50,300 nt of DNA, from NCBI GenBank assembly GCA_017553785.1, contig JAFZKD010000049.1:1-50300 (forward strand), in the 5' to 3' direction. Below, piece by piece: positions 1 to 50,300 of the stretch. Source of the DNA: Muribaculaceae bacterium (GTDB lineage Bacteria > Bacteroidota > Bacteroidia > Bacteroidales > Muribaculaceae). The position numbers were made by a program, and so were the translations under genes. Each line of letters begins with the position of its first letter. Positions within the stretch are counted from its first letter, which is position 1. The notes below the pieces were generated by a model. The model was not told the DNA's origin and searched no databases. It saw only the letters and a list, made by a program, of their open reading frames with translations.

Positions 1-1332
1 GTGATTGAAATCATCAAGGCTTCGGGTCTGCGTGGACGCGGTGGCGCCGGCTTCCCCACTGGCATGAAGTGGGGCTTTGCCCGTGGCTATGACGCCGACG
101 AGAAATATGTGGTCTGCAACGCCGACGAGGGTGACCCCGGCGCATTCATGGACCGCTCCATCATGGAGGGTGACCCCAATTCGGTTATCGAGGCGATGAC
201 TGTCTGCGGTTACTGCATCAACTCCAACAAGGGTCTGATTTATATCCGCGCCGAGTATCCTCTGGCTGTCAACCGCCTCAAGATTGCTATCCAGCAGGCT
301 CGCGAATACGGCTTGTTGGGCAAGAAGATCCTGGGCACCGACTTTGACTTCGATCTCGAGATCCGCTCCGGCGCCGGCGCATTTGTCTGCGGTGAGGAGA
401 CCGCCTTGATCCACTCGATGGAGGGCAAGCGTGGTGAGCCCACCCTGAAGCCGCCGTTCCCCGCCGAGGCCGGTTACAACATGAAACCCACCAACGTGAA
501 CAACGTCGAGACGCTTGCCAACGTGCCCATCATCTTGACCAAGGGCGCTGACTGGTTCGCCTCGATAGGCACCGAGAAGAGCAAGGGTACCAAGGTATTC
601 GCTCTGGCTGGTAAAATCAATAATGTGGGCCGTATCGAGGTTCCCATGGGCACTACACTGCGTGAGATTATCTACGACATCGGTGGTGGCGTGAAGAACG
701 GTAAGGAATTCAAGGCTGTGCAGACTGGTGGCCCCTCGGGCGGTTGCTTGACACAGAAGCACCTTGATACTCCTATCGACTATGAGCATCTGGCCGCATC
801 AGGTTCGATGATGGGTTCTGGCGGTATGATTGTCATGGACGAGGACGACTGTATGGTCAGCGTGGCCAAGTTCTATCTTGAGTTCACTGTTGACGAGAGT
901 TGCGGTAAGTGCACGCCCTGCCGCATCGGTAACAAGCGCCTACTCGAGATTCTGACCCGCATCACTAAGGGTCAGGGCCGCATGGAAGACCTGGATACCC
1001 TCAAGAACCTGAGCGAGATCATCAAGGATACCGCCTTGTGTGGTCTGGGTCAGACTTCTCCCAATCCCGTTTTGTCGACCATCAACAATTTCTGGGACGA
1101 GTATGTTGAGCACGTGAGGGATCACAAGTGCCGTGCCCACCAGTGCAAGGATCTCGTGACCTACAGCATCGACCCGACCAAGTGTAAAGGCTGTACTGCC
1201 TGTGCCCGCAAGTGTCCCGTCAGTGCCATCTCGGGCGAGGCCCGCAATCCTCACAGTATTAACTCTGATAAGTGTATCCGCTGTGGCATGTGTATTTCTA
1301 CCTGCCGCTTCGATGCCATCTCAATTTCCTAA
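1..1332 (+). CDS. hydB: NADH-binding (NuoF-like) subunit of [FeFe] hydrogenase, 5' partial
   Basis: This is the flavoprotein subunit of a trimeric electron-bifurcating-type hydrogenase; it binds FMN, NAD(H) and Fe-S clusters in the cytoplasm. Visible are the glycine-rich [13 protein letters not shown] stretch near the start, [14 protein letters not shown], the 4Fe-4S motif [11 protein letters not shown] with its distant partner Cys in TALCGLGQ, and two C-terminal ferredoxin motifs ([12 protein letters not shown] and [11 protein letters not shown]). Whole HydB proteins are usually near 600 residues and begin with a thioredoxin-like 2Fe-2S domain. Only 443 residues are here, so the start lies upstream and the GTG at position 1 is probably internal. 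hydA follows 14 bases downstream, so co-transcription is expected. The C-terminal ferredoxin domain separates HydB from plain NuoF. Confidence 0.93.
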
Positions 1333-1346
1333 AACCCGACAGCATC

Positions 1347-3116
1347 ATGGAAGATAAGAATATGATCACTCTGACGATTGATAAACACGAGGTTACCGTT
1401 CCCGCAGGAACGATGTTGCTTGATGCAGCCAAGACAGTGGGCATTTCCATTCCCACCCTGTGTCACATCAACCTTGAGGGTACCTGTGTACAGAATATGC
1501 CTGCTTCATGCCGCATTTGTGTTGTGGAGATTGAAGGACGCCGCAACTTGGCTCCCGCCTGCGCAACTCGCGTGACGCCGGGTATGGTGGTACACACCAA
1601 CAGCGCCCGCGTTATCCGCGCCCGCAAGACTGTTGCCGAGCTTATGCTCAGCGACCATCCCAACGATTGCTTGACCTGTCCCAAGTGCAGCGACTGTGAA
1701 CTGCAGCGACTGGTGATGCGCTTCAACATCCGCACGATGCCTTACAACTATGGTGAGCAGAGCGTGCGCAAGCAGGAACAGACTCTGGCCATCTCTCGCA
1801 ATATGGAGAAGTGCGTTTACTGCCGCCGTTGCGAGAGCGTCTGCAACAACGTGCAGTCGGTGGGTGTCCTCAGTGCTATCCGCCGTGGTTTCAACACTAC
1901 CATCGCGCCTACGTTCGACAAGATGTTCTCCGACACCAACTGTACCTACTGCGGTCAGTGTGTCGCAGTTTGCCCCACGGGTGCCCTTACCGAGCGTGAC
2001 TATACCGACCGTCTCATGGACGATCTCAACAATCCCGACAAGGTGGTGATTGCCCAGCCTGCTCCCGCTGTACGCTTCGCCCTGGGCGAGGAGTTCGGCA
2101 TGCAGCCCGGCACCATCGTGACTGGCAAGATGGCTACCGCATTGCGCGACCTCGGCTTTGACTACGCGTTCGATACCGACTTCGGTGCTGACCTCACCAT
2201 CATGGAGGAGGGTACCGAGATCCTGCAACGCCTCAACAAGTTCCTGGCTGGTGACAAGGATGTGAAGTTGCCGATTATGACTTCGTGCTGTCCTGCTTGG
2301 GTTAACTTCTATGAGCACGAGTATCCCGATCTGCTTGACTATCCCTCAACTGCCAAGTCGCCCGCCCAGATGTTTGGCGCCATTGCCAAGACCTACTGGG
2401 CTGAGAAGATGGGTATCCCCCGAGAGAAACTCGTGGTCGTTTCCATCATGCCCTGCTTGGCCAAGAAGTTTGAGGCTGAGCGTGAAGAGTTCAGGGTGGA
2501 CGGCAATCCCGATGTGGATTACAGCATTTCTACCCGCGAGTTGGGCCGCCTGATCAAGCGTGCCAACATTGACTTCGTTAACCTTCCCGACAGCGACTTC
2601 GACTCGCCTCTCGGCGAATCGACCGGTGCTGCCGCCATCTTCGGTATTACCGGCGGTGTGATGGAGGCTGCCTTGCGTACTGTCTATGAGGTGCACACTG
2701 GTAAGACTCTGCCTCACCTCGAGTTCAACGAGGTGCGTGGCTTTGAGGGCATCAAGGAGGCTACTATCGACCTGAATGGCTTTGAGCTGAAGGTCTGCGT
2801 GGCTCACACTCTGGGCAACGCCCGCAAGGTGATGGACAAACTCCGTGCTGGCGAACTCAACTATCATGTGGTTGAGGTGATGGCATGTCCCGGTGGTTGC
2901 ATCGGCGGAGCCGGCCAGCCCTACCACCACGGCAATGTGGAGATTCTCAAGGCGCGTGCAGCTGCTCTCTACCGCGAGGACGAGGGCAAGGCCCTGCGCA
3001 AGAGCCACGAGAACCCCGACATCCAGAAGCTCTACAAGGAGTTCTTGGGAGAGCCTTGTGGCGAGAAGTCGCACCACCTGCTTCACACGCACTATTTCGA
3101 CAAATCTATTCATTAA
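1347..3116 (+). CDS. hydA: [FeFe] hydrogenase catalytic subunit
   Basis: This subunit reversibly makes H2 from protons and electrons at the H-cluster. In order: a NuoG-like 2Fe-2S domain (roughly residues 1-75), a His/Cys cluster (HPNDCLTCPKCSDC), two 4Fe-4S ferredoxin motifs (CVYCRRCESVC and CTYCGQCVAVCP), then the H-domain. All three H-cluster signatures are intact: TSCCPAW (residues 312-318), MPCLAKKFE (from 368) and MACPGGCIGGAGQP (from 512). This is the long, multi-cluster A3-type architecture that works with HydB and HydC. The ATG at 1347 is preferred over an upstream in-frame TTG at 1272 that lies inside hydB; an ATG at 1362 is also possible. The predicted protein is 589 residues, a normal length. 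Confidence 0.96.
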   Translation: MEDKNMITLTIDKHEVTVPAGTMLLDAAKTVGISIPTLCHINLEGTCVQNMPASCRICVVEIEGRRNLAPACATRVTPGMVVHTNSARVIRARKTVAELMLSDHPNDCLTCPKCSDCELQRLVMRFNIRTMPYNYGEQSVRKQEQTLAISRNMEKCVYCRRCESVCNNVQSVGVLSAIRRGFNTTIAPTFDKMFSDTNCTYCGQCVAVCPTGALTERDYTDRLMDDLNNPDKVVIAQPAPAVRFALGEEFGMQPGTIVTGKMATALRDLGFDYAFDTDFGADLTIMEEGTEILQRLNKFLAGDKDVKLPIMTSCCPAWVNFYEHEYPDLLDYPSTAKSPAQMFGAIAKTYWAEKMGIPREKLVVVSIMPCLAKKFEAEREEFRVDGNPDVDYSISTRELGRLIKRANIDFVNLPDSDFDSPLGESTGAAAIFGITGGVMEAALRTVYEVHTGKTLPHLEFNEVRGFEGIKEATIDLNGFELKVCVAHTLGNARKVMDKLRAGELNYHVVEVMACPGGCIGGAGQPYHHGNVEILKARAAALYREDEGKALRKSHENPDIQKLYKEFLGEPCGEKSHHLLHTHYFDKSIH

Positions 3117-3138
3117 TGTATATAACATCAATTAAGAT

Positions 3139-3630
3139 ATGAAGAATCAAGAAATCAAACTGGCGTGTACTGTTGTTAAACAGGTAGAGGAAATCTGCGA
3201 CAAGCACGGCAACAAGCCCGGTGAACTGATTAACGTGCTCCACGAGTGCCAGGCTTTGCATGGCTACCTCCCCGAGGAGATGCAGCGCATCATCGCCCGC
3301 AAGTTGGGCGTGCCCGCTTCCAAGGTTTATGGCGTGGTAACGTTCTATTCGTTCTTCACCATGACCCCCAAGGGCAAGCATCCGATTTCGGTCTGCCTGG
3401 GTACCGCATGCTACGTGCGCGGTTCCGAGCGTCTGCTTGAGGAAATCAAGCGCGTTTTGGGCATCGAGGTAGGTGAGACCACCCCTGACGGCAAGTTCTC
3501 GCTCGACTGCCTGCGCTGCGTGGGCGCCTGCGGTCTTGCTCCCGTTGTCATGATTGGCGAGCACGTCTACGGCCGTCTCGAGCCTAAGGATGTGAAAAAG
3601 ATTCTCGACGAAGTAGCCGCCGAAGATTAA
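3139..3630 (+). CDS. hydC: NuoE-like thioredoxin-fold subunit of [FeFe] hydrogenase
   Basis: This is the small 2Fe-2S subunit that completes the HydABC complex. The 163-residue protein has the NuoE layout: an N-terminal helical part with GYLPEE and KVYGVVTFY, then a thioredoxin-like ferredoxin with ligand cysteines at 86 and 91 (CLGTAC) and 127 and 131 (CVGAC). It starts 22 bases after hydA stops. Here hydC is the last gene of the set (hydB-hydA-hydC), whereas in many bacteria it comes first. A strong hairpin follows at 3657, so the operon probably ends here. NuoE of complex I is the only real alternative, and the neighbours exclude it. Confidence 0.94.
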   Translation: MKNQEIKLACTVVKQVEEICDKHGNKPGELINVLHECQALHGYLPEEMQRIIARKLGVPASKVYGVVTFYSFFTMTPKGKHPISVCLGTACYVRGSERLLEEIKRVLGIEVGETTPDGKFSLDCLRCVGACGLAPVVMIGEHVYGRLEPKDVKKILDEVAAED

Positions 3631-3656
3631 CATCGAAACACTATTATTTCACTTTC

Positions 3657-3690
3657 AAGAGAGCAGGGCAAAACAATGCCTTGCTCTCTT
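3657..3690 (+). terminator. Intrinsic-type terminator after hydC
   Basis: A 13-base stem (3657-3669 with 3678-3690, one G-T wobble) encloses an 8-base loop in the gap between the converging hydC and hydF genes. The T-run after it is short. The rest of 3691-3863 shows no gene. Confidence 0.75.
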
Positions 3691-3863
3691 TAGCTGATAT
3701 GTTGACAATTCTTTGGACTTAAGCTACCAGTTATTCAGGCACACACAACCACTTTCAGGCATTGGTAGACTGCAATGACACAGCTCGCTTTAAAAAATTT
3801 GTTTCTTTCCCCTTGGGCAGGCTCCTCTTACGGGAGAAATTTGCTTGTGTATGAGATTGTGGA

Positions 3864-5072
3864 TTACGGCAGGGATACTTTGCCCAGGATGCCCTTGAGG
3901 TGGGCGATTGTGATACCGTAGTTGGTCATGGGTGTTCCCTGGCGGCGGCATTGCATGACACGAGACATCATGAAGCGGCTGTTGAACATGCAGCCACCGC
4001 AATGAATGACGAGGTCATAGCATGTCACATCTTCGGGAAAATCCTTTCCAGCCACAATATCTATCTGCAAGCCGTTGCCCACGCGCTGGCGAAGCATGCG
4101 AGGAATCTTTTCCCGCCCGATATCCTCGGCTAGCGGGGCATGAGTGCAGGCTTCGGCAATCAACACGCGTGATTGCTCGGTCATGCGGTCGATGGCCATC
4201 GCACTTTTAACAAAAAACCGGATATCGCCCTTCTGGGCCGCCATGAGCACCGAGAAAGAAGTGAGCAAGCTTCCCTCTGGCTTTTTTTGCTCAACAATGT
4301 CAAACACCTGTGAATCGGTGATGATCAAGTGCGGCGGTTCTCTCATGGCTGCCAGCGTACGGTCGATGTCCTCGGTCGTGCTGCAGATGGCAGTACATCG
4401 CTTGTCCATCAGGTCGCGCAAGGTTTGTACTTGCGGCAAGATGAGCCGTCCCTTTGGTGCTTGCGGGTCTTGAGGCATGACCAGCAGCACGGTGTCACCG
4501 GCGTGGGCTAAATGACCTGTGAGGGACTGTTTCTCGCCTTCAGGAACAAGTCGAGCCAACGTTTGGCGCAGCAGGTCCAGTCCAGTGCCCTGGAGGGCGC
4601 TCACTGCGATGACCTCACTGCCGAGGCGTTTTGCTATCTTGTTGAGAAGGGTAGGATCAACCTCCTCCATCAGGTCAACCTTGTTTAGTGCCACCAGATA
4701 AGGCACGTCGGCCTGTTTGAGCATTGCCGCCCAAGCCGCTTCATCGTCAAGTGATTGTCCATCGGTTACCAGCAAGGCGATGTCGGTCTGTTTAATGATT
4801 TCATGGGTGCGCCTGGTGCGCAGGTCGCCCACTTCGCCGCTATCGTCAAAACCGGCCGTGTCAATCAGCACACAAGGCCCCAACGGCAATATTTCCATCG
4901 ATTTGATGACTGGGTCGGTCGTTGTGCCCGGTACGTCGCTTACCAGTGCCACCTGCTGCCCTGTGAGCGCATTGATAAGCGACGACTTGCCCACATTGCG
5001 GCGTCCGAACAACGCAATGTGTAGCCGCTCACTCTGCGGCGTCCTGTTAAAAGCATTCCCACTTTCAGCCAT
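3864..5072 (-). CDS. hydF: [FeFe] hydrogenase maturation GTPase HydF
   Basis: HydF is the scaffold on which the di-iron subcluster is assembled before delivery to HydA. The N-terminal third is an Era/TrmE-like GTPase: P-loop GRRNVGKSS (residues 23-31), a PGTTTDP switch, DTAG, and NKVD. The C-terminal cluster-binding part keeps a Cys in EACTHAP and the HCGGC motif at 357-361, which fits the family pattern CxH...HCxxC. At 402 residues it has the usual length. The start codon lies only 2 bases after the stop of the zeta-like gene, so the two are likely translated together. The other maturase gene here, hydG, is two genes upstream in the same operon. Confidence 0.95.
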   Translation of the reverse strand: MAESGNAFNRTPQSERLHIALFGRRNVGKSSLINALTGQQVALVSDVPGTTTDPVIKSMEILPLGPCVLIDTAGFDDSGEVGDLRTRRTHEIIKQTDIALLVTDGQSLDDEAAWAAMLKQADVPYLVALNKVDLMEEVDPTLLNKIAKRLGSEVIAVSALQGTGLDLLRQTLARLVPEGEKQSLTGHLAHAGDTVLLVMPQDPQAPKGRLILPQVQTLRDLMDKRCTAICSTTEDIDRTLAAMREPPHLIITDSQVFDIVEQKKPEGSLLTSFSVLMAAQKGDIRFFVKSAMAIDRMTEQSRVLIAEACTHAPLAEDIGREKIPRMLRQRVGNGLQIDIVAGKDFPEDVTCYDLVIHCGGCMFNSRFMMSRVMQCRRQGTPMTNYGITIAHLKGILGKVSLP

Positions 5073-5074
5073 CT

Positions 5075-5878
5075 TTAATTATGTTTATTGATGATATCTG
5101 GAGCGTCAACCTCTACGGGAGTATATTCCACCTGTTTTATTTTTAGACCAGGATTTTTCTCAAGAACTTCACGCGCCCTCACCCAGATAGGGTTTCCTTG
5201 CAAGTCGCTCATCACCACTAGACCATCATGCAGCGCTTCCTCGGTAATCATGTCGAGTACTGCCTGATTGCTGCATTCCAGGACTCGCTGAATCCAATTA
5301 TTTTGATAAGTTGAATCACTCTCTTTCATAATGGAATTAGTGGATAAATCATAGACATCACCCTTGTAACCCGAAGCAATGACGTGGTATTCATTGTTAT
5401 CGAATTGATATAATATCCACTCATCCACTATGGGCATGAAAATCTCAGTGAGATTCTTAAGACCACGATAATAGCGGCGAACGACTACATCATCGGGGAC
5501 ATGATGACCACCGTGCTTCACGCGATGGGCTATACGTTTAATAGCAATTTGAGGCGACTGCACGTAAAAAAACAGCAAGACGACCTTATAGCCTTTCTCT
5601 TGAGCCTGAAGAACCAGATTGCGGTATGCGCGTGTCGAGAGTGTAGTTTCGATAGCGAAAGTCTCATCTTTAGACAATAGATCTTGGATGCGTTCAAGCA
5701 TCAGCCGACCTGCTTGAAATGACACACTTTGAGGATCTAAAGGAGAAAGCCCATAAGCAATTTCATCGGCGTTCACCCATTGCCAGCAATCGAGGATTGA
5801 GGGCAAGAAGCGTTTTGAAGCAGTTGTTTTACCCGCTCCATTACACCCAGCAATGATATATAGCCTCTTATGTACCAT
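5075..5878 (-). CDS. Zeta-toxin-like P-loop kinase between hydG and hydF
   Basis: This 267-residue protein belongs to the zeta toxin / predicted ABC-type ATPase group. It has a Walker A loop GCNGAGKTT (residues 11-19), an NADEIA segment matching the family's catalytic Asp region, FAIETTLS, and a basic patch RVKHGGHHVPDD. True zeta toxins phosphorylate UDP-N-acetylglucosamine and are held in check by an epsilon antitoxin, but no antitoxin-like gene is adjacent: the 51-base gap to hydG is too short. The last 70 residues form an extra segment I cannot assign. Base composition looks more AT-rich than in hydG and hydF. A toxin role is therefore doubtful. It may be a small-molecule kinase or an inserted gene; its role beside the maturases is unknown. 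Confidence 0.8.
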   Translation of the reverse strand: MVHKRLYIIAGCNGAGKTTASKRFLPSILDCWQWVNADEIAYGLSPLDPQSVSFQAGRLMLERIQDLLSKDETFAIETTLSTRAYRNLVLQAQEKGYKVVLLFFYVQSPQIAIKRIAHRVKHGGHHVPDDVVVRRYYRGLKNLTEIFMPIVDEWILYQFDNNEYHVIASGYKGDVYDLSTNSIMKESDSTYQNNWIQRVLECSNQAVLDMITEEALHDGLVVMSDLQGNPIWVRAREVLEKNPGLKIKQVEYTPVEVDAPDIINKHN

Positions 5879-5929
5879 TATATCAGCTAAAATGAGTGAA
5901 AATGATTTACTGAGCTAACATTTCTCTGG

Positions 5930-7345
5930 TTAGAAGTGGAAATCTCGCTGGCCCTTGACGATGTCTTCAACGTGCTGGGTGGCGATTTCACGAACGCGCT
6001 GGTTAGAAATCTTGGCCAACTCCTTTTGGATTAGCACATCGCCTTTGGCGCGGGTTTCCTCGCTAGCGAAGTCTATCAGGTATTCCTTGAGTGTCATCAG
6101 CGCGTTGGGTGTGCAGATGTCACCGATCTTGCCTGCTTTTACCAGTTCCATGAAACGGTCGCCAGTGCGGCCCGAACGGTAGCAGGCGGTGCAGAAGCTG
6201 GGGATGTATCCGATAGACAGCAGCCAGTCGATGACTTCGTCAAGCGTGCGGGTATCGCTCACGTCAAACTGAGCCGTCTCGTCATGGCGTTCAACGGTGG
6301 TGTAACCGCCTACACTAGTGCGGCTGCCGCCACTGATCTGTGACACGCCCAAGTCAAGCACCTTGGAGCGCACACTCTGGCTTTCGCGGGTTGAGATGAT
6401 CATTCCCGTATAAGGCACTGCAAGACGGATGACCGCGATGATGCGGCAGAAGATTTCGTCGGGCAGAACATCGGGGAACTCATCGAGTGTAATGTCCTCA
6501 GCGGGGCAGATACGCGGCACGCTGATGGTGTGCGGACCAACACCGAATCTTGCCTCCAAATGCTCGGCGTGCATGAGCAGACCCACGAAGTCATAGCGAT
6601 AGGTGGTCAGGCCGTAGAGCACGCCGATGCCCACGTCATCGCATCCGCCCATCTGGGCGCGGTCCATCGCTTCGGTGTGGTATAAATAGTTGCTCTTCGG
6701 GCCAGTGGGATGCAGGGCCTCATAGTTCTTGCGGTTATAGGTCTCCTGGAACAGGATATAGGTGCCGATACCGGCAGCCTTCAGTTTTTCGTAGGCTTCG
6801 ACCTCGGTGGCGGCGATATTCACGTTCACGCGGCGAATCTCACCGTTGCCTACCTTGGTGTCATAGATGGTGTGGATGGATTCGAGGATGTATTCCAGCG
6901 GGTTCATCACGGGATGCTCTCCGGCTTCGAGTGCCAGTCGCTTGTGTCCCATCTTAACCAATGCCTCAACCTCGGCACGAATCTCGTCCTGTGACAGTTT
7001 CTTGCGGGGAATGGTCTTATTGATGGCATGGTAGGGGCAATAAACGCATCCGTTGATGCAGTAGTTCGAGAGATATAACGGAGCGAACAACACAATGCGG
7101 TTGCCGTAGAAACGTTGTTTTACATCGCGTGCCAGTTGCTCATAGCGCTGAATCAGGTCGGGCTGGTCACAGTCGAGCAGCACGGCAGCCTCGCGGTGTG
7201 TCAGTCCTTTGCACAGTGCCGCTTTGTCAATGATTTGCTCAATCAGGGCACGGTTGCTCTTGTTTTTCTCGGCATAGGCGAGCGTTTCCAATATTTCACT
7301 ATCGTCGATAAACTCATCGGCATGGTTCGATTTGACGTTATACAT
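5930..7345 (-). CDS. hydG: [FeFe] hydrogenase maturase HydG (radical SAM tyrosine lyase)
   Basis: HydG cleaves tyrosine with a radical SAM mechanism and supplies the CO and CN ligands of the H-cluster as an Fe-containing synthon. The radical SAM motif is CxxxCxxC at C96, C100 and C103 (YCINGCVYC). The C-terminal auxiliary cluster motif CX2CX22C is exact (CTAC, then 22 residues, then C), which separates HydG from the related ThiH. Length 471 is normal. It is the first gene of a minus-strand operon and has its own -7 promoter box upstream. HydE, the third maturase normally needed, is not in the window. Confidence 0.96.
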   Translation of the reverse strand: MYNVKSNHADEFIDDSEILETLAYAEKNKSNRALIEQIIDKAALCKGLTHREAAVLLDCDQPDLIQRYEQLARDVKQRFYGNRIVLFAPLYLSNYCINGCVYCPYHAINKTIPRKKLSQDEIRAEVEALVKMGHKRLALEAGEHPVMNPLEYILESIHTIYDTKVGNGEIRRVNVNIAATEVEAYEKLKAAGIGTYILFQETYNRKNYEALHPTGPKSNYLYHTEAMDRAQMGGCDDVGIGVLYGLTTYRYDFVGLLMHAEHLEARFGVGPHTISVPRICPAEDITLDEFPDVLPDEIFCRIIAVIRLAVPYTGMIISTRESQSVRSKVLDLGVSQISGGSRTSVGGYTTVERHDETAQFDVSDTRTLDEVIDWLLSIGYIPSFCTACYRSGRTGDRFMELVKAGKIGDICTPNALMTLKEYLIDFASEETRAKGDVLIQKELAKISNQRVREIATQHVEDIVKGQRDFHF

Positions 7346-7392
7346 GATATGTCCAATTAGTTATTAGTAGGTTGTTTGATTGATTTAACCTG

Positions 7393-7400
7393 CAAATATA
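7393..7400 (-). promoter_or_regulatory. -7 box for the hydG operon
   Basis: On the minus strand the bases read TATATTTG, matching the Bacteroidetes -7 consensus TAnnTTTG, about 48 bases before the hydG ATG. No well-spaced -33 TTTG is visible, so the promoter call rests on the -7 box alone. The rest of the hydG-lptD gap (to 7565) shows only AT-rich sequence. Confidence 0.55.
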
Positions 7401-7569
7401 ATACTTTTAATTGAACGATTGAATTCAAATCGGGTAAAATTGTCTTTCTTTTTTTTGTATGTGATTTTTTTGATTTGAGGGTTCAGTGGTGTGTGAACGC
7501 TGGCTTGATAAAGTGCCGCACAAGAGCATCGGGTTAGTGCTAAAAAACGATAATAATAGTGAAACTTGC

Positions 7570-7599
7570 TTGTCGTGCTTTTGATTTGCACTATCTTTG
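7570..7599 (+). promoter_or_regulatory. Promoter of lptD
   Basis: TTG at 7570-7572, a 19-base spacer, then TATCTTTG at 7592-7599 match the Bacteroidetes -33/-7 promoter. Transcription should begin near 7606, which rules out the in-frame TTG at 7597 as the lptD start. Confidence 0.7.
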
Positions 7600-7629
7600 C
7601 AAGATATTTTGATTGTAAAACAAGACGTC

Positions 7630-10350
7630 TTGAAAAGGAGTCTTCATATCATATTGCTTATGGTGGCGGCTGTGACGCTGCTGCCATGCTTGTCGCATGC
7701 CCAGGAGCTGGTGGCTTCGTCGTTGGACTTGAACCAGGCAGTGGATTCGATCGTTCGTGCCGAGGGGGACTCTGTTGTGCGTCCCGTTGCCTCGTCGCGT
7801 GACACGAGTCGGTTTGTTCGGGAACGGGTGGATCTGGACCATATCGTCGAGTTCAATGCCAGCGACAGCATCATCCTCTTTGGCCGCAACCATGCGGTGA
7901 TGTATGGCAACGGTAAGATTCTGTATGGAGACATCGATATGACTGCCGCTCAAATCAGCATGGATATGGACAGCAGCCAGGTGCAGGCGATCGGTGTGCC
8001 TGACAGTGTGGGCGAACTCGTTGGTAGTCCCGTCTTCAAGGATAATAGCGGCGAGTACCAGTCGAGGGTGATGAAGTATAATTTCAAGACGAAGAGAGGG
8101 TACATCACCGATATCGTTACCGAGCAGGGTGAGGGTTACCTGACTGGCGGCATCACCAAGAAGACCGAGGATGATTACTATTACATCAAGGACGGCCGCT
8201 ACACCACCTGCGATGACCATGAACACCCGCATTTCTACTTTCAGTTGACCAAAGCCAAGGTGAAACCCAAGCAGAACGTTGTCACTGGACCCGCCTACAT
8301 GGTGCTTGAGGATCTGCCGTTGCCCATCGCGGTGCCCTTCGGCTATTTTCCGTTTAGTGAAAAGTACCAGAGCGGTATCCTTGTGCCCACTTTTGGCGAA
8401 GATTATAACCGTGGTTTTTATCTGCGCAACGGTGGCTATTATCTGGCATTGAGCGAACATGCCGACTTGGCGATCACGGGCGAGATCTATACCCGAGGCT
8501 CATGGGGCCTCTCGGCACAGTCATCCTATTCATGGCGTTACAAGCATTCCGGTTCATTCAGTGTCAATTACCTGACGACGGTCACGGGAGTGAAAGGCGA
8601 CTTGGATTACAACAAGATGCACAATTTTCAAGTGCTGTGGAGCCATAGTCAAAGCCAGAAGGCGAATCCCTACCTGTCGTTCTCGGCAAGTGTGAACTTT
8701 GCCACGACGGGATATGCCCGTAATAGCCTGAACACCTATTATACCAACGCTTTCACCGAGAACACCAAGAGCAGTTCAGTCAACTTGACCTATAAGGTGC
8801 CCAACAGCAAATGGTCAATCTCCTCAACGGCTAACGTGTCGCAACGAACCGCCGACTCGACCATCACGGTCTCGTTTCCCAATTTCACCATCAACATGAG
8901 CCAGACCGCTCCATTCAAGCGTAAGCACGCTGTGGGCGATGAGCGGTGGTACGAGAAAATCAAGGTGAGCTATTCGGGACGTTTCCAAAACTCGTTGACG
9001 GCCAAGCAGGACGAATTCCTGCACAAGAGTCTGGTTAAGGACTGGCGCAACGGCATGAGCCACACAATGCCCGTTCAGGCCACGTTCAACGTGATGAAGT
9101 ATTTCAACATCACGCCGTCGATTACCATGAACGACCGCATGTACACCAGCAAGATCAGCCAGCAATGGGATCCGAATGTCAGTGCTGTGGTGAGGGACAC
9201 GACTTACGGTTTTTACAATATCTTTGACTTTAACTTTGCCCTCTCGCTAAGCACTAAGGTATATGGCTTTTTCAAGCCCTTCAAGTTTTTGGGCAAGTTG
9301 AGCGAGAAGCTGATGATGGTGCGTCATGTGATGACACCGTCCGTTTCGTTCTCGGCTTCACCTGATTTTGGAGACCCGTTCTGGGGTTACTATGGTAACT
9401 ATGAGCGTGTAATGAGTGACGGCACCCGATCGCCTGTGCGTTACAGCTATTTCCAGCATGGTCTTTACGGTAATGCGCCAAGCGGCAAGTCGGGAACACT
9501 GTCGTTCAATATCGCCAATAACCTGGAGGCCAAAGTAAAGAGTGAGAACGACAGCACGGGGTTTAAGAAAATCTCTCTCATCGAGAATTTCACATTGAAC
9601 CAGTCGTGTAATCTTGCTGCAGATTCTCTAAAGTGGAGTAACTTGAACACCAGTATCATGCTGCGCTTGACGAGAGGATTTAACCTTAACCTGAATGCCA
9701 CGTGGGATGTCTATAAGTATGCCCTTAACGAGTCGGGCACTCCTGTCAGAGTCGATAAACTGCGCCTCTTCAACGGTGGCGGATGGGGTCGCTTGTCCAG
9801 CACGGGAACATCCTTCTCCTATACATTCAACAACGACACGTTCAAGCGCAAGAAGAGCCAGAACAACAAAGAGAACACCAAAGCCCCAGAGGGCTCACTT
9901 GATCGCGATAGTCGCAATGCCGACGAAAACGAAGATGAAGGAACGGGTCCAACCACCGACCTGGAACTCATTGACGGATATGCCAAGTGGGATTGCCCGT
10001 GGAACCTGACCGTCAATTACTCACTCGCTTACGGCTACGGCACTTTCAACTACGATAAGTTGGAGTACAATGGCCGCTGGACCCAAAATCTGAGCATGAA
10101 CGCCAGCATCAGACCCACCAAGAACTGGTCATTATCGGCTTCGGCAAGTTACAACTTCGACACCCATAAGATCGCCTACATGAACTGCTCTATCTCACGG
10201 CAGATGCACTGTTTCGAGATGAGTGCCAGTTTTGTCCCTGTGGGTCCCTACAAGAGTTATAATTTCCACATCGCTGTCAAGTCCTCGATTTTGCAGGACG
10301 TGAAGTATGACAAGCATTCCAGCATGAGCAATGGTGTCACTTGGTACTAG
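7630..10350 (+). CDS. lptD: LPS-assembly outer-membrane protein LptD (Bacteroidetes type)
   Basis: LptD is the outer-membrane barrel that inserts lipopolysaccharide into the outer leaflet. The protein opens with a signal peptide, MKRSLHIILLMVAAV then ...LSHA before Q, if translation starts at TTG 7630. The next ATG, 7660, would remove the basic n-region. An OstA-like beta-jellyroll part with the YGNGKILYGDIDM segment follows, then a long barrel with alternating aromatic strands. A Lys/Glu/Asn-rich stretch (codons at about 9840-9950) looks like a disordered loop. Predicted length is 906 residues, usual for the Bacteroidetes form. The last 20 bases overlap the next gene. The family call is firm; the start codon is inferred. 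Confidence 0.88.
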   Translation: MKRSLHIILLMVAAVTLLPCLSHAQELVASSLDLNQAVDSIVRAEGDSVVRPVASSRDTSRFVRERVDLDHIVEFNASDSIILFGRNHAVMYGNGKILYGDIDMTAAQISMDMDSSQVQAIGVPDSVGELVGSPVFKDNSGEYQSRVMKYNFKTKRGYITDIVTEQGEGYLTGGITKKTEDDYYYIKDGRYTTCDDHEHPHFYFQLTKAKVKPKQNVVTGPAYMVLEDLPLPIAVPFGYFPFSEKYQSGILVPTFGEDYNRGFYLRNGGYYLALSEHADLAITGEIYTRGSWGLSAQSSYSWRYKHSGSFSVNYLTTVTGVKGDLDYNKMHNFQVLWSHSQSQKANPYLSFSASVNFATTGYARNSLNTYYTNAFTENTKSSSVNLTYKVPNSKWSISSTANVSQRTADSTITVSFPNFTINMSQTAPFKRKHAVGDERWYEKIKVSYSGRFQNSLTAKQDEFLHKSLVKDWRNGMSHTMPVQATFNVMKYFNITPSITMNDRMYTSKISQQWDPNVSAVVRDTTYGFYNIFDFNFALSLSTKVYGFFKPFKFLGKLSEKLMMVRHVMTPSVSFSASPDFGDPFWGYYGNYERVMSDGTRSPVRYSYFQHGLYGNAPSGKSGTLSFNIANNLEAKVKSENDSTGFKKISLIENFTLNQSCNLAADSLKWSNLNTSIMLRLTRGFNLNLNATWDVYKYALNESGTPVRVDKLRLFNGGGWGRLSSTGTSFSYTFNNDTFKRKKSQNNKENTKAPEGSLDRDSRNADENEDEGTGPTTDLELIDGYAKWDCPWNLTVNYSLAYGYGTFNYDKLEYNGRWTQNLSMNASIRPTKNWSLSASASYNFDTHKIAYMNCSISRQMHCFEMSASFVPVGPYKSYNFHIAVKSSILQDVKYDKHSSMSNGVTWY

Positions 10351-10999
10351 AATCTTTACGCTCTTACTAACGGCTATTTCCGCTTTGACACTATCAGCAG
10401 TAGAGTTGCAGGAGGGCGACCTGCTGTTTTGCTGCGCTGATTCGGCAAATGCCATCACCGATGTTACACAAGGGTATCACGGCTTGCTGATCGACCATGT
10501 GGCAGTTGTCCATCGCATCGGCGGCGATGACGGATTGCTGTATGTCATCGAGGCGAAGAAACCGGCCGTCAGCCTTACTCCCATTGATACATTTTGGAAC
10601 GAGAACCCTGGCGGCGTTTTGATCTGCAGGGTGAATACCGATGTGGACATCCGTCAATCAGTCAAGCGATGCCTCATGATGGTGGGAAAGCCCTACGATG
10701 ACTTATTTCTACCGGGCGACAGTGCCATCTATTGCAGCGAATTGGTGCAAATGAACTATGTCGATTCACAAGGTGAACTCATTTTTGAACCTGTTCCCAT
10801 GTCATTTCATGACGCCACAGGTCAGGTGACTGAGTACTGGCGTGATTTTTATGCCGGGCGTGGCATGACCGTTCCCGAGGGAGCTCTTGGCTCCAACCCT
10901 GGCGAGTTGTCTCTTCGTCCCCAAATCAAAAACATTGCCTATCGGCTAGGTCATACCCGATTGGACAAAAATCTATATAAAAAAACAGGCGACCAGTAG
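10331..10999 (+). CDS. YiiX/YebB-like permuted NlpC/P60 (C92) amidase
   Basis: This is a putative periplasmic or secreted papain-like cysteine amidase. The 222-residue protein has an N-terminal hydrophobic signal (roughly residues 1-23), then ELQEGDLLFC, the His-containing strand IDHVAVVHR, and a C-terminal YCSELVQ. Circularly permuted NlpC/P60 enzymes carry the catalytic His first and the Cys later, exactly as here. Substrates of this family include peptidoglycan peptides and acyl groups, and the sequence does not decide between them. The ATG lies inside the 3' end of lptD (20-base overlap), so expression is probably coupled to LptD. A promoter-like box for the next gene follows the stop. 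Confidence 0.82.
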   Translation: MVSLGTRIFTLLLTAISALTLSAVELQEGDLLFCCADSANAITDVTQGYHGLLIDHVAVVHRIGGDDGLLYVIEAKKPAVSLTPIDTFWNENPGGVLICRVNTDVDIRQSVKRCLMMVGKPYDDLFLPGDSAIYCSELVQMNYVDSQGELIFEPVPMSFHDATGQVTEYWRDFYAGRGMTVPEGALGSNPGELSLRPQIKNIAYRLGHTRLDKNLYKKTGDQ

Positions 11000-11021
11000 C
11001 CGTATACTTAATTCTTTTTAC

Positions 11022-11029
11022 TATCTTTG
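11022..11029 (+). promoter_or_regulatory. -7 box before the LysE-type exporter
   Basis: TATCTTTG within TTTTTACTATCTTTGTTGG matches TAnnTTTG and lies 28 bases before the proposed TTG start. Confidence 0.6.
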
Positions 11030-11057
11030 TTGGTTGTAAAAAGAGTAACCTCCAGAA

Positions 11058-11714
11058 TTGGGTACTATTATATCCATATTAATCGGTTGTGTGTCAATAG
11101 GTATCATCCTGTCGGCACCTATGGGACCAATCGGAATCCTGTGCATCCAACGCACCTTGAACAAGGGCCGCCATTCAGGCTTTTTTACGGGCGTGGGAGC
11201 TGCCGCAAGTGACCTGTTCTACTGCCTGCTTGTGGGACTGGGTATCTCGCTGGTGACTGATTTCATCGCCGATCATGTGAATGTTCTGCAGATTGTGGGC
11301 AGTGTAATACTTATTGTCTATGCCCTGTACATGATTTTCCATAATCCTGTGAGCCAGATCAAGGAGAACATTGACCAGCGTGATGACTACCTGCGGGACA
11401 TGGCCACAGGTTTCCTGTTTACCTTGAGCAACCCGCTCATCATGTTCCTGATCATTCCGTTGTTTGCCCGATTCGGTTTCCCTTTACCTGAATACAAGTT
11501 CTATCACATCATTTTGGGTTATCTCTTCATTGTGCTTGGGGCTTTGATCTGGTGGTCGGTCATCACATTCTTTGTCGATAAGGTGCGCACCCACTTCAAC
11601 ATACGCTCCATGTGGCTGATCAACCGCATTATCGGCATCATCATTATCCTGCTGTCCTGCTACGGTCTGATTACTGGGGCCTATGCCTATCTCCAGGAAC
11701 TCAATGTCATATAA
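11058..11714 (+). CDS. LysE-family membrane exporter
   Basis: A 218-residue inner-membrane protein with about six hydrophobic helices. The first helix contains the LysE/RhtB-type proline signature SAPMGPIGILC, followed by the short basic loop RTLNKGRHSGF and a second helix with GVGAAASDLFY; this pattern is typical of LysE translocators, which export amino acids or related solutes. The substrate cannot be read from sequence. The start is proposed as TTG at 11058, because later in-frame starts would cut off the first helix and no in-frame ATG lies between the promoter box and this point. A GC-rich hairpin separates it from the converging buk. Confidence 0.83.
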   Translation: MGTIISILIGCVSIGIILSAPMGPIGILCIQRTLNKGRHSGFFTGVGAAASDLFYCLLVGLGISLVTDFIADHVNVLQIVGSVILIVYALYMIFHNPVSQIKENIDQRDDYLRDMATGFLFTLSNPLIMFLIIPLFARFGFPLPEYKFYHIILGYLFIVLGALIWWSVITFFVDKVRTHFNIRSMWLINRIIGIIIILLSCYGLITGAYAYLQELNVI

Positions 11715-11735
11715 GGAATTTGAAACGAATAAATG

Positions 11736-11771
11736 AACGGGAGGCTCACGTTGACGTGTCGGCCTCCCGTT
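11736..11771. terminator. Bidirectional terminator between the LysE-type gene and buk
   Basis: AACGGGAGGC (11736-11745) pairs perfectly with GCCTCCCGTT (11762-11771). The loop holds a smaller CACG/CGTG stem. It lies between two converging genes, so it can serve both. Confidence 0.75.
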
Positions 11772-11798
11772 ACGATTAATTGAGACTAGTTTAGCGGA

Positions 11799-12854
11799 TC
11801 AATATTTCTTCACCTCAACTTCTCCACCCAGTGCTGCGGCGGCATTTGCTGCCAGGGCCGACATCTCGTCCTCGCCGGGATAGATATGAACTGGAGCCAT
11901 CCAGCTGATGCGCTTCTTGAGTTCATCGATCATATAGTCCCAGTAGGCGATGCCACCAGTGATGAGGATGGCATCGATGTTGCCGCACAGCACGGCGCCC
12001 TTCTCGGCGATTGCCTTGGCAATATGGTAGATCATGGCGTCGATAACGAGCTTTGCTTTCTTGTCTCCAGCTTTCATGCGCTTGTCGGCTTCAATCATGT
12101 CGGTGGTGCCCAGGTGTGAGAACACACCACCCTTGCCGGATAACATCTTGACGATTTCCTCCTTGGTGTATTCGCCGCTGAAGCAAAGGTCCACCAGGTC
12201 GCGGGCGGGCAGTGAGCCGGCGCGTTCGGGTGAGAACGGACCCTCGCCGTCGAGGGCGTTGTTCACGTCCACTGCGCGGCCGTGCTCATGGGCCGCAACC
12301 GAGATGCCGCCGCCCAGATGGGCGACAATGAGGTTCAGATCCTCGTAGCGCTTGCCGTGCTCCTTGGCGAAACGGCGTGCTATGGCGCGCTGGTTGAGGG
12401 CGTGCCAAATGCTCTGGCGCTTGAACATCGCCAGTCCGCATATGCGGGCGTAATCGTTCAACTCATCGGTAACGACGGGGTCAGCGATATAGCATGGACA
12501 TCCCAAACCCTTGGCGATTTCTCGGGCAATGACGCACCCCAAGTCGCAGGCGTGATGGTGATCGCTGGCATAAGTTGCCTGAATCATGTTCTCGTCAACA
12601 GCATACACGCCGCCGGCAACTGGTTTGGTCAGACCGCCACGGGCGACAACGGCATCAAATTCAACGGGAATGCCGGCATTCTCAAGTTCGCTCAAAATCA
12701 TCTTGCGACGGAATTCAAACTGGTCAATAATATTGCCAAATGGTGCCAGTTCCTCGGCGGAGTGGCGGATGACTTTAATCAAACTGGGCTCCCCATTCTC
12801 AACGACTGCCATTTTGGTCGAAGTGGATCCGGGATTGATAACTAAGATCTTCAT
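11799..12854 (-). CDS. buk: Butyrate kinase
   Basis: The enzyme converts butyryl phosphate (or isobutyryl/isovaleryl phosphate) and ADP to the free acid and ATP, the energy-yielding last step of acid fermentation. It is an ASKHA-fold kinase: the N-terminal phosphate loop ILVINPGSTSTK, then VAHLGGGISVAAHEHGR, and a C-terminal adenosine-site GGIAYWDYM. Length 351 is typical of butyrate kinase, whereas acetate kinase is about 400 residues. It sits 114 bases downstream of ptb on the same strand, and the ptb-buk pairing strongly supports the assignment. Whether butyrate or branched-chain acids are the main product cannot be decided here. Confidence 0.94.
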   Translation of the reverse strand: MKILVINPGSTSTKMAVVENGEPSLIKVIRHSAEELAPFGNIIDQFEFRRKMILSELENAGIPVEFDAVVARGGLTKPVAGGVYAVDENMIQATYASDHHHACDLGCVIAREIAKGLGCPCYIADPVVTDELNDYARICGLAMFKRQSIWHALNQRAIARRFAKEHGKRYEDLNLIVAHLGGGISVAAHEHGRAVDVNNALDGEGPFSPERAGSLPARDLVDLCFSGEYTKEEIVKMLSGKGGVFSHLGTTDMIEADKRMKAGDKKAKLVIDAMIYHIAKAIAEKGAVLCGNIDAILITGGIAYWDYMIDELKKRISWMAPVHIYPGEDEMSALAANAAAALGGEVEVKKY

Positions 12855-12968
12855 ATATGCAGTTTTTAGTTTTTAGTTGTTATTTTTTAGTGGGGCTAAC
12901 GCCTATAGGCTATAGCTTAGGTCTGAAATATCAGTTATTAACAAGATAATCTATTATCTATTCGCTGT

Positions 12969-13880
12969 TTACTCGGCAGCCATGGTGGCTACTGCGAGGC
13001 TGTAGAACTTGGACTGTGCGCTGTCGGCGCGTGAGGGAACCACAGCGGGGCACTTGGCGCCCAGGAGCAGACCGGCAGTGCTGGCTCCGGCAAACAGGGT
13101 GATGGCTTTGTAGAACACGTTTCCGGCTTCGATGTCGGGCATGATGAGCACGTCACTGTCGCCCTTCAGGGGAGAATTCAACCCCTTGGCTTCCAGAGCG
13201 TGCAAGCTGCAAGCGCACTTGGCGTCCAGCGGTCCGTCAACGATACATTTTCCCAACTCGCCGTTCTTTGCCATCTCGATGATGACAGGATAATCCTCGG
13301 TGAATGGGAAATGCTTGCCGTTGACCTTCTCGGTGCAGTGGATGAGTGCCACCTTGGGTTCCTCGATGCCGAAGTTGCGGGCCACGTTAGACATGTACTT
13401 CACCATCTCGACGCGTTGTGCCTGATTGGGGTAAGGAATCACGGCGGCATCGGTGAAAATGAGGAACTTATGATAGCTGGGTATCGAAGCGACAGCAGCA
13501 TGGGTCAACACGTTTCCTTTAGGCAGGATGCCTGTCTCCTTGTTGAGGACGGCACGCAGCAGATTGTCGGTGTTGATCAGTCCCTTCATCAGCACGTCGG
13601 CCTTGTCTTCCCTTACCAGAGCGACAGCCTTGGCGGCAGCGTCGTCGGCATCGGTCGCATCAACAAAACTCATGCTGGCGGCAAAGGGTTTCAGAGCCTC
13701 GTTGGCTTTGAGCTTGTCCTCACAGCCCACAAAGATAGCCTCGATAAAACCGGCTTCAAGTGCCTGTGCACAGGCCGCTGGCGTTTTCTCATCGGCGGCC
13801 CAAACGACAGCCACACGTTTCTTCACATTGTTTTCTTTGAGATGAGCAAGCAACTCATCAAAATTCTTAATGGTATTCAT
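12969..13880 (-). CDS. ptb: Phosphate butyryltransferase
   Basis: This enzyme exchanges CoA for phosphate on butyryl-CoA (or branched acyl-CoA), making the acyl phosphate used by butyrate kinase. The 303-residue protein is a phosphate acetyl/butyryltransferase-fold enzyme with VLMKGLINTDNLLRAVL, LTHAAVASIPSYHKFLIFTD and the C-terminal LLLGAKCPAVVPSRADSAQSK. It has the length of Ptb and lacks the extra domains of large Pta enzymes. The pair has a well-formed promoter upstream (13921-13953). The ptb-buk gap contains a 10-base palindrome GCCTATAGGC at 12901-12910 but no gene. Confidence 0.93.
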   Translation of the reverse strand: MNTIKNFDELLAHLKENNVKKRVAVVWAADEKTPAACAQALEAGFIEAIFVGCEDKLKANEALKPFAASMSFVDATDADDAAAKAVALVREDKADVLMKGLINTDNLLRAVLNKETGILPKGNVLTHAAVASIPSYHKFLIFTDAAVIPYPNQAQRVEMVKYMSNVARNFGIEEPKVALIHCTEKVNGKHFPFTEDYPVIIEMAKNGELGKCIVDGPLDAKCACSLHALEAKGLNSPLKGDSDVLIMPDIEAGNVFYKAITLFAGASTAGLLLGAKCPAVVPSRADSAQSKFYSLAVATMAAE

Positions 13881-13920
13881 TCAATATAAAGTATAAAGAA
13901 GTTAATGGTTTTTGGATGCC

Positions 13921-13953
13921 CAAAATTACTACTTTTTCAGAACATGACCCAAA
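13921..13953 (-). promoter_or_regulatory. Promoter of ptb-buk
   Basis: On the minus strand, TTTG (13953-13950), a 21-base spacer, then TAATTTTG (13928-13921) form a complete -33/-7 pair, 40 bases before the ptb ATG. Confidence 0.75.
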
Positions 13954-13981
13954 ATTTTTTCAACAACTTAAAAAATTTGAC

Positions 13982-13989
13982 TACATTTG
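13982..13989 (+). promoter_or_regulatory. -7 box of tatA
   Basis: TACATTTG inside TTTGACTACATTTGCA, 33 bases before the tatA ATG. The same extended string precedes the small HTH gene at 37.6 kb. Confidence 0.6.
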
Positions 13990-14022
13990 CATTCAACAAA
14001 CAAACATTAAATAAGATCTGAT

Positions 14023-14244
14023 ATGACTTTGAACGGAATACTGGCTTTTTTAAACCTGGGAACAGGAGAGATCATCCTCATTGTGGCAATCATTCTGCTG
14101 CTCTTCGGCGGCAAGAAAATTCCCGAACTGATGCGTGGCCTGGGCAAGGGTGTCAAGAGCTTCAAGCAAGGCATGAATGAGGTTGAGGATGAGCTCAAGA
14201 AACCTCTTGAGGATCTCGACAAGAAAGACGATACAAAAGAGTGA
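14023..14244 (+). CDS. tatA: Twin-arginine translocase pore subunit TatA
   Basis: TatA oligomerises in the inner membrane to form the conduit for folded proteins with twin-arginine signals. The 73-residue protein has a short periplasmic N-terminus, one transmembrane helix (about residues 15-30, [14 protein letters not shown]), the conserved FGGKKIPEL hinge, an amphipathic helix with [13 protein letters not shown], and a charged Lys/Asp/Glu tail. This matches TatA/E rather than TatB, which has a longer acidic tail. tatC follows 93 bases downstream with a perfect palindrome between them. Together they form a minimal TatAC system. Confidence 0.93.
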
Positions 14245-14276
14245 TCAGTCAACTAGAGCAAGCAAAATAACAACTT

Positions 14277-14294
14277 AAACAACTATAGTTGTTT
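14277..14294. repeat. Perfect 18-base palindrome between tatA and tatC
   Basis: AAACAACTATAGTTGTTT reads the same on both strands and can also fold as a 7-base stem with a TATA loop. A GTTGTT-rich stretch follows up to the tatC start, and TAGTTGTTT recurs at 14314-14322. It could be an operator, a weak attenuator or an RNA-processing hairpin. Confidence 0.6.
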
Positions 14295-14337
14295 CGGTTG
14301 TTCATTGTTGTCTTAGTTGTTTGACAGGGTTGGATCG

Positions 14338-15144
14338 ATGGCCGAGGAGAAGCTGCAGGAAATGTCGTTTTGGGATCACATCGACGCCTTGCGTTCGGTG
14401 CTGATTCGCATTTTCATTGCACTGGTTGTTGTGACCTTGGGGCTGTTTTTTGTCATGCCATACATCTTTGATGAGATCATTCTGGCTCCTTGCCACGGTG
14501 ACTTCGCGCTCTATAGGTTGTTTGAGCGCATGACATCGGCTGTTCCCTGGTTGCCTCAGTTCACGACCCAAGGATTTCAGGTCGAGCTGATCAACATCAA
14601 GTTGGCGTCCCAGTTTTTCATTCACATGTCCTCCTCATTCTGGCTGGCGCTGGTGCTGATGTTCCCCTTCGTGTTGTATGAGTTGTGGACGTTCATAGCT
14701 CCGGCCCTTTATCCCAACGAGAAACGTGGCGTCAAGACTGCCTTTTTTATTGGCTGCCTGATGTTTTTTCTCGGGTTGGCCGTCGGCTATTTCATCGTTT
14801 TTCCGGTCACCCTGCGTTTCTTGGCCGATTACCATGTGAGTCAGTTGGTTCCCAATCAGATTTCGCTTGACAGTTACATGGACACGTTTTTGATGCTCAT
14901 TTTTGTCATGGGTGTCATCTTTGAGCTGCCTTTAATGGCATGGTTGTTGGGCGTGTTGGGCGTGTTGCACCGTGTTTTTTTCAGAGCCTATCGCCGTCAT
15001 GCCGTTGTCGTGTTACTTGTTCTTGCCGCTATCATTACCCCGACAGGCGATCCATTTACCCTGATGGTAGTCTTCCTGCCCATCTACCTACTCTATGAAG
15101 TGAGCGCTTATCTTGTCCCTAAGAAAGTGCCAACGACAGAGTAA
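14338..15144 (+). CDS. tatC: Twin-arginine translocase receptor subunit TatC
   Basis: TatC recognises twin-arginine signal peptides and recruits TatA. The 268-residue protein has six hydrophobic helices, an N-terminal MSFWDHIDALRSVLIR segment matching the family's HLxELRxR region, FVLYELWTFIAPALYPNEK, and GVIFELPL near the fifth helix. The first periplasmic loop is long, as seen in Bacteroidetes. ATG 14338 is chosen over the in-frame TTG 14317, since family members begin close to the FWDHI element. A strong terminator follows. Confidence 0.93.
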   Translation: MAEEKLQEMSFWDHIDALRSVLIRIFIALVVVTLGLFFVMPYIFDEIILAPCHGDFALYRLFERMTSAVPWLPQFTTQGFQVELINIKLASQFFIHMSSSFWLALVLMFPFVLYELWTFIAPALYPNEKRGVKTAFFIGCLMFFLGLAVGYFIVFPVTLRFLADYHVSQLVPNQISLDSYMDTFLMLIFVMGVIFELPLMAWLLGVLGVLHRVFFRAYRRHAVVVLLVLAAIITPTGDPFTLMVVFLPIYLLYEVSAYLVPKKVPTTE

Positions 15145-15176
15145 TTAATCTGCTAGTTTTATGACTCATGGGCGAG

Positions 15177-15210
15177 AACTACCGAAAATGGTAGTTTTTA
15201 TTTTTTTTAA
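15177..15210 (+). terminator. Intrinsic terminator after tatC
   Basis: AACTACC (15177-15183) pairs with GGTAGTT (15190-15196) across a GAAAAT loop, followed directly by TTTATTTTTTTT: a textbook rho-independent terminator. Confidence 0.88.
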
Positions 15211-15263
15211 AATAAAGTTGAAAAAAAGAAAGATAATTACTATAATATATTAAAAAAAACTAT

Positions 15264-15271
15264 TATTTTTG
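15264..15271 (+). promoter_or_regulatory. -7 box of the first dockerin-tail gene
   Basis: TATTTTTG fits TAnnTTTG about 144 bases before the ATG; no clear -33 is seen. The leader that follows is long and very AT-rich. Confidence 0.5.
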
Positions 15272-15414
15272 CACTAAATTTTAATAAACCAAATTCAGTT
15301 TGTTGTTTTTTGTCAACTCAGGCAAATAATTTCCCAGAATTTGGAAGTTAACAAACCAAAGAAGACTATTATTGTATTTATTCATTTTTTTATTAACTTA
15401 AACTTTTAACTTTT

Positions 15415-17412
15415 ATGAAGAAATTATTATTCTTACTTATGAGTGTGGCAGTCTTAACTGCTAGTGCAGGGATTAACAAAGCCCCGCTCCAGAAGGATGT
15501 TGCCAAGTACAACGTCAAAGCTAAAACTGAGTTTGTGACTCCCTTCAAGATGAACCGTGTTGTTGAGAAACAGGTTCTCAGAGCTCCCGTTACCGAGCAG
15601 CCCGCTGGCGAGGTAAGGACATACCAACGTGCTGGTGATTGCCTTTATATTGATGGCCAGTACGTTACCGCTGGAACTCAAGACGGTTTTATCACCTTGA
15701 TTTTTGCTGAAGATAACATTGTTTGGTTCAAAAACATCTTCTATCAAGTTGGAGAGAACTATGGTGACAGTTATGTGTATGGTACGTTGAGTGCCGATGG
15801 TACAAAGATCACCGTTCCCATGGGCCAGTCAATTTATTACAGCGATTACTACAGTGCTGATGTTGTATTGTCATTTGGTACATCTTCAGTAGGTAGCAAC
15901 ATTGTCTGGACTCCCGATGAGAGCGTGACCGAGGTTGTTTATGCTATTGACGGTAACACTATCACTTTGGAAGGCTGCGGCGGTGCTGCTCCTTCAGGTT
16001 CAGATTATCCTCAATACGAGTACAATGGTTTGGGTTCAGTTTGGACCGATGACGGCTCGTTTGGTGGTTACCTCGAGTGGGAAACTGTATTCACTTTCGT
16101 AGTATTCCCGAACACTCCCGAGATCACTGTTACTCCTGCTGCCACCTCTGCCGATGTTGACTGGGCAGCCGATGAGAATTCTGAGGGCTACAACCTGCGC
16201 TGGCGTCCATGGACAGACCTGTCTGGCAATCCTGCCGTTTGGACTTTTGCTCTCGAGGATTTTGAGGACTATTGGCCTGATTTCTGGGGTTATGATGCCG
16301 ATGAAGACGGTTATGGTTGGGGCTTAGCCTATAGCAGCAGCGCCCAAGATGATGCTTGCATCTATTCTTACTCATGGTCAAGTTCCACCGGTTCTCTCTC
16401 TCCCGATAACTGGATTGGTACTCCCGATGTGCCTTTGAAGGGTAAGCTTCAGTTTACCGTTTGGGGTACCTCAGACAGCTGGCCCGATACATACCAGGTT
16501 TATGCTTTGGTAGACACGACGTTGTATCAGCTCTTCGAGGAAGATCTCCAGACCACTGCTGCTAAGCAGACTCTCGAGGTTGACTTGAGCGAATTCGATG
16601 GTGTTGAGGGTAGCATCGTCTTCCGTCACTACAATTGCACTAACCAGTATGCTATCTACATCGATGACATCATGGTTGGTGATCTCGATAACATTATCGA
16701 GCCCGCTGAGTGGACCTATGAAAATGGTATCACTGATGACTTCTTCAAGATTGAGGGTCTGACTCCCGGTACTAAGTATGAGGTACAGGTACAAGGTTAT
16801 AACCATGACTTCACCGGTGACTGGTGCGATATTGTTGAGTTCACCACGCTTTACAATGTTTACATGCTTGGTGGCAACGACCAGGCTTGGGATCCCACCC
16901 AAGGTGCTCAGTTCACCTATAGCGAGAAGAACGACGTTTACACGTTGGACTACACCTTCCCTGCTGAGTACAACTACTTCGGCCTCACCACCGAACTCGC
17001 TGAGAACAACGATGATGGTGGTTGGGCTTACATTGAGCCGTTCCGCTTCGGCGCTATTGCCGATGAGGGTACCGACTACTGGTACACTGGCGAAGAGGAT
17101 TACATCTCACTGACTTGGGATGCATATCATGCAATCCGCATCCCCGCTGGTGAGTATATCCTGACCGTTGACATGAACGAGATGAAGCTCTACATCGAGA
17201 AGGTAGAGGCTCCCGCTGGCCTGCGTGGTGACGTGAACTTGGATGAGCAAGTTACCATTGGTGACGTTACCGCTCTGATCGACTATCTGTTGACCGGTGA
17301 CGCAACTGGTCTCAGCTTGGATAACGCTGACTGCAATCTCGATGAGGATGTTACCATCGGTGACGTTACTACTCTTATCGACTTCTTGTTGACCGGCAAT
17401 TGGCCCGAGTAA
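15415..17412 (+). CDS. Secreted multidomain protein with dockerin-like C-terminus
   Basis: A 665-residue exported protein with a signal peptide (MKKLLFLLMSVAVLTASA). The body has a beta-rich N-terminal part, a fibronectin-III-like stretch near residues 235-265 (ITVTPAATSADVDW), a choice-of-anchor-J / cleaved-adhesin-like jellyroll (about 280-430) ending in YAIYIDDIMVGD, a second FN3-like piece (LTPGTKYEVQVQGY), and a SusE/F-like module with VYMLGGNDQAWDP. The final 60 residues hold two dockerin-like calcium repeats, GDVNLDEQVTIGDV and DCNLDEDVTIGDV, and end LLTGNWPE. No enzyme motif is seen. A surface or extracellular role in binding is likely. The next gene shares the tail. Domain borders are approximate. 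Confidence 0.78.
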   Translation: MKKLLFLLMSVAVLTASAGINKAPLQKDVAKYNVKAKTEFVTPFKMNRVVEKQVLRAPVTEQPAGEVRTYQRAGDCLYIDGQYVTAGTQDGFITLIFAEDNIVWFKNIFYQVGENYGDSYVYGTLSADGTKITVPMGQSIYYSDYYSADVVLSFGTSSVGSNIVWTPDESVTEVVYAIDGNTITLEGCGGAAPSGSDYPQYEYNGLGSVWTDDGSFGGYLEWETVFTFVVFPNTPEITVTPAATSADVDWAADENSEGYNLRWRPWTDLSGNPAVWTFALEDFEDYWPDFWGYDADEDGYGWGLAYSSSAQDDACIYSYSWSSSTGSLSPDNWIGTPDVPLKGKLQFTVWGTSDSWPDTYQVYALVDTTLYQLFEEDLQTTAAKQTLEVDLSEFDGVEGSIVFRHYNCTNQYAIYIDDIMVGDLDNIIEPAEWTYENGITDDFFKIEGLTPGTKYEVQVQGYNHDFTGDWCDIVEFTTLYNVYMLGGNDQAWDPTQGAQFTYSEKNDVYTLDYTFPAEYNYFGLTTELAENNDDGGWAYIEPFRFGAIADEGTDYWYTGEEDYISLTWDAYHAIRIPAGEYILTVDMNEMKLYIEKVEAPAGLRGDVNLDEQVTIGDVTALIDYLLTGDATGLSLDNADCNLDEDVTIGDVTTLIDFLLTGNWPE

Positions 17413-17444
17413 TTAACTTGATCGATAGAGATTAGACCTATTGT

Positions 17445-17480
17445 GGGTGCCCGTTCTGGAGAAGGACGGGCACCCTTTTT
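17445..17480 (+). terminator. Intrinsic terminator after the first dockerin-tail gene
   Basis: GGGTGCCCGT (17445-17454) pairs with ACGGGCACCC (17466-17475), followed by TTTTT. Confidence 0.9.
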
Positions 17481-17521
17481 ACAAGCCACCGGCTTGCATT
17501 ACACAGACAGGAGGGGCGCTG

Positions 17522-17566
17522 CTGGACGGGCTGGATTGATTGGACGGGCTGGATGGACTGGATGGG
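17522..17566 (+). repeat. Short degenerate direct repeat of GGACGGGCTGGAT
   Basis: GGACGGGCTGGATTGATT is followed by GGACGGGCTGGATGGA and CTGGATGGG. About three imperfect copies on a GGACTGGAT theme. No coding or hairpin role is evident. Confidence 0.6.
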
Positions 17567-17603
17567 AAATCGGGGACGTTGATTTGAAAAAGTAGTGTAA
17601 GAA

Positions 17604-17635
17604 TTTGCACATTATTATATATAGATGTAATTTTG
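17604..17635 (+). promoter_or_regulatory. Promoter of the second dockerin-tail gene
   Basis: TTTG (17604-17607), a 20-base spacer, TAATTTTG (17628-17635): an ideal Bacteroidetes promoter. The start near 17642 gives a leader of about 80 AT-rich bases. Confidence 0.85.
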
Positions 17636-17723
17636 CATTTGTTTTTCTACTGTTTGGGCAGTTAAGGAAACAATTTCAAGTTATTAGACTATTTTTTATT
17701 AATCATTTTTTATATTTACTTTT

Positions 17724-18521
17724 ATGAAAAAAATATCTTTACTTTTCGTGATGTTGCTGGCTCTCGCAGTCAGTGCAATGGCTCAAAGCACTGTACCTGT
17801 CCCCGCCGATCCTGATGGCGATTTTTTTGAGTGGTATGACTATCATCCTTATCAGTGGCCTGATGGCTCATATACAGTAGCGAGCGGTTGGTTCTATCTT
17901 TCCTATGGAATGGATGTTATGGGCAATCTGGTCGCCGATGATTACTCATTTGAAATAGATTCATGTTGGACTCATACGCTTAACTATACCATCCTTGACC
18001 CGGAGAAATTCAGTTATAGCATCTACACTGATCTTGATGAGATTTTTGTGTTCGAACCTGAGGAGTATGTGGAGTTTGATGAGCCGACAACCAACGTTTT
18101 TATCTTCAATATCTTACCTAAGACTGAGAATGGTTATGGCTCAGCCCCATCCGGCGATTTTGAATTTTGGGGACCTCATTTCCCGAACAGAACGAATGAT
18201 GTTGATGACGTCGAAGGTTGGGAACCATTCTTCCAGTGGCGTATCGGTATCCAGACCCACTACACCGTTGATGGCGTGACGACCTCGTCCAATATCGTTT
18301 ATTATTATATCGGCGACAAGCCTGTTACCATGCTTGGTGACGTGAACAATGACGGTGAAGTGACCATCAAGGATGTTACCGTGTTGATTGACTATCTGCT
18401 TGGAAATGAGGTAAATCCTTTCAACAAGTTTAATGCCGATGTCGACAATGGTAATAGTATCACGATTAAGGATGTCACAGCCCTTATTGACTACCTGCTG
18501 ACAGGGACATGGCCCGAATAA
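17724..18521 (+). CDS. Secreted protein of unknown function with dockerin-like C-terminus
   Basis: A 265-residue exported protein: signal peptide MKKISLLFVMLLALAVSAMAQ, a middle of about 180 residues rich in Tyr, Trp, Asp and Glu that I do not recognise, and a C-terminal tail of about 60 residues with two dockerin-like repeats (GDVNNDGEVTIKDV and DVDNGNSITIKDV) ending LLTGTWPE. The body has no visible similarity to the preceding protein, but the tail is clearly related to that of the gene at 15.4 kb. It has its own strong promoter and terminator, so it is a single-gene unit. The tail may bind calcium and attach the protein to a partner or the cell surface. No cohesin gene is nearby. Confidence 0.8.
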   Translation: MKKISLLFVMLLALAVSAMAQSTVPVPADPDGDFFEWYDYHPYQWPDGSYTVASGWFYLSYGMDVMGNLVADDYSFEIDSCWTHTLNYTILDPEKFSYSIYTDLDEIFVFEPEEYVEFDEPTTNVFIFNILPKTENGYGSAPSGDFEFWGPHFPNRTNDVDDVEGWEPFFQWRIGIQTHYTVDGVTTSSNIVYYYIGDKPVTMLGDVNNDGEVTIKDVTVLIDYLLGNEVNPFNKFNADVDNGNSITIKDVTALIDYLLTGTWPE

Positions 18522-18525
18522 TCTG

Positions 18526-18553
18526 TTCAAGTTTCGGGATTCCGAAACTTGAA
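18526..18553 (+). terminator. Hairpin after the second dockerin-tail gene
   Basis: TTCAAGTTTCGG (18526-18537) pairs perfectly with CCGAAACTTGAA (18542-18553) over a GATT loop. The T-run is poor. The sequence belongs to a repeat also found at 22.7 kb. Confidence 0.7.
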
Positions 18554-18576
18554 GTATAGGGTTTAGAGTTTAGAGA
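18526..18576 (+). repeat. Dispersed intergenic repeat, copy A
   Basis: Hairpin TTCAAGTTTCGGGATTCCG plus downstream TAGGGTTTAGAGTTTAGAG. It matches copy B at 22689-22750 over nearly its whole length. Confidence 0.65.
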
Positions 18577-18597
18577 TTCTGCTCTGGACATATAATG

Positions 18598-18632
18598 ATC
18601 ATGCGCTGACCCCCAAAGGGATGGCGCATGAT
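18598..18632. terminator. Bidirectional terminator before the Kef-type antiporter gene's end
   Basis: ATCATGCGC (18598-18606) pairs with GCGCATGAT (18624-18632); the loop holds an inner CCC/GGG pair. It lies between converging genes. Confidence 0.75.
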
Positions 18633-18648
18633 TTGTTGTTGTGGTTTG

Positions 18649-20892
18649 TCACCCTTTGAGGCGTTGCAGTTGCTTGGGTGAGCCCACTATCCACAGGATG
18701 TCTCCTGGGCGGAAGGTCAGGTCAGGAGTGGGGGAGATGAAATTGTCCTCGCCACGTTGGACAGCAACCAGCAGAGCTCCATATTCTTCCCTTAGTTTGG
18801 TGTTCTCAAGCTGCACGCCAATAATCGGCGAGTGGTCACTGACGGCGAAGTGGGTGAATTTCACGTCGGGCGTCGGAATCTCGCCATGGTCGTTCTGTGC
18901 CTCGACAAGGGGTAACATGCGCTGAATCTGTTCTTCGGTGCCGATGACCCCCAACACATCGCCTGGGAAGATGCGCATGTCTCCCGACGGCACGGGATGC
19001 AGTTTGTGACCACGTTGAATGTTGACCAGGTTGACGCCGTATCGAGTGCGCAGATCCAGATTGCGCAACCTGTCCCCCACAAATGGGCAGTCGTGTCCGA
19101 CAGTCATGTAAGCCAGGTGCAGGTCGCTCACCAGGTTGTTCTCGTGTCCCGTTCTGCGGTTCTCCCTTTCGTTAATATTGCTGATGAATCGTTTCTCGAT
19201 GTGGTTGAGCCGTTTGCGCAGAGGTGTGGGGAGCAATGCGGCGGCTAGCAAGAGCACCACTGCCAGCAATACCGCGGCCATGATGGCGATAGCACTGGGG
19301 TAGATACCTTGCAGGATGAATGCGATAAAACCGATAGACAATATTCCGCTGACGATGGCCATGACGACAAGTGGCACATAAGACACCGCTCCAGTTGTCT
19401 CAACCAAGCGGTTATACTCTGAACGCTTTACCGATGGCATGATGATGGCAAGGATAAAGGGCCCGACAATGAAGAATGTGCTTGTCGCGCAAGCGAGATG
19501 CCCCATGATGCCGTCACCTAACAGCCTGATGAGGAATGGCATAAGATAGGTGCGGCACAGGACAATCAACGCAAAGGAGACCACCGAATAGATCACCACT
19601 CGTACCACATAACGGGACGCGATAGATTTCCACAGCATTGTGGTCTCGTCGCTTTCGCTCTCGGAGGCGTCATGACTGTATCCGTTGAGCAGGCGTGTCC
19701 AGCTTTTGGGCAGTACTTTGTAGAGCGCGTTATAGCAAGGTACTGCCTGCTTGATAAAAAACGGGGTCGTGAATGTGGTAATGACCGATACCGCCACAAT
19801 GATGGGATATATGCTCTTGTCCAACACACCAAGACCGGTACCCAATGTGGCGATAATGAAAGAGAATTCACCGATTTGTGTCAATGAGAAACCCGATTCC
19901 ATCGCCAGCTTGAGCGGTTGCCCAGTCGCAAGCATGCCGAATGTGCCGAACACGATCATGCCGATGATGACCACCGCCGCCAGCAGGGCAATCACACTCC
20001 AGTGCTTGGTCATCACCGTGGGATTCACCATCATGCCCACCGAAATGAAGAAGACCGCACCGAACAGGTCCTTGACAGGAGAAATGAGCCTCTCGATTCG
20101 TTCGGCTTCGATGGTTCCCGCAAGTATGGATCCCATGACAAAAGCGCCCAATGCGGCCGAGAATCCCGAGTTGATCGAGAACAATACCATGGCAAAACAC
20201 AGTCCGATGGCTATGATGAGCATTTGCTCATCGCTGATGTACCGCTTGAAACGCTTGAATATAGTGGGAATCATGAAAATGCCCACAGTAAACCACATGA
20301 TGAGGAAGAACGAAAGTTTGAGTATGCTTCCGACCATCTCCTCGCCTTTGACGCTATTGTTGATGGCGATGGACGAGAGGATTACCATCATCACAACGGC
20401 AAACAGATCCTCGACGATGAGCACGGCAAATGTCATGGGGACGAAACGCCGTTGCCGCATATTCAGGTCGCTCAATGCCTTGATGATAATCGTTGTCGAT
20501 GACATGGATATCATGCCTCCCAAAAAGATGCTGTTCACCAAGCCATAGCCCAAATGCCTGCCCACAACAAAACCCAGGCTCATCATTCCCAGCACGATGA
20601 TCAAAGCAGTGACGATAGCCGAGCCGCCCACATCAATCAGTTTCTTGAAACTGAATTCCAGTCCTAATGAGAAAAGCAGAATGATGATGCCTATCTGAGC
20701 CCAAAATTCGATATTGGCCTCGCCGGCAACCGAGGGCAACAGTCCGAAGTGCGGGCTCGCCAGGAACCCGGCCACGATGTAGCCCAGCACCACAGGTTGC
20801 TTTAACATCTTGAAGATGATTGATGCGACAGCTCCAAGCACCAGAATCAGTGCCAGGTCGCTTATCAGGCTGTTAATGTCGAGTGATTCCAT
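18649..20892 (-). CDS. Kef-type monovalent cation:proton antiporter (CPA2) with two RCK_C domains
   Basis: A 747-residue inner-membrane antiporter. About 12-13 hydrophobic helices fill residues 1-400, with the CPA2 features QPVVLGYIVAGFLASP and LLFSLGLEFSFKKL, and EDLFAVVMMVIL in the core. A further hydrophobic block at about 430-560 is unusual. The C-terminus has two TrkA-C/RCK_C regulatory domains, one with VNIQRGHKLHPVPSGDMRIFPGD and a second with VAVQRGEDNFISPTPDLTFRPGD (positions 19060-18950 and 18785-18690). These domains sense a nucleotide or ion and gate transport. There is no RCK_N (NAD-binding) domain. K+ or Na+ specificity cannot be told. It follows an mgtC-like gene on the same strand, so both may belong to an ion-homeostasis unit. 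Confidence 0.86.
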   Translation of the reverse strand: MESLDINSLISDLALILVLGAVASIIFKMLKQPVVLGYIVAGFLASPHFGLLPSVAGEANIEFWAQIGIIILLFSLGLEFSFKKLIDVGGSAIVTALIIVLGMMSLGFVVGRHLGYGLVNSIFLGGMISMSSTTIIIKALSDLNMRQRRFVPMTFAVLIVEDLFAVVMMVILSSIAINNSVKGEEMVGSILKLSFFLIMWFTVGIFMIPTIFKRFKRYISDEQMLIIAIGLCFAMVLFSINSGFSAALGAFVMGSILAGTIEAERIERLISPVKDLFGAVFFISVGMMVNPTVMTKHWSVIALLAAVVIIGMIVFGTFGMLATGQPLKLAMESGFSLTQIGEFSFIIATLGTGLGVLDKSIYPIIVAVSVITTFTTPFFIKQAVPCYNALYKVLPKSWTRLLNGYSHDASESESDETTMLWKSIASRYVVRVVIYSVVSFALIVLCRTYLMPFLIRLLGDGIMGHLACATSTFFIVGPFILAIIMPSVKRSEYNRLVETTGAVSYVPLVVMAIVSGILSIGFIAFILQGIYPSAIAIMAAVLLAVVLLLAAALLPTPLRKRLNHIEKRFISNINERENRRTGHENNLVSDLHLAYMTVGHDCPFVGDRLRNLDLRTRYGVNLVNIQRGHKLHPVPSGDMRIFPGDVLGVIGTEEQIQRMLPLVEAQNDHGEIPTPDVKFTHFAVSDHSPIIGVQLENTKLREEYGALLVAVQRGEDNFISPTPDLTFRPGDILWIVGSPKQLQRLKG

Positions 20893-20947
20893 CTCAGTCT
20901 TTTCATTTTTCCGGCGTTAGAACTTATCAGTGAAGATGATATAGGGC

Positions 20948-21667
20948 CTACATGTTCATCTCGTTGGTAATGGTAATCGAGATGGCGTCAATGATGCTCT
21001 TCATCTCGTTAAACACAATCGGAACATTCACATTTCCAGTGCTGCGGACCATAAAATTGACAATTGTCACATCGTCCTCGTAATCTAATTTCATGAATTC
21101 GTCGCTAATGTGGATGTCGTTCTTGGCCAGGCAGTCACGCATGGGCTGGATGTCGTCGATGATGCCGTGCAGCTTCACGCGAATGATTTTGGATTCCCAC
21201 AGGAAGTTGTGGCGCTGCTCGATGCGCTCAATGTTGATGAGTATGAAGATGATGAGCATGGTGGCGATGATGCTGATGATGTACATGCCGGCACCCACAG
21301 CAAGTCCGATGCAGGCAGTCATCCAGATGCCTGCTGCCGTGGTCAAACCACGCACCGAGCCTTTCATCTGAATAATGGCACCGGCTCCCAGAAAACCGAC
21401 ACCGCTCACCACCTGGGCGGCAATACGGCCGGGATCCCCGTTCTTTAGCCCAAGATATACTTGGGGGATATAGATAGAAATGAGCATGGCGAGTGTCGCG
21501 CCCATTGAGATCAGGGCAAACGTGCGCAAGCCCGCGATCTGCCCCTTTCGTCGGCGCTCAAAGCCGATGATGGCGCCCAACGAGAGGCTCAGGATCAGTT
21601 TGGTTATCGCACCGATTAAATTGACATCAGGACTGATGATGTCGTTGTAAATACTCTCTAACATCAT
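20948..21667 (-). CDS. MgtC/SapB-family membrane protein
   Basis: A 239-residue inner-membrane protein with the MgtC/SapB N-terminal domain: GAIIGFERRRKGQIAGLRTFALISMGA, GVGFLGAGAIIQMKGSVRGLTTAAGIWMTACIGLAVG split over four or five helices, and a soluble C-terminal ACT-like part. MgtC-type proteins are linked to Mg2+ limitation and ATP synthase control in pathogens, but most commensal members have no known role. The open frame extends further upstream, but the -7 box at 21686-21693 shows that translation must start at ATG 21667 (or 21664). It lies 55 bases upstream of the Kef-type gene on the same strand. Confidence 0.87.
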   Translation of the reverse strand: MMLESIYNDIISPDVNLIGAITKLILSLSLGAIIGFERRRKGQIAGLRTFALISMGATLAMLISIYIPQVYLGLKNGDPGRIAAQVVSGVGFLGAGAIIQMKGSVRGLTTAAGIWMTACIGLAVGAGMYIISIIATMLIIFILINIERIEQRHNFLWESKIIRVKLHGIIDDIQPMRDCLAKNDIHISDEFMKLDYEDDVTIVNFMVRSTGNVNVPIVFNEMKSIIDAISITITNEMNM

Positions 21668-21685
21668 TTTGTGAATTGTTTTTTG

Positions 21686-21716
21686 CAAAGGTAGTATTTT
21701 TAGGGCAGCATTGCAA
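21686..21716 (-). promoter_or_regulatory. Promoter of the mgtC-like gene
   Basis: On the minus strand TTG (21716-21714), a 20-base spacer, TACCTTTG (21693-21686). It fixes the start codon at 21667/21664. Confidence 0.75.
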
Positions 21717-21736
21717 TCAGCAAGCGGTATTTTTAC

Positions 21737-21744
21737 TATATTTG
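21737..21744 (+). promoter_or_regulatory. -7 box of the EEP-family gene
   Basis: TATATTTG inside TTTTACTATATTTGTGG, 22 bases before the ATG. Its likely -33 TTG (21711-21713, spacer 23) abuts the -33 of the divergent mgtC promoter, forming TTGCAA. Confidence 0.65.
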
Positions 21745-21765
21745 TGGTTCTAATCAACGATAACA

Positions 21766-22683
21766 ATGAAACGGGTAATATTATCTTTAGTTTTCGGGGC
21801 TGTGTTGTCGATGTCGCTATCGGCTCAGCTGCTCGTCGGGTCGTACAATATCAGGTATAAGAACGACGGGGACAGCGCTCGTGGTAATGTGTGGGCAAAG
21901 CGGTGCCAGGTCATCTGCGACCAGGTGAATTTCATGGCGCCAGATATTTTCGGCTCCCAGGAAGTGTTGCACGAGCAGCTGTTGGACCTGCTTGCGGGTC
22001 TTGACGGATATGACTTCATTGGCGTGGGCCGTGATGACGGCAAGACCGGAGGCGAATATGCCGCGATTTTCTATAAAACCGCTCGGTTGAGGCTGCTGGA
22101 TCAAGGCAATTTTTGGCTGAACGAGACGCCCGACAGGCCGGCGCTGGGATGGGATGCGGCATGTATCCGCATCTGCACCTGGGGGAAATTCGCCCGTCAA
22201 ACGGCGACCGACGATGACGCTTTTTTCTTTTTCAACCTGCACATGGACCATGTGGGCGTTACCGCGAGGCGTGAGGCAGCGAAGCTGATTGTCAGAAAGA
22301 TAAGAGAATTAGCCTCGGGTAAACATGTCATCGTTACCGGTGACTTCAATGTCGATCAGAATGATGAGATTTACAGCATTTTTATTGATTCGGGTCTGTT
22401 AAAGGATTCCTACGAGGCATCACGTGTTCGTTTTGCCGAGAATGGCACGTTCAACTCGTTTGACACCAATCTTTATACTGAGAGCCGTATCGACCACATC
22501 TTTGTCTCGCCCGCAACTGATGTGGAATCCTATGGGGTGCTCACCAACAGCTATTGGGTACCGGACCGTGACTCAACAGATAAACTCAAAGGTCATGATG
22601 CCCCGCAGCAGATATCGTTCAGCAAATATACTCGCCGTCAGCCGTCCGACCATTATCCCGTTTTCGTCAGGCTGGGAATGTAG
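21766..22683 (+). CDS. Secreted endonuclease/exonuclease/phosphatase-family protein
   Basis: A 305-residue exported metal-dependent hydrolase of the DNase I-like fold. After a signal peptide (MKRVILSLVFGAVLSMSLSAQ) the catalytic set is complete: Asn in GSYNIRY, Glu in GSQEVLH, FFNLHMDH, Asp-x-Asn in VTGDFNVDQ, RIDHIFVS and the final QPSDHYPVF. Members of this fold act on nucleic acids, phosphoinositides or sphingomyelin, and the substrate is not readable here. Bacteroidetes often secrete such proteins for phosphate scavenging. It is divergent from the mgtC-like gene with facing promoters, and ends before a decayed copy of the dispersed hairpin repeat. Confidence 0.86.
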   Translation: MKRVILSLVFGAVLSMSLSAQLLVGSYNIRYKNDGDSARGNVWAKRCQVICDQVNFMAPDIFGSQEVLHEQLLDLLAGLDGYDFIGVGRDDGKTGGEYAAIFYKTARLRLLDQGNFWLNETPDRPALGWDAACIRICTWGKFARQTATDDDAFFFFNLHMDHVGVTARREAAKLIVRKIRELASGKHVIVTGDFNVDQNDEIYSIFIDSGLLKDSYEASRVRFAENGTFNSFDTNLYTESRIDHIFVSPATDVESYGVLTNSYWVPDRDSTDKLKGHDAPQQISFSKYTRRQPSDHYPVFVRLGM

Positions 22684-22688
22684 TTGGA

Positions 22689-22750
22689 TTCAAGTTTCGG
22701 AATTTCCAAAACTAGGAGTTTAGGGTTTAGAGTATTAAGTTTAGAGAGAG
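22689..22750 (+). repeat. Dispersed intergenic repeat, copy B
   Basis: TTCAAGTTTCGGAATTTCC, then TAGGGTTTAGAG and TTTAGAG, aligning with copy A at 18526-18576. Here the hairpin is imperfect. Both copies lie just after a stop codon. Confidence 0.65.
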
Positions 22751-22799
22751 AAACGCTGCGACTTGAGAAACCAGGATTTAACTTAATTAAACGGGCAAG

Positions 22800-22833
22800 T
22801 TTGGCACCAACTCCCAAAAAAGCGTTACCTTTG
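22800..22833 (+). promoter_or_regulatory. Promoter of the DHH phosphoesterase-glmM operon
   Basis: TTTG (22800-22803), a 22-base spacer, TACCTTTG (22826-22833), 23 bases before the ATG at 22857. Confidence 0.7.
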
Positions 22834-22856
22834 CAAATTATTGTGTTTAGTAACGA

Positions 22857-23927
22857 ATGATCAGTCCAAAGATTGACGAGAAAACCATAGAAAAGTTGCG
22901 TGCCCTGATCAATGGCGTGCAACGGATTGCCATCACGTGCCACAAGTCCCCCGATGGGGATGCCTTGGGCTCGTCGATGGCGTTGTGCCATGTGTTGCGG
23001 CGCCTGGGCAAGGACGCTGTCGTTGTTACTCCCGACATGGTGCCCAAATCGTTGGAATTCATACCAGGCATGCGAGAAGTCGTGGTGTTCACCAAGCATG
23101 AGCAGCGCGCCAAGAAGGTGCTTGGAGAAGCACAACTGATTTTTTGTTTGGACTTTAATTCCATCAAACGCATTGACCGTTTGGGTGAGATCATCGAGCC
23201 GCTCAATGTAAAACTGGTGCTGATTGACCATCATCTGGATCCCGAGGACATCTTTGATGTCTCCATATCATTCCCCGAGGCGTCTTCGACATGTGAACTG
23301 GTGTTCCGTGTGCTCATGCAGATGGGGTTGTTGCGTTATATGGACCGCATGGCCGCCAGTTGCCTGTATGTGGGACTGATGACTGATACGGGTGGCTTTG
23401 CCTACAGCTGTGATGATCCCGAGTTCTATGAGATCATGGCCTCGGTGATGCGCCGCCGCTTTGACCGCATCACGCTCTATAACAAAGCATTGAACACGTT
23501 TAGTGCCGACAGCGTTCGTCTTCAGGGATATGCCCTGTGTGAGAAAATGCAGCTGTTCCCGGAGCAGGGAGCCGCGCTGATTGTGTTGAGCAAGGAAGAA
23601 TTGGAGCGCTTCAACTACAACCGTGGGGATACCGAAACGCTAGTTAATAAGCCGTTGGCGATCCCCGAGATCTATTGGAGTGTTTTCATGCGCGAGGATC
23701 CTGACCGGATCAAGATTTCGTGCCGTTCCCAGGGCGATTTCTCGGTCAGTGAAATTTGTGCCCGCTATTATAATGGCGGTGGTCATGAGAATGCCGCAGG
23801 AGGAGAGTTTGACGGTACGCTGGATGAAGCGGTAGCAGTCTTTCATCAGATTCTTGAAGATCTGTTTCCCCAACCGGCCGCACCAGACCTGCCATCCACT
23901 AGTAATCAACAAACAATAAATAACTGA
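22857..23927 (+). CDS. DHH/DHHA1 phosphoesterase (NrnA-like oligoribonuclease / pAp phosphatase)
   Basis: A cytoplasmic two-domain phosphoesterase, probably degrading nano-RNA or cyclic-dinucleotide products, or 3'-phosphoadenosine phosphate. The DHH domain shows HKSPDGDALGSSMAL, the second motif FCLDFNS, the signature LIDHHLDP, and a later GLMTDTGGF. The DHHA1 domain near the C-terminus has GGGHENAAGGEF. At 356 residues it is close to the usual length. The stop overlaps the next ATG (TGATG), so translation is coupled to the DUF4827 lipoprotein gene. The exact substrate within the NrnA/GdpP group is uncertain, but there are no membrane or PAS domains, so it is not GdpP. Confidence 0.9.
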   Translation: MISPKIDEKTIEKLRALINGVQRIAITCHKSPDGDALGSSMALCHVLRRLGKDAVVVTPDMVPKSLEFIPGMREVVVFTKHEQRAKKVLGEAQLIFCLDFNSIKRIDRLGEIIEPLNVKLVLIDHHLDPEDIFDVSISFPEASSTCELVFRVLMQMGLLRYMDRMAASCLYVGLMTDTGGFAYSCDDPEFYEIMASVMRRRFDRITLYNKALNTFSADSVRLQGYALCEKMQLFPEQGAALIVLSKEELERFNYNRGDTETLVNKPLAIPEIYWSVFMREDPDRIKISCRSQGDFSVSEICARYYNGGGHENAAGGEFDGTLDEAVAVFHQILEDLFPQPAAPDLPSTSNQQTINN

Positions 23928-24505
23928 TGAAGAATATTTTTAACAAAGTTTTGTTTATGGGGCTGTTTGCCCTTGCGACACTCGCATCGTGCAACGATGA
24001 CCAGAGTTATGCCGACCGCTTGAACGACGAGCGAAACGCGGTGAATGCCTATCTCGCTAACCACAGGGTGGTGATGTCGGTACCCGAGGACTCGGTGTTT
24101 GAGGTGGGTCCTGATGCCCCCTTCTACCGTCTGGACGAGGACGGGAACATATTTATGCAGGTCTTGAACGCCGGTGACCGTGTAAATGATCGTGCAAAGA
24201 AGAGTGAGAGCATCTATTTCAGGTACTCTCGTTATAATCTGGCCATATGGTACGCCAACGGCACCTGGTCGGTGTATAGTGGTAACGAGAACACAATGGA
24301 CGCTCAATCCTGCTCGTTTAATTATTCAGATTACACGTTGCCCAGCTCATCGCAGTGGGGATACGGCCTTCAGTATCCGCTGTTGTTCTTAGGGGTGGAG
24401 TGTGAGGTCAATCTCGTCATCAAGTCCCAGTTTGGCTTCACGAATGAGATCTCCTATGTGACGCCATTCTTCTATCATGTGCGTTATTTCCATAGCCAGA
24501 TTTAG
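23927..24505 (+). CDS. DUF4827-type lipoprotein
   Basis: A 192-residue lipoprotein: a basic start MKNIFNK, a hydrophobic helix and the lipobox LASC (lipidated Cys at residue 22) followed by Asn-Asp-Asp. In Bacteroidetes such residues after the Cys often lead to surface or outer-membrane placement. The rest resembles the FKBP-like DUF4827 family found between a DHH phosphoesterase and glmM in many Bacteroidales; no function is established. It shares one base with the upstream stop codon. Prolyl-isomerase activity is not supported by any motif I can see. Confidence 0.78.
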   Translation: MKNIFNKVLFMGLFALATLASCNDDQSYADRLNDERNAVNAYLANHRVVMSVPEDSVFEVGPDAPFYRLDEDGNIFMQVLNAGDRVNDRAKKSESIYFRYSRYNLAIWYANGTWSVYSGNENTMDAQSCSFNYSDYTLPSSSQWGYGLQYPLLFLGVECEVNLVIKSQFGFTNEISYVTPFFYHVRYFHSQI

Positions 24506-24544
24506 TCAGAAACAAACTAACCATTAAAGACGAATAATAGATTA

Positions 24545-25930
24545 ATGTCACTTATCAAATCAATTTCAGGCATTCGTGGAACCATCGGCGGAAAAGCAGG
24601 CGACGGCTTGACCCCGCTGGATATCGTAAAATTCACTTCGGCCTATGCCACTTTCATGCGCCGCAATTCCCCCGTCAAGTCCAATGTGATAGTCGTTGGG
24701 CGTGACGCCCGCCTGTCGGGCCGCATGGTGCTTAACACGGTTGTGGGCACCCTCATGGGAATGGGCTTTGACGTGGTGAACATCGGACTTGCCACAACAC
24801 CAACCACCGAACTCGCTGTGGTGGGTGAACATGCCTGCGGCGGAATCATCATTACCGCTTCACACAATCCCAAACAATGGAATGCCCTCAAACTCCTGAA
24901 CCATAACGGCGAGTTCCTGACCGATGAGGAAGGTAAAGAAGTGCTGCGACTGGCTGAAGTTGAGGATTTTGACTATGCTGATGTCGATTGCTTGGGTCGT
25001 GAACAGAAGAACTACACTTGGTTGCGTCGCCATATCGACCACGTGCTCTCGCTGGATCTGGTTGATGTTGAAGCCATTCGCGAGGCAGACTTCACGGTGG
25101 CCGTTGATGCGGTCAACTCGGTGGGGGGTGTGGCTATTCCTCAATTGCTCGAGGCGTTGGGCGTGAAAAAGGTTGAGAAACTCTTCTGTGACCCGACGGG
25201 CAACTTTGGCCACACACCTGAGCCGATACCCCAGAACCTGACGGCAATCAGCGATTTCATGCGTCAAGGCAAAGCCGATGTGGGCTTTGTTGTCGACCCC
25301 GATGTTGACCGCTTGGCGATTGTGATGGAGAACGGAGAGTTCTTTGTAGAGGAATATACGCTAGTCGCTGTCGCCGACTACATCTTGTCGCACACGCCCG
25401 GTTCGACAGTGAGCAACCTGTCATCATCACGAGCGCTGCGTGACGTGACCATGAAACATGGATGCTCCTATACCGCTGCTGCTGTGGGCGAGGTCAATGT
25501 GACGACCCAAATGCGCAAGACAGGAGCCGTTATTGGTGGCGAGGGTAACGGAGGCGTCATCTATCCCAGCAGCCACTACGGCCGTGATGCGCTTGTGGGC
25601 GTGGCATTGTTCCTCTCGTTGCTGGCCAAGAGCGGTAAAACCGTCAGTGAACTGAAACAGACCTATCCCCAGTACAGCATCGCCAAGACGAAGTTGGAGC
25701 TAAAGCCCGAAATGGACGTTGATGTCATCCTCAAGGCTGTCGAGCAACACTATCAGGGCGAGCAGATGACGACTATCGATGGTGTTAAGATCGATTTCGC
25801 TGACAGTTGGGTCCACCTGCGCAAGAGCAATACCGAGCCCATCATCCGCATCTATAGTGAGGCTCATACGATGGAGGAGGCTGAGCGCTTGGGAGAAGAT
25901 GTCAAGCAGATTGTCCTCTCGTTGATCTAA
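24545..25930 (+). CDS. glmM: Phosphoglucosamine mutase (phosphohexomutase family)
   Basis: This enzyme converts glucosamine-6-phosphate to glucosamine-1-phosphate for UDP-GlcNAc, the precursor of peptidoglycan and LPS. The 461-residue protein has SGIRGTIGGKAGDGLTP at the start, the catalytic phosphoserine loop TASHNPKQWNALK, the metal loop DPDVDRLAIV, the sugar loop GEGNGGVIYP, and the phosphate-binding RKSNTEPIIRIYSEA near the end. The Bacteroidetes form is slightly longer than the proteobacterial one. It is the last gene of a three-gene operon. A phosphomannomutase or phosphoglucomutase role is the alternative, but gene context favours GlmM. Confidence 0.9.
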   Translation: MSLIKSISGIRGTIGGKAGDGLTPLDIVKFTSAYATFMRRNSPVKSNVIVVGRDARLSGRMVLNTVVGTLMGMGFDVVNIGLATTPTTELAVVGEHACGGIIITASHNPKQWNALKLLNHNGEFLTDEEGKEVLRLAEVEDFDYADVDCLGREQKNYTWLRRHIDHVLSLDLVDVEAIREADFTVAVDAVNSVGGVAIPQLLEALGVKKVEKLFCDPTGNFGHTPEPIPQNLTAISDFMRQGKADVGFVVDPDVDRLAIVMENGEFFVEEYTLVAVADYILSHTPGSTVSNLSSSRALRDVTMKHGCSYTAAAVGEVNVTTQMRKTGAVIGGEGNGGVIYPSSHYGRDALVGVALFLSLLAKSGKTVSELKQTYPQYSIAKTKLELKPEMDVDVILKAVEQHYQGEQMTTIDGVKIDFADSWVHLRKSNTEPIIRIYSEAHTMEEAERLGEDVKQIVLSLI

Positions 25931-25948
25931 AGACCTGCAATAAGGGTT

Positions 25949-25978
25949 AGTTATCGATGTTCTTAAAAATCAATAACT
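25949..25978. terminator. Weak hairpin between glmM and comEC
   Basis: AGTTATCGAT pairs with ATCAATAACT with one mismatch, overlapping the comEC stop. It could act as a weak bidirectional terminator. Confidence 0.35.
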
Positions 25979-28003
25979 GATTGGTCCGTCAATCACATGA
26001 ATACCCAGACTGTCGCATTCATGCTTCAGTCTGGCTTTTTCATAATGTCCGCCTGAGATGATGAGACGCTTAAAGTTGAAGAGTTCTGAGAGTTTGGCGG
26101 CTGTGCCGTGGTAATGCTTGGTAACTATTATATCGTCGATGGACAATGGGCTGGTTGTTGTGAGGCGCTTCCATCGCCCGCTGCCCACAGCCATCAACCG
26201 CTGGCCCATCAAGTGGGCATACGGTGGCTTGATGAAGCCTCCCTCAAGCCGCAAGGAATCATATCCAGTGATGTAATGCAGGCTGTCAATCCTGTGATGC
26301 GCAAGGAAACCGGCATAAAAACGGCTGAAAGCCGCGGTGTCAGGATCAACGTCGTCAGGGATCCAGACATAGCCGTTTCCTGAGTCGTAATATACAATCG
26401 GAGTTGACGAGAACGAATTGAGGATGACCAGCCCCTGTTTGGGTGTTCGGGCATCTATCCACATCGAATGGCCAAGAGCCACGACCACGGTGAGACCAGC
26501 CGCAAGCAGATACCGGTGGTTGCGACGGTACAGCCACAGGATGATGAATGTGAGAACCAAAAAATAGGCAATCACGCCAAACGAGCTCATATACACACCG
26601 CTCATGTGGGACCAGCCCAGGGCGTTGACCCACCCGCTGACCCCGTGGATATACCTGTAAAGCGTGTCCAGCATCCAGTCCAGCGCGGGAATCTGCATTC
26701 CGGCAGCCGTGACAAGCAGGAAGAGGGAACCGAATATCATGATCAGAGGTAATACCGGAAGGATGAGTAGATTAGAGAGCACCGACAGCAGAGATATAGT
26801 GTGGAAATAATGTGCGCTCAGCGCCACGGTCGCCAGCATCGCCACCACCGAGGTGATAGCAGTGGATGTGAGGTAGTTCACGGCTTTGAAACGGCTCTTG
26901 AGGGAATGGGGGACCTTAGCGAACAACAAAACTGCCGCTACGGTGATAAAACTGAGCTGAAAGCCGACCGTGAAGAGCGATTGAGGAGAGAACACAAGAA
27001 TCAGCAGTGCCGCCATCGCTAATGCATTGAGCGATACCGACCGCCTGCTGAAAATCAGCGAAGCCACCACAAATCCGGTCATGATTGCCGCACGCATCAC
27101 GCTTGGCGACATTCCGGTAAACAAAGCGAACAGCACAATGGCAATCAGGGCGATGACCAACCGCAACTTTTTCATTTTCAGGTAGTCAAGGGGGAACAAC
27201 AGACCCCAAATGATAAGAGCGATCAAGCCCACATGCAGACCACTCAAAGCCAGCACGTGCGCCACACCAGCCGATGCGAAGACCTCTCTCGTCGTTTGAT
27301 CAATAAGACGGCTGTTACCGATTAACAACGCAATGACAAAGTGTTGTGTATCAGGCGATAGCCGGGATTCATATACGCGCCGCTCCCATTGGCGCCTGAT
27401 GTTAGCCATACGGGTCATAAGGGTGGGGGAGTTCCCTACTTTGCGGATTTGATTCAGGGGCAAATGCTGTTGGTAACGGATGTTCTTGCTGTTGATGAGA
27501 TAGTCGGCGTAGCTCATCTCATCGGGGTTACCCATGTTGGTCGTCTCGTTCAGTCCGGCATGCCAAGCGACCAAATCACCAGGCTGCATGGTGTAGTCAC
27601 AGCCCCGTGTCGAGAGAAGCACGGTGCACTTGGGCAATTCCTTGTCGAGGATATAGACCGTCAACCGCATCGAGAAATCAGTGTATCCCAGTTCAACCAC
27701 CCTGCCGATGAGTATCCTGTCAGTGCGCTGTTGCGGGGTGAGCCGCGCCGGGCTATGTATCAAGGCGCACAGCCAGCCCAAAGCAAAAGCGCTAATGATG
27801 ATCGGGATAGTGAAATACGCTCTCCATTGCAGTCTTTGGGTCGGAGTCTTGTTCTTGTGATCAAGCCACCTATAACCGACAACGGCCAGAATGATGAGAG
27901 CGGCAGGCAACCACCAGCAATGCCATAGCCTATGCGTCATAATGCCCAGCATGAACGGGACTAGGATGCGTAGAACCGGAATCTTGCTCAGTACCGTTGG
28001 CAT
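25970..28003 (-). CDS. ComEC/Rec2-family DNA-uptake membrane protein
   Basis: A polytopic inner-membrane protein of the ComEC/Rec2 family, thought to carry single-stranded DNA across the membrane. An N-terminal OB-like DUF4131 region (about residues 20-190) follows two helices. The Competence domain has the hallmark AHVLALSGLHVGL and TGMSPSVMRAAIMTG, with some 8-10 helices. The last 180 residues sit where a metallo-beta-lactamase domain is found in full-length ComEC, but no HxHxDH motif is present. ATG 28003 gives 677 residues; a TTG at 28036 overlapping the aroE stop would add 11. It follows aroE directly. Confidence 0.85.
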   Translation of the reverse strand: MPTVLSKIPVLRILVPFMLGIMTHRLWHCWWLPAALIILAVVGYRWLDHKNKTPTQRLQWRAYFTIPIIISAFALGWLCALIHSPARLTPQQRTDRILIGRVVELGYTDFSMRLTVYILDKELPKCTVLLSTRGCDYTMQPGDLVAWHAGLNETTNMGNPDEMSYADYLINSKNIRYQQHLPLNQIRKVGNSPTLMTRMANIRRQWERRVYESRLSPDTQHFVIALLIGNSRLIDQTTREVFASAGVAHVLALSGLHVGLIALIIWGLLFPLDYLKMKKLRLVIALIAIVLFALFTGMSPSVMRAAIMTGFVVASLIFSRRSVSLNALAMAALLILVFSPQSLFTVGFQLSFITVAAVLLFAKVPHSLKSRFKAVNYLTSTAITSVVAMLATVALSAHYFHTISLLSVLSNLLILPVLPLIMIFGSLFLLVTAAGMQIPALDWMLDTLYRYIHGVSGWVNALGWSHMSGVYMSSFGVIAYFLVLTFIILWLYRRNHRYLLAAGLTVVVALGHSMWIDARTPKQGLVILNSFSSTPIVYYDSGNGYVWIPDDVDPDTAAFSRFYAGFLAHHRIDSLHYITGYDSLRLEGGFIKPPYAHLMGQRLMAVGSGRWKRLTTTSPLSIDDIIVTKHYHGTAAKLSELFNFKRLIISGGHYEKARLKHECDSLGIHVIDGPISY

Positions 28004-28032
28004 GGAAGCTTTCAAGGCTGTGGAGGACCAGT

Positions 28033-28812
28033 TCAATAATTATCTTGAGTCCAGATCTCGTAAGAGTCGAAAGCTTGCAGCAGCAGCATTTCGATACCGT
28101 TCTTGGTCTCGGCACCATAGTGTGCCGATTTTTTCATGAACAGTGTTTCCTCGGGATTATAGATCAAGTCATAGCAGATGTGGTCCTTGGTGAGGAAACG
28201 GTAGGGGAAATCGGGATACAGGTTGTCATCAGGGTATTTGCCCAACGGTGTGGCGTTAACGATGATCTTGTGTGAGGCAACCATGGCCCGGGTAATTTCC
28301 TCATAGACTACCGTGTGCTCTGATTTGCGCCGTGAGACAAGCTGAACATCGATGCCGTGTTTCTTGAAGGCTTCTTTCACGGCCTTGGCTGCACCACCTG
28401 TGCCAAGTACCATGGCGCTAGTGCGTTCGGGAGATAGAATTCCCGGGATTGTCCTCTCAAATCCAGCCATGTCGCTGTTGTATCCCCGCAACTTAACGAA
28501 ATCTCCCGTCTTTTTGTCTCGGATAAACTTGATGACGTTGACCGCTCCAATCTTCATCGCATCGTCATCCAGACTGTCCAAATAAGGGATTACCGCCTCT
28601 TTGTAAGGGGCTGTTACGTTCAAGCCGTTCAAGTTGGGGTACTCGGCGATAATTTCCATCAGCAACCCGAGGTTCTCAATCTCGAAGTTGATGTATTGCG
28701 CGTCAATGTCCTCGGCAAGGAACTTTTGATTAAAATAGTCGAGCGAGAACGAGTGCACCAGCGGGTAGCCGATGAGTCCATAGATATATTTGCAGTCGTG
28801 TGGAGATTTCAT
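28033..28812 (-). CDS. aroE: Shikimate dehydrogenase
   Basis: The enzyme reduces 3-dehydroshikimate to shikimate with NADPH in aromatic amino acid synthesis. The 259-residue protein has the substrate-binding YGLIGYPLVHSFS, NVTAPYKEAVIPYLD with the catalytic Lys, the NADP Rossmann loop MVLGTGGAAKAV, and NATPLGKYP near the end. The open frame continues upstream to 28920, but the -7 box at 28835-28842 and homology both place the start at ATG 28812. Its stop codon lies within a few bases of a possible comEC start. Confidence 0.93.
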   Translation of the reverse strand: MKSPHDCKYIYGLIGYPLVHSFSLDYFNQKFLAEDIDAQYINFEIENLGLLMEIIAEYPNLNGLNVTAPYKEAVIPYLDSLDDDAMKIGAVNVIKFIRDKKTGDFVKLRGYNSDMAGFERTIPGILSPERTSAMVLGTGGAAKAVKEAFKKHGIDVQLVSRRKSEHTVVYEEITRAMVASHKIIVNATPLGKYPDDNLYPDFPYRFLTKDHICYDLIYNPEETLFMKKSAHYGAETKNGIEMLLLQAFDSYEIWTQDNY

Positions 28813-28834
28813 AATGCCTTCTATTAGAGTATTG

Positions 28835-28842
28835 CAAAAATA
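28835..28842 (-). promoter_or_regulatory. -7 box of aroE-comEC
   Basis: The minus strand reads TATTTTTG, 22 bases before the aroE ATG. No clear -33 is seen. Confidence 0.5.
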
Positions 28843-28992
28843 GATAGAAAAGTTGTAAAATTCACCGATAATGGTGAAAAAATGACATTTAGGGCATGAT
28901 TTTTTGTTTGTCAAGAGCATTTATCACCTTATTAATAGGTTTTAATATAATGAAAAATGCCTAAAAAAGCGATTATTTCAAGAACAAAATAT

Positions 28993-29000
28993 TACCTTTG
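28993..29000 (+). promoter_or_regulatory. -7 box of the mlaD-like gene
   Basis: TACCTTTG lies 27 bases before ATG 29028 and overlaps an in-frame TTG (28998), which is therefore not the start. Confidence 0.6.
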
Positions 29001-29027
29001 TCGCTTGAAATTAAGAATAAAAAGGAA

Positions 29028-29930
29028 ATGAAGTTTTTCAACAAAAATGTCAAGATTGCTCTCACTGTGCTGCTGGGGCTTGCTATACTTTATTGGGGAA
29101 TCAATTACCTGAAAGGAATTAACCTGTTGACTCCTGCCAATCACTTCTATACCGAAGTCGAGAGTGTAGATGGACTGTTAGAGGCAGCACCTATCACCGT
29201 CAATGGCTTCCAGGTGGGGCAGGTGAGAGAGATAAACTACGATTACGAAAAGAACAAAATAACTATCTTACTCTCGATGGAAAGGGACATGAAAGTTCCC
29301 GAGGGCAGCACCATCAATATGGTGTCTGGCGTCATTGGCGGCACTTCGCTCGTGCTTAATCTGGGTGATGGACCTGCCATGAAAGTCGGCAGCCTCATAC
29401 CTGCAGCCAAGTTGCCGGGACTGATGGATAATGTGACCGAGAATGTGTTGCCTGTTGTGAATGACGTTCTCCCCAAGGTCGATTCCATCATGGCTAACGT
29501 GAACGGCCTGACTGCCGATCCCGCATTGGCGGCCTCTCTGACCCGCCTGGACGCGATTACCCGCCAGTTGCAGGCAATCTCCCAACAACTGACCATGCTC
29601 ATGAATGGCCTGAACAGGAGCGTGCCTGGTGTGATGAATAACGTGAATGGCATCACTAATAACTTGACGGGAGCATCGGGCAACCTGTCTGACTTATCGG
29701 CTTCGCTGAAGGATCTTCCACTTGATGAGACCTTGAACAAGCTGAACACGACACTTGCCAACTTGCAGCAGTTGAGTGAGCAGTTGAATGACAAAAACTC
29801 GTCGCTGGGCAAGATTATGAATGACCGCGAACTGTATGACAACGCCAATCATGCCATCGCCAGTCTCGACTCACTGCTGACAGATATCAAGGCAAATCCA
29901 AAGCGATATATCAATGTCAAGGTATTCTAA
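29028..29930 (+). CDS. MlaD-like MCE-domain protein
   Basis: A 300-residue inner-membrane-anchored periplasmic protein that probably binds phospholipids for transport between membranes. A single N-terminal helix (KIALTVLLGLAILYWGINYL) is followed by the MCE domain (about 35-120: VNGFQVGQVREINYD, VPEGSTINMVSGVIGGTSLVLNLGDG split over strands). The C-terminal half is helical and rich in Asn, Leu and Ser, with repeated LxxL-type heptads, likely forming the helical tube seen in MlaD/PqiB-like proteins. The usual partners MlaE and MlaF are not next to it. A strong terminator follows at 30003. Confidence 0.87.
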   Translation: MKFFNKNVKIALTVLLGLAILYWGINYLKGINLLTPANHFYTEVESVDGLLEAAPITVNGFQVGQVREINYDYEKNKITILLSMERDMKVPEGSTINMVSGVIGGTSLVLNLGDGPAMKVGSLIPAAKLPGLMDNVTENVLPVVNDVLPKVDSIMANVNGLTADPALAASLTRLDAITRQLQAISQQLTMLMNGLNRSVPGVMNNVNGITNNLTGASGNLSDLSASLKDLPLDETLNKLNTTLANLQQLSEQLNDKNSSLGKIMNDRELYDNANHAIASLDSLLTDIKANPKRYINVKVF

Positions 29931-30002
29931 TGGCGATAAAACGAATTGGGCCAGGGAAATGACCCAAGATGCAATGGCAAAATTGCAGTAAGCAACCATA
30001 CT

Positions 30003-30042
30003 AAAACTTCTATTTGGACTTAATCTAAATAGAAGTTTTTTT
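30003..30042 (+). terminator. Intrinsic terminator after the mlaD-like gene
   Basis: AAAACTTCTATTT (30003-30015) pairs perfectly with AAATAGAAGTTTT (30027-30039), then more T's. Confidence 0.88.
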
Positions 30043-30129
30043 GAAAATTACCGATTTCGGGATTTGCAAAACCAAACCCTTGAATTAACAGCGTTTTGCG
30101 TTAGCGCTGAATTGGACAGCAAAATGTGA

Positions 30130-30137
30130 TACATTTG
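30130..30137 (+). promoter_or_regulatory. Possible -7 box upstream of dnaA
   Basis: TACATTTG matches TAnnTTTG. If used, the dnaA leader would be about 210 bases, longer than for other genes here. Confidence 0.4.
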
Positions 30138-30353
30138 CTAAATTACTGATTTTGAGGAGATTTGGAAAAACGATATGCACGAAAATGAAGTAATTATACA
30201 ATAGTGTTGTAACCCTTTGTTTTTCAATATCGTTACAATCAAAATGAGAATTCCAAATTTTTTTGGCACTTTTTTTTCAGAAAATATTGACCGAAATTTG
30301 TACTGCTAAAAGCACGAAACAAACCAACCGTTACTAAGAGAAATTTTAAGAGA

Positions 30354-31757
30354 ATGATTAACGTTGCACAACAGTGGAACCGTTGCCTTGACGTCATCAA
30401 GGCAAACCTGCCTGCCGAACAGTTTGATGTTTGGTTCGCTCCCATTGTTGCCGTTGACTTTGATGAGGAAAGCGGTCGTGTAACGCTCAAAGTGCCCTCC
30501 TGGTTCTTTGTAGAACAAATCGAGGGACGATATATCAACATCCTTTCGGCAGCCCTTAAGAACGTATTCGGCGAGAACGTCAAGCTCAGTTATAAATATA
30601 ATGTGGTTGGAAGCGACGATTCAAGTGCCGTGGAGCAGACCGAGGATAATTCGAGCGTGAAATTCAAGCAGGAACAAAAGATCCGTAAGCCTCGTGTCGC
30701 CAATCCATTTGAGCGTAACGACACCCTTGAAGATATAGACCCTCAGCTTAATCCTAAATACACCTTTGAGAATTATTGCAGCAGCATGAGCAATAAGCTC
30801 GCGCTGAGCATAGGACAAGCTATAGCCGATAATCCGGAAGTGAAGACCTATAATCCCCTGTTTGTCTTCGGAACCACCGGTGTCGGAAAGACCCACCTGT
30901 TGCAGGCTATTGGCATCAGATTAAAGGAGAACAATCCCCGTATGCGAGTACTCTATGTCACCGCACGCGTATTCGAGAGCCAGTACACGACAGCTTCGAT
31001 CCAGAACAAAATCAACGACTTCATCAACTTTTACCAGAGTATCGATGTGCTTCTGCTCGATGATATCCAGGAGTTCGCTGGTAAAATGAAAACACAGAAT
31101 ACCTTTTTCCATATCTTCAATCACCTGCACCAGCACCAGCGTCAGCTGGTGATGTCCAGCGACTGCCGTCCGAGTGACCTTGACGGTATGGTGCCCAGAC
31201 TGATTTCCCGCTTCAAGTGGGGCATGACTGTGGAACTTGAGAAACCTGACTATGAGTTGCGTCGCAAGTTCCTCGCCATGAGGGCTGCTCAGGACGGATT
31301 GAAAATCAATGACGAGGTTCTAGATTTCATCGCATCTAATGTCTCGGACAGTGTGCGTGAACTTGAGGGCGTCATGGTTGCCCTGTTGGCCCATGCCACC
31401 ATGCTCGGACAGGACATCACGATTGAGCTTGCGCGCAGCATCATCGGCAACACGGTCAAGGTGGCCGAGAAGCAGGTGACATTTGAGTCCATTGCCGAGA
31501 CTGTCGCCAACTATTATAACCTGCCTACCGATGTGCTATACGGCAAATCCCGCAAGCGTGAGATCAGCGATGCCCGTCAGTTGGTGATGTACCTCGCCAA
31601 GAAAGAGGCCCAAATGTCATCGACCAGCATCGGCGCGAAGTTGGATCGCACCCATGCGACCGTATTGCATGCCTGCATACAGATTGAGCAGCGCATGTCC
31701 ATCGAAAAGGATTTTTCAAGAGAGGTACAGGCAATTACTGCCAGCCTGACCCAATAA
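30354..31757 (+). CDS. dnaA: Chromosomal replication initiator protein DnaA
   Basis: DnaA binds the origin, melts DNA and loads the helicase. The 467-residue protein has domain I (about 1-80, WNRCLDVIKANLPAEQFDVWF), a charged linker, the AAA+ domain from FENYCSSMSNKLAL with Walker A GTTGVGKTHL and Walker B VLLLDDIQEF, SSDCRPSDLDGM, and domain IV with the DNA-binding helix-turn-helix and the signature GAKLDRTHATVLHACIQIE. All parts are intact. Neither dnaN nor recF follows: the gene stands alone with a terminator after it, as is common in Bacteroidetes. Confidence 0.97.
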   Translation: MINVAQQWNRCLDVIKANLPAEQFDVWFAPIVAVDFDEESGRVTLKVPSWFFVEQIEGRYINILSAALKNVFGENVKLSYKYNVVGSDDSSAVEQTEDNSSVKFKQEQKIRKPRVANPFERNDTLEDIDPQLNPKYTFENYCSSMSNKLALSIGQAIADNPEVKTYNPLFVFGTTGVGKTHLLQAIGIRLKENNPRMRVLYVTARVFESQYTTASIQNKINDFINFYQSIDVLLLDDIQEFAGKMKTQNTFFHIFNHLHQHQRQLVMSSDCRPSDLDGMVPRLISRFKWGMTVELEKPDYELRRKFLAMRAAQDGLKINDEVLDFIASNVSDSVRELEGVMVALLAHATMLGQDITIELARSIIGNTVKVAEKQVTFESIAETVANYYNLPTDVLYGKSRKREISDARQLVMYLAKKEAQMSSTSIGAKLDRTHATVLHACIQIEQRMSIEKDFSREVQAITASLTQ

Positions 31758-31780
31758 TCTTCCAAGTCAAGAGAATCTCG

Positions 31781-31826
31781 TGTAGAGGGTGACCACTTTT
31801 CCATGGCCACCCTCTACAACTTTTTT
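31781..31826. terminator. Terminator between dnaA and umuC
   Basis: Bases 31781-31795 pair with 31804-31818 (15 bases, one mismatch), then ACTTTTTT. It lies between converging genes. Confidence 0.88.
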
Positions 31827-31836
31827 CAAGATCTTT

Positions 31837-33102
31837 TTAGGGATTTAGCATGCCCGTGTAGAAGTGCAGGGTTTGGCTGGCAGAGTTGAAGTGGTTCTGG
31901 TTGGGTTTCCATTCCCCGCGTATGAGACTCGGCGCCAGTTTTACCGAGCGAGAGCCATAGCTGTTGTTGATGCTGTCGATGCTGGTCATGAGGCGGCGCA
32001 GCTTGCCGTGGTCGTATGGGTCGAACAGACTAAGCTGAATGGCCTTTCCTTTCTCGATGTCCAGCGCCATGACACCAGCCTTGCGATAGGAAAATCCGTC
32101 ACGCCAGATGATGTTGAACGCTTTGAGCGCTTGCTGGGCTATCGTCATCGTGTCGTTGGATGGTATCTCAAGTCTTAATTGGCATGAGTTGGAGTAGAAA
32201 GGCAGGTCTTCGCGAAAACGGTCGCCTCTAACAAAAACCATGATGCTTCCCGCAACACTGCTCTCGTCACGCAGCTGGCGTGCTGTCTTCTCGGCAAAGC
32301 TGACGATGGCGTCAGCAATCTCGTCGCGGCTGGTCAGCACCTTGCCAAAGGTGCGCGATGTCATGATGGTTTTGTGGGCGATGGTGACAGGATTAACGAT
32401 TTGACAATCATGGCCCATGAGTTCGAGTTGGGTTCGTAGCAGCGTCACCGAGAATTGCGACCGGACTATTGAAGCCGGCATTTTCACGAAGTCGGCAGCT
32501 GTCATGATCCGTTTATTCTTGAGAGATGCAGCGATTCTGCGCCCGATGCCCCAAACGTCTTCGATAGGTGTCCGTCGTAAGATGATATCAATGGCTTCGG
32601 GCCGGATGAGCCAATATACGCCGTCGGTGATGCGGCGGTCCTTTTTTGCGATGTGATTGGCAATTTTGGCTAAAGTTCGCGTGGGAGCAAATCCTATGCT
32701 GACAGGTATGCCCACATATTGATTGATTTTCTTGACCAGCCCTGCCATCGTCTGGTGGTTGGTCTTGACATCTTTGTGCCGTAGTGTGAAAAAAGCCTCA
32801 TCGACCGAGTATTCCTGCAGGTTTACGACTTCTTTCCCCACGATATTGAACACGCGGTTGGACAAATCGTGGTACATGATGTGTCTCGCCGAGAGTTGGA
32901 TGACTTGATTCGGGTCGGTATGTTCTTTGATTTTGAATGCGGGGCAACCCATGGGGATGCCAGCCGCCTTCGCTTCGTTGCTGCGGGCAATGACACAGCC
33001 ATCGTTGTTAGAAAGCACAACGACTTTTTTCCCGTTGAGCTGAGGGTCGAACACCCGCTCACAGGATACAAAAAAGTTGTTGCAGTCAACCAGGCCGTAC
33101 AT
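31837..33102 (-). CDS. umuC: Y-family DNA polymerase, UmuC-like
   Basis: A translesion DNA polymerase catalytic subunit. The 421-residue protein opens with the metal-binding LVDCNNFFVSCERVF, then VVVLSNNDGCVIARSNEAK, the second carboxylate motif EYSVDEAFF, a helix-hairpin-helix region IEDVWGIGRRIAASL, and a little-finger domain with VFVRGDRF. The C-terminal DUF4113-like piece matches UmuC rather than DinB. No umuD-like gene is adjacent; it lies 33 bases after an ABC-F gene and may be the last gene of the nadD operon. No LexA-type site is visible before it. Confidence 0.92.
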   Translation of the reverse strand: MYGLVDCNNFFVSCERVFDPQLNGKKVVVLSNNDGCVIARSNEAKAAGIPMGCPAFKIKEHTDPNQVIQLSARHIMYHDLSNRVFNIVGKEVVNLQEYSVDEAFFTLRHKDVKTNHQTMAGLVKKINQYVGIPVSIGFAPTRTLAKIANHIAKKDRRITDGVYWLIRPEAIDIILRRTPIEDVWGIGRRIAASLKNKRIMTAADFVKMPASIVRSQFSVTLLRTQLELMGHDCQIVNPVTIAHKTIMTSRTFGKVLTSRDEIADAIVSFAEKTARQLRDESSVAGSIMVFVRGDRFREDLPFYSNSCQLRLEIPSNDTMTIAQQALKAFNIIWRDGFSYRKAGVMALDIEKGKAIQLSLFDPYDHGKLRRLMTSIDSINNSYGSRSVKLAPSLIRGEWKPNQNHFNSASQTLHFYTGMLNP

Positions 33103-33135
33103 TATTCAGTTGTAATTTTTAGTTGTTGGTCGATT

Positions 33136-35001
33136 TTATTCGCTAAGTTCTAGCCATCGCATCTCTTTCTCGTCCAGTAGGTCTTTGATCTGCTGGTAAC
33201 GTGCTGCTTTGTCCGCCACATCGTTAAGGGTCTCGCCGCTGGCAAACAGCGCGTCCAACTCAGCTTTTTCCTTGTTAAGGGCATCGATGTCGGTATTGAG
33301 TTGTTCGAGTTCTCGTTGTTCCTTATAACTGAGTCGCTTTTTGTCGCTGCGGTTCGCCCAAGTATTCTCCTTGGATTTTGCGATTTCCTGTTCCTTGGCG
33401 TTTTGTGCGGCTTCTTTCTCGTGATGCTGTTTCCATGCGCGGTATTCGCTGTAGTTGCCTGGGAAGTCCTTGATGTGGCCGTTGCCTGTGAACACAAATG
33501 TGTGGTCAACCGTCCGGTCCATGAAGAATCGGTCATGGCTCACGATGATGACGCATCCGTTGAATTGTGACAGGTATTCCTCCAGAATCTCCAGTGTTGA
33601 AATGTCCAGGTCATTGGTTGGCTCATCGAGGATGAGGAAATTGGGCTTAGTCATCAGCACCATGGCCAGATAAAGCCTGCGGCGCTCGCCACCGCTCAGC
33701 TTGGCGATGAATTTCTGTTGGTCCTGCGGGGTGAACAGGAAATGGTTCAACCATGCCATGGCAGTGTAATGATGCTTCTCGTCAAAGTAGATGTACTCTG
33801 CCACATCACGCACAGCATCAATCACGCGTTTGCCCTCGTTAAACTGCATGCCGTCTTGACTGTAATGGGCGAATTTCACGGTTTCGCCAATCTCAAAGTA
33901 TCCGCTGTCGGGCTTGACGATGTCGAGCAGCAGTTTGATGAATGTGGTCTTGCCCACACCATTGTCACCCACGATGCCCAGTTTCTCGTATCGTGCGAAG
34001 GTGTAATTGAAGTCGTCAAGAATCACCTTTTCGCCAAAGCGCTTGTTCACATGGTGGGCGGTGAAAATCTTCTTGCCGATGTAGGCACTCTTGACGTTCA
34101 GCTCCACCTCACCGTCATCGCGGCGCTGCGAGGCCCGTTCCTGCAGGTCATAGAAGGCATCGATGCGGTACTGCGCCTTGTGGGCACGGGCCTGCGGCTG
34201 CCGCCGCATCCAGTCCAGCTCGGTGCGCAGCAGGTTGCGGGCACGTTCCACTTGGGCATTTTGAGCCTCGATTCGCTCGGCACGCTTCTCCAGGTAGTAG
34301 TTGTAATTGCCGCTATAGGAAAAGATGTTGTGCTGGTCCATCTCAAGGATGCGGTTGCAGATGTTGTCCAGGAAGTAGCGGTCATGTGTGACCATCAGCA
34401 GGGTCACACGGCTGCGTTGCAGGTAGTTTTCCAGCCACTCGATCATATCGATGTCGAGGTGGTTGGTCGGCTCGTCAAGGATGAGCATCTGGGGCTCGTT
34501 GATCAATAGCCGTGCCAGTGCCACGCGTTTCACCTGTCCGCCGCTCAGTTCCTTCACAGGCTGATTGTAGTCGGTGATCTTGAGTTGGGTAAGAATCTGC
34601 TTGAAACGCTCTTCATAGTCCCAAGCGACATTGGCGTCCATCGCTTGGCTGGCAGCGGTCATGGCATCGCTATCTCCGGAGTGCAAGGCGTCTTCATAGG
34701 CATGGATGGCTATCGAGCGTGGGTCGTCACCGTGCAGACATGCGTCAATCACGGTCTGGGCACCGCCCAGGTCAGGCAACTGGGGTAGGTAACCCACCCG
34801 CAGGTTATTGCGATATATGACCGTTCCGCTGTCCTGACTTGAGACACCTGCGAGGATGTCGAGCAGGGTAGACTTTCCCGTGCCGTTCTTGGCGATGAGC
34901 CCGATTTTCTCACCCTCGGCAATGCCAAAGGTGATGTCCTCGAAGAGCACATCCACACCAAACGCCTTGCTCAGCCCCTCAACCTGCAAATAACTGACCA
35001 T
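33136..35001 (-). CDS. ABC-F family ATPase (Uup-like)
   Basis: A soluble tandem ABC ATPase acting on the ribosome or on DNA-structure stability, not a transporter. The 621-residue protein has two nucleotide-binding domains: Walker A AKNGTGKST and GDNGVGKTT, signature ELSGGQVKR and KLSGGERRR, and Walker B LILDEPTNHLD and LILDEPTNDLD. A linker with KRAERIEAQNAQVERARN joins them. The C-terminus is a charged coiled coil (about residues 540-621), as in Uup. No membrane segment is seen. It follows apeB by 17 bases. Confidence 0.92.
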   Translation of the reverse strand: MVSYLQVEGLSKAFGVDVLFEDITFGIAEGEKIGLIAKNGTGKSTLLDILAGVSSQDSGTVIYRNNLRVGYLPQLPDLGGAQTVIDACLHGDDPRSIAIHAYEDALHSGDSDAMTAASQAMDANVAWDYEERFKQILTQLKITDYNQPVKELSGGQVKRVALARLLINEPQMLILDEPTNHLDIDMIEWLENYLQRSRVTLLMVTHDRYFLDNICNRILEMDQHNIFSYSGNYNYYLEKRAERIEAQNAQVERARNLLRTELDWMRRQPQARAHKAQYRIDAFYDLQERASQRRDDGEVELNVKSAYIGKKIFTAHHVNKRFGEKVILDDFNYTFARYEKLGIVGDNGVGKTTFIKLLLDIVKPDSGYFEIGETVKFAHYSQDGMQFNEGKRVIDAVRDVAEYIYFDEKHHYTAMAWLNHFLFTPQDQQKFIAKLSGGERRRLYLAMVLMTKPNFLILDEPTNDLDISTLEILEEYLSQFNGCVIIVSHDRFFMDRTVDHTFVFTGNGHIKDFPGNYSEYRAWKQHHEKEAAQNAKEQEIAKSKENTWANRSDKKRLSYKEQRELEQLNTDIDALNKEKAELDALFASGETLNDVADKAARYQQIKDLLDEKEMRWLELSE

Positions 35002-35018
35002 CCCGACCTCTGTTCTTC

Positions 35019-36317
35019 TCAGCTAAAGAATTTCTTCATTACCTTAATCATGTTCACATGATCGTCACAGGAGCCGGTTTCGCGCACCGAGTGCATTGCC
35101 AGCACGGGATTGCCCACGTCAACACCCTCGATATCGAGTTGACCTGTGAGGATGTTGCCCAGCGTGCTGCCGCCAGCCACGTCGCTATGGTTCACGAAGT
35201 ACTGGAACGGAGCGCTGGCACTTTCACACAGGCTCTTGAAGATTGCTGCAGAGTGGGCATCGCTCATGTATTTGCAGTTCGCGTTGACCTTGATGCACGG
35301 GCCACCACCCAACGATGGATGGTTCGTCGGGTCATATTTCTCGGGATAGTTGGGATGGAACGCGTGGGCATTGTCGGCCGAAACCATGAAGGAGCGGTGA
35401 ACAGCACGTCCGAAGTCCTCAAAGTCTCCGCCAAGGGCTATGACGAGCCTGAGCAACATGTTGCCGAGCACTGGCGAGTGTGCACCTTGTTTGGTGCCGC
35501 TGCCTGTCTCCTCGTTGTCAAAGATGGCAGCCACCAGCGTGGCGTCCTTATCCTTGGCCTCGGTGATAGCGGTGATGGCCGCATGTACCATGCTCAGGTC
35601 ATCGAGCCTTCCAGCCGAGATGAATTCATTGTTCAGACCGAACAGACTTGCCTTGCTCACATCATAGAGCATCAGGTCAAAGTCCAGGATGTCGGTAGCC
35701 TCGACCTGCAACTCATCGGCAACAAGGTTAAGCAAGGTGTTTTGCCACTCAAAGTCACGGTTGATCTTGGCAAGAATAGGCAGCATATCCTTTTGTTTCG
35801 ACAAGTGATTGCCCTCGTTGACGGCGCGGTTAAAGTGTATGGCCAGGTGAGAGATGCACATCAACGGGCGATCTATCTTGATGAGTTTGGTCACGGGGTG
35901 CAAGGCGTCTTTTCCCTTGAGCAGGACACGTCCAGCTAACGACAGAGGACGGTCAAACCAAGTGTATAGAATCGGTCCGCCATAGACTTCGGTATTCAGG
36001 CGCAGGATACCGCCATCGCCAGGCATTTCGCTTGCGGGTTTGATTCTGAAACATGGAGAGTCGCTGTGTGCCGCGATGATTTTAAAACCAGTGTCAGCCG
36101 GCTTCTTTTTGCCCACCTGTACGGCAAAGATGGCGCTGTCGTTCTTGGTGAAGAAGAACTTTTCGCCAGCTTTGGCATTCATCTTGTCGTCGATTTTCTT
36201 CTCTTTGAATCCGTTTGCGTTAAGGATTCTCTTCACGGTGTCAACAGCCAGGAAGTTGCAGGGGCTGTTATCCAGGAACTCGAGCAGCGAGTCCACATAC
36301 TTGTCATTCTTTTTCAT
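35019..36317 (-). CDS. apeB: M18-family metallo-aminopeptidase
   Basis: A cytoplasmic di-zinc aminopeptidase that prefers acidic or neutral N-terminal residues in known members. The 432-residue protein shows the metal-binding AAHSDSPCFRIKP, FDNEETGSGTKQGA with the catalytic Glu pair, and SADNAHAFHPNYPEKYDP, plus a late MHSVRETGSCDD segment with the final His ligand. Length fits the bacterial M18 group. It lies 19 bases after the DUF5063 gene and 17 before the ABC-F gene. The symbol follows bacterial M18 naming, and the substrate range is not proven. Confidence 0.9.
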   Translation of the reverse strand: MKKNDKYVDSLLEFLDNSPCNFLAVDTVKRILNANGFKEKKIDDKMNAKAGEKFFFTKNDSAIFAVQVGKKKPADTGFKIIAAHSDSPCFRIKPASEMPGDGGILRLNTEVYGGPILYTWFDRPLSLAGRVLLKGKDALHPVTKLIKIDRPLMCISHLAIHFNRAVNEGNHLSKQKDMLPILAKINRDFEWQNTLLNLVADELQVEATDILDFDLMLYDVSKASLFGLNNEFISAGRLDDLSMVHAAITAITEAKDKDATLVAAIFDNEETGSGTKQGAHSPVLGNMLLRLVIALGGDFEDFGRAVHRSFMVSADNAHAFHPNYPEKYDPTNHPSLGGGPCIKVNANCKYMSDAHSAAIFKSLCESASAPFQYFVNHSDVAGGSTLGNILTGQLDIEGVDVGNPVLAMHSVRETGSCDDHVNMIKVMKKFFS

Positions 36318-36336
36318 TGTTATGATTGTTTAATTG

Positions 36337-36840
36337 TTACCATCCATAGAAAGCGGCATTCAAGGCCCGCAGCACATTGCAGAGTGTCTGTCCCCAATAG
36401 TTGACGAAATTCATCTTGCACTGGCACAACATCTCGTGCTGGGTCTCGGTCAGTGCCTCCTGTACCGAGTGGATGAGGTTGAAAAACTCCTGGTACAGGT
36501 CGGCGAGATTCTCGGAGATAGAGGCCGATATGGGCGTGTCGCTATATTTCATGTCCTCGATAAACACTTCCAGATAAATGTCTTCCTCGGCCATGATTTG
36601 CGCCACTCGCGCACGCATCATGTCATACACGTCCTCCTCAAGCGCCGGCTCGATATAGGCATCGGCATACGGGTCATGCTCCATGTCACTCATAGTGATG
36701 TAAAGCCGTGGAAGCAGTTTGAGTAACGAGCCAACAAAGGAGTCGCGGGATTCAAAGTCCAGCGAGTGTTCCAACGCATGGCAATATTCATTGGCAAGGG
36801 CGATAAACGCCAATTCATTAGGTGTCAGTTTCTCCATCAT
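36337..36840 (-). CDS. DUF5063-type protein
   Basis: A 167-residue, mostly helical and acidic cytoplasmic protein resembling the DUF5063 family of Bacteroidetes. Recognisable features are the N-terminal NELAFIALANEYC segment and a C-terminal NFVNYWGQTLCNVLRALN. No catalytic motif, signal peptide or membrane helix is evident. It starts 4 bases after nadD stops, so it is probably co-translated with NadD. A second ATG (36837) directly follows the first. Function is unknown. Confidence 0.78.
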   Translation of the reverse strand: MMEKLTPNELAFIALANEYCHALEHSLDFESRDSFVGSLLKLLPRLYITMSDMEHDPYADAYIEPALEEDVYDMMRARVAQIMAEEDIYLEVFIEDMKYSDTPISASISENLADLYQEFFNLIHSVQEALTETQHEMLCQCKMNFVNYWGQTLCNVLRALNAAFYGW

Positions 36841-36844
36841 TCTG

Positions 36845-37432
36845 TTACTCTTGATTTTGGTATAGGTTATTGCGTTCTATGTAGCCCAGCACATCATCAG
36901 GCACATAATAGCGGACGCTCTTGCCGGCAGCCAGTCGCTCGCGGACCTCAGTGGATGACAACTCGATGATAGGGGCGTCAACCAGTGTCACACGGTCATT
37001 CAGACTCTCAGGTATATTGACGTCATGCCCTAGGCGCGGATATACCAGCAAATGGAATTTGGCAAGGATCTCCTCGCTGTTGCGCCAGCGGTCAAATACC
37101 CCCCAGTTGTCGGCTCCGATGACCAGATTGAACTCGTCATCGGGGAACTTCTCTTGCAACGCATTGAGTGTGTCGATGGTGTAGGAAGGGCGTGGCATCG
37201 TGAACTCAAACGCCGAGGGTTCAACACCATCCAGCTTGCGAGTCACCATTTCCACCATGCGCAGGCGGTCGGCGTCGGTGACATGCCGCTCGTTGCCGGC
37301 CTTGAGCGGGTTCACGGGCGAAACCATCATCCACAACTGATCCACCAGACCACTGGAGATGATGTGGTGAGCGATGATCGCGTGCCCAATATGTATGGGG
37401 TCAAAAGACCCTCCAAAAATTCCAATCTTCAT
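36845..37432 (-). CDS. nadD: Nicotinate-nucleotide adenylyltransferase
   Basis: The enzyme adenylates nicotinate mononucleotide to deamido-NAD in NAD synthesis. The 195-residue protein has the nucleotidyltransferase fold with IGIFGGSFDPIHIGHAIIA (HxGH motif), NLVIGADNWGVFDRW, and the C-terminal ISSTEVRERL-like SSTEVRERLAAG. The frame is open for 50 more codons upstream, but the promoter at 37463-37493 and homology place the start at ATG 37432. It heads a run of five same-strand genes with gaps of 4 to 33 bases. Confidence 0.94.
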   Translation of the reverse strand: MKIGIFGGSFDPIHIGHAIIAHHIISSGLVDQLWMMVSPVNPLKAGNERHVTDADRLRMVEMVTRKLDGVEPSAFEFTMPRPSYTIDTLNALQEKFPDDEFNLVIGADNWGVFDRWRNSEEILAKFHLLVYPRLGHDVNIPESLNDRVTLVDAPIIELSSTEVRERLAAGKSVRYYVPDDVLGYIERNNLYQNQE

Positions 37433-37462
37433 GTGATGGATTGTTTCTAATGTCTTTTTTTG

Positions 37463-37493
37463 CAAAATTAGCATTTTTCGGCTAGGATTGCAA
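37463..37493 (-). promoter_or_regulatory. Promoter of the nadD operon
   Basis: On the minus strand TTG (37493-37491), a 20-base spacer, TAATTTTG (37470-37463), 30 bases before the nadD ATG. Confidence 0.78.
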
Positions 37494-37599
37494 TAATAGG
37501 CGTAAACTTTATGAATATTTGACACACCCTGGAATGATGTCCGTTGATGTGCATTGCATGAAAATGTCGTGAATGAGGGCACAATTCCAAAATTTTGAC

Positions 37600-37607
37600 T
37601 ACATTTG
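37600..37607 (+). promoter_or_regulatory. -7 box of the small HTH gene
   Basis: TACATTTG inside TTTTGACTACATTTGCAA, 23 bases before ATG 37631. It overlaps an in-frame TTG, which is not the start. Confidence 0.6.
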
Positions 37608-37630
37608 CAACAAATCCAAAAATATCATTC

Positions 37631-37861
37631 ATGAGCCTACATCATCAAATGCATATTGGCAGATGCATCAAAAAGCAACTGTCAGACCAGGGTAAAACGA
37701 CTGTGTGGCTGGCCCGCCAACTAGGTTGTCACCGCACAAACATTTACAATATATATGAGAAGAGTACGATAGATACGGGGGTGCTGATGCGCATCTGCCG
37801 CATCTTGGACTATAATTTCTTTCAACTTTATGCTGAATTGTATGAGCATGGAGAAATGTAG
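37631..37861 (+). CDS. Small XRE-like helix-turn-helix protein
   Basis: A 76-residue DNA-binding protein. The helix-turn-helix is clear: TTVWLARQLGCHRTNIYNIYEK, with the first helix VWLARQL, a Gly-Cys turn and the recognition helix RTNIYNIYE, followed by a helix ending DYNFFQLYAE. Such short proteins are common in Bacteroidetes and usually act as local regulators. A 12-base palindrome, TATACATGTATA, lies 9 bases after its stop and upstream of the next two envelope genes, a plausible operator for it. It breaks what would otherwise be a gmk-nadD neighbourhood. Confidence 0.82.
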   Translation: MSLHHQMHIGRCIKKQLSDQGKTTVWLARQLGCHRTNIYNIYEKSTIDTGVLMRICRILDYNFFQLYAELYEHGEM

Positions 37862-37869
37862 TAAATCAA

Positions 37870-37881
37870 TATACATGTATA
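37870..37881. promoter_or_regulatory. Palindrome TATACATGTATA, candidate operator
   Basis: A perfect 12-base palindrome upstream of the promoter for the secreted-protein gene and right after the HTH gene. Operator function is inferred from position only. Confidence 0.4.
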
Positions 37882-37925
37882 GATATATGCTACACTGTTT
37901 TGACTACAATTATGAGTTGTTGAAT

Positions 37926-37933
37926 TATTTTTG
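37926..37933 (+). promoter_or_regulatory. -7 box of the 37968 gene
   Basis: TATTTTTG, with TTTG at 37899-37902 (spacer 23) as a possible -33. It lies 35 bases before the ATG. Confidence 0.55.
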
Positions 37934-37967
37934 CAAATTGTATATCATCCATATTTAATTTTGTAGT

Positions 37968-38477
37968 ATGAAAAGAATATTATCAGTCTTATTAATGGCT
38001 TTGTGCTTTTGTGCTGTTGGTTTTGCCCAAAAGAACAAAACGGTTATCACATCCAGAGAATTTTCAGACACTCAAGCCCGCTTGCTTGAGGTTACAGCCA
38101 AGAGTTACGTGAAACCACTTGTCGCAGAGTTCCAAGTGAGAGACGGCGGAAAATTTGAGCGCTATGTCAGAGATTATCCTAAAGCACTGGTTGAGATCGG
38201 TATGGACGGCAGTTTGGACAACCTGCGCAGTCGTGTCATCTTTGATGTGACTGATTCCATCGGGTGTGATGCTATTGTTGCCGCCACGTTCAAGATTGAT
38301 CTGATTGAAACGAAAACCGGCGATAAGTATCGTGTAGTCATGAAAGGCGTGCCTGCAGATTTTGTTATTGGCAGTTGGCATCCCATGGCCAAGGAAGATT
38401 ATGAATGGATTAGGATTGACAATAATAATTATGAGCCCTATCATGAAGGCGCTGTAATCAAGAATATTAAGAAATAA
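37968..38477 (+). CDS. Secreted protein of unknown function
   Basis: A 169-residue exported protein with signal peptide MKRILSVLLMALCFCAVGFAQ. The mature part has short alternating strands and a repeated Asp/Glu/Lys pattern (DSIGCDAIVAATFKIDLIETKTGDKYRVVMKGVPADF split in strands), suggesting a small beta-rich periplasmic fold. I do not recognise a family. The body's GCDAIVAATF segment resembles a strand-helix pattern seen in some envelope-assembly proteins, but this is not enough for a call. It lies 30 bases before an outer-membrane barrel gene and shares its promoter, so a joint role in the envelope is likely. Confidence 0.75.
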   Translation: MKRILSVLLMALCFCAVGFAQKNKTVITSREFSDTQARLLEVTAKSYVKPLVAEFQVRDGGKFERYVRDYPKALVEIGMDGSLDNLRSRVIFDVTDSIGCDAIVAATFKIDLIETKTGDKYRVVMKGVPADFVIGSWHPMAKEDYEWIRIDNNNYEPYHEGAVIKNIKK

Positions 38478-38507
38478 TTAATTCAAACCAATAATCAAAT
38501 ATCACAA

Positions 38508-39125
38508 ATGAAAAGAGTTTTATTTCTATCAATGCTCATTGCTGCATGCATGAGTATGAGCGCTCAAATCACGAGTTCCCAAACCGACCTTACCCGCCGC
38601 ACCGTAGTAGTGGATAAATATCAGGGTTGGAATTCAGTTTATGTGGAGTATTTGCCTAGCAAGTTGAGCAGTGGTGCCTTCAATGGTGCTGCATTGAACT
38701 ATGCGCATGCATTCTCGGTGACTCAAAAAATGCCGCTGTTTGTAGAGGTTGGACTTGGTGGTCAGTATTCGTTCCAAGACGAGAATGGCGCCAAGATGCA
38801 ATTCGCCTCGGTGAAAGTTCCTCTCAATGTGATTTATGAATTCTCAATTCCCGGAACTTCAATCAGCCTCGATCCTTTTGCAGGCATCAAGACTCGCGTG
38901 AATGTGTGGGGTGAGATTACAAGTGATGAGTATGACATCGAATATGACCTCTTTGATGAGAATGAGGGCCGCTGTAAGCGCGTTCAAGTGGGCTGGAATG
39001 CCGGTCTCAAGCTGCGTGTGAACAATGCATTCTTTGTGGGTGGTGCTTTTGGTACTGACTTCATGAAATTCTCACCAAATCATGGTATTAAGGAGTTTGC
39101 TGTTTCGTTAGGCTTGACTTTCTAA
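38508..39125 (+). CDS. Small outer-membrane beta-barrel protein
   Basis: A 205-residue outer-membrane protein with signal peptide MKRVLFLSMLIAACMSMSAQ. The mature region alternates hydrophobic and polar residues in about eight strands (for example FVEVGLGGQYSFQ, VKVPLNVIYEFSI, NAGLKLRVN) and ends in a C-terminal Phe (SLGLTF), the usual signature for BAM-mediated insertion. It fits the porin/OmpX-like barrel superfamily. It is the last gene of a plus-strand unit that ends in a strong terminator. The role is unknown: adhesin, pore or structural. Confidence 0.82.
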   Translation: MKRVLFLSMLIAACMSMSAQITSSQTDLTRRTVVVDKYQGWNSVYVEYLPSKLSSGAFNGAALNYAHAFSVTQKMPLFVEVGLGGQYSFQDENGAKMQFASVKVPLNVIYEFSIPGTSISLDPFAGIKTRVNVWGEITSDEYDIEYDLFDENEGRCKRVQVGWNAGLKLRVNNAFFVGGAFGTDFMKFSPNHGIKEFAVSLGLTF

Positions 39126-39142
39126 AAGATTCATTATCAGAT

Positions 39143-39187
39143 AAAAAGAAACTGGAGACGCAGGTTGCGATTCTCCAGTTTCTTTTT
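39143..39187. terminator. Bidirectional terminator between the barrel gene and gmk
   Basis: AAAAAGAAACTGGAGA (39143-39158) pairs perfectly with TCTCCAGTTTCTTTTT (39172-39187), giving T-runs on both strands. Confidence 0.92.
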
Positions 39188-39200
39188 ATTGGGCGATGAA

Positions 39201-39773
39201 TCATTCATTAATGAAGTCGCTGATCAGTTTGTGGACTTCGTTGACGGCGGTTTCAAGGTCATCGTTGATCACCGTGTAGTCAAACTGTGGGCCGATGGAA
39301 ATCTCGAACTCGGCCTTATCGACGCGGTTCTGGATGTCCTCCATGCTATCGGTGCCGCGTTTGATGAGCCGCTGCCGCAGGACATCGACACTGGGCGGTT
39401 GGATGAAGATGCTGATGGCCCGGTCGCCGTACATCTTCTTGACGTTCACTCCGCCCAAGACGTCGAGGTCGAGCACCACGTTGCGGCCCTCGGCGGTGAT
39501 GCGTTCCACCTCGCTCTTGGGTGTGCCGTAGTAGCGCCCCTCATACACTTCCTGGTATTCCACCAACTCGTCATTGTCAATCATCTGCTCAAACTCCTCG
39601 GGGGTGAGGTAGTAGTAGTCCACGCCGTGCACTTCCTGTCCTCGTCGGGGTCGTGTAGTTGCCGACACCGAGAACGTCAGTTTCAACGATTCGTCCTGCA
39701 TGATGCGTCCGATGATGGTCGATTTGCCCGAGCCTGAAGGCGCTGAGATGATAATGAGTTTACCTTGTTCCAT
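39201..39773 (-). CDS. gmk: Guanylate kinase
   Basis: The enzyme phosphorylates GMP to GDP. The 190-residue protein has the P-loop IISAPSGSGKSTI, the GMP-binding SVSATTRPRRGQEVHGVDYYYL, the EGRYYGTPKSEV segment, and the lid region LIKRGTDSMEDIQNRV. Length is typical. It is the last gene in the yicC-omp-gmk run and ends at a bidirectional terminator. In many Bacteroidales gmk and nadD are adjacent; here a three-gene plus-strand block lies between them. Confidence 0.96.
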   Translation of the reverse strand: MEQGKLIIISAPSGSGKSTIIGRIMQDESLKLTFSVSATTRPRRGQEVHGVDYYYLTPEEFEQMIDNDELVEYQEVYEGRYYGTPKSEVERITAEGRNVVLDLDVLGGVNVKKMYGDRAISIFIQPPSVDVLRQRLIKRGTDSMEDIQNRVDKAEFEISIGPQFDYTVINDDLETAVNEVHKLISDFINE

Positions 39774-39815
39774 GTTTGTGATACGGCGAGGCCGCAGTTT
39801 ATTGTTAACAGCTTA

Positions 39816-40277
39816 TCAGAACGTGTACTTCAGTCCGAACACCGTCACTGATTGGTTGAAGTCCTTCATGATCTGGAAGCGCTCCTCGGTGAAGAATTGC
39901 AGACGATCCTGAATGCGGTATTGCGCACCCATACCGATGTTGGCACCACAACGGTCGACTGAGAAGTCACCAACATAATGGCCATAAGAGAAACCGACAA
40001 GTGGATAAACAGCGAAAGTAGCGCTCGTGGGAATGACATAGTGGGCATTCAGATTAACGTTGAGAGCGCTCAATCCGTCATTCTTGAAGAAGTAGATGAA
40101 CTCAGGAGCGACACGCCAGTTGGTGGCAAACTCATACTGCATTTGTGCCCCAAGTCCGGCCATGGAGTTCTTGGACGCGTAAACGAATTGTGCGGCAGCA
40201 GCGACATCGCCCTGCTCGGCGTGCGCGTTGATGGTTGCAGCGATGGCGATAATGGCCATGAAGATGTACTTTTTCAT
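39816..40277 (-). CDS. Small outer-membrane beta-barrel protein in the yicC-gmk unit
   Basis: A 153-residue exported protein with signal peptide MKKYIFMAIIAIAATINAHA. The mature part has about eight amphipathic strands (AQMQYEFATNWRVAPEFIYFF, LNAHYVIPTSATFAVYP) and ends in Phe (GLKYTF), as expected for an outer-membrane barrel. It lies between yicC and gmk with gaps of 52 and 42 bases. An envelope protein here is unexpected next to nucleotide and RNA metabolism. Function unknown. Confidence 0.8.
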   Translation of the reverse strand: MKKYIFMAIIAIAATINAHAEQGDVAAAAQFVYASKNSMAGLGAQMQYEFATNWRVAPEFIYFFKNDGLSALNVNLNAHYVIPTSATFAVYPLVGFSYGHYVGDFSVDRCGANIGMGAQYRIQDRLQFFTEERFQIMKDFNQSVTVFGLKYTF

Positions 40278-40329
40278 ATGATTAATGATTAAACATTTAG
40301 CTGATGGTTAATACTGTTAATTATCTTGT

Positions 40330-41211
40330 TTACAAGACATTGAGGACTTGCTCCTTGATTTGCTCGAGATGATCCTTCATGTGCACGACCAGGTTCTGCA
40401 ACTCGGCTTGGTTGGCTTTGGAGCCCATGGTGTTGACCTCGCGTCCGATCTCCTGGCTGATGAAACCCAATTTCTTGCCTTGTCCACACTGCTCGCTATG
40501 CATCGTCTCGAGGAAATAGTTCAGGTGGTTTTGGAGCCTGATTTTCTCTTCGGTGATGTCCAGTTTCTCGATGTAATATATGAGCTCTTGCTCAAAGCGG
40601 TTTTTATCATAGTCCGCCTCTTTGAGCTTGGCCAGAGAGTCGAGGATCCGGGCCTTGATTTTTTTGATGCGTGGTTCCTCGTACCGTGGCACTTCGTTCA
40701 GCAGCGCTTGGATAGCGGCGATTTTTTCTTCAAAGAATGTTGCCAGTCTGGCGCCTTCCTGACGGCGGAAAGCTATCAGTTCTTCGGTTGCGAGCAAGAC
40801 GACCTCTTTCACAACGTTCAATTCATCTTTCTCGACTTCGGTAAATTTAGCGTCGGTTTTCAATGCGTCGGGCATGCGAAGTAGGGTGGCGTACCAATCG
40901 TTAGGCTCTGGCAGGTCCAAAGCCTTGGCCATCTCCTCGATTTGTTGCTTGTACTGCTTGAGCATGGGCACGTTGATAGAGCCTGAGGGTGCGCCTTCGA
41001 TGGGTTCACAATAGACAAAAAGGTCAATCTTGCCACGCAGCAAGGCCTTTGACACCTCGTTGCGCAGTTCCATCTCGATTTCACGGTAATTTTGAGGTAT
41101 TCTCACCCCAAAATCCAGTTGTTTACTGTTCAGGGATTTAAGTTCGGCGGTGATTTTCTTGTTGTTGTACACCTTCACCGCTTTGCCAAATCCGGTCATT
41201 GATAATATCAT
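40330..41211 (-). CDS. YicC/YloC-family endoribonuclease
   Basis: A 293-residue cytoplasmic protein of the YicC family, shown in other bacteria to be an endoribonuclease. It has the N-terminal MTGFGKA, LKSLNSKQLDFGVRIP, RGKIDLFV and the C-terminal block GKKLGFISQEIGREVNTMGSKAN, followed by a short helix. These match the family across its length. It leads a unit with an outer-membrane barrel gene and gmk, an order in which yicC and gmk are neighbours in many bacteria. A -7 box is found at 41241-41248. Confidence 0.93.
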   Translation of the reverse strand: MILSMTGFGKAVKVYNNKKITAELKSLNSKQLDFGVRIPQNYREIEMELRNEVSKALLRGKIDLFVYCEPIEGAPSGSINVPMLKQYKQQIEEMAKALDLPEPNDWYATLLRMPDALKTDAKFTEVEKDELNVVKEVVLLATEELIAFRRQEGARLATFFEEKIAAIQALLNEVPRYEEPRIKKIKARILDSLAKLKEADYDKNRFEQELIYYIEKLDITEEKIRLQNHLNYFLETMHSEQCGQGKKLGFISQEIGREVNTMGSKANQAELQNLVVHMKDHLEQIKEQVLNVL

Positions 41212-41240
41212 TTGTAAATCAGATTTTTGCTATAATCTTG

Positions 41241-41248
41241 CAAAAGTA
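41241..41248 (-). promoter_or_regulatory. -7 box of the yicC unit
   Basis: On the minus strand TACTTTTG, 30 bases before the yicC ATG. The -33 is not clear. Confidence 0.5.
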
Positions 41249-41351
41249 CAAAAAATATTCTTGTTGTGCCGATTCTGATGCCTTAAAATTGCAACAAGCA
41301 ATGTCCAGTCTTTGTGTCGGTGTAAAAAATGGCAAGGTTGTAACATTTATC

Positions 41352-41382
41352 TTGCTCAATCCGTTAAAAAAATGTATCTTTG
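41352..41382 (+). promoter_or_regulatory. Promoter of the phosphonate-glycan operon
   Basis: TTG (41352-41354), a 20-base spacer, TATCTTTG (41375-41382). Transcription should begin near 41389. No other promoter box or terminator is evident before 49.8 kb, so this may drive all eight genes. Confidence 0.78.
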
Positions 41383-41418
41383 CAAGTTGTGTCCTTTCAG
41401 GACTGCAAATGTGAGTTT

Positions 41419-42366
41419 ATGGAGAACTTGACTTTAGCGATAGTTGTGCCTTGTTATAACGAGGTGGAAGTGTTGTCTCAGACCAACGAACGTCTGCGTG
41501 CCTTGCTTGATGGCATGGAGCGTGACAAGTTGGTGACGGCGGGCAGTTATATCCTCTATGTCGATGACGGCTCCCGAGACGGAACGTGGACGCTGATTGA
41601 TGGTTATTGCGAGAATTATGATCATGTGCGAGGCTTGAAACTGGCGGGTAATGCGGGTCATCAGAATGCCCTGATGGCGGGCCTTGAAACGGCTCGTGCC
41701 GATGCAGACCTTGTCGTGTCGGTTGATGCCGACCTGCAGGATGATATCAGCGTCATACCCGAGATGATCATGAAGTATCATCAGGGCAATGACATCGTCT
41801 ATGGTGTGCGTCGCAACCGCAAGTCGGATTCATTTTTCAAGCGCACGACCGCCCAATGCTTTTATCGCTTCATGAGTGCTATGGGCGCCAGGACGGTCAA
41901 TAATCATGCCGATTTCAGGCTGATGAGCCGTCGCGCTGTCGATGCCTTGTGCGCCTATGACGAGCGCAACCTGTTCTTGCGTGGCCTAGTTCCCAAATTG
42001 GGCTATAAGAGCGATGTGGTTTATTACGACCGGTTGGAGCGCAAGGCGGGCGTGAGCAAATATCCGCTGGGCAAGATGATGTCCTTTGCGGTTGACGGTG
42101 TCACCTCGTTTAGCGTCAAGCCGTTGCGATTGATATTCTACCTTGGCCTGGTTTTTCTTATCATTAGTTTGGCCATTCTAGCCTATGTGATCGCGTCATT
42201 GTGCAAGGGCGATGGTGTCCAGGGTTGGGCATCGCTGATGTTGTCCATCTGGTTTGTTGGCGGATGCCTGCTCATCTGCCTGAGCATCATTGCAGCCTAT
42301 ATCGGTCGCATTTACACTGAGGGAAAGCATCGTCCCCGATACAACATCGAGAAATATGTCAAATGA
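41419..42366 (+). CDS. Membrane-anchored GT2 glycosyltransferase (polyprenyl-phosphate type)
   Basis: A 315-residue glycosyltransferase of the DPM1/GtrB-like branch of GT2. It has the nucleotide-binding start IVVPCYNEVEVL, the metal site VDADLQDD, and a long catalytic domain to about residue 225. Two C-terminal helices follow (LIFYLGLVFLIISLAILAYVIA and LSIWFVGGCLLICLSIIAAYIG segments). Such enzymes transfer a hexose from a nucleotide sugar to undecaprenyl phosphate on the inner face. ATG 41419 is chosen because the frame upstream runs into the promoter. Its stop overlaps the next gene, suggesting coupling. The sugar is not known; galE in the operon hints at galactose. Confidence 0.87.
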   Translation: MENLTLAIVVPCYNEVEVLSQTNERLRALLDGMERDKLVTAGSYILYVDDGSRDGTWTLIDGYCENYDHVRGLKLAGNAGHQNALMAGLETARADADLVVSVDADLQDDISVIPEMIMKYHQGNDIVYGVRRNRKSDSFFKRTTAQCFYRFMSAMGARTVNNHADFRLMSRRAVDALCAYDERNLFLRGLVPKLGYKSDVVYYDRLERKAGVSKYPLGKMMSFAVDGVTSFSVKPLRLIFYLGLVFLIISLAILAYVIASLCKGDGVQGWASLMLSIWFVGGCLLICLSIIAAYIGRIYTEGKHRPRYNIEKYVK

Positions 42367-42901
42367 AATCAATATGGCTCTGAATCATTCAGATAACCTC
42401 AATCAGAATCCTGGAATCCCGCGTCCCTGTGACATCAGCCTGTTGTTGACCGATGTTGACGGCACGTTGACCGACGGCGGCATGTACTATGGCACCGACG
42501 GCACCGAGTTCAAGAAGTTCAACACCCGTGACGGCATGGGACTACAGATGCTGCAACGCGTGGGGGTAAAGGTGGGTATTGTCACCAGTGAGAATGTTGC
42601 CATCAACGAGAACCGCGCCCGAAAGTTGGGTTTGGATTTCCTCAAGCAGGGCGCCCGTGACGGCGGCAAACTGACCGCAGCCCGTGAGATTTGCGACGAG
42701 ATGGGTATTACCATGCAACAGGTGGCCTATATCGGAGACGATGTGAACTGTTATGACCTGCTGGCGGCAGTGGGGTGGGCGGCTTGTCCTGCCGATGCCT
42801 GTGACAAGGTGAAAAGCATACCAGGCATACACATCCTGCAACGTAAGGGCGGTGATGCCTGTGTGCGAGAATGGATAGATTTGATTTTAGCTAAGCAATG
42901 A
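42356..42901 (+). CDS. KdsC-like HAD-IIIA phosphatase
   Basis: A 181-residue HAD-superfamily phosphatase of the KdsC/YrbI type. Motif I is LLLTDVDGTLTDGGMYY (DxD), motif II VGIVTSEN, the Lys is in KLGLDFLKQGARDG, and motif IV is YIGDDVNCYDLL. Close relatives dephosphorylate Kdo-8-phosphate or sialic-acid 9-phosphates, and sit in polysaccharide loci. No kdsA, kdsB or neuB lies nearby, so the substrate could differ. The start is ATG 42356, overlapping the GT2 gene by 11 bases; ATG 42374 is an alternative. Its stop overlaps the flippase ATG (ATGA). Confidence 0.85.
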   Translation: MSNEINMALNHSDNLNQNPGIPRPCDISLLLTDVDGTLTDGGMYYGTDGTEFKKFNTRDGMGLQMLQRVGVKVGIVTSENVAINENRARKLGLDFLKQGARDGGKLTAAREICDEMGITMQQVAYIGDDVNCYDLLAAVGWAACPADACDKVKSIPGIHILQRKGGDACVREWIDLILAKQ

Positions 42902-44370
42902 GTAGCGAAGGTATTGATAATCAGAATCTTAAAGAGAAGACGGCCCGTGGTTTGTATTGGGCTTTCCTCAGTAGTGGTGGCATCCAACTGCTCAACCTGA
43001 TTATCGGTATCTTTCTTGCCCGTCTGCTGTCACCTGGCGAATACGGTATTGTGGGAATGCTGGCGATTTTCACACTTCTTGCCAACAACTTGCAGGAGAG
43101 CGGATTTGGCGTGGCGCTTGTCAACATCAAGGACATCAAGCACAATGACTATAATTCGGTCTTCTGGTTCAACGTGGGGATGAGCCTCATTTTGTACCTG
43201 ATACTGTTCCTGTGCGCTCCGTTGATTGCCTCGTTTTTCCATCAGCCATGTCTGGAGCCGTTGTCACGCTTTGTCTTCTTGGCCTTTGTCATTGCGTCGT
43301 TGAGCATATCGCCCAATGCGATGCTCGTGAGGGACCTGAAGATGAAGGAGAAGGCAATCACTTCACTCTCGGCACTGGTCATATCGGGCACAGTGGCAGT
43401 CATCATGGCCCTGAAAGGCTTTTCCTATTGGAGTTTGGCAACCCAACAGGTATTGTATAATGTGGTTATCGCCATTGGACGCTATTACTATACCCGCTGG
43501 TGCCCGACTTTCCATGTGGACTTCACACCAGTGAAGCAGATGTTCTCTTTCAGCTACAAGGTGTTGATTACTACTGTCTTGACCACCGTCAACAATAATA
43601 TGCTGACAGTAATCTTCGGTCGTCTATTCCCCGCCCAGGCAGTGGGTAATTTCACTCAGGCCAACAAGTGGAACACCATGGCCAATCAGCTGGTTTCCAA
43701 TACGGTGTCACAAGTTGCCCAACCCGTTCTGGTGCAGGTGAACGATGACATGGAACGTCGACGCCGCATATTTGGCAAGATGCTCCGATTCACGGCATTC
43801 CTCGCTTTTCCTGCCATGTTTGGCTTGGCGATAGTCGCCCCGCAGGTAATCCTGCTTGCCATTGGCGAAAAATGGGTAAACAGCATTCCTCTGTTACAGG
43901 TCCTGTGTGTCAGTGGTGCGTTCATTCCCTTATACACGGTTTATCAGAACTTGTTCCTGAGTCAGGGGAAATCCGACATTTACATGTGGCTAACCATCTC
44001 GCAGATTGCCGTTATGCTCATTGCCGTGCTGGCATGTCACAAGTTGGGCATTATGGCAATGGTCATTGCCTTTGCTTGCATCAATATCCTGTGGCTGTTG
44101 GCATGGCAGCTGTTCGCCTCACGGCTCATCGGCTACCGCTTTGTGACCATGTTGCGGGATCTGTTGCCGTTCATGGTCATCGCTCTGGCTGCGATGGTTG
44201 TGACCTATCTCGTGACGAATGGCATCAGCAATATGATTATCCTGCTTGTGGTGCGCATAGCACTGGCCTCTGCGCTTTATCTTATCACGATGAAGCGGCT
44301 GCGGGCTAGAATCCTAGAGGAGTGTATTGAATTTATCCGTTCCAAGAAAATAAATCATAAACAACAATAA
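42898..44370 (+). CDS. Polysaccharide/lipid-linked oligosaccharide flippase (Wzx/MOP family)
   Basis: A 490-residue polytopic inner-membrane protein of the MOP (Wzx-like, polysaccharide_synt) superfamily. It starts with a cytoplasmic helix, then SSGGIQLLNLIIGIFLARLLSPGEYGIVGM, a family feature, and about 14 hydrophobic helices. Such proteins flip undecaprenyl-linked glycans from the cytoplasmic to the periplasmic face. It overlaps the HAD gene by 4 bases and lies 11 bases before galE. In this operon it probably moves the phosphonate-bearing or galactose-containing glycan. No polymerase (Wzy) is present. Confidence 0.9.
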   Translation: MSSEGIDNQNLKEKTARGLYWAFLSSGGIQLLNLIIGIFLARLLSPGEYGIVGMLAIFTLLANNLQESGFGVALVNIKDIKHNDYNSVFWFNVGMSLILYLILFLCAPLIASFFHQPCLEPLSRFVFLAFVIASLSISPNAMLVRDLKMKEKAITSLSALVISGTVAVIMALKGFSYWSLATQQVLYNVVIAIGRYYYTRWCPTFHVDFTPVKQMFSFSYKVLITTVLTTVNNNMLTVIFGRLFPAQAVGNFTQANKWNTMANQLVSNTVSQVAQPVLVQVNDDMERRRRIFGKMLRFTAFLAFPAMFGLAIVAPQVILLAIGEKWVNSIPLLQVLCVSGAFIPLYTVYQNLFLSQGKSDIYMWLTISQIAVMLIAVLACHKLGIMAMVIAFACINILWLLAWQLFASRLIGYRFVTMLRDLLPFMVIALAAMVVTYLVTNGISNMIILLVVRIALASALYLITMKRLRARILEECIEFIRSKKINHKQQ

Positions 44371-44381
44371 TCAACGAATCA

Positions 44382-45416
44382 ATGAAAGGTAAAATTTTAG
44401 TCACTGGCGGAACCGGCTTCATCGGTTCACACACGACAGTCGAACTGCAACAGGCTGGTTACGAGGTGGTCATCATCGACAACCTGAGCAATAGCAATGT
44501 CGAGGTGCTTGATGGTATTGAGCGCATTACAGGCATCCGTCCTGTCTTTGTCGAGGGCGACTGCACCGATAAGGCGGTGCTGCGCAAGATGTTTGAGGAT
44601 AACTCTGGAATCAGCGGCATCATCAACTTCGCTGCCAGCAAGGCGGTGGGCGAGAGTATTGAGAAACCCATCATGTACTACCGCAACAACCTCAATATCC
44701 TGCTCAACTTGCTTGAGTTGATGCCCGAATTCGGCGTGAAGGGCTTTGTGTTCTCGTCCTCGTGCACCGTCTATGGTGAGCCCGACAAGAACCCCATCAC
44801 CGAGGACGCGCCCACCAAAAAGGCCACTTCGCCCTATGGTGCCACCAAGCAGATCTGTGAGGACATCATTACGGACGTCATCCGCAGTGGCAGTCCGATC
44901 AAGGCGATTCTGCTGCGTTACTTTAACCCTATCGGCGCGCATCCAAGTGCCGAGATCGGTGAGTTGCCCAACGGTGTGCCTCAGAACCTGGTACCTTACC
45001 TGACACAGACGGCCATCGGTGTGCGCAAGGAGTTGAGCATCTTTGGCGACGATTACCCCACACGTGACGGCTCTTGCATCCGTGACTTCATCAATGTAGT
45101 GGATCTTGCCAAGGCTCACGTCAAGGCATTGGAGCGTATGCTCGAGGATAAGAGTGACGAGGCGCTTGAGATTTTCAATATCGGCACGGGTAACGGTGCT
45201 TCGGTGCTGGAACTGCTCCACTCGTTCGAGCGTGCAACGGGCGTTCAGGTGCCCCACAAGATCGCACCGCGCCGCCCTGGCGATATCATCCAGATATGGG
45301 CTGACCCCAAGCGCGCCAACGAAGTCCTGGGCTGGCACGCCGAGATTTCCCTCGACGACACCATGCTCAGCGCCTGGAATTGGCAGAAAAAACTCCGCGA
45401 GCGCGGCATCATGTAA
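44382..45416 (+). CDS. galE: UDP-glucose 4-epimerase
   Basis: This enzyme interconverts UDP-glucose and UDP-galactose with bound NAD. The 344-residue SDR protein has the Rossmann loop VTGGTGFIGSH, the DNLSNS loop, SSSCTVYG, and the catalytic YxxxK as YGATK, followed by RYFNPIGAHPSAEIGE. The last block includes RRPGDIIQIWADPKRA. It lies 11 bases after the flippase and 16 before licD, so it belongs to the operon and likely supplies the galactose donor. UDP-GlcNAc epimerase activity is possible. Confidence 0.94.
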   Translation: MKGKILVTGGTGFIGSHTTVELQQAGYEVVIIDNLSNSNVEVLDGIERITGIRPVFVEGDCTDKAVLRKMFEDNSGISGIINFAASKAVGESIEKPIMYYRNNLNILLNLLELMPEFGVKGFVFSSSCTVYGEPDKNPITEDAPTKKATSPYGATKQICEDIITDVIRSGSPIKAILLRYFNPIGAHPSAEIGELPNGVPQNLVPYLTQTAIGVRKELSIFGDDYPTRDGSCIRDFINVVDLAKAHVKALERMLEDKSDEALEIFNIGTGNGASVLELLHSFERATGVQVPHKIAPRRPGDIIQIWADPKRANEVLGWHAEISLDDTMLSAWNWQKKLRERGIM

Positions 45417-45432
45417 ACCAAGAGCTTTGTAT

Positions 45433-46281
45433 ATGCACGATAATCTCACATTCAATCAGGATGAACTGAGGGCACGATTTAACCCTGAGGGTTCTCCAAT
45501 ACGCAAACAACAAATGGTGATGCTAGGGATGCTGAAGGAATTGGACCGCATCTGTAGGAAGCACGAGATTCCCTATTTTCTGTATTGGGGAACGTTGTTG
45601 GGCGCTATTCGTCACGATGGTTTCATACCTTGGGATGATGATTTGGATGTGGGCGTCATGCGCCAGGATTATCTGCGGTTAATGAAAGTGCTTCCTGAGG
45701 AACTTCCTGATCATATCGTCTTGCAGACTAACGACACAGACAAGAACTATTTTTATTTCTTTGCCAAGTTGCGTGACAAGAACTCGTTCCTCGATGAGGG
45801 TGCTTATGATAGGGTATTCAAGGAAAGGGGGATATTCATTGACATTTTCCCGATGGACAGCATTTTGCCGTCGACTCAACGGTGGCGTCTTCAAAGTCAG
45901 GCTTACAACTGGTTTCGAAAAGGAAATGGAAACGAATCTTCAATGAAGAAAATAAGGGCGTTGACGTGGTTCAACCGTCATGTTTCGTTTCCAGTGTTGC
46001 GTGTGTTTAGCAAAATCGCTTGCTGCAAGAAGATCACCTTTGACTATGGCATCCCGTTCCACCAAGTTCTTCAAAGGGATGACATATTCCCATTATCCAC
46101 ACATGTGTTTGAAGGGATGGAAACTTTTATCCCAGGTAATAGCCACAAGGTTTTGCAATCGCTCTATGGCGACTTTATGCAATTACCGCCTGATTTGGAT
46201 AATGTGTATCATCATGTCGAGAAATTAGAATTTTTCACGAACAATTTCCACAATGAGAATGATGACAGAGCAGCACATTGA
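45433..46281 (+). CDS. LicD-family transferase (nucleotidyl-phosphonate or phosphocholine type)
   Basis: A 282-residue LicD-family enzyme, the group that moves phosphocholine or related groups from CDP/CMP donors to glycans. The hallmark is intact: YFLYWGTLLGAIRHDGFIPWDDDLDVG, with the DDxD metal site, then IDIFPMDS. No signal peptide or membrane helix is seen, so it acts on the cytoplasmic face. Its context with a cytidylyltransferase-PEP mutase fusion suggests that it transfers a CMP-linked phosphonate. The upstream frame is open through galE, but ATG 45433 is the natural start. It overlaps the next gene by about 29 bases. Confidence 0.88.
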   Translation: MHDNLTFNQDELRARFNPEGSPIRKQQMVMLGMLKELDRICRKHEIPYFLYWGTLLGAIRHDGFIPWDDDLDVGVMRQDYLRLMKVLPEELPDHIVLQTNDTDKNYFYFFAKLRDKNSFLDEGAYDRVFKERGIFIDIFPMDSILPSTQRWRLQSQAYNWFRKGNGNESSMKKIRALTWFNRHVSFPVLRVFSKIACCKKITFDYGIPFHQVLQRDDIFPLSTHVFEGMETFIPGNSHKVLQSLYGDFMQLPPDLDNVYHHVEKLEFFTNNFHNENDDRAAH

Positions 46282-47335
46282 GTTTTGCCAGAATGAGAAC
46301 GATTTCAGAATAGCGTTTTCTTCGCTGATTAGAAACGCAAGGAAACTGTTTATTGTTCATGGCCATCAGTCATATCGGTCTTGTGGCGTAAAATCGCTCA
46401 TTGATGAAGTGACGTCCCGATTAAGGATGAGATTCAAGGAGTTTGAGGATTTCAGCGAGAATCCCAAGAAAGAGGATGTGGATACGGGTGTTGAAGTCCT
46501 GCTTCAGAATTCTCCCGATATGATTGTTGCGGCGGGTGGCGGCAGCGTGATGGATATGGCTAAACTTATCAGGTACTATGCATGTTCAAAGATTCCTATA
46601 CTGGCTATTCCCACAACTTCAGGCACAGGTGCCGAGTCCACACAGTTCGCGGTATGCTATATTGATGGTGTTAAACATTCTATCAACGACATGTCAATAT
46701 TGCCAAATCATGTGATATTATTTCCGCCCTTCACTTATCAAAACAGTCGCTATCTCACTGCGTGCACAGGGTTTGACGCACTTGCTCAGGCAATTGAATC
46801 CTATTGGAATATAAATGCCACTGAAGAATCTGACGAATATGCCCTTCGTGCCATTCATCAGATTTATCCTGTTCTTGGCAAAGAAATGCTTTCGGCTGAT
46901 GATCGGTCTAGACTGATGACTGGAGCTAACGATGCTGGAAAAGCGATCAACATTACCCGTACAACGGTTCCGCATGCTTTGTCCTATACTTTGACATCAA
47001 AGTATGGCTATCCGCATGGCCATGCGGTTGCCTTGACTTTCCCCTATTTCCTCAATTACTATCTTGAGGGTCCAGAGAGTGCCTACCGCGGTGATGATTA
47101 TGAGAAATATAAGGCTAAAATGGATCTTCTTCGTTCGATACTGGATGTAGGTAGCAAACCATACTCGGCAATGAAAGAATTCATCTGCCGTTTGGGTTTG
47201 GGCTTTGATCCGAAACGGGATTTTGACGATCTGACCGTTGCTCATGGATTAAATCCCGAAAGGGCAGGCAATACGCCACTAGCCATTGACGACCTCATTA
47301 TCCTCTCGGCTGTGAAATCAATTAGGGAATATTAA
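46253..47335 (+). CDS. Iron-containing alcohol dehydrogenase, probable phosphonoacetaldehyde reductase
   Basis: A 360-residue group III (Fe-type) alcohol dehydrogenase. It has AAGGGSVMDMAKL, IPTTSGTGAESTQFAV, the DALAQAIESY metal-side helix and the His-rich YGYPHGHAVALTFP. With PEP mutase and phosphonopyruvate decarboxylase right behind it, the best reading is reduction of phosphonoacetaldehyde to 2-hydroxyethylphosphonate, as PhpC does in phosphinothricin and related pathways. The start could be ATG 46253, 46259 or 46262, all inside the end of licD. No aminotransferase is present, so 2-aminoethylphosphonate is less likely as the main product. Confidence 0.84.
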   Translation: MRMMTEQHIEFCQNENDFRIAFSSLIRNARKLFIVHGHQSYRSCGVKSLIDEVTSRLRMRFKEFEDFSENPKKEDVDTGVEVLLQNSPDMIVAAGGGSVMDMAKLIRYYACSKIPILAIPTTSGTGAESTQFAVCYIDGVKHSINDMSILPNHVILFPPFTYQNSRYLTACTGFDALAQAIESYWNINATEESDEYALRAIHQIYPVLGKEMLSADDRSRLMTGANDAGKAINITRTTVPHALSYTLTSKYGYPHGHAVALTFPYFLNYYLEGPESAYRGDDYEKYKAKMDLLRSILDVGSKPYSAMKEFICRLGLGFDPKRDFDDLTVAHGLNPERAGNTPLAIDDLIILSAVKSIREY

Positions 47336-47350
47336 TAAAATCAATATATT

Positions 47351-48661
47351 ATGGATAACAACGAAAAATTAGTTTATGTGGGAATGAGTGCAGATATCAT
47401 TCACCCTGGACACCTTAATATCTTGCATGAGGCATCCAAATATGGCCGAGTGATTGTGGGTGTGCTCACCGATGAGGCTATAGCAAGTTATAAACGATTA
47501 CCGTATCTGAATTATGATCAGCGCTCGCTGGTGGTCAGTAACTTGAAAGGCGTGTCTGAGGTGATGCCACAAACCACACTGGACTATCGTCCCAATCTTG
47601 AGAAGGTGCGCCCTGATTACGTGGTGCATGGCGATGATTGGAAAAATGGCGTCCAGGCTAAAACGCGTCAGCAAGTGATTGATAAACTTGCCGAATGGGG
47701 CGGGGTAGTGATTGACGTTCCTTATACCAAGGGTATATCCTCTACGATGCTCAACGAGAGGCTCAAAGAAATCGGAACCACACCCGATGTTCGCCTCAAG
47801 AGGTTGCGCCGTCTCATTAACGCAAAGAAAATTGTAAGGATTTGTGAGTCCCACAACGGTTTGACAGGCTTGATTATCGAAAATACCGCTGTCAGTATCA
47901 ATAATATGAAACGGGAGTTTGATGGAATGTGGGCAAGTTCTCTCACAGACTCCACGAGTAAGGGAAAACCCGATATTGAGGCAGTGGATTTGACCACACG
48001 TCTTCATGACCTGAATGATTCGCTTGAGGTGACGACCAAACCCGTGATATATGATGGAGACACGGGTGGCAAGCCTGAGCACTTCGTCTTCACTGTAAGA
48101 ACACTGGAGCGACTTGGCGTGTCTGCGATTATTATTGAGGACAAAGTGGGGCTGAAAAAGAATTCGCTTTTCGGCACCGACGCGATACAGACTCAAGACA
48201 GCATCGAGGGCTTTTGCGCTAAAATCGGCGCCGGTAAACGTGCTCAGATCACTTCAGACTTTATGATTATTGCACGTTGTGAAAGTCTCATTGCGGGAAA
48301 ATCGGTCGATGACGCACTTGAGCGTTGTTTAGCCTATGTAAAGGCGGGAGCTGATGGCATTATGATTCACAGCAAGAATAAATCAGGCGAAGACATTAAG
48401 GAGTTCTGTCTGCGTTTCAGGAAGATTGAGCCGAATGTGCCACTTGTTGTTGTACCGACAACATATAACCAAATCACCGAAGATGAGCTTGCAGAGTGGG
48501 GCGTGAATATAGTCATTTACGCGAATCACTTGCTACGTGCCGCATATCCTGCAATGGTTAAATGCGCCGAGAGCATCCTCACTCATGGCCGCTCGTATGA
48601 GGCCAATGACCTGTGTATGCCCATCAAGCAGATTCTTGAATTGATTCCTGGTACTAAGTAA
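47351..48661 (+). CDS. aepX: Fused cytidylyltransferase-phosphoenolpyruvate mutase
   Basis: A 436-residue two-domain enzyme. Residues 1-140 form a nucleotidyltransferase of the cytidylyltransferase type: [15 protein letters not shown] with HPGH at 18-21 and GISST at 128-132. Residues 150-436 are PEP mutase of the isocitrate-lyase fold, with the diagnostic [10 protein letters not shown] (263-272, matching EDKxxxxxNS) and DGDTGG (235-240). PEP mutase makes phosphonopyruvate, the C-P bond-forming step. The fused cytidylyltransferase would activate the final phosphonate as a CMP ester, as known for PntC-type domains. It lies between the reductase and decarboxylase genes with gaps of 15 and 12 bases. 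Confidence 0.94.
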
Positions 48662-48673
48662 TATGATGCAGTT

Positions 48674-49804
48674 ATGATTTCACCCAGTCGTTTATTTGAT
48701 GAATTGAAGTCTCGTGATGTCGATTTCTATACCGGTGTCCCGGATTCGCTGTTGAAGAACCTGTGTGCCTATATTACCGATCATCTTCCTGCTAGTCAGC
48801 ACATCATCGCTGCCAATGAGGGCGGTGCGGTGGCTCTGGCGGCAGGATATTATTTGGCCACAGGGAAAATCCCTGTGGTGTATATGCAAAATTCAGGTTT
48901 AGGCAACACCGTGAATCCGTTAATGTCATTGACTGATAAGTTGGTGTATAAAATACCTGTGTTGCTCATTATTGGATGGCGTGGTGAACCTGGCGTGAAA
49001 GATGAGCCACAGCATCGCAAACAAGGACTAGTGACAATTCCTTTGCTTGAGACATTGGGTATTGAACATGAGATTATGGTCGAAGATGAATCTTTGCTTC
49101 CAGCCCAAGTGGAGCGTGCGGTTTCCCACATGAGCAATACTGGAGAAGCATTTGCTCTAGTTGTGAGGAAGGGCACATTCGACGACTACATGCTAAGAAC
49201 CAACCAGGAGTCTGCTCTTTCCCTAAATCGAGAACGGGCTATTGAATTAATCACAAGTGCTATCACTGACCGGGATGTGATTGTCTCGACAACCGGAAAG
49301 ACCAGTCGTGAACTGTTTGAATATCGTACAGCTTTACACCAAGGACATCAACAGGATTTCTTGACGGTAGGCTCAATGGGTCACGCATCTCAAATTGCTC
49401 TTGGCATTGCATTAAATCAGCCTGACCGTAATGTGTATTGTTTTGATGGTGATGGCGCCACGATAATGCACATGGGAAACATGGCTATCATTGGTACTGT
49501 GGCTCCTGAGAATTATTATCATATAGTCTTTAATAATGGTGCCCATGATTCTGTTGGAGGACAACCCACGGTCGGTTTTAAAGTTGATATTCCAGCAGTA
49601 GCCAAGGCTTTGGGCTATAAGACTGTCGTCAGTGTGGACAATGAGGAAGACCTGATCAGTCAGTTAAGGGACTTGACAAATAATAAAGCGCCATTACTGT
49701 TTGAGGTGAAAGTGCTGAAAGGTGCACGCAAAGACTTGGGACGTCCCACGACAACGCCAATTGAAAATAAAGAGGCGCTTATGTCGTTTTTGCTTGACAA
49801 ATAA
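48674..49804 (+). CDS. aepY: Phosphonopyruvate decarboxylase
   Basis: A 376-residue thiamine-diphosphate enzyme that decarboxylates phosphonopyruvate to phosphonoacetaldehyde, pulling the unfavourable mutase step forward. The N-terminal pyrimidine domain has FYTGVPDSLLKNL, ANEGGAVALAAGYY with the catalytic Glu, and YMQNSGLGNTVNPLMSL. The C-terminal PP domain has the ThDP motif FDGDGATIMHMGNMA...VFNNGAHDSVGGQP. The length and these motifs match Ppd rather than sulfopyruvate decarboxylase. It is the last gene of the operon; the shared hairpin beyond it follows at 49818. Confidence 0.94.
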   Translation: MISPSRLFDELKSRDVDFYTGVPDSLLKNLCAYITDHLPASQHIIAANEGGAVALAAGYYLATGKIPVVYMQNSGLGNTVNPLMSLTDKLVYKIPVLLIIGWRGEPGVKDEPQHRKQGLVTIPLLETLGIEHEIMVEDESLLPAQVERAVSHMSNTGEAFALVVRKGTFDDYMLRTNQESALSLNRERAIELITSAITDRDVIVSTTGKTSRELFEYRTALHQGHQQDFLTVGSMGHASQIALGIALNQPDRNVYCFDGDGATIMHMGNMAIIGTVAPENYYHIVFNNGAHDSVGGQPTVGFKVDIPAVAKALGYKTVVSVDNEEDLISQLRDLTNNKAPLLFEVKVLKGARKDLGRPTTTPIENKEALMSFLLDK

Positions 49805-49817
49805 GATCCTTAGAAAA

Positions 49818-49860
49818 ACAGTACAGGCTCCCAACCATCAAAGTTGAGAGCCTGTTCTGT
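49818..49860. terminator. Terminator between aepY and rpsP
   Basis: Bases 49818-49835 pair with 49843-49860 (two mismatches) around a CATCAAA loop. The minus strand ends in TTTTT, so it best serves rpsP; it can also stop the phosphonate operon. Confidence 0.78.
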
Positions 49861-49887
49861 GATAGTAAATAAAGAACGGGCTGTTCT

Positions 49888-50300
49888 TTATGCCTCGGGA
49901 GCAGCCTCCTCAGCGGGAGCCTCCTCGGCGGCAGGCTCTTCGGCGGGAGCCTCGGCGGCAGCAGCCTCTTGAGCAGCCTTGGCAGCCTCAGCCTCGGCAG
50001 CGGCCTTAGCGGCAGCAATCTCGGCTTTCTTCTTGGCTACAGCCTCGGCCTTGGCCTCGTTCTTCTTAGCCTCCTCGGCGATGGTCTTCTTGTCGGCAGC
50101 CTTCTTGTCGTCGCGTTCCTTGTTGCGGATAGCGTCGAGCTTAGCCTGCTTCTCGGCCTTCCAGGCCTCGAAACGCTTCTGAGCCTCTTCCTCGGAGAAA
50201 GCGCCCTTCTTGACGCCACCCTGGAGGTGCTTCATCAGCATCACACCCTCGCGAGAGAGAATGTTGCGTACAGTGTCGGTGGGAATTGCACCTACGTTGA
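49888..50300 (-). CDS. rpsP: Ribosomal protein S16, 5' partial, with Ala/Glu-rich tail
   Basis: The C-terminal part of 30S protein S16; the N-terminal third lies beyond the window end. The visible frame reads [19 protein letters not shown], then [20 protein letters not shown], which matches the S16 core in Bacteroidetes and is open to the last base. The remainder is a charged coiled-coil-like stretch ([20 protein letters not shown]) and a low-complexity tail of Ala, Glu and Pro ending APEEA-like EAAPEA. Bacteroidetes S16 proteins carry such extensions, absent in E. coli. A small AAAGAAC/GTTCTTT hairpin spans the stop codon. Confidence 0.92.

Follow-up and report, generated by a model that had tools for sequence, protein, structure and literature searches.

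A putative operon for 2-hydroxyethylphosphonate synthesis and surface-glycan capping in a Muribaculaceae bacterium

The window analyzed here is the whole 50,300-nt stretch at the start of contig JAFZKD010000049.1 from a Muribaculaceae bacterium, whose genome is ∼80% complete, so that absences from the genome are weak evidence. Open reading frame translations and family profile searches revealed an operon of eight genes, all on the plus strand, the last of which ends at position 49804. With refined start positions, the gaps between neighboring genes, from the glycosyltransferase gene at the front to ppd at the end, are −11, −4, 11, 16, −29, 15, and 12 nt (range −29 to +16). A Bacteroidota-type promoter, TTG-N20-TATCTTTG, is located at 41352..41382 (+), with the TTG at 41352-41354, a 20-nt spacer, and TATCTTTG at 41375-41382. 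It is the sole strict match (spacer of 18-22) on the plus strand of 41212-49804; shuffled versions of this stretch contained 0.30 such matches on average (300 shuffles), and shuffling the 207-nt leader gave a match in 45 of 2000 cases. A strict match is present in five of six homologous leaders, the window's own counted. The listed start codon of the first gene, TTG 41380, is unlikely to be the true one, since it lies within the −7 box of this promoter; an ATG is found at 41419. The predicted arrangement of eight tightly spaced genes behind one promoter was borne out, with all eight genes present and the promoter conserved, and we infer that they form a single transcript. The genome-neighborhood comparison proposed in the original prediction recovered the gene order in relatives, and the arrangement is therefore not due to chance. 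The convergent flanking genes, both on the minus strand, are presumably yicC-like (40330-41211) and rpsP-like (49888 onward), names assigned from the look of the sequence and not by family search. An empty yicC/rpsP site could not be demonstrated: in 12 yicC loci (L156-L167; G426 was left out), yicC and gmk stand together, with no rpsP match within the 7-10 kb read.

The first gene (41419..42366, +) encodes a PgfS/ArnC-like glycosyltransferase of family GT2, which matches PF00535 with 82.9 bits and the PgfS model NF047588 with 224.6 bits, under the cut-off of 500. Hydrophobic stretches can be seen by eye in its C-terminus, and the protein, the only glycosyltransferase in the operon, probably acts on polyprenyl phosphate. 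The second gene (42356..42901, +) encodes a HAD phosphatase of the KdsC/KDN-9-phosphatase type (TIGR01670, 127.1 bits, cut-off 106.95; NF058599, 160.4 bits, cut-off 180). Because this is the sole KdsC-family gene over the cut-off in the genome, and likewise in G455, G471, G478, and G484, four relatives that share the operon core, it is probably a housekeeping gene of general envelope metabolism; a role in the phosphonate route was rejected as unlikely on the same grounds. The third gene (42898..44370, +) encodes a Wzx (MOP) flippase that reaches 653.4 bits against NF058658 (‘O-glycosylation flippase’) and fails its curated cut-off of 720 bits. Across 119 family genomes the NF058658 scores form two separate groups, 16 above 570 and all others listed at or below 380, and the flippase of the window belongs to the upper one. 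The fourth gene, galE (44382..45416, +), encodes a UDP-glucose 4-epimerase (TIGR01179, 400.9 bits, cut-off 262.3). It is 95-97% identical among the four relatives named above and L081, and looks native to the lineage.

The following gene (45433..46281, +) encodes a LicD-family phosphotransferase with an IPWDDDLDV stretch (PF04991, 147 bits, cut-off 22.6), as had been predicted. Its sole NCBIfam match is the diacylglycerol cholinephosphotransferase model NF045866, with 89.4 bits against a cut-off of 225. Next comes a metal-dependent alcohol dehydrogenase (Fe-ADH; 46253..47335, +; PF00465, 102.8 bits), whose best PDB match, 6jko, is the sulfoacetaldehyde reductase BkTauF. In an alignment to BkTauF its metal ligands are D, Q, H, and H, the same as in BkTauF itself, where the authors term the glutamine atypical (PMC6616044); 11 of 50 related Fe-ADHs carry histidine instead. 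The protein falls far below the cut-off for PsrA, the phosphonate-associated Fe-ADH (TIGR03405, 135.8 vs 423.7 bits). We propose that it is a phosphonoacetaldehyde reductase, a substrate that the metal set and the kinship to BkTauF, whose own aldehyde is isosteric, do not settle. The seventh gene (47351..48661, +) encodes a Fom1-like bifunctional protein (TIGR02320, PDB 5x3d) with a cytidylyltransferase domain (residues ∼1-145) and a PEP mutase domain (∼150-436). The latter passes TIGR02320 (412.1 bits, cut-off 319.55) and contains the signature EDKxxxxxNS. The last gene, ppd (48674..49804, +), encodes a phosphonopyruvate decarboxylase (TIGR03297, 513.5 bits, cut-off 312.5). With both enzymes over their curated cut-offs, family knowledge supports the predicted formation of phosphonoacetaldehyde, and profile searches agree with the reading of the fused domain as a cytidylyltransferase.

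The two halves of the operon differ in base composition: the first four genes (GT2 to galE) have GC3 values of 62.6-71.6%, the last four (licD to ppd) of 42.2-51.2%. The GT2-HAD-Wzx-galE core is followed in L081 by a 2-aminoethylphosphonate (AEP) module and in G471 by an NTP-transferase/CobD-like fusion without PEP mutase; in G455 the headgroup module is located apart from the core. The headgroup half thus looks like a lower-GC module that became attached to a native operon for the envelope and is interchangeable with other headgroup modules.

The best PDB match of the cytidylyltransferase domain is Fom1 (5x3d, E = 2.8e-55), with 84 of 136 residues identical, and the HxGH nucleotidyltransferase motif is present as HPGH at residues 18-21. 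According to Rice et al. (PMC6697681), the Fom1 domain makes CMP-2-hydroxyethylphosphonate (CMP-HEP). The 99 loci compared encode 93 distinct fused proteins. Within 6 kb, an Fe-ADH accompanies 51 of these and an AEP transaminase 26; the two never occur together, 16 proteins lack both, and the cytidylyltransferase subtype mostly tracks the type of neighbor. HxGH occurred in 51/51 Fe-ADH-linked and 0/26 AEP-linked proteins of this first set. As a rule on its own, the motif broke on fresh loci: in four of six (L152-L155), HHGH is intact although the neighbor is an AEP transaminase, so that an intact motif alone is not proof of HEP. The motif was replaced by a signature of 11 residues that distinguish Fe-ADH-linked domains from AEP-linked ones: the domain of the window carries all 11, equal to Fom1, whereas the 26 AEP-linked proteins carry 0-2 and four others 8-9. 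The positions were picked on 92 proteins, the window's included, and only the six later loci L150-L155 are out of sample. Fom1 itself has 11/12 residues fixed in the Fe-ADH-associated class and 0/6 of those fixed in the AEP-associated class. These comparisons suggest a cytidylyltransferase of the Fom1 (HEP) type. L152-L155 stem from another class of the phylum and are intermediate on the new signature (8-9/11); given such an intermediate class, the neighbor rule is provisional. In a tree of the PEP mutase domain, three changes of neighbor type are needed, each accompanied by a change of the cytidylyltransferase motif. We rejected several independent switches as statistical proof, since three pairs give p = 0.25 and the cytidylyltransferase tree needs only one change; the pattern fits domain exchange equally well as repeated loss. 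Early branch points have reportedly been surveyed, probably in Microb Genomics 2022, and we do not claim novelty for the HEP/AEP neighbor rule.

Because of the Fom1-like domain, the Asp-Gln-His-His Fe-ADH, and the lack of an AEP transaminase among the eight proteins in profile searches, the phosphonate of the operon is probably HEP and not AEP. The Fe-ADH, which had been given no role in the original prediction, therefore points to HEP. We consider it likely that the operon produces HEP through the opening steps of a fosfomycin-type pathway and uses it to cap a surface glycan. PEP mutase would convert PEP to phosphonopyruvate, Ppd would decarboxylate this to phosphonoacetaldehyde, and the Fe-ADH would reduce the latter to HEP, which the N-terminal domain fused to PEP mutase would activate to CMP-HEP. 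Still in the cytoplasm, LicD, the proposed HEP transferase, would use CMP-HEP to place the phosphonyl group of HEP on a sugar of a glycan linked to undecaprenyl, and once complete this glycan would be carried over the inner membrane by Wzx. The three HEP-forming steps and the activation are suggested by family membership and residue signatures; for transfer by LicD and flipping by Wzx, the indications are family and linkage. The predicted decoration of the surface with a phosphonate was right in kind, with PEP mutase, Ppd, cytidylyltransferase, and LicD all supported, and is sharpened to HEP by the Fe-ADH and the Fom1-type domain. To call the operon self-contained was too strong, given the probably housekeeping HAD phosphatase, the native-looking galE, the single glycosyltransferase, and the separate module in G455.

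An AEP cap, with the amino group introduced by a transaminase encoded elsewhere in the genome, would agree with AEP being the common surface phosphonate (PMC6697681) and with the AEP module of L081. We nevertheless regard it as very unlikely: PhnW-AepZ was not found over the cut-off of 360.8 in the ∼80% complete genome (best 36.4 bits) or in G455, G478, and G484 (best 163.3 bits, in G484), the Fe-ADH would be left without a role, and the domain has the full Fom1-type signature. It is also unlikely that LicD serves another CDP-linked group and that the HEP module has a different outlet. LicD does not follow the headgroup: its relatives beside the AEP module of L081 and the fusion of G471 are 71% and 68% identical to it, respectively, and its donor specificity is therefore only putative. 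But the eight genes include no further CDP-alcohol-forming gene, and an activating nucleotidyltransferase lies within 6 kb in 9/9 loci where LicD and this flippase are no more than 6 kb apart, all from the window's genus or L081, the activator in the window being the fused domain itself. Hardly any credence can be given to a free, secreted, antibiotic-like phosphonate towards fosfomycin. The three HEP-making genes do match the first steps of fosfomycin biosynthesis, but its later steps require a B12 radical SAM methyltransferase and an epoxidase, no later-step gene is found among the eight proteins, and LicD and Wzx share the operon. A fosfomycin-like antibiotic cluster was rejected for the absence of these later genes from the eight.

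If HEP is the cap, as we favor, its acceptor could be a protein O-glycan, capsule, LPS, or a glycolipid. A protein O-glycan is plausible and the most interesting single candidate; the chance that the same HEP chemistry instead serves a capsule, an LPS O-antigen repeat, or a glycolipid falls just short of even. The NCBIfam match of LicD, a diacylglycerol cholinephosphotransferase model, points that way, and in Bacteroides fragilis, the precedent for AEP, the phosphonate sits on a capsular polysaccharide (PMC6697681). Moreover, among 80 named loci only L059, L066, and L081, the three that possess the complete operon core, have a flippase more than 45% identical to that of the window, and most HEP modules therefore serve other glycans. 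Synteny with metG, the conserved start of the Bacteroidota O-glycan locus (PMC12871550), is also missing in the window's lineage: metG is absent from the contig, the genome's own metG is split over contig ends, and no such Wzx was found in the stretches around metG of seven family relatives. In the order relative L182, another flippase stands between metG and the related Wzx. On the other hand, the flippase belongs to the upper NF058658 group, of which two of eight order relatives read (both family f59) have metG directly beside the related Wzx, and the eight proteins include no wzy or chain-length gene product. A general partnership of LicD with this group of Wzx flippases was not supported: LicD lies near 13/35 upper-group vs 2/17 control Wzx genes (Fisher p = 0.10, not significant), and together with an activator near 11/35 vs 2/17 (p = 0.18), after dropping loci with less than 3 kb on one side (6/41 and 3/20) and with the 20 best-ranked weaker Wzx matches, not random ones, as controls.

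A more speculative and on balance doubtful extension is that a subgroup of the genus builds one surface glycan, possibly an outer protein O-glycan, whose headgroup cassette (HEP, AEP, or a CDP-activated amine, perhaps phosphoethanolamine) is interchangeable behind the same core. One and the same glycoprotein sugar would then bear different phosphonate or phosphate caps in different species; CMP-HEP, a known intermediate of fosfomycin biosynthesis, would be a donor for surface decoration, and the cytidylylation in that pathway could derive from it. Such natural exchanges at one locus would offer a handle on the role that a phosphonate cap plays in a gut commensal. The predicted cap is exact, HEP adding 107.998 Da to the glycan where AEP is usually expected, and the residue signature combined with the neighbor rule (Fe-ADH or AEP transaminase) could allow surface phosphonates of the HEP and AEP types to be distinguished in genomes. 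In the operon, a phosphonate module is also linked with a relative of the Bacteroidota O-glycan flippases. Phosphonoglycans of two actinobacteria are said to bear HEP; judged by the titles and abstract openings of the papers listed, we found no publication on CMP-HEP transfer by LicD or on HEP on Bacteroidota glycans.

The closest known counterpart is Fom1 of the early fosfomycin pathway (Streptomyces wedmorensis), likewise a PEP mutase with an N-terminal cytidylyltransferase, which shares the domain identity and whole class signature described above and is accompanied by Ppd and an alcohol dehydrogenase. In contrast to that pathway, the eight genes of the window include LicD and a flippase instead of the later genes, and CMP-HEP would be a glycan donor and not a methylation substrate. 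The Fe-ADH shares its metal set with its best PDB match BkTauF (6JKO; PMC6616044), but its substrate would be phosphonoacetaldehyde instead of sulfoacetaldehyde, and Phe252 and Phe265 are replaced by Ile and Tyr. The phosphonyl tailoring (Pnt) clusters with PntC (Rice et al. 2019, PMC6697681) resemble the operon in the PEP mutase-nucleotidyltransferase fusion, the LicD-like transferases close by, and the CMP-phosphonate logic, and 23.6% of Ppm enzymes are fused to PF01467. The characterized PntCs belong to PF12804 and act on AEP, whereas the domain of the window is of the Fom1-like PF01467 type and is accompanied by an Fe-ADH but no AEP transaminase. With LFG, the Bacteroidota locus for general protein O-glycosylation, the operon has in common a Wzx related to metG-adjoining ones; it differs in that its flippase is not beside metG and that it has one glycosyltransferase instead of a run. 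According to the LFG review (PMC12871550), the outer glycans rarely bear phosphate, glycero, or sugar-alcohol groups, and its text contains no word starting with ‘phospho’. The phosphonate cluster of Prochlorococcus SB (PMC8931226) comes from a marine cyanobacterium with PglC and PglL, unlike the window, which derives from a gut Bacteroidales member and whose eight operon proteins include LicD but not PglL. Both combine phosphonate genes with a Wzx flippase, an association that is read there as decoration of an O-linked glycoprotein.

The eight plus-strand genes of the operon (41419-49804) are arranged head to tail with intergenic gaps of -29 to +16 nt. The window is an entire contig (C54) of a 2.54-Mb assembly of 122 contigs that is ∼80% complete. 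The families originally predicted for the eight gene products (GT2, HAD, Wzx, GalE, LicD, Fe-ADH, cytidylyltransferase-PEP mutase, and Ppd) were borne out by profile family searches. The single promoter proposed in the original prediction was also recovered: one strict Bacteroidota-type promoter precedes the first gene and is kept in five of six homologous leaders (window counted), the remaining bases of which have mostly diverged. The eight genes are probably cotranscribed as one transcript. The stretch 49823-50298 holds an rpsP-like gene on the minus strand, which encodes a long Ala/Glu-rich C-terminal extension, and, between this gene and Ppd, a minus-strand hairpin with a T run behind it (49855-49823). 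Elsewhere in the window, at 1-3116, 3864-5072, and 5930-7345, an [FeFe] hydrogenase large subunit is encoded beside a NuoF-like protein; genes for HydF and for a radical SAM/BATS protein, presumably HydG-like, are nearby. The gene at 15415-17412 encodes a protein of 665 aa that combines cleaved-adhesin, fn3, and type I dockerin domains.

In the predicted reaction sequence, PEP mutase and Ppd would produce phosphonoacetaldehyde, from which a reductase would lead to 2-hydroxyethylphosphonate (HEP) and a transaminase to 2-aminoethylphosphonate (AEP). The operon encodes a metal-dependent alcohol dehydrogenase, and none of its eight genes encodes a transaminase. Sulfoacetaldehyde is the sulfonate analogue of phosphonoacetaldehyde. 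The closest PDB match of the Fe-ADH is 6jko, described as the sulfoacetaldehyde reductase BkTauF (PMC6616044). The metal ligands named there are Asp192, Gln196, His261, and His275, with the glutamine termed atypical by the authors (PMC6616044); the window's enzyme likewise has D, Q, H, and H at the corresponding positions. In a set of 50 Fe-ADHs from such loci (window counted), D, H, and H are present in all, and the atypical place is occupied by Q in 39 and by H in the other 11. The cytidylyltransferase domain shares 84 of 136 residues with that of Fom1, an enzyme of fosfomycin biosynthesis, and CMP-HEP is given as the product of the Fom1 domain by Rice et al. (PMC6697681).

Relatives of the fused cytidylyltransferase-PEP mutase were found in 12 of 295 genomes sampled from the order, 9 of 198 from the family, and 7 of 395 from the phylum, with the window's own genome in each sample; a thirteenth order match (G016) consists of the mutase part alone, and that of G370 is interrupted by a contig end. 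At least 557 places were confirmed in named genomes, and the best 80 were retained. Among these best 80 of at least 557, the nearest loci stem from assemblies titled Bacteroidales or Muribaculaceae, and the fused protein of a roe deer abomasum assembly is 93% identical to that of the window. We take several of the nearest assemblies' titles to be those of rumen collections. Ninety-nine loci, including the best 80 of at least 557, yielded 93 distinct proteins once duplicate sequences and any matches that were weaker or shorter had been set aside. Classed by neighbours within 6 kb, a distance within which some loci end, 51 are linked to an Fe-ADH, 26 to an AEP transaminase, 16 to neither, and none to both. 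For 21 of the 26 transaminase-linked proteins, a separate PF12804-like nucleotidyltransferase is encoded no more than 6 kb away.

The cytidylyltransferase motif was compared for the 92 fused proteins with a length of 400 aa or more (window counted): 53 carry HxGH, including all 51 linked to Fe-ADH, and 39 carry HxGL or HxGI, including all 26 linked to the transaminase. Signature residues were defined as fixed (at least 95%) in the HxGH group and rare (at most 10%) in the HxGL/HxGI group, or the reverse. Fom1 possesses 11 of the 12 HxGH-group residues and none of the six of the reverse set. Six fresh loci were then read from the phylum sample, all from one family (f142) of another class. Two combine an Fe-ADH with the complete Fom1 signature. 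The other four (L152-L155) have an adjoining AEP transaminase together with an intact HHGH and 8-9 of 11 signature residues, differing at positions 13 and 46. The HxGH motif alone therefore cannot separate HEP from AEP and was rejected as a discriminator. In these four loci, TK[FY]SR replaces ASYKR; they perhaps represent an active PF01467 AEP cytidylyltransferase, a third class that would activate AEP itself. A further observation concerns AEP-kind loci of Bacteroidales and Fibrobacter: the protein at L081:9977-11305 and 37 others of the 92 have lost the second histidine (HPGL for HPGH), and one protein reads HPGI. Conserved residues are otherwise kept in the HPGL proteins, often with a separate PF12804-like enzyme nearby. 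This domain may be inactive or repurposed, under selection.

Compared to the window's fused protein, the 26 proteins linked to a transaminase are 70-83% identical in the mutase part but only 47-58% in the cytidylyltransferase part; Fe-ADH-linked proteins reach at least 65% in both, the divergent L025 excepted. Three switches of neighbour type are needed on the mutase tree, compared to a single one on the cytidylyltransferase tree. Because of this identity split and these counts, the cytidylyltransferase half appears to move together with the type of headgroup.

In the neighbourhood comparison suggested with the original prediction, the core from GT2 to galE recurs, and the genes after galE vary. 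Four sampled genomes (G455, G471, G478, G484) also possess the core (GT2, HAD, Wzx, galE), as does the named assembly that contains locus L081; yicC is upstream of it in G471, G478, and L081, and rpsP is downstream of the whole locus in G478, G484, and L081. In the window and G484, galE is followed by licD, Fe-ADH, the fused protein, and Ppd; in G478 by Fe-ADH, the fused protein, Ppd, and then a licD with 60% identity; and in L081 by licD, an HPGL-class fused protein, Ppd, a PF12804 enzyme, and an AEP transaminase (466 bits, cut-off 360.8). In G471, licD is accompanied by a gene for a 607-aa protein in which a PF12804 domain is fused to a CobD-like decarboxylase (TIGR01140, 197.8 bits, below the cut-off of 290.55), an arrangement that could make CDP-ethanolamine; no PEP mutase over the cut-off was found in this genome (best PF13714 match, 26.6 bits). 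The G455 core has an extra gene between Wzx and galE and lacks licD behind galE. Its module (licD, Fe-ADH, fused protein, Ppd) is located on a separate contig behind unrelated genes and can therefore stand alone. In the window, GC3 is 62.6-71.6% from GT2 to galE and 42.2-51.2% from licD to ppd, a drop that fits a later arrival of the licD-ppd half. The window, G484, and G455 encode LicDs that share 68-72% identity with the LicDs next to the AEP and CobD-like modules but only 60-62% with that of G478, even though G478 carries the HEP module. Thus, LicD does not track the headgroup.

The original prediction named a surface glycan or glycolipid as the acceptor, which in this broad form we consider quite likely. 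Both the acceptor and any biological role of the operon are putative. A protein O-glycan in particular would be suggested by the flippase. With the NF058658 model ('O-glycosylation flippase'), the window's Wzx obtains 653 bits, below the cut-off of 720. Of 119 genomes of the family, 16 have a match above 570, all other matches listed reach at most 380, and 41 lack a match at the threshold used. In 295 order genomes, 14 score at least 550 and five pass the cut-off. Gene surroundings were read for 8 of those 14, the window's excluded: metG lies immediately before the flippase, in the same orientation, in G258 and G059 (both over the cut-off and of one family), and a second flippase separates metG from the related one in G060. 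The Bacteroides O-glycan locus is described as beginning with metG and then wzx in a 2025 review (PMC12871550). This score group and the metG-adjoining kin indicate, at the level of sequence, that the flippase is related to O-glycan flippases. In the window's lineage, metG is not next to the flippase and is located elsewhere, and the operon thus does not represent a canonical O-glycan locus. A protein O-glycan is a plausible acceptor, though less likely than not. LicD occurs near such flippases in the window's genus and in family f68 (three of three read); its enrichment is not significant across all loci. Related flippases were also seen near LicD together with an NTP-transferase/CobD-like fusion (L043-L045) or a TagD-like cytidylyltransferase (L047) in the same genus, and with an enzyme that we take to be IspD-like in family f68 (L179, L180). 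These six loci suggest that related glycans bear varied phosphate headgroups. By calculation from the formulas, a glycan would gain +107.998 Da with HEP, +107.014 Da with AEP, and +123.009 Da with phosphoethanolamine.

Compared to the canonical O-glycan locus of Bacteroidota, the operon thus has a flippase that is akin, and metG adjacency is absent. Fusions of PEP mutase with PF01467 are common, accounting for 23.6% of Ppm enzymes according to Rice et al. (PMC6697681), and cell-surface phosphonates, including AEP on the B. fragilis capsule, are already known from the same source. To this our analysis adds a residue signature together with a neighbour rule, the latter of which may already be in print, a putative assignment of HEP to the LicD-Wzx operon of gut Bacteroidales, and the observation that headgroup modules are swapped behind a shared core.
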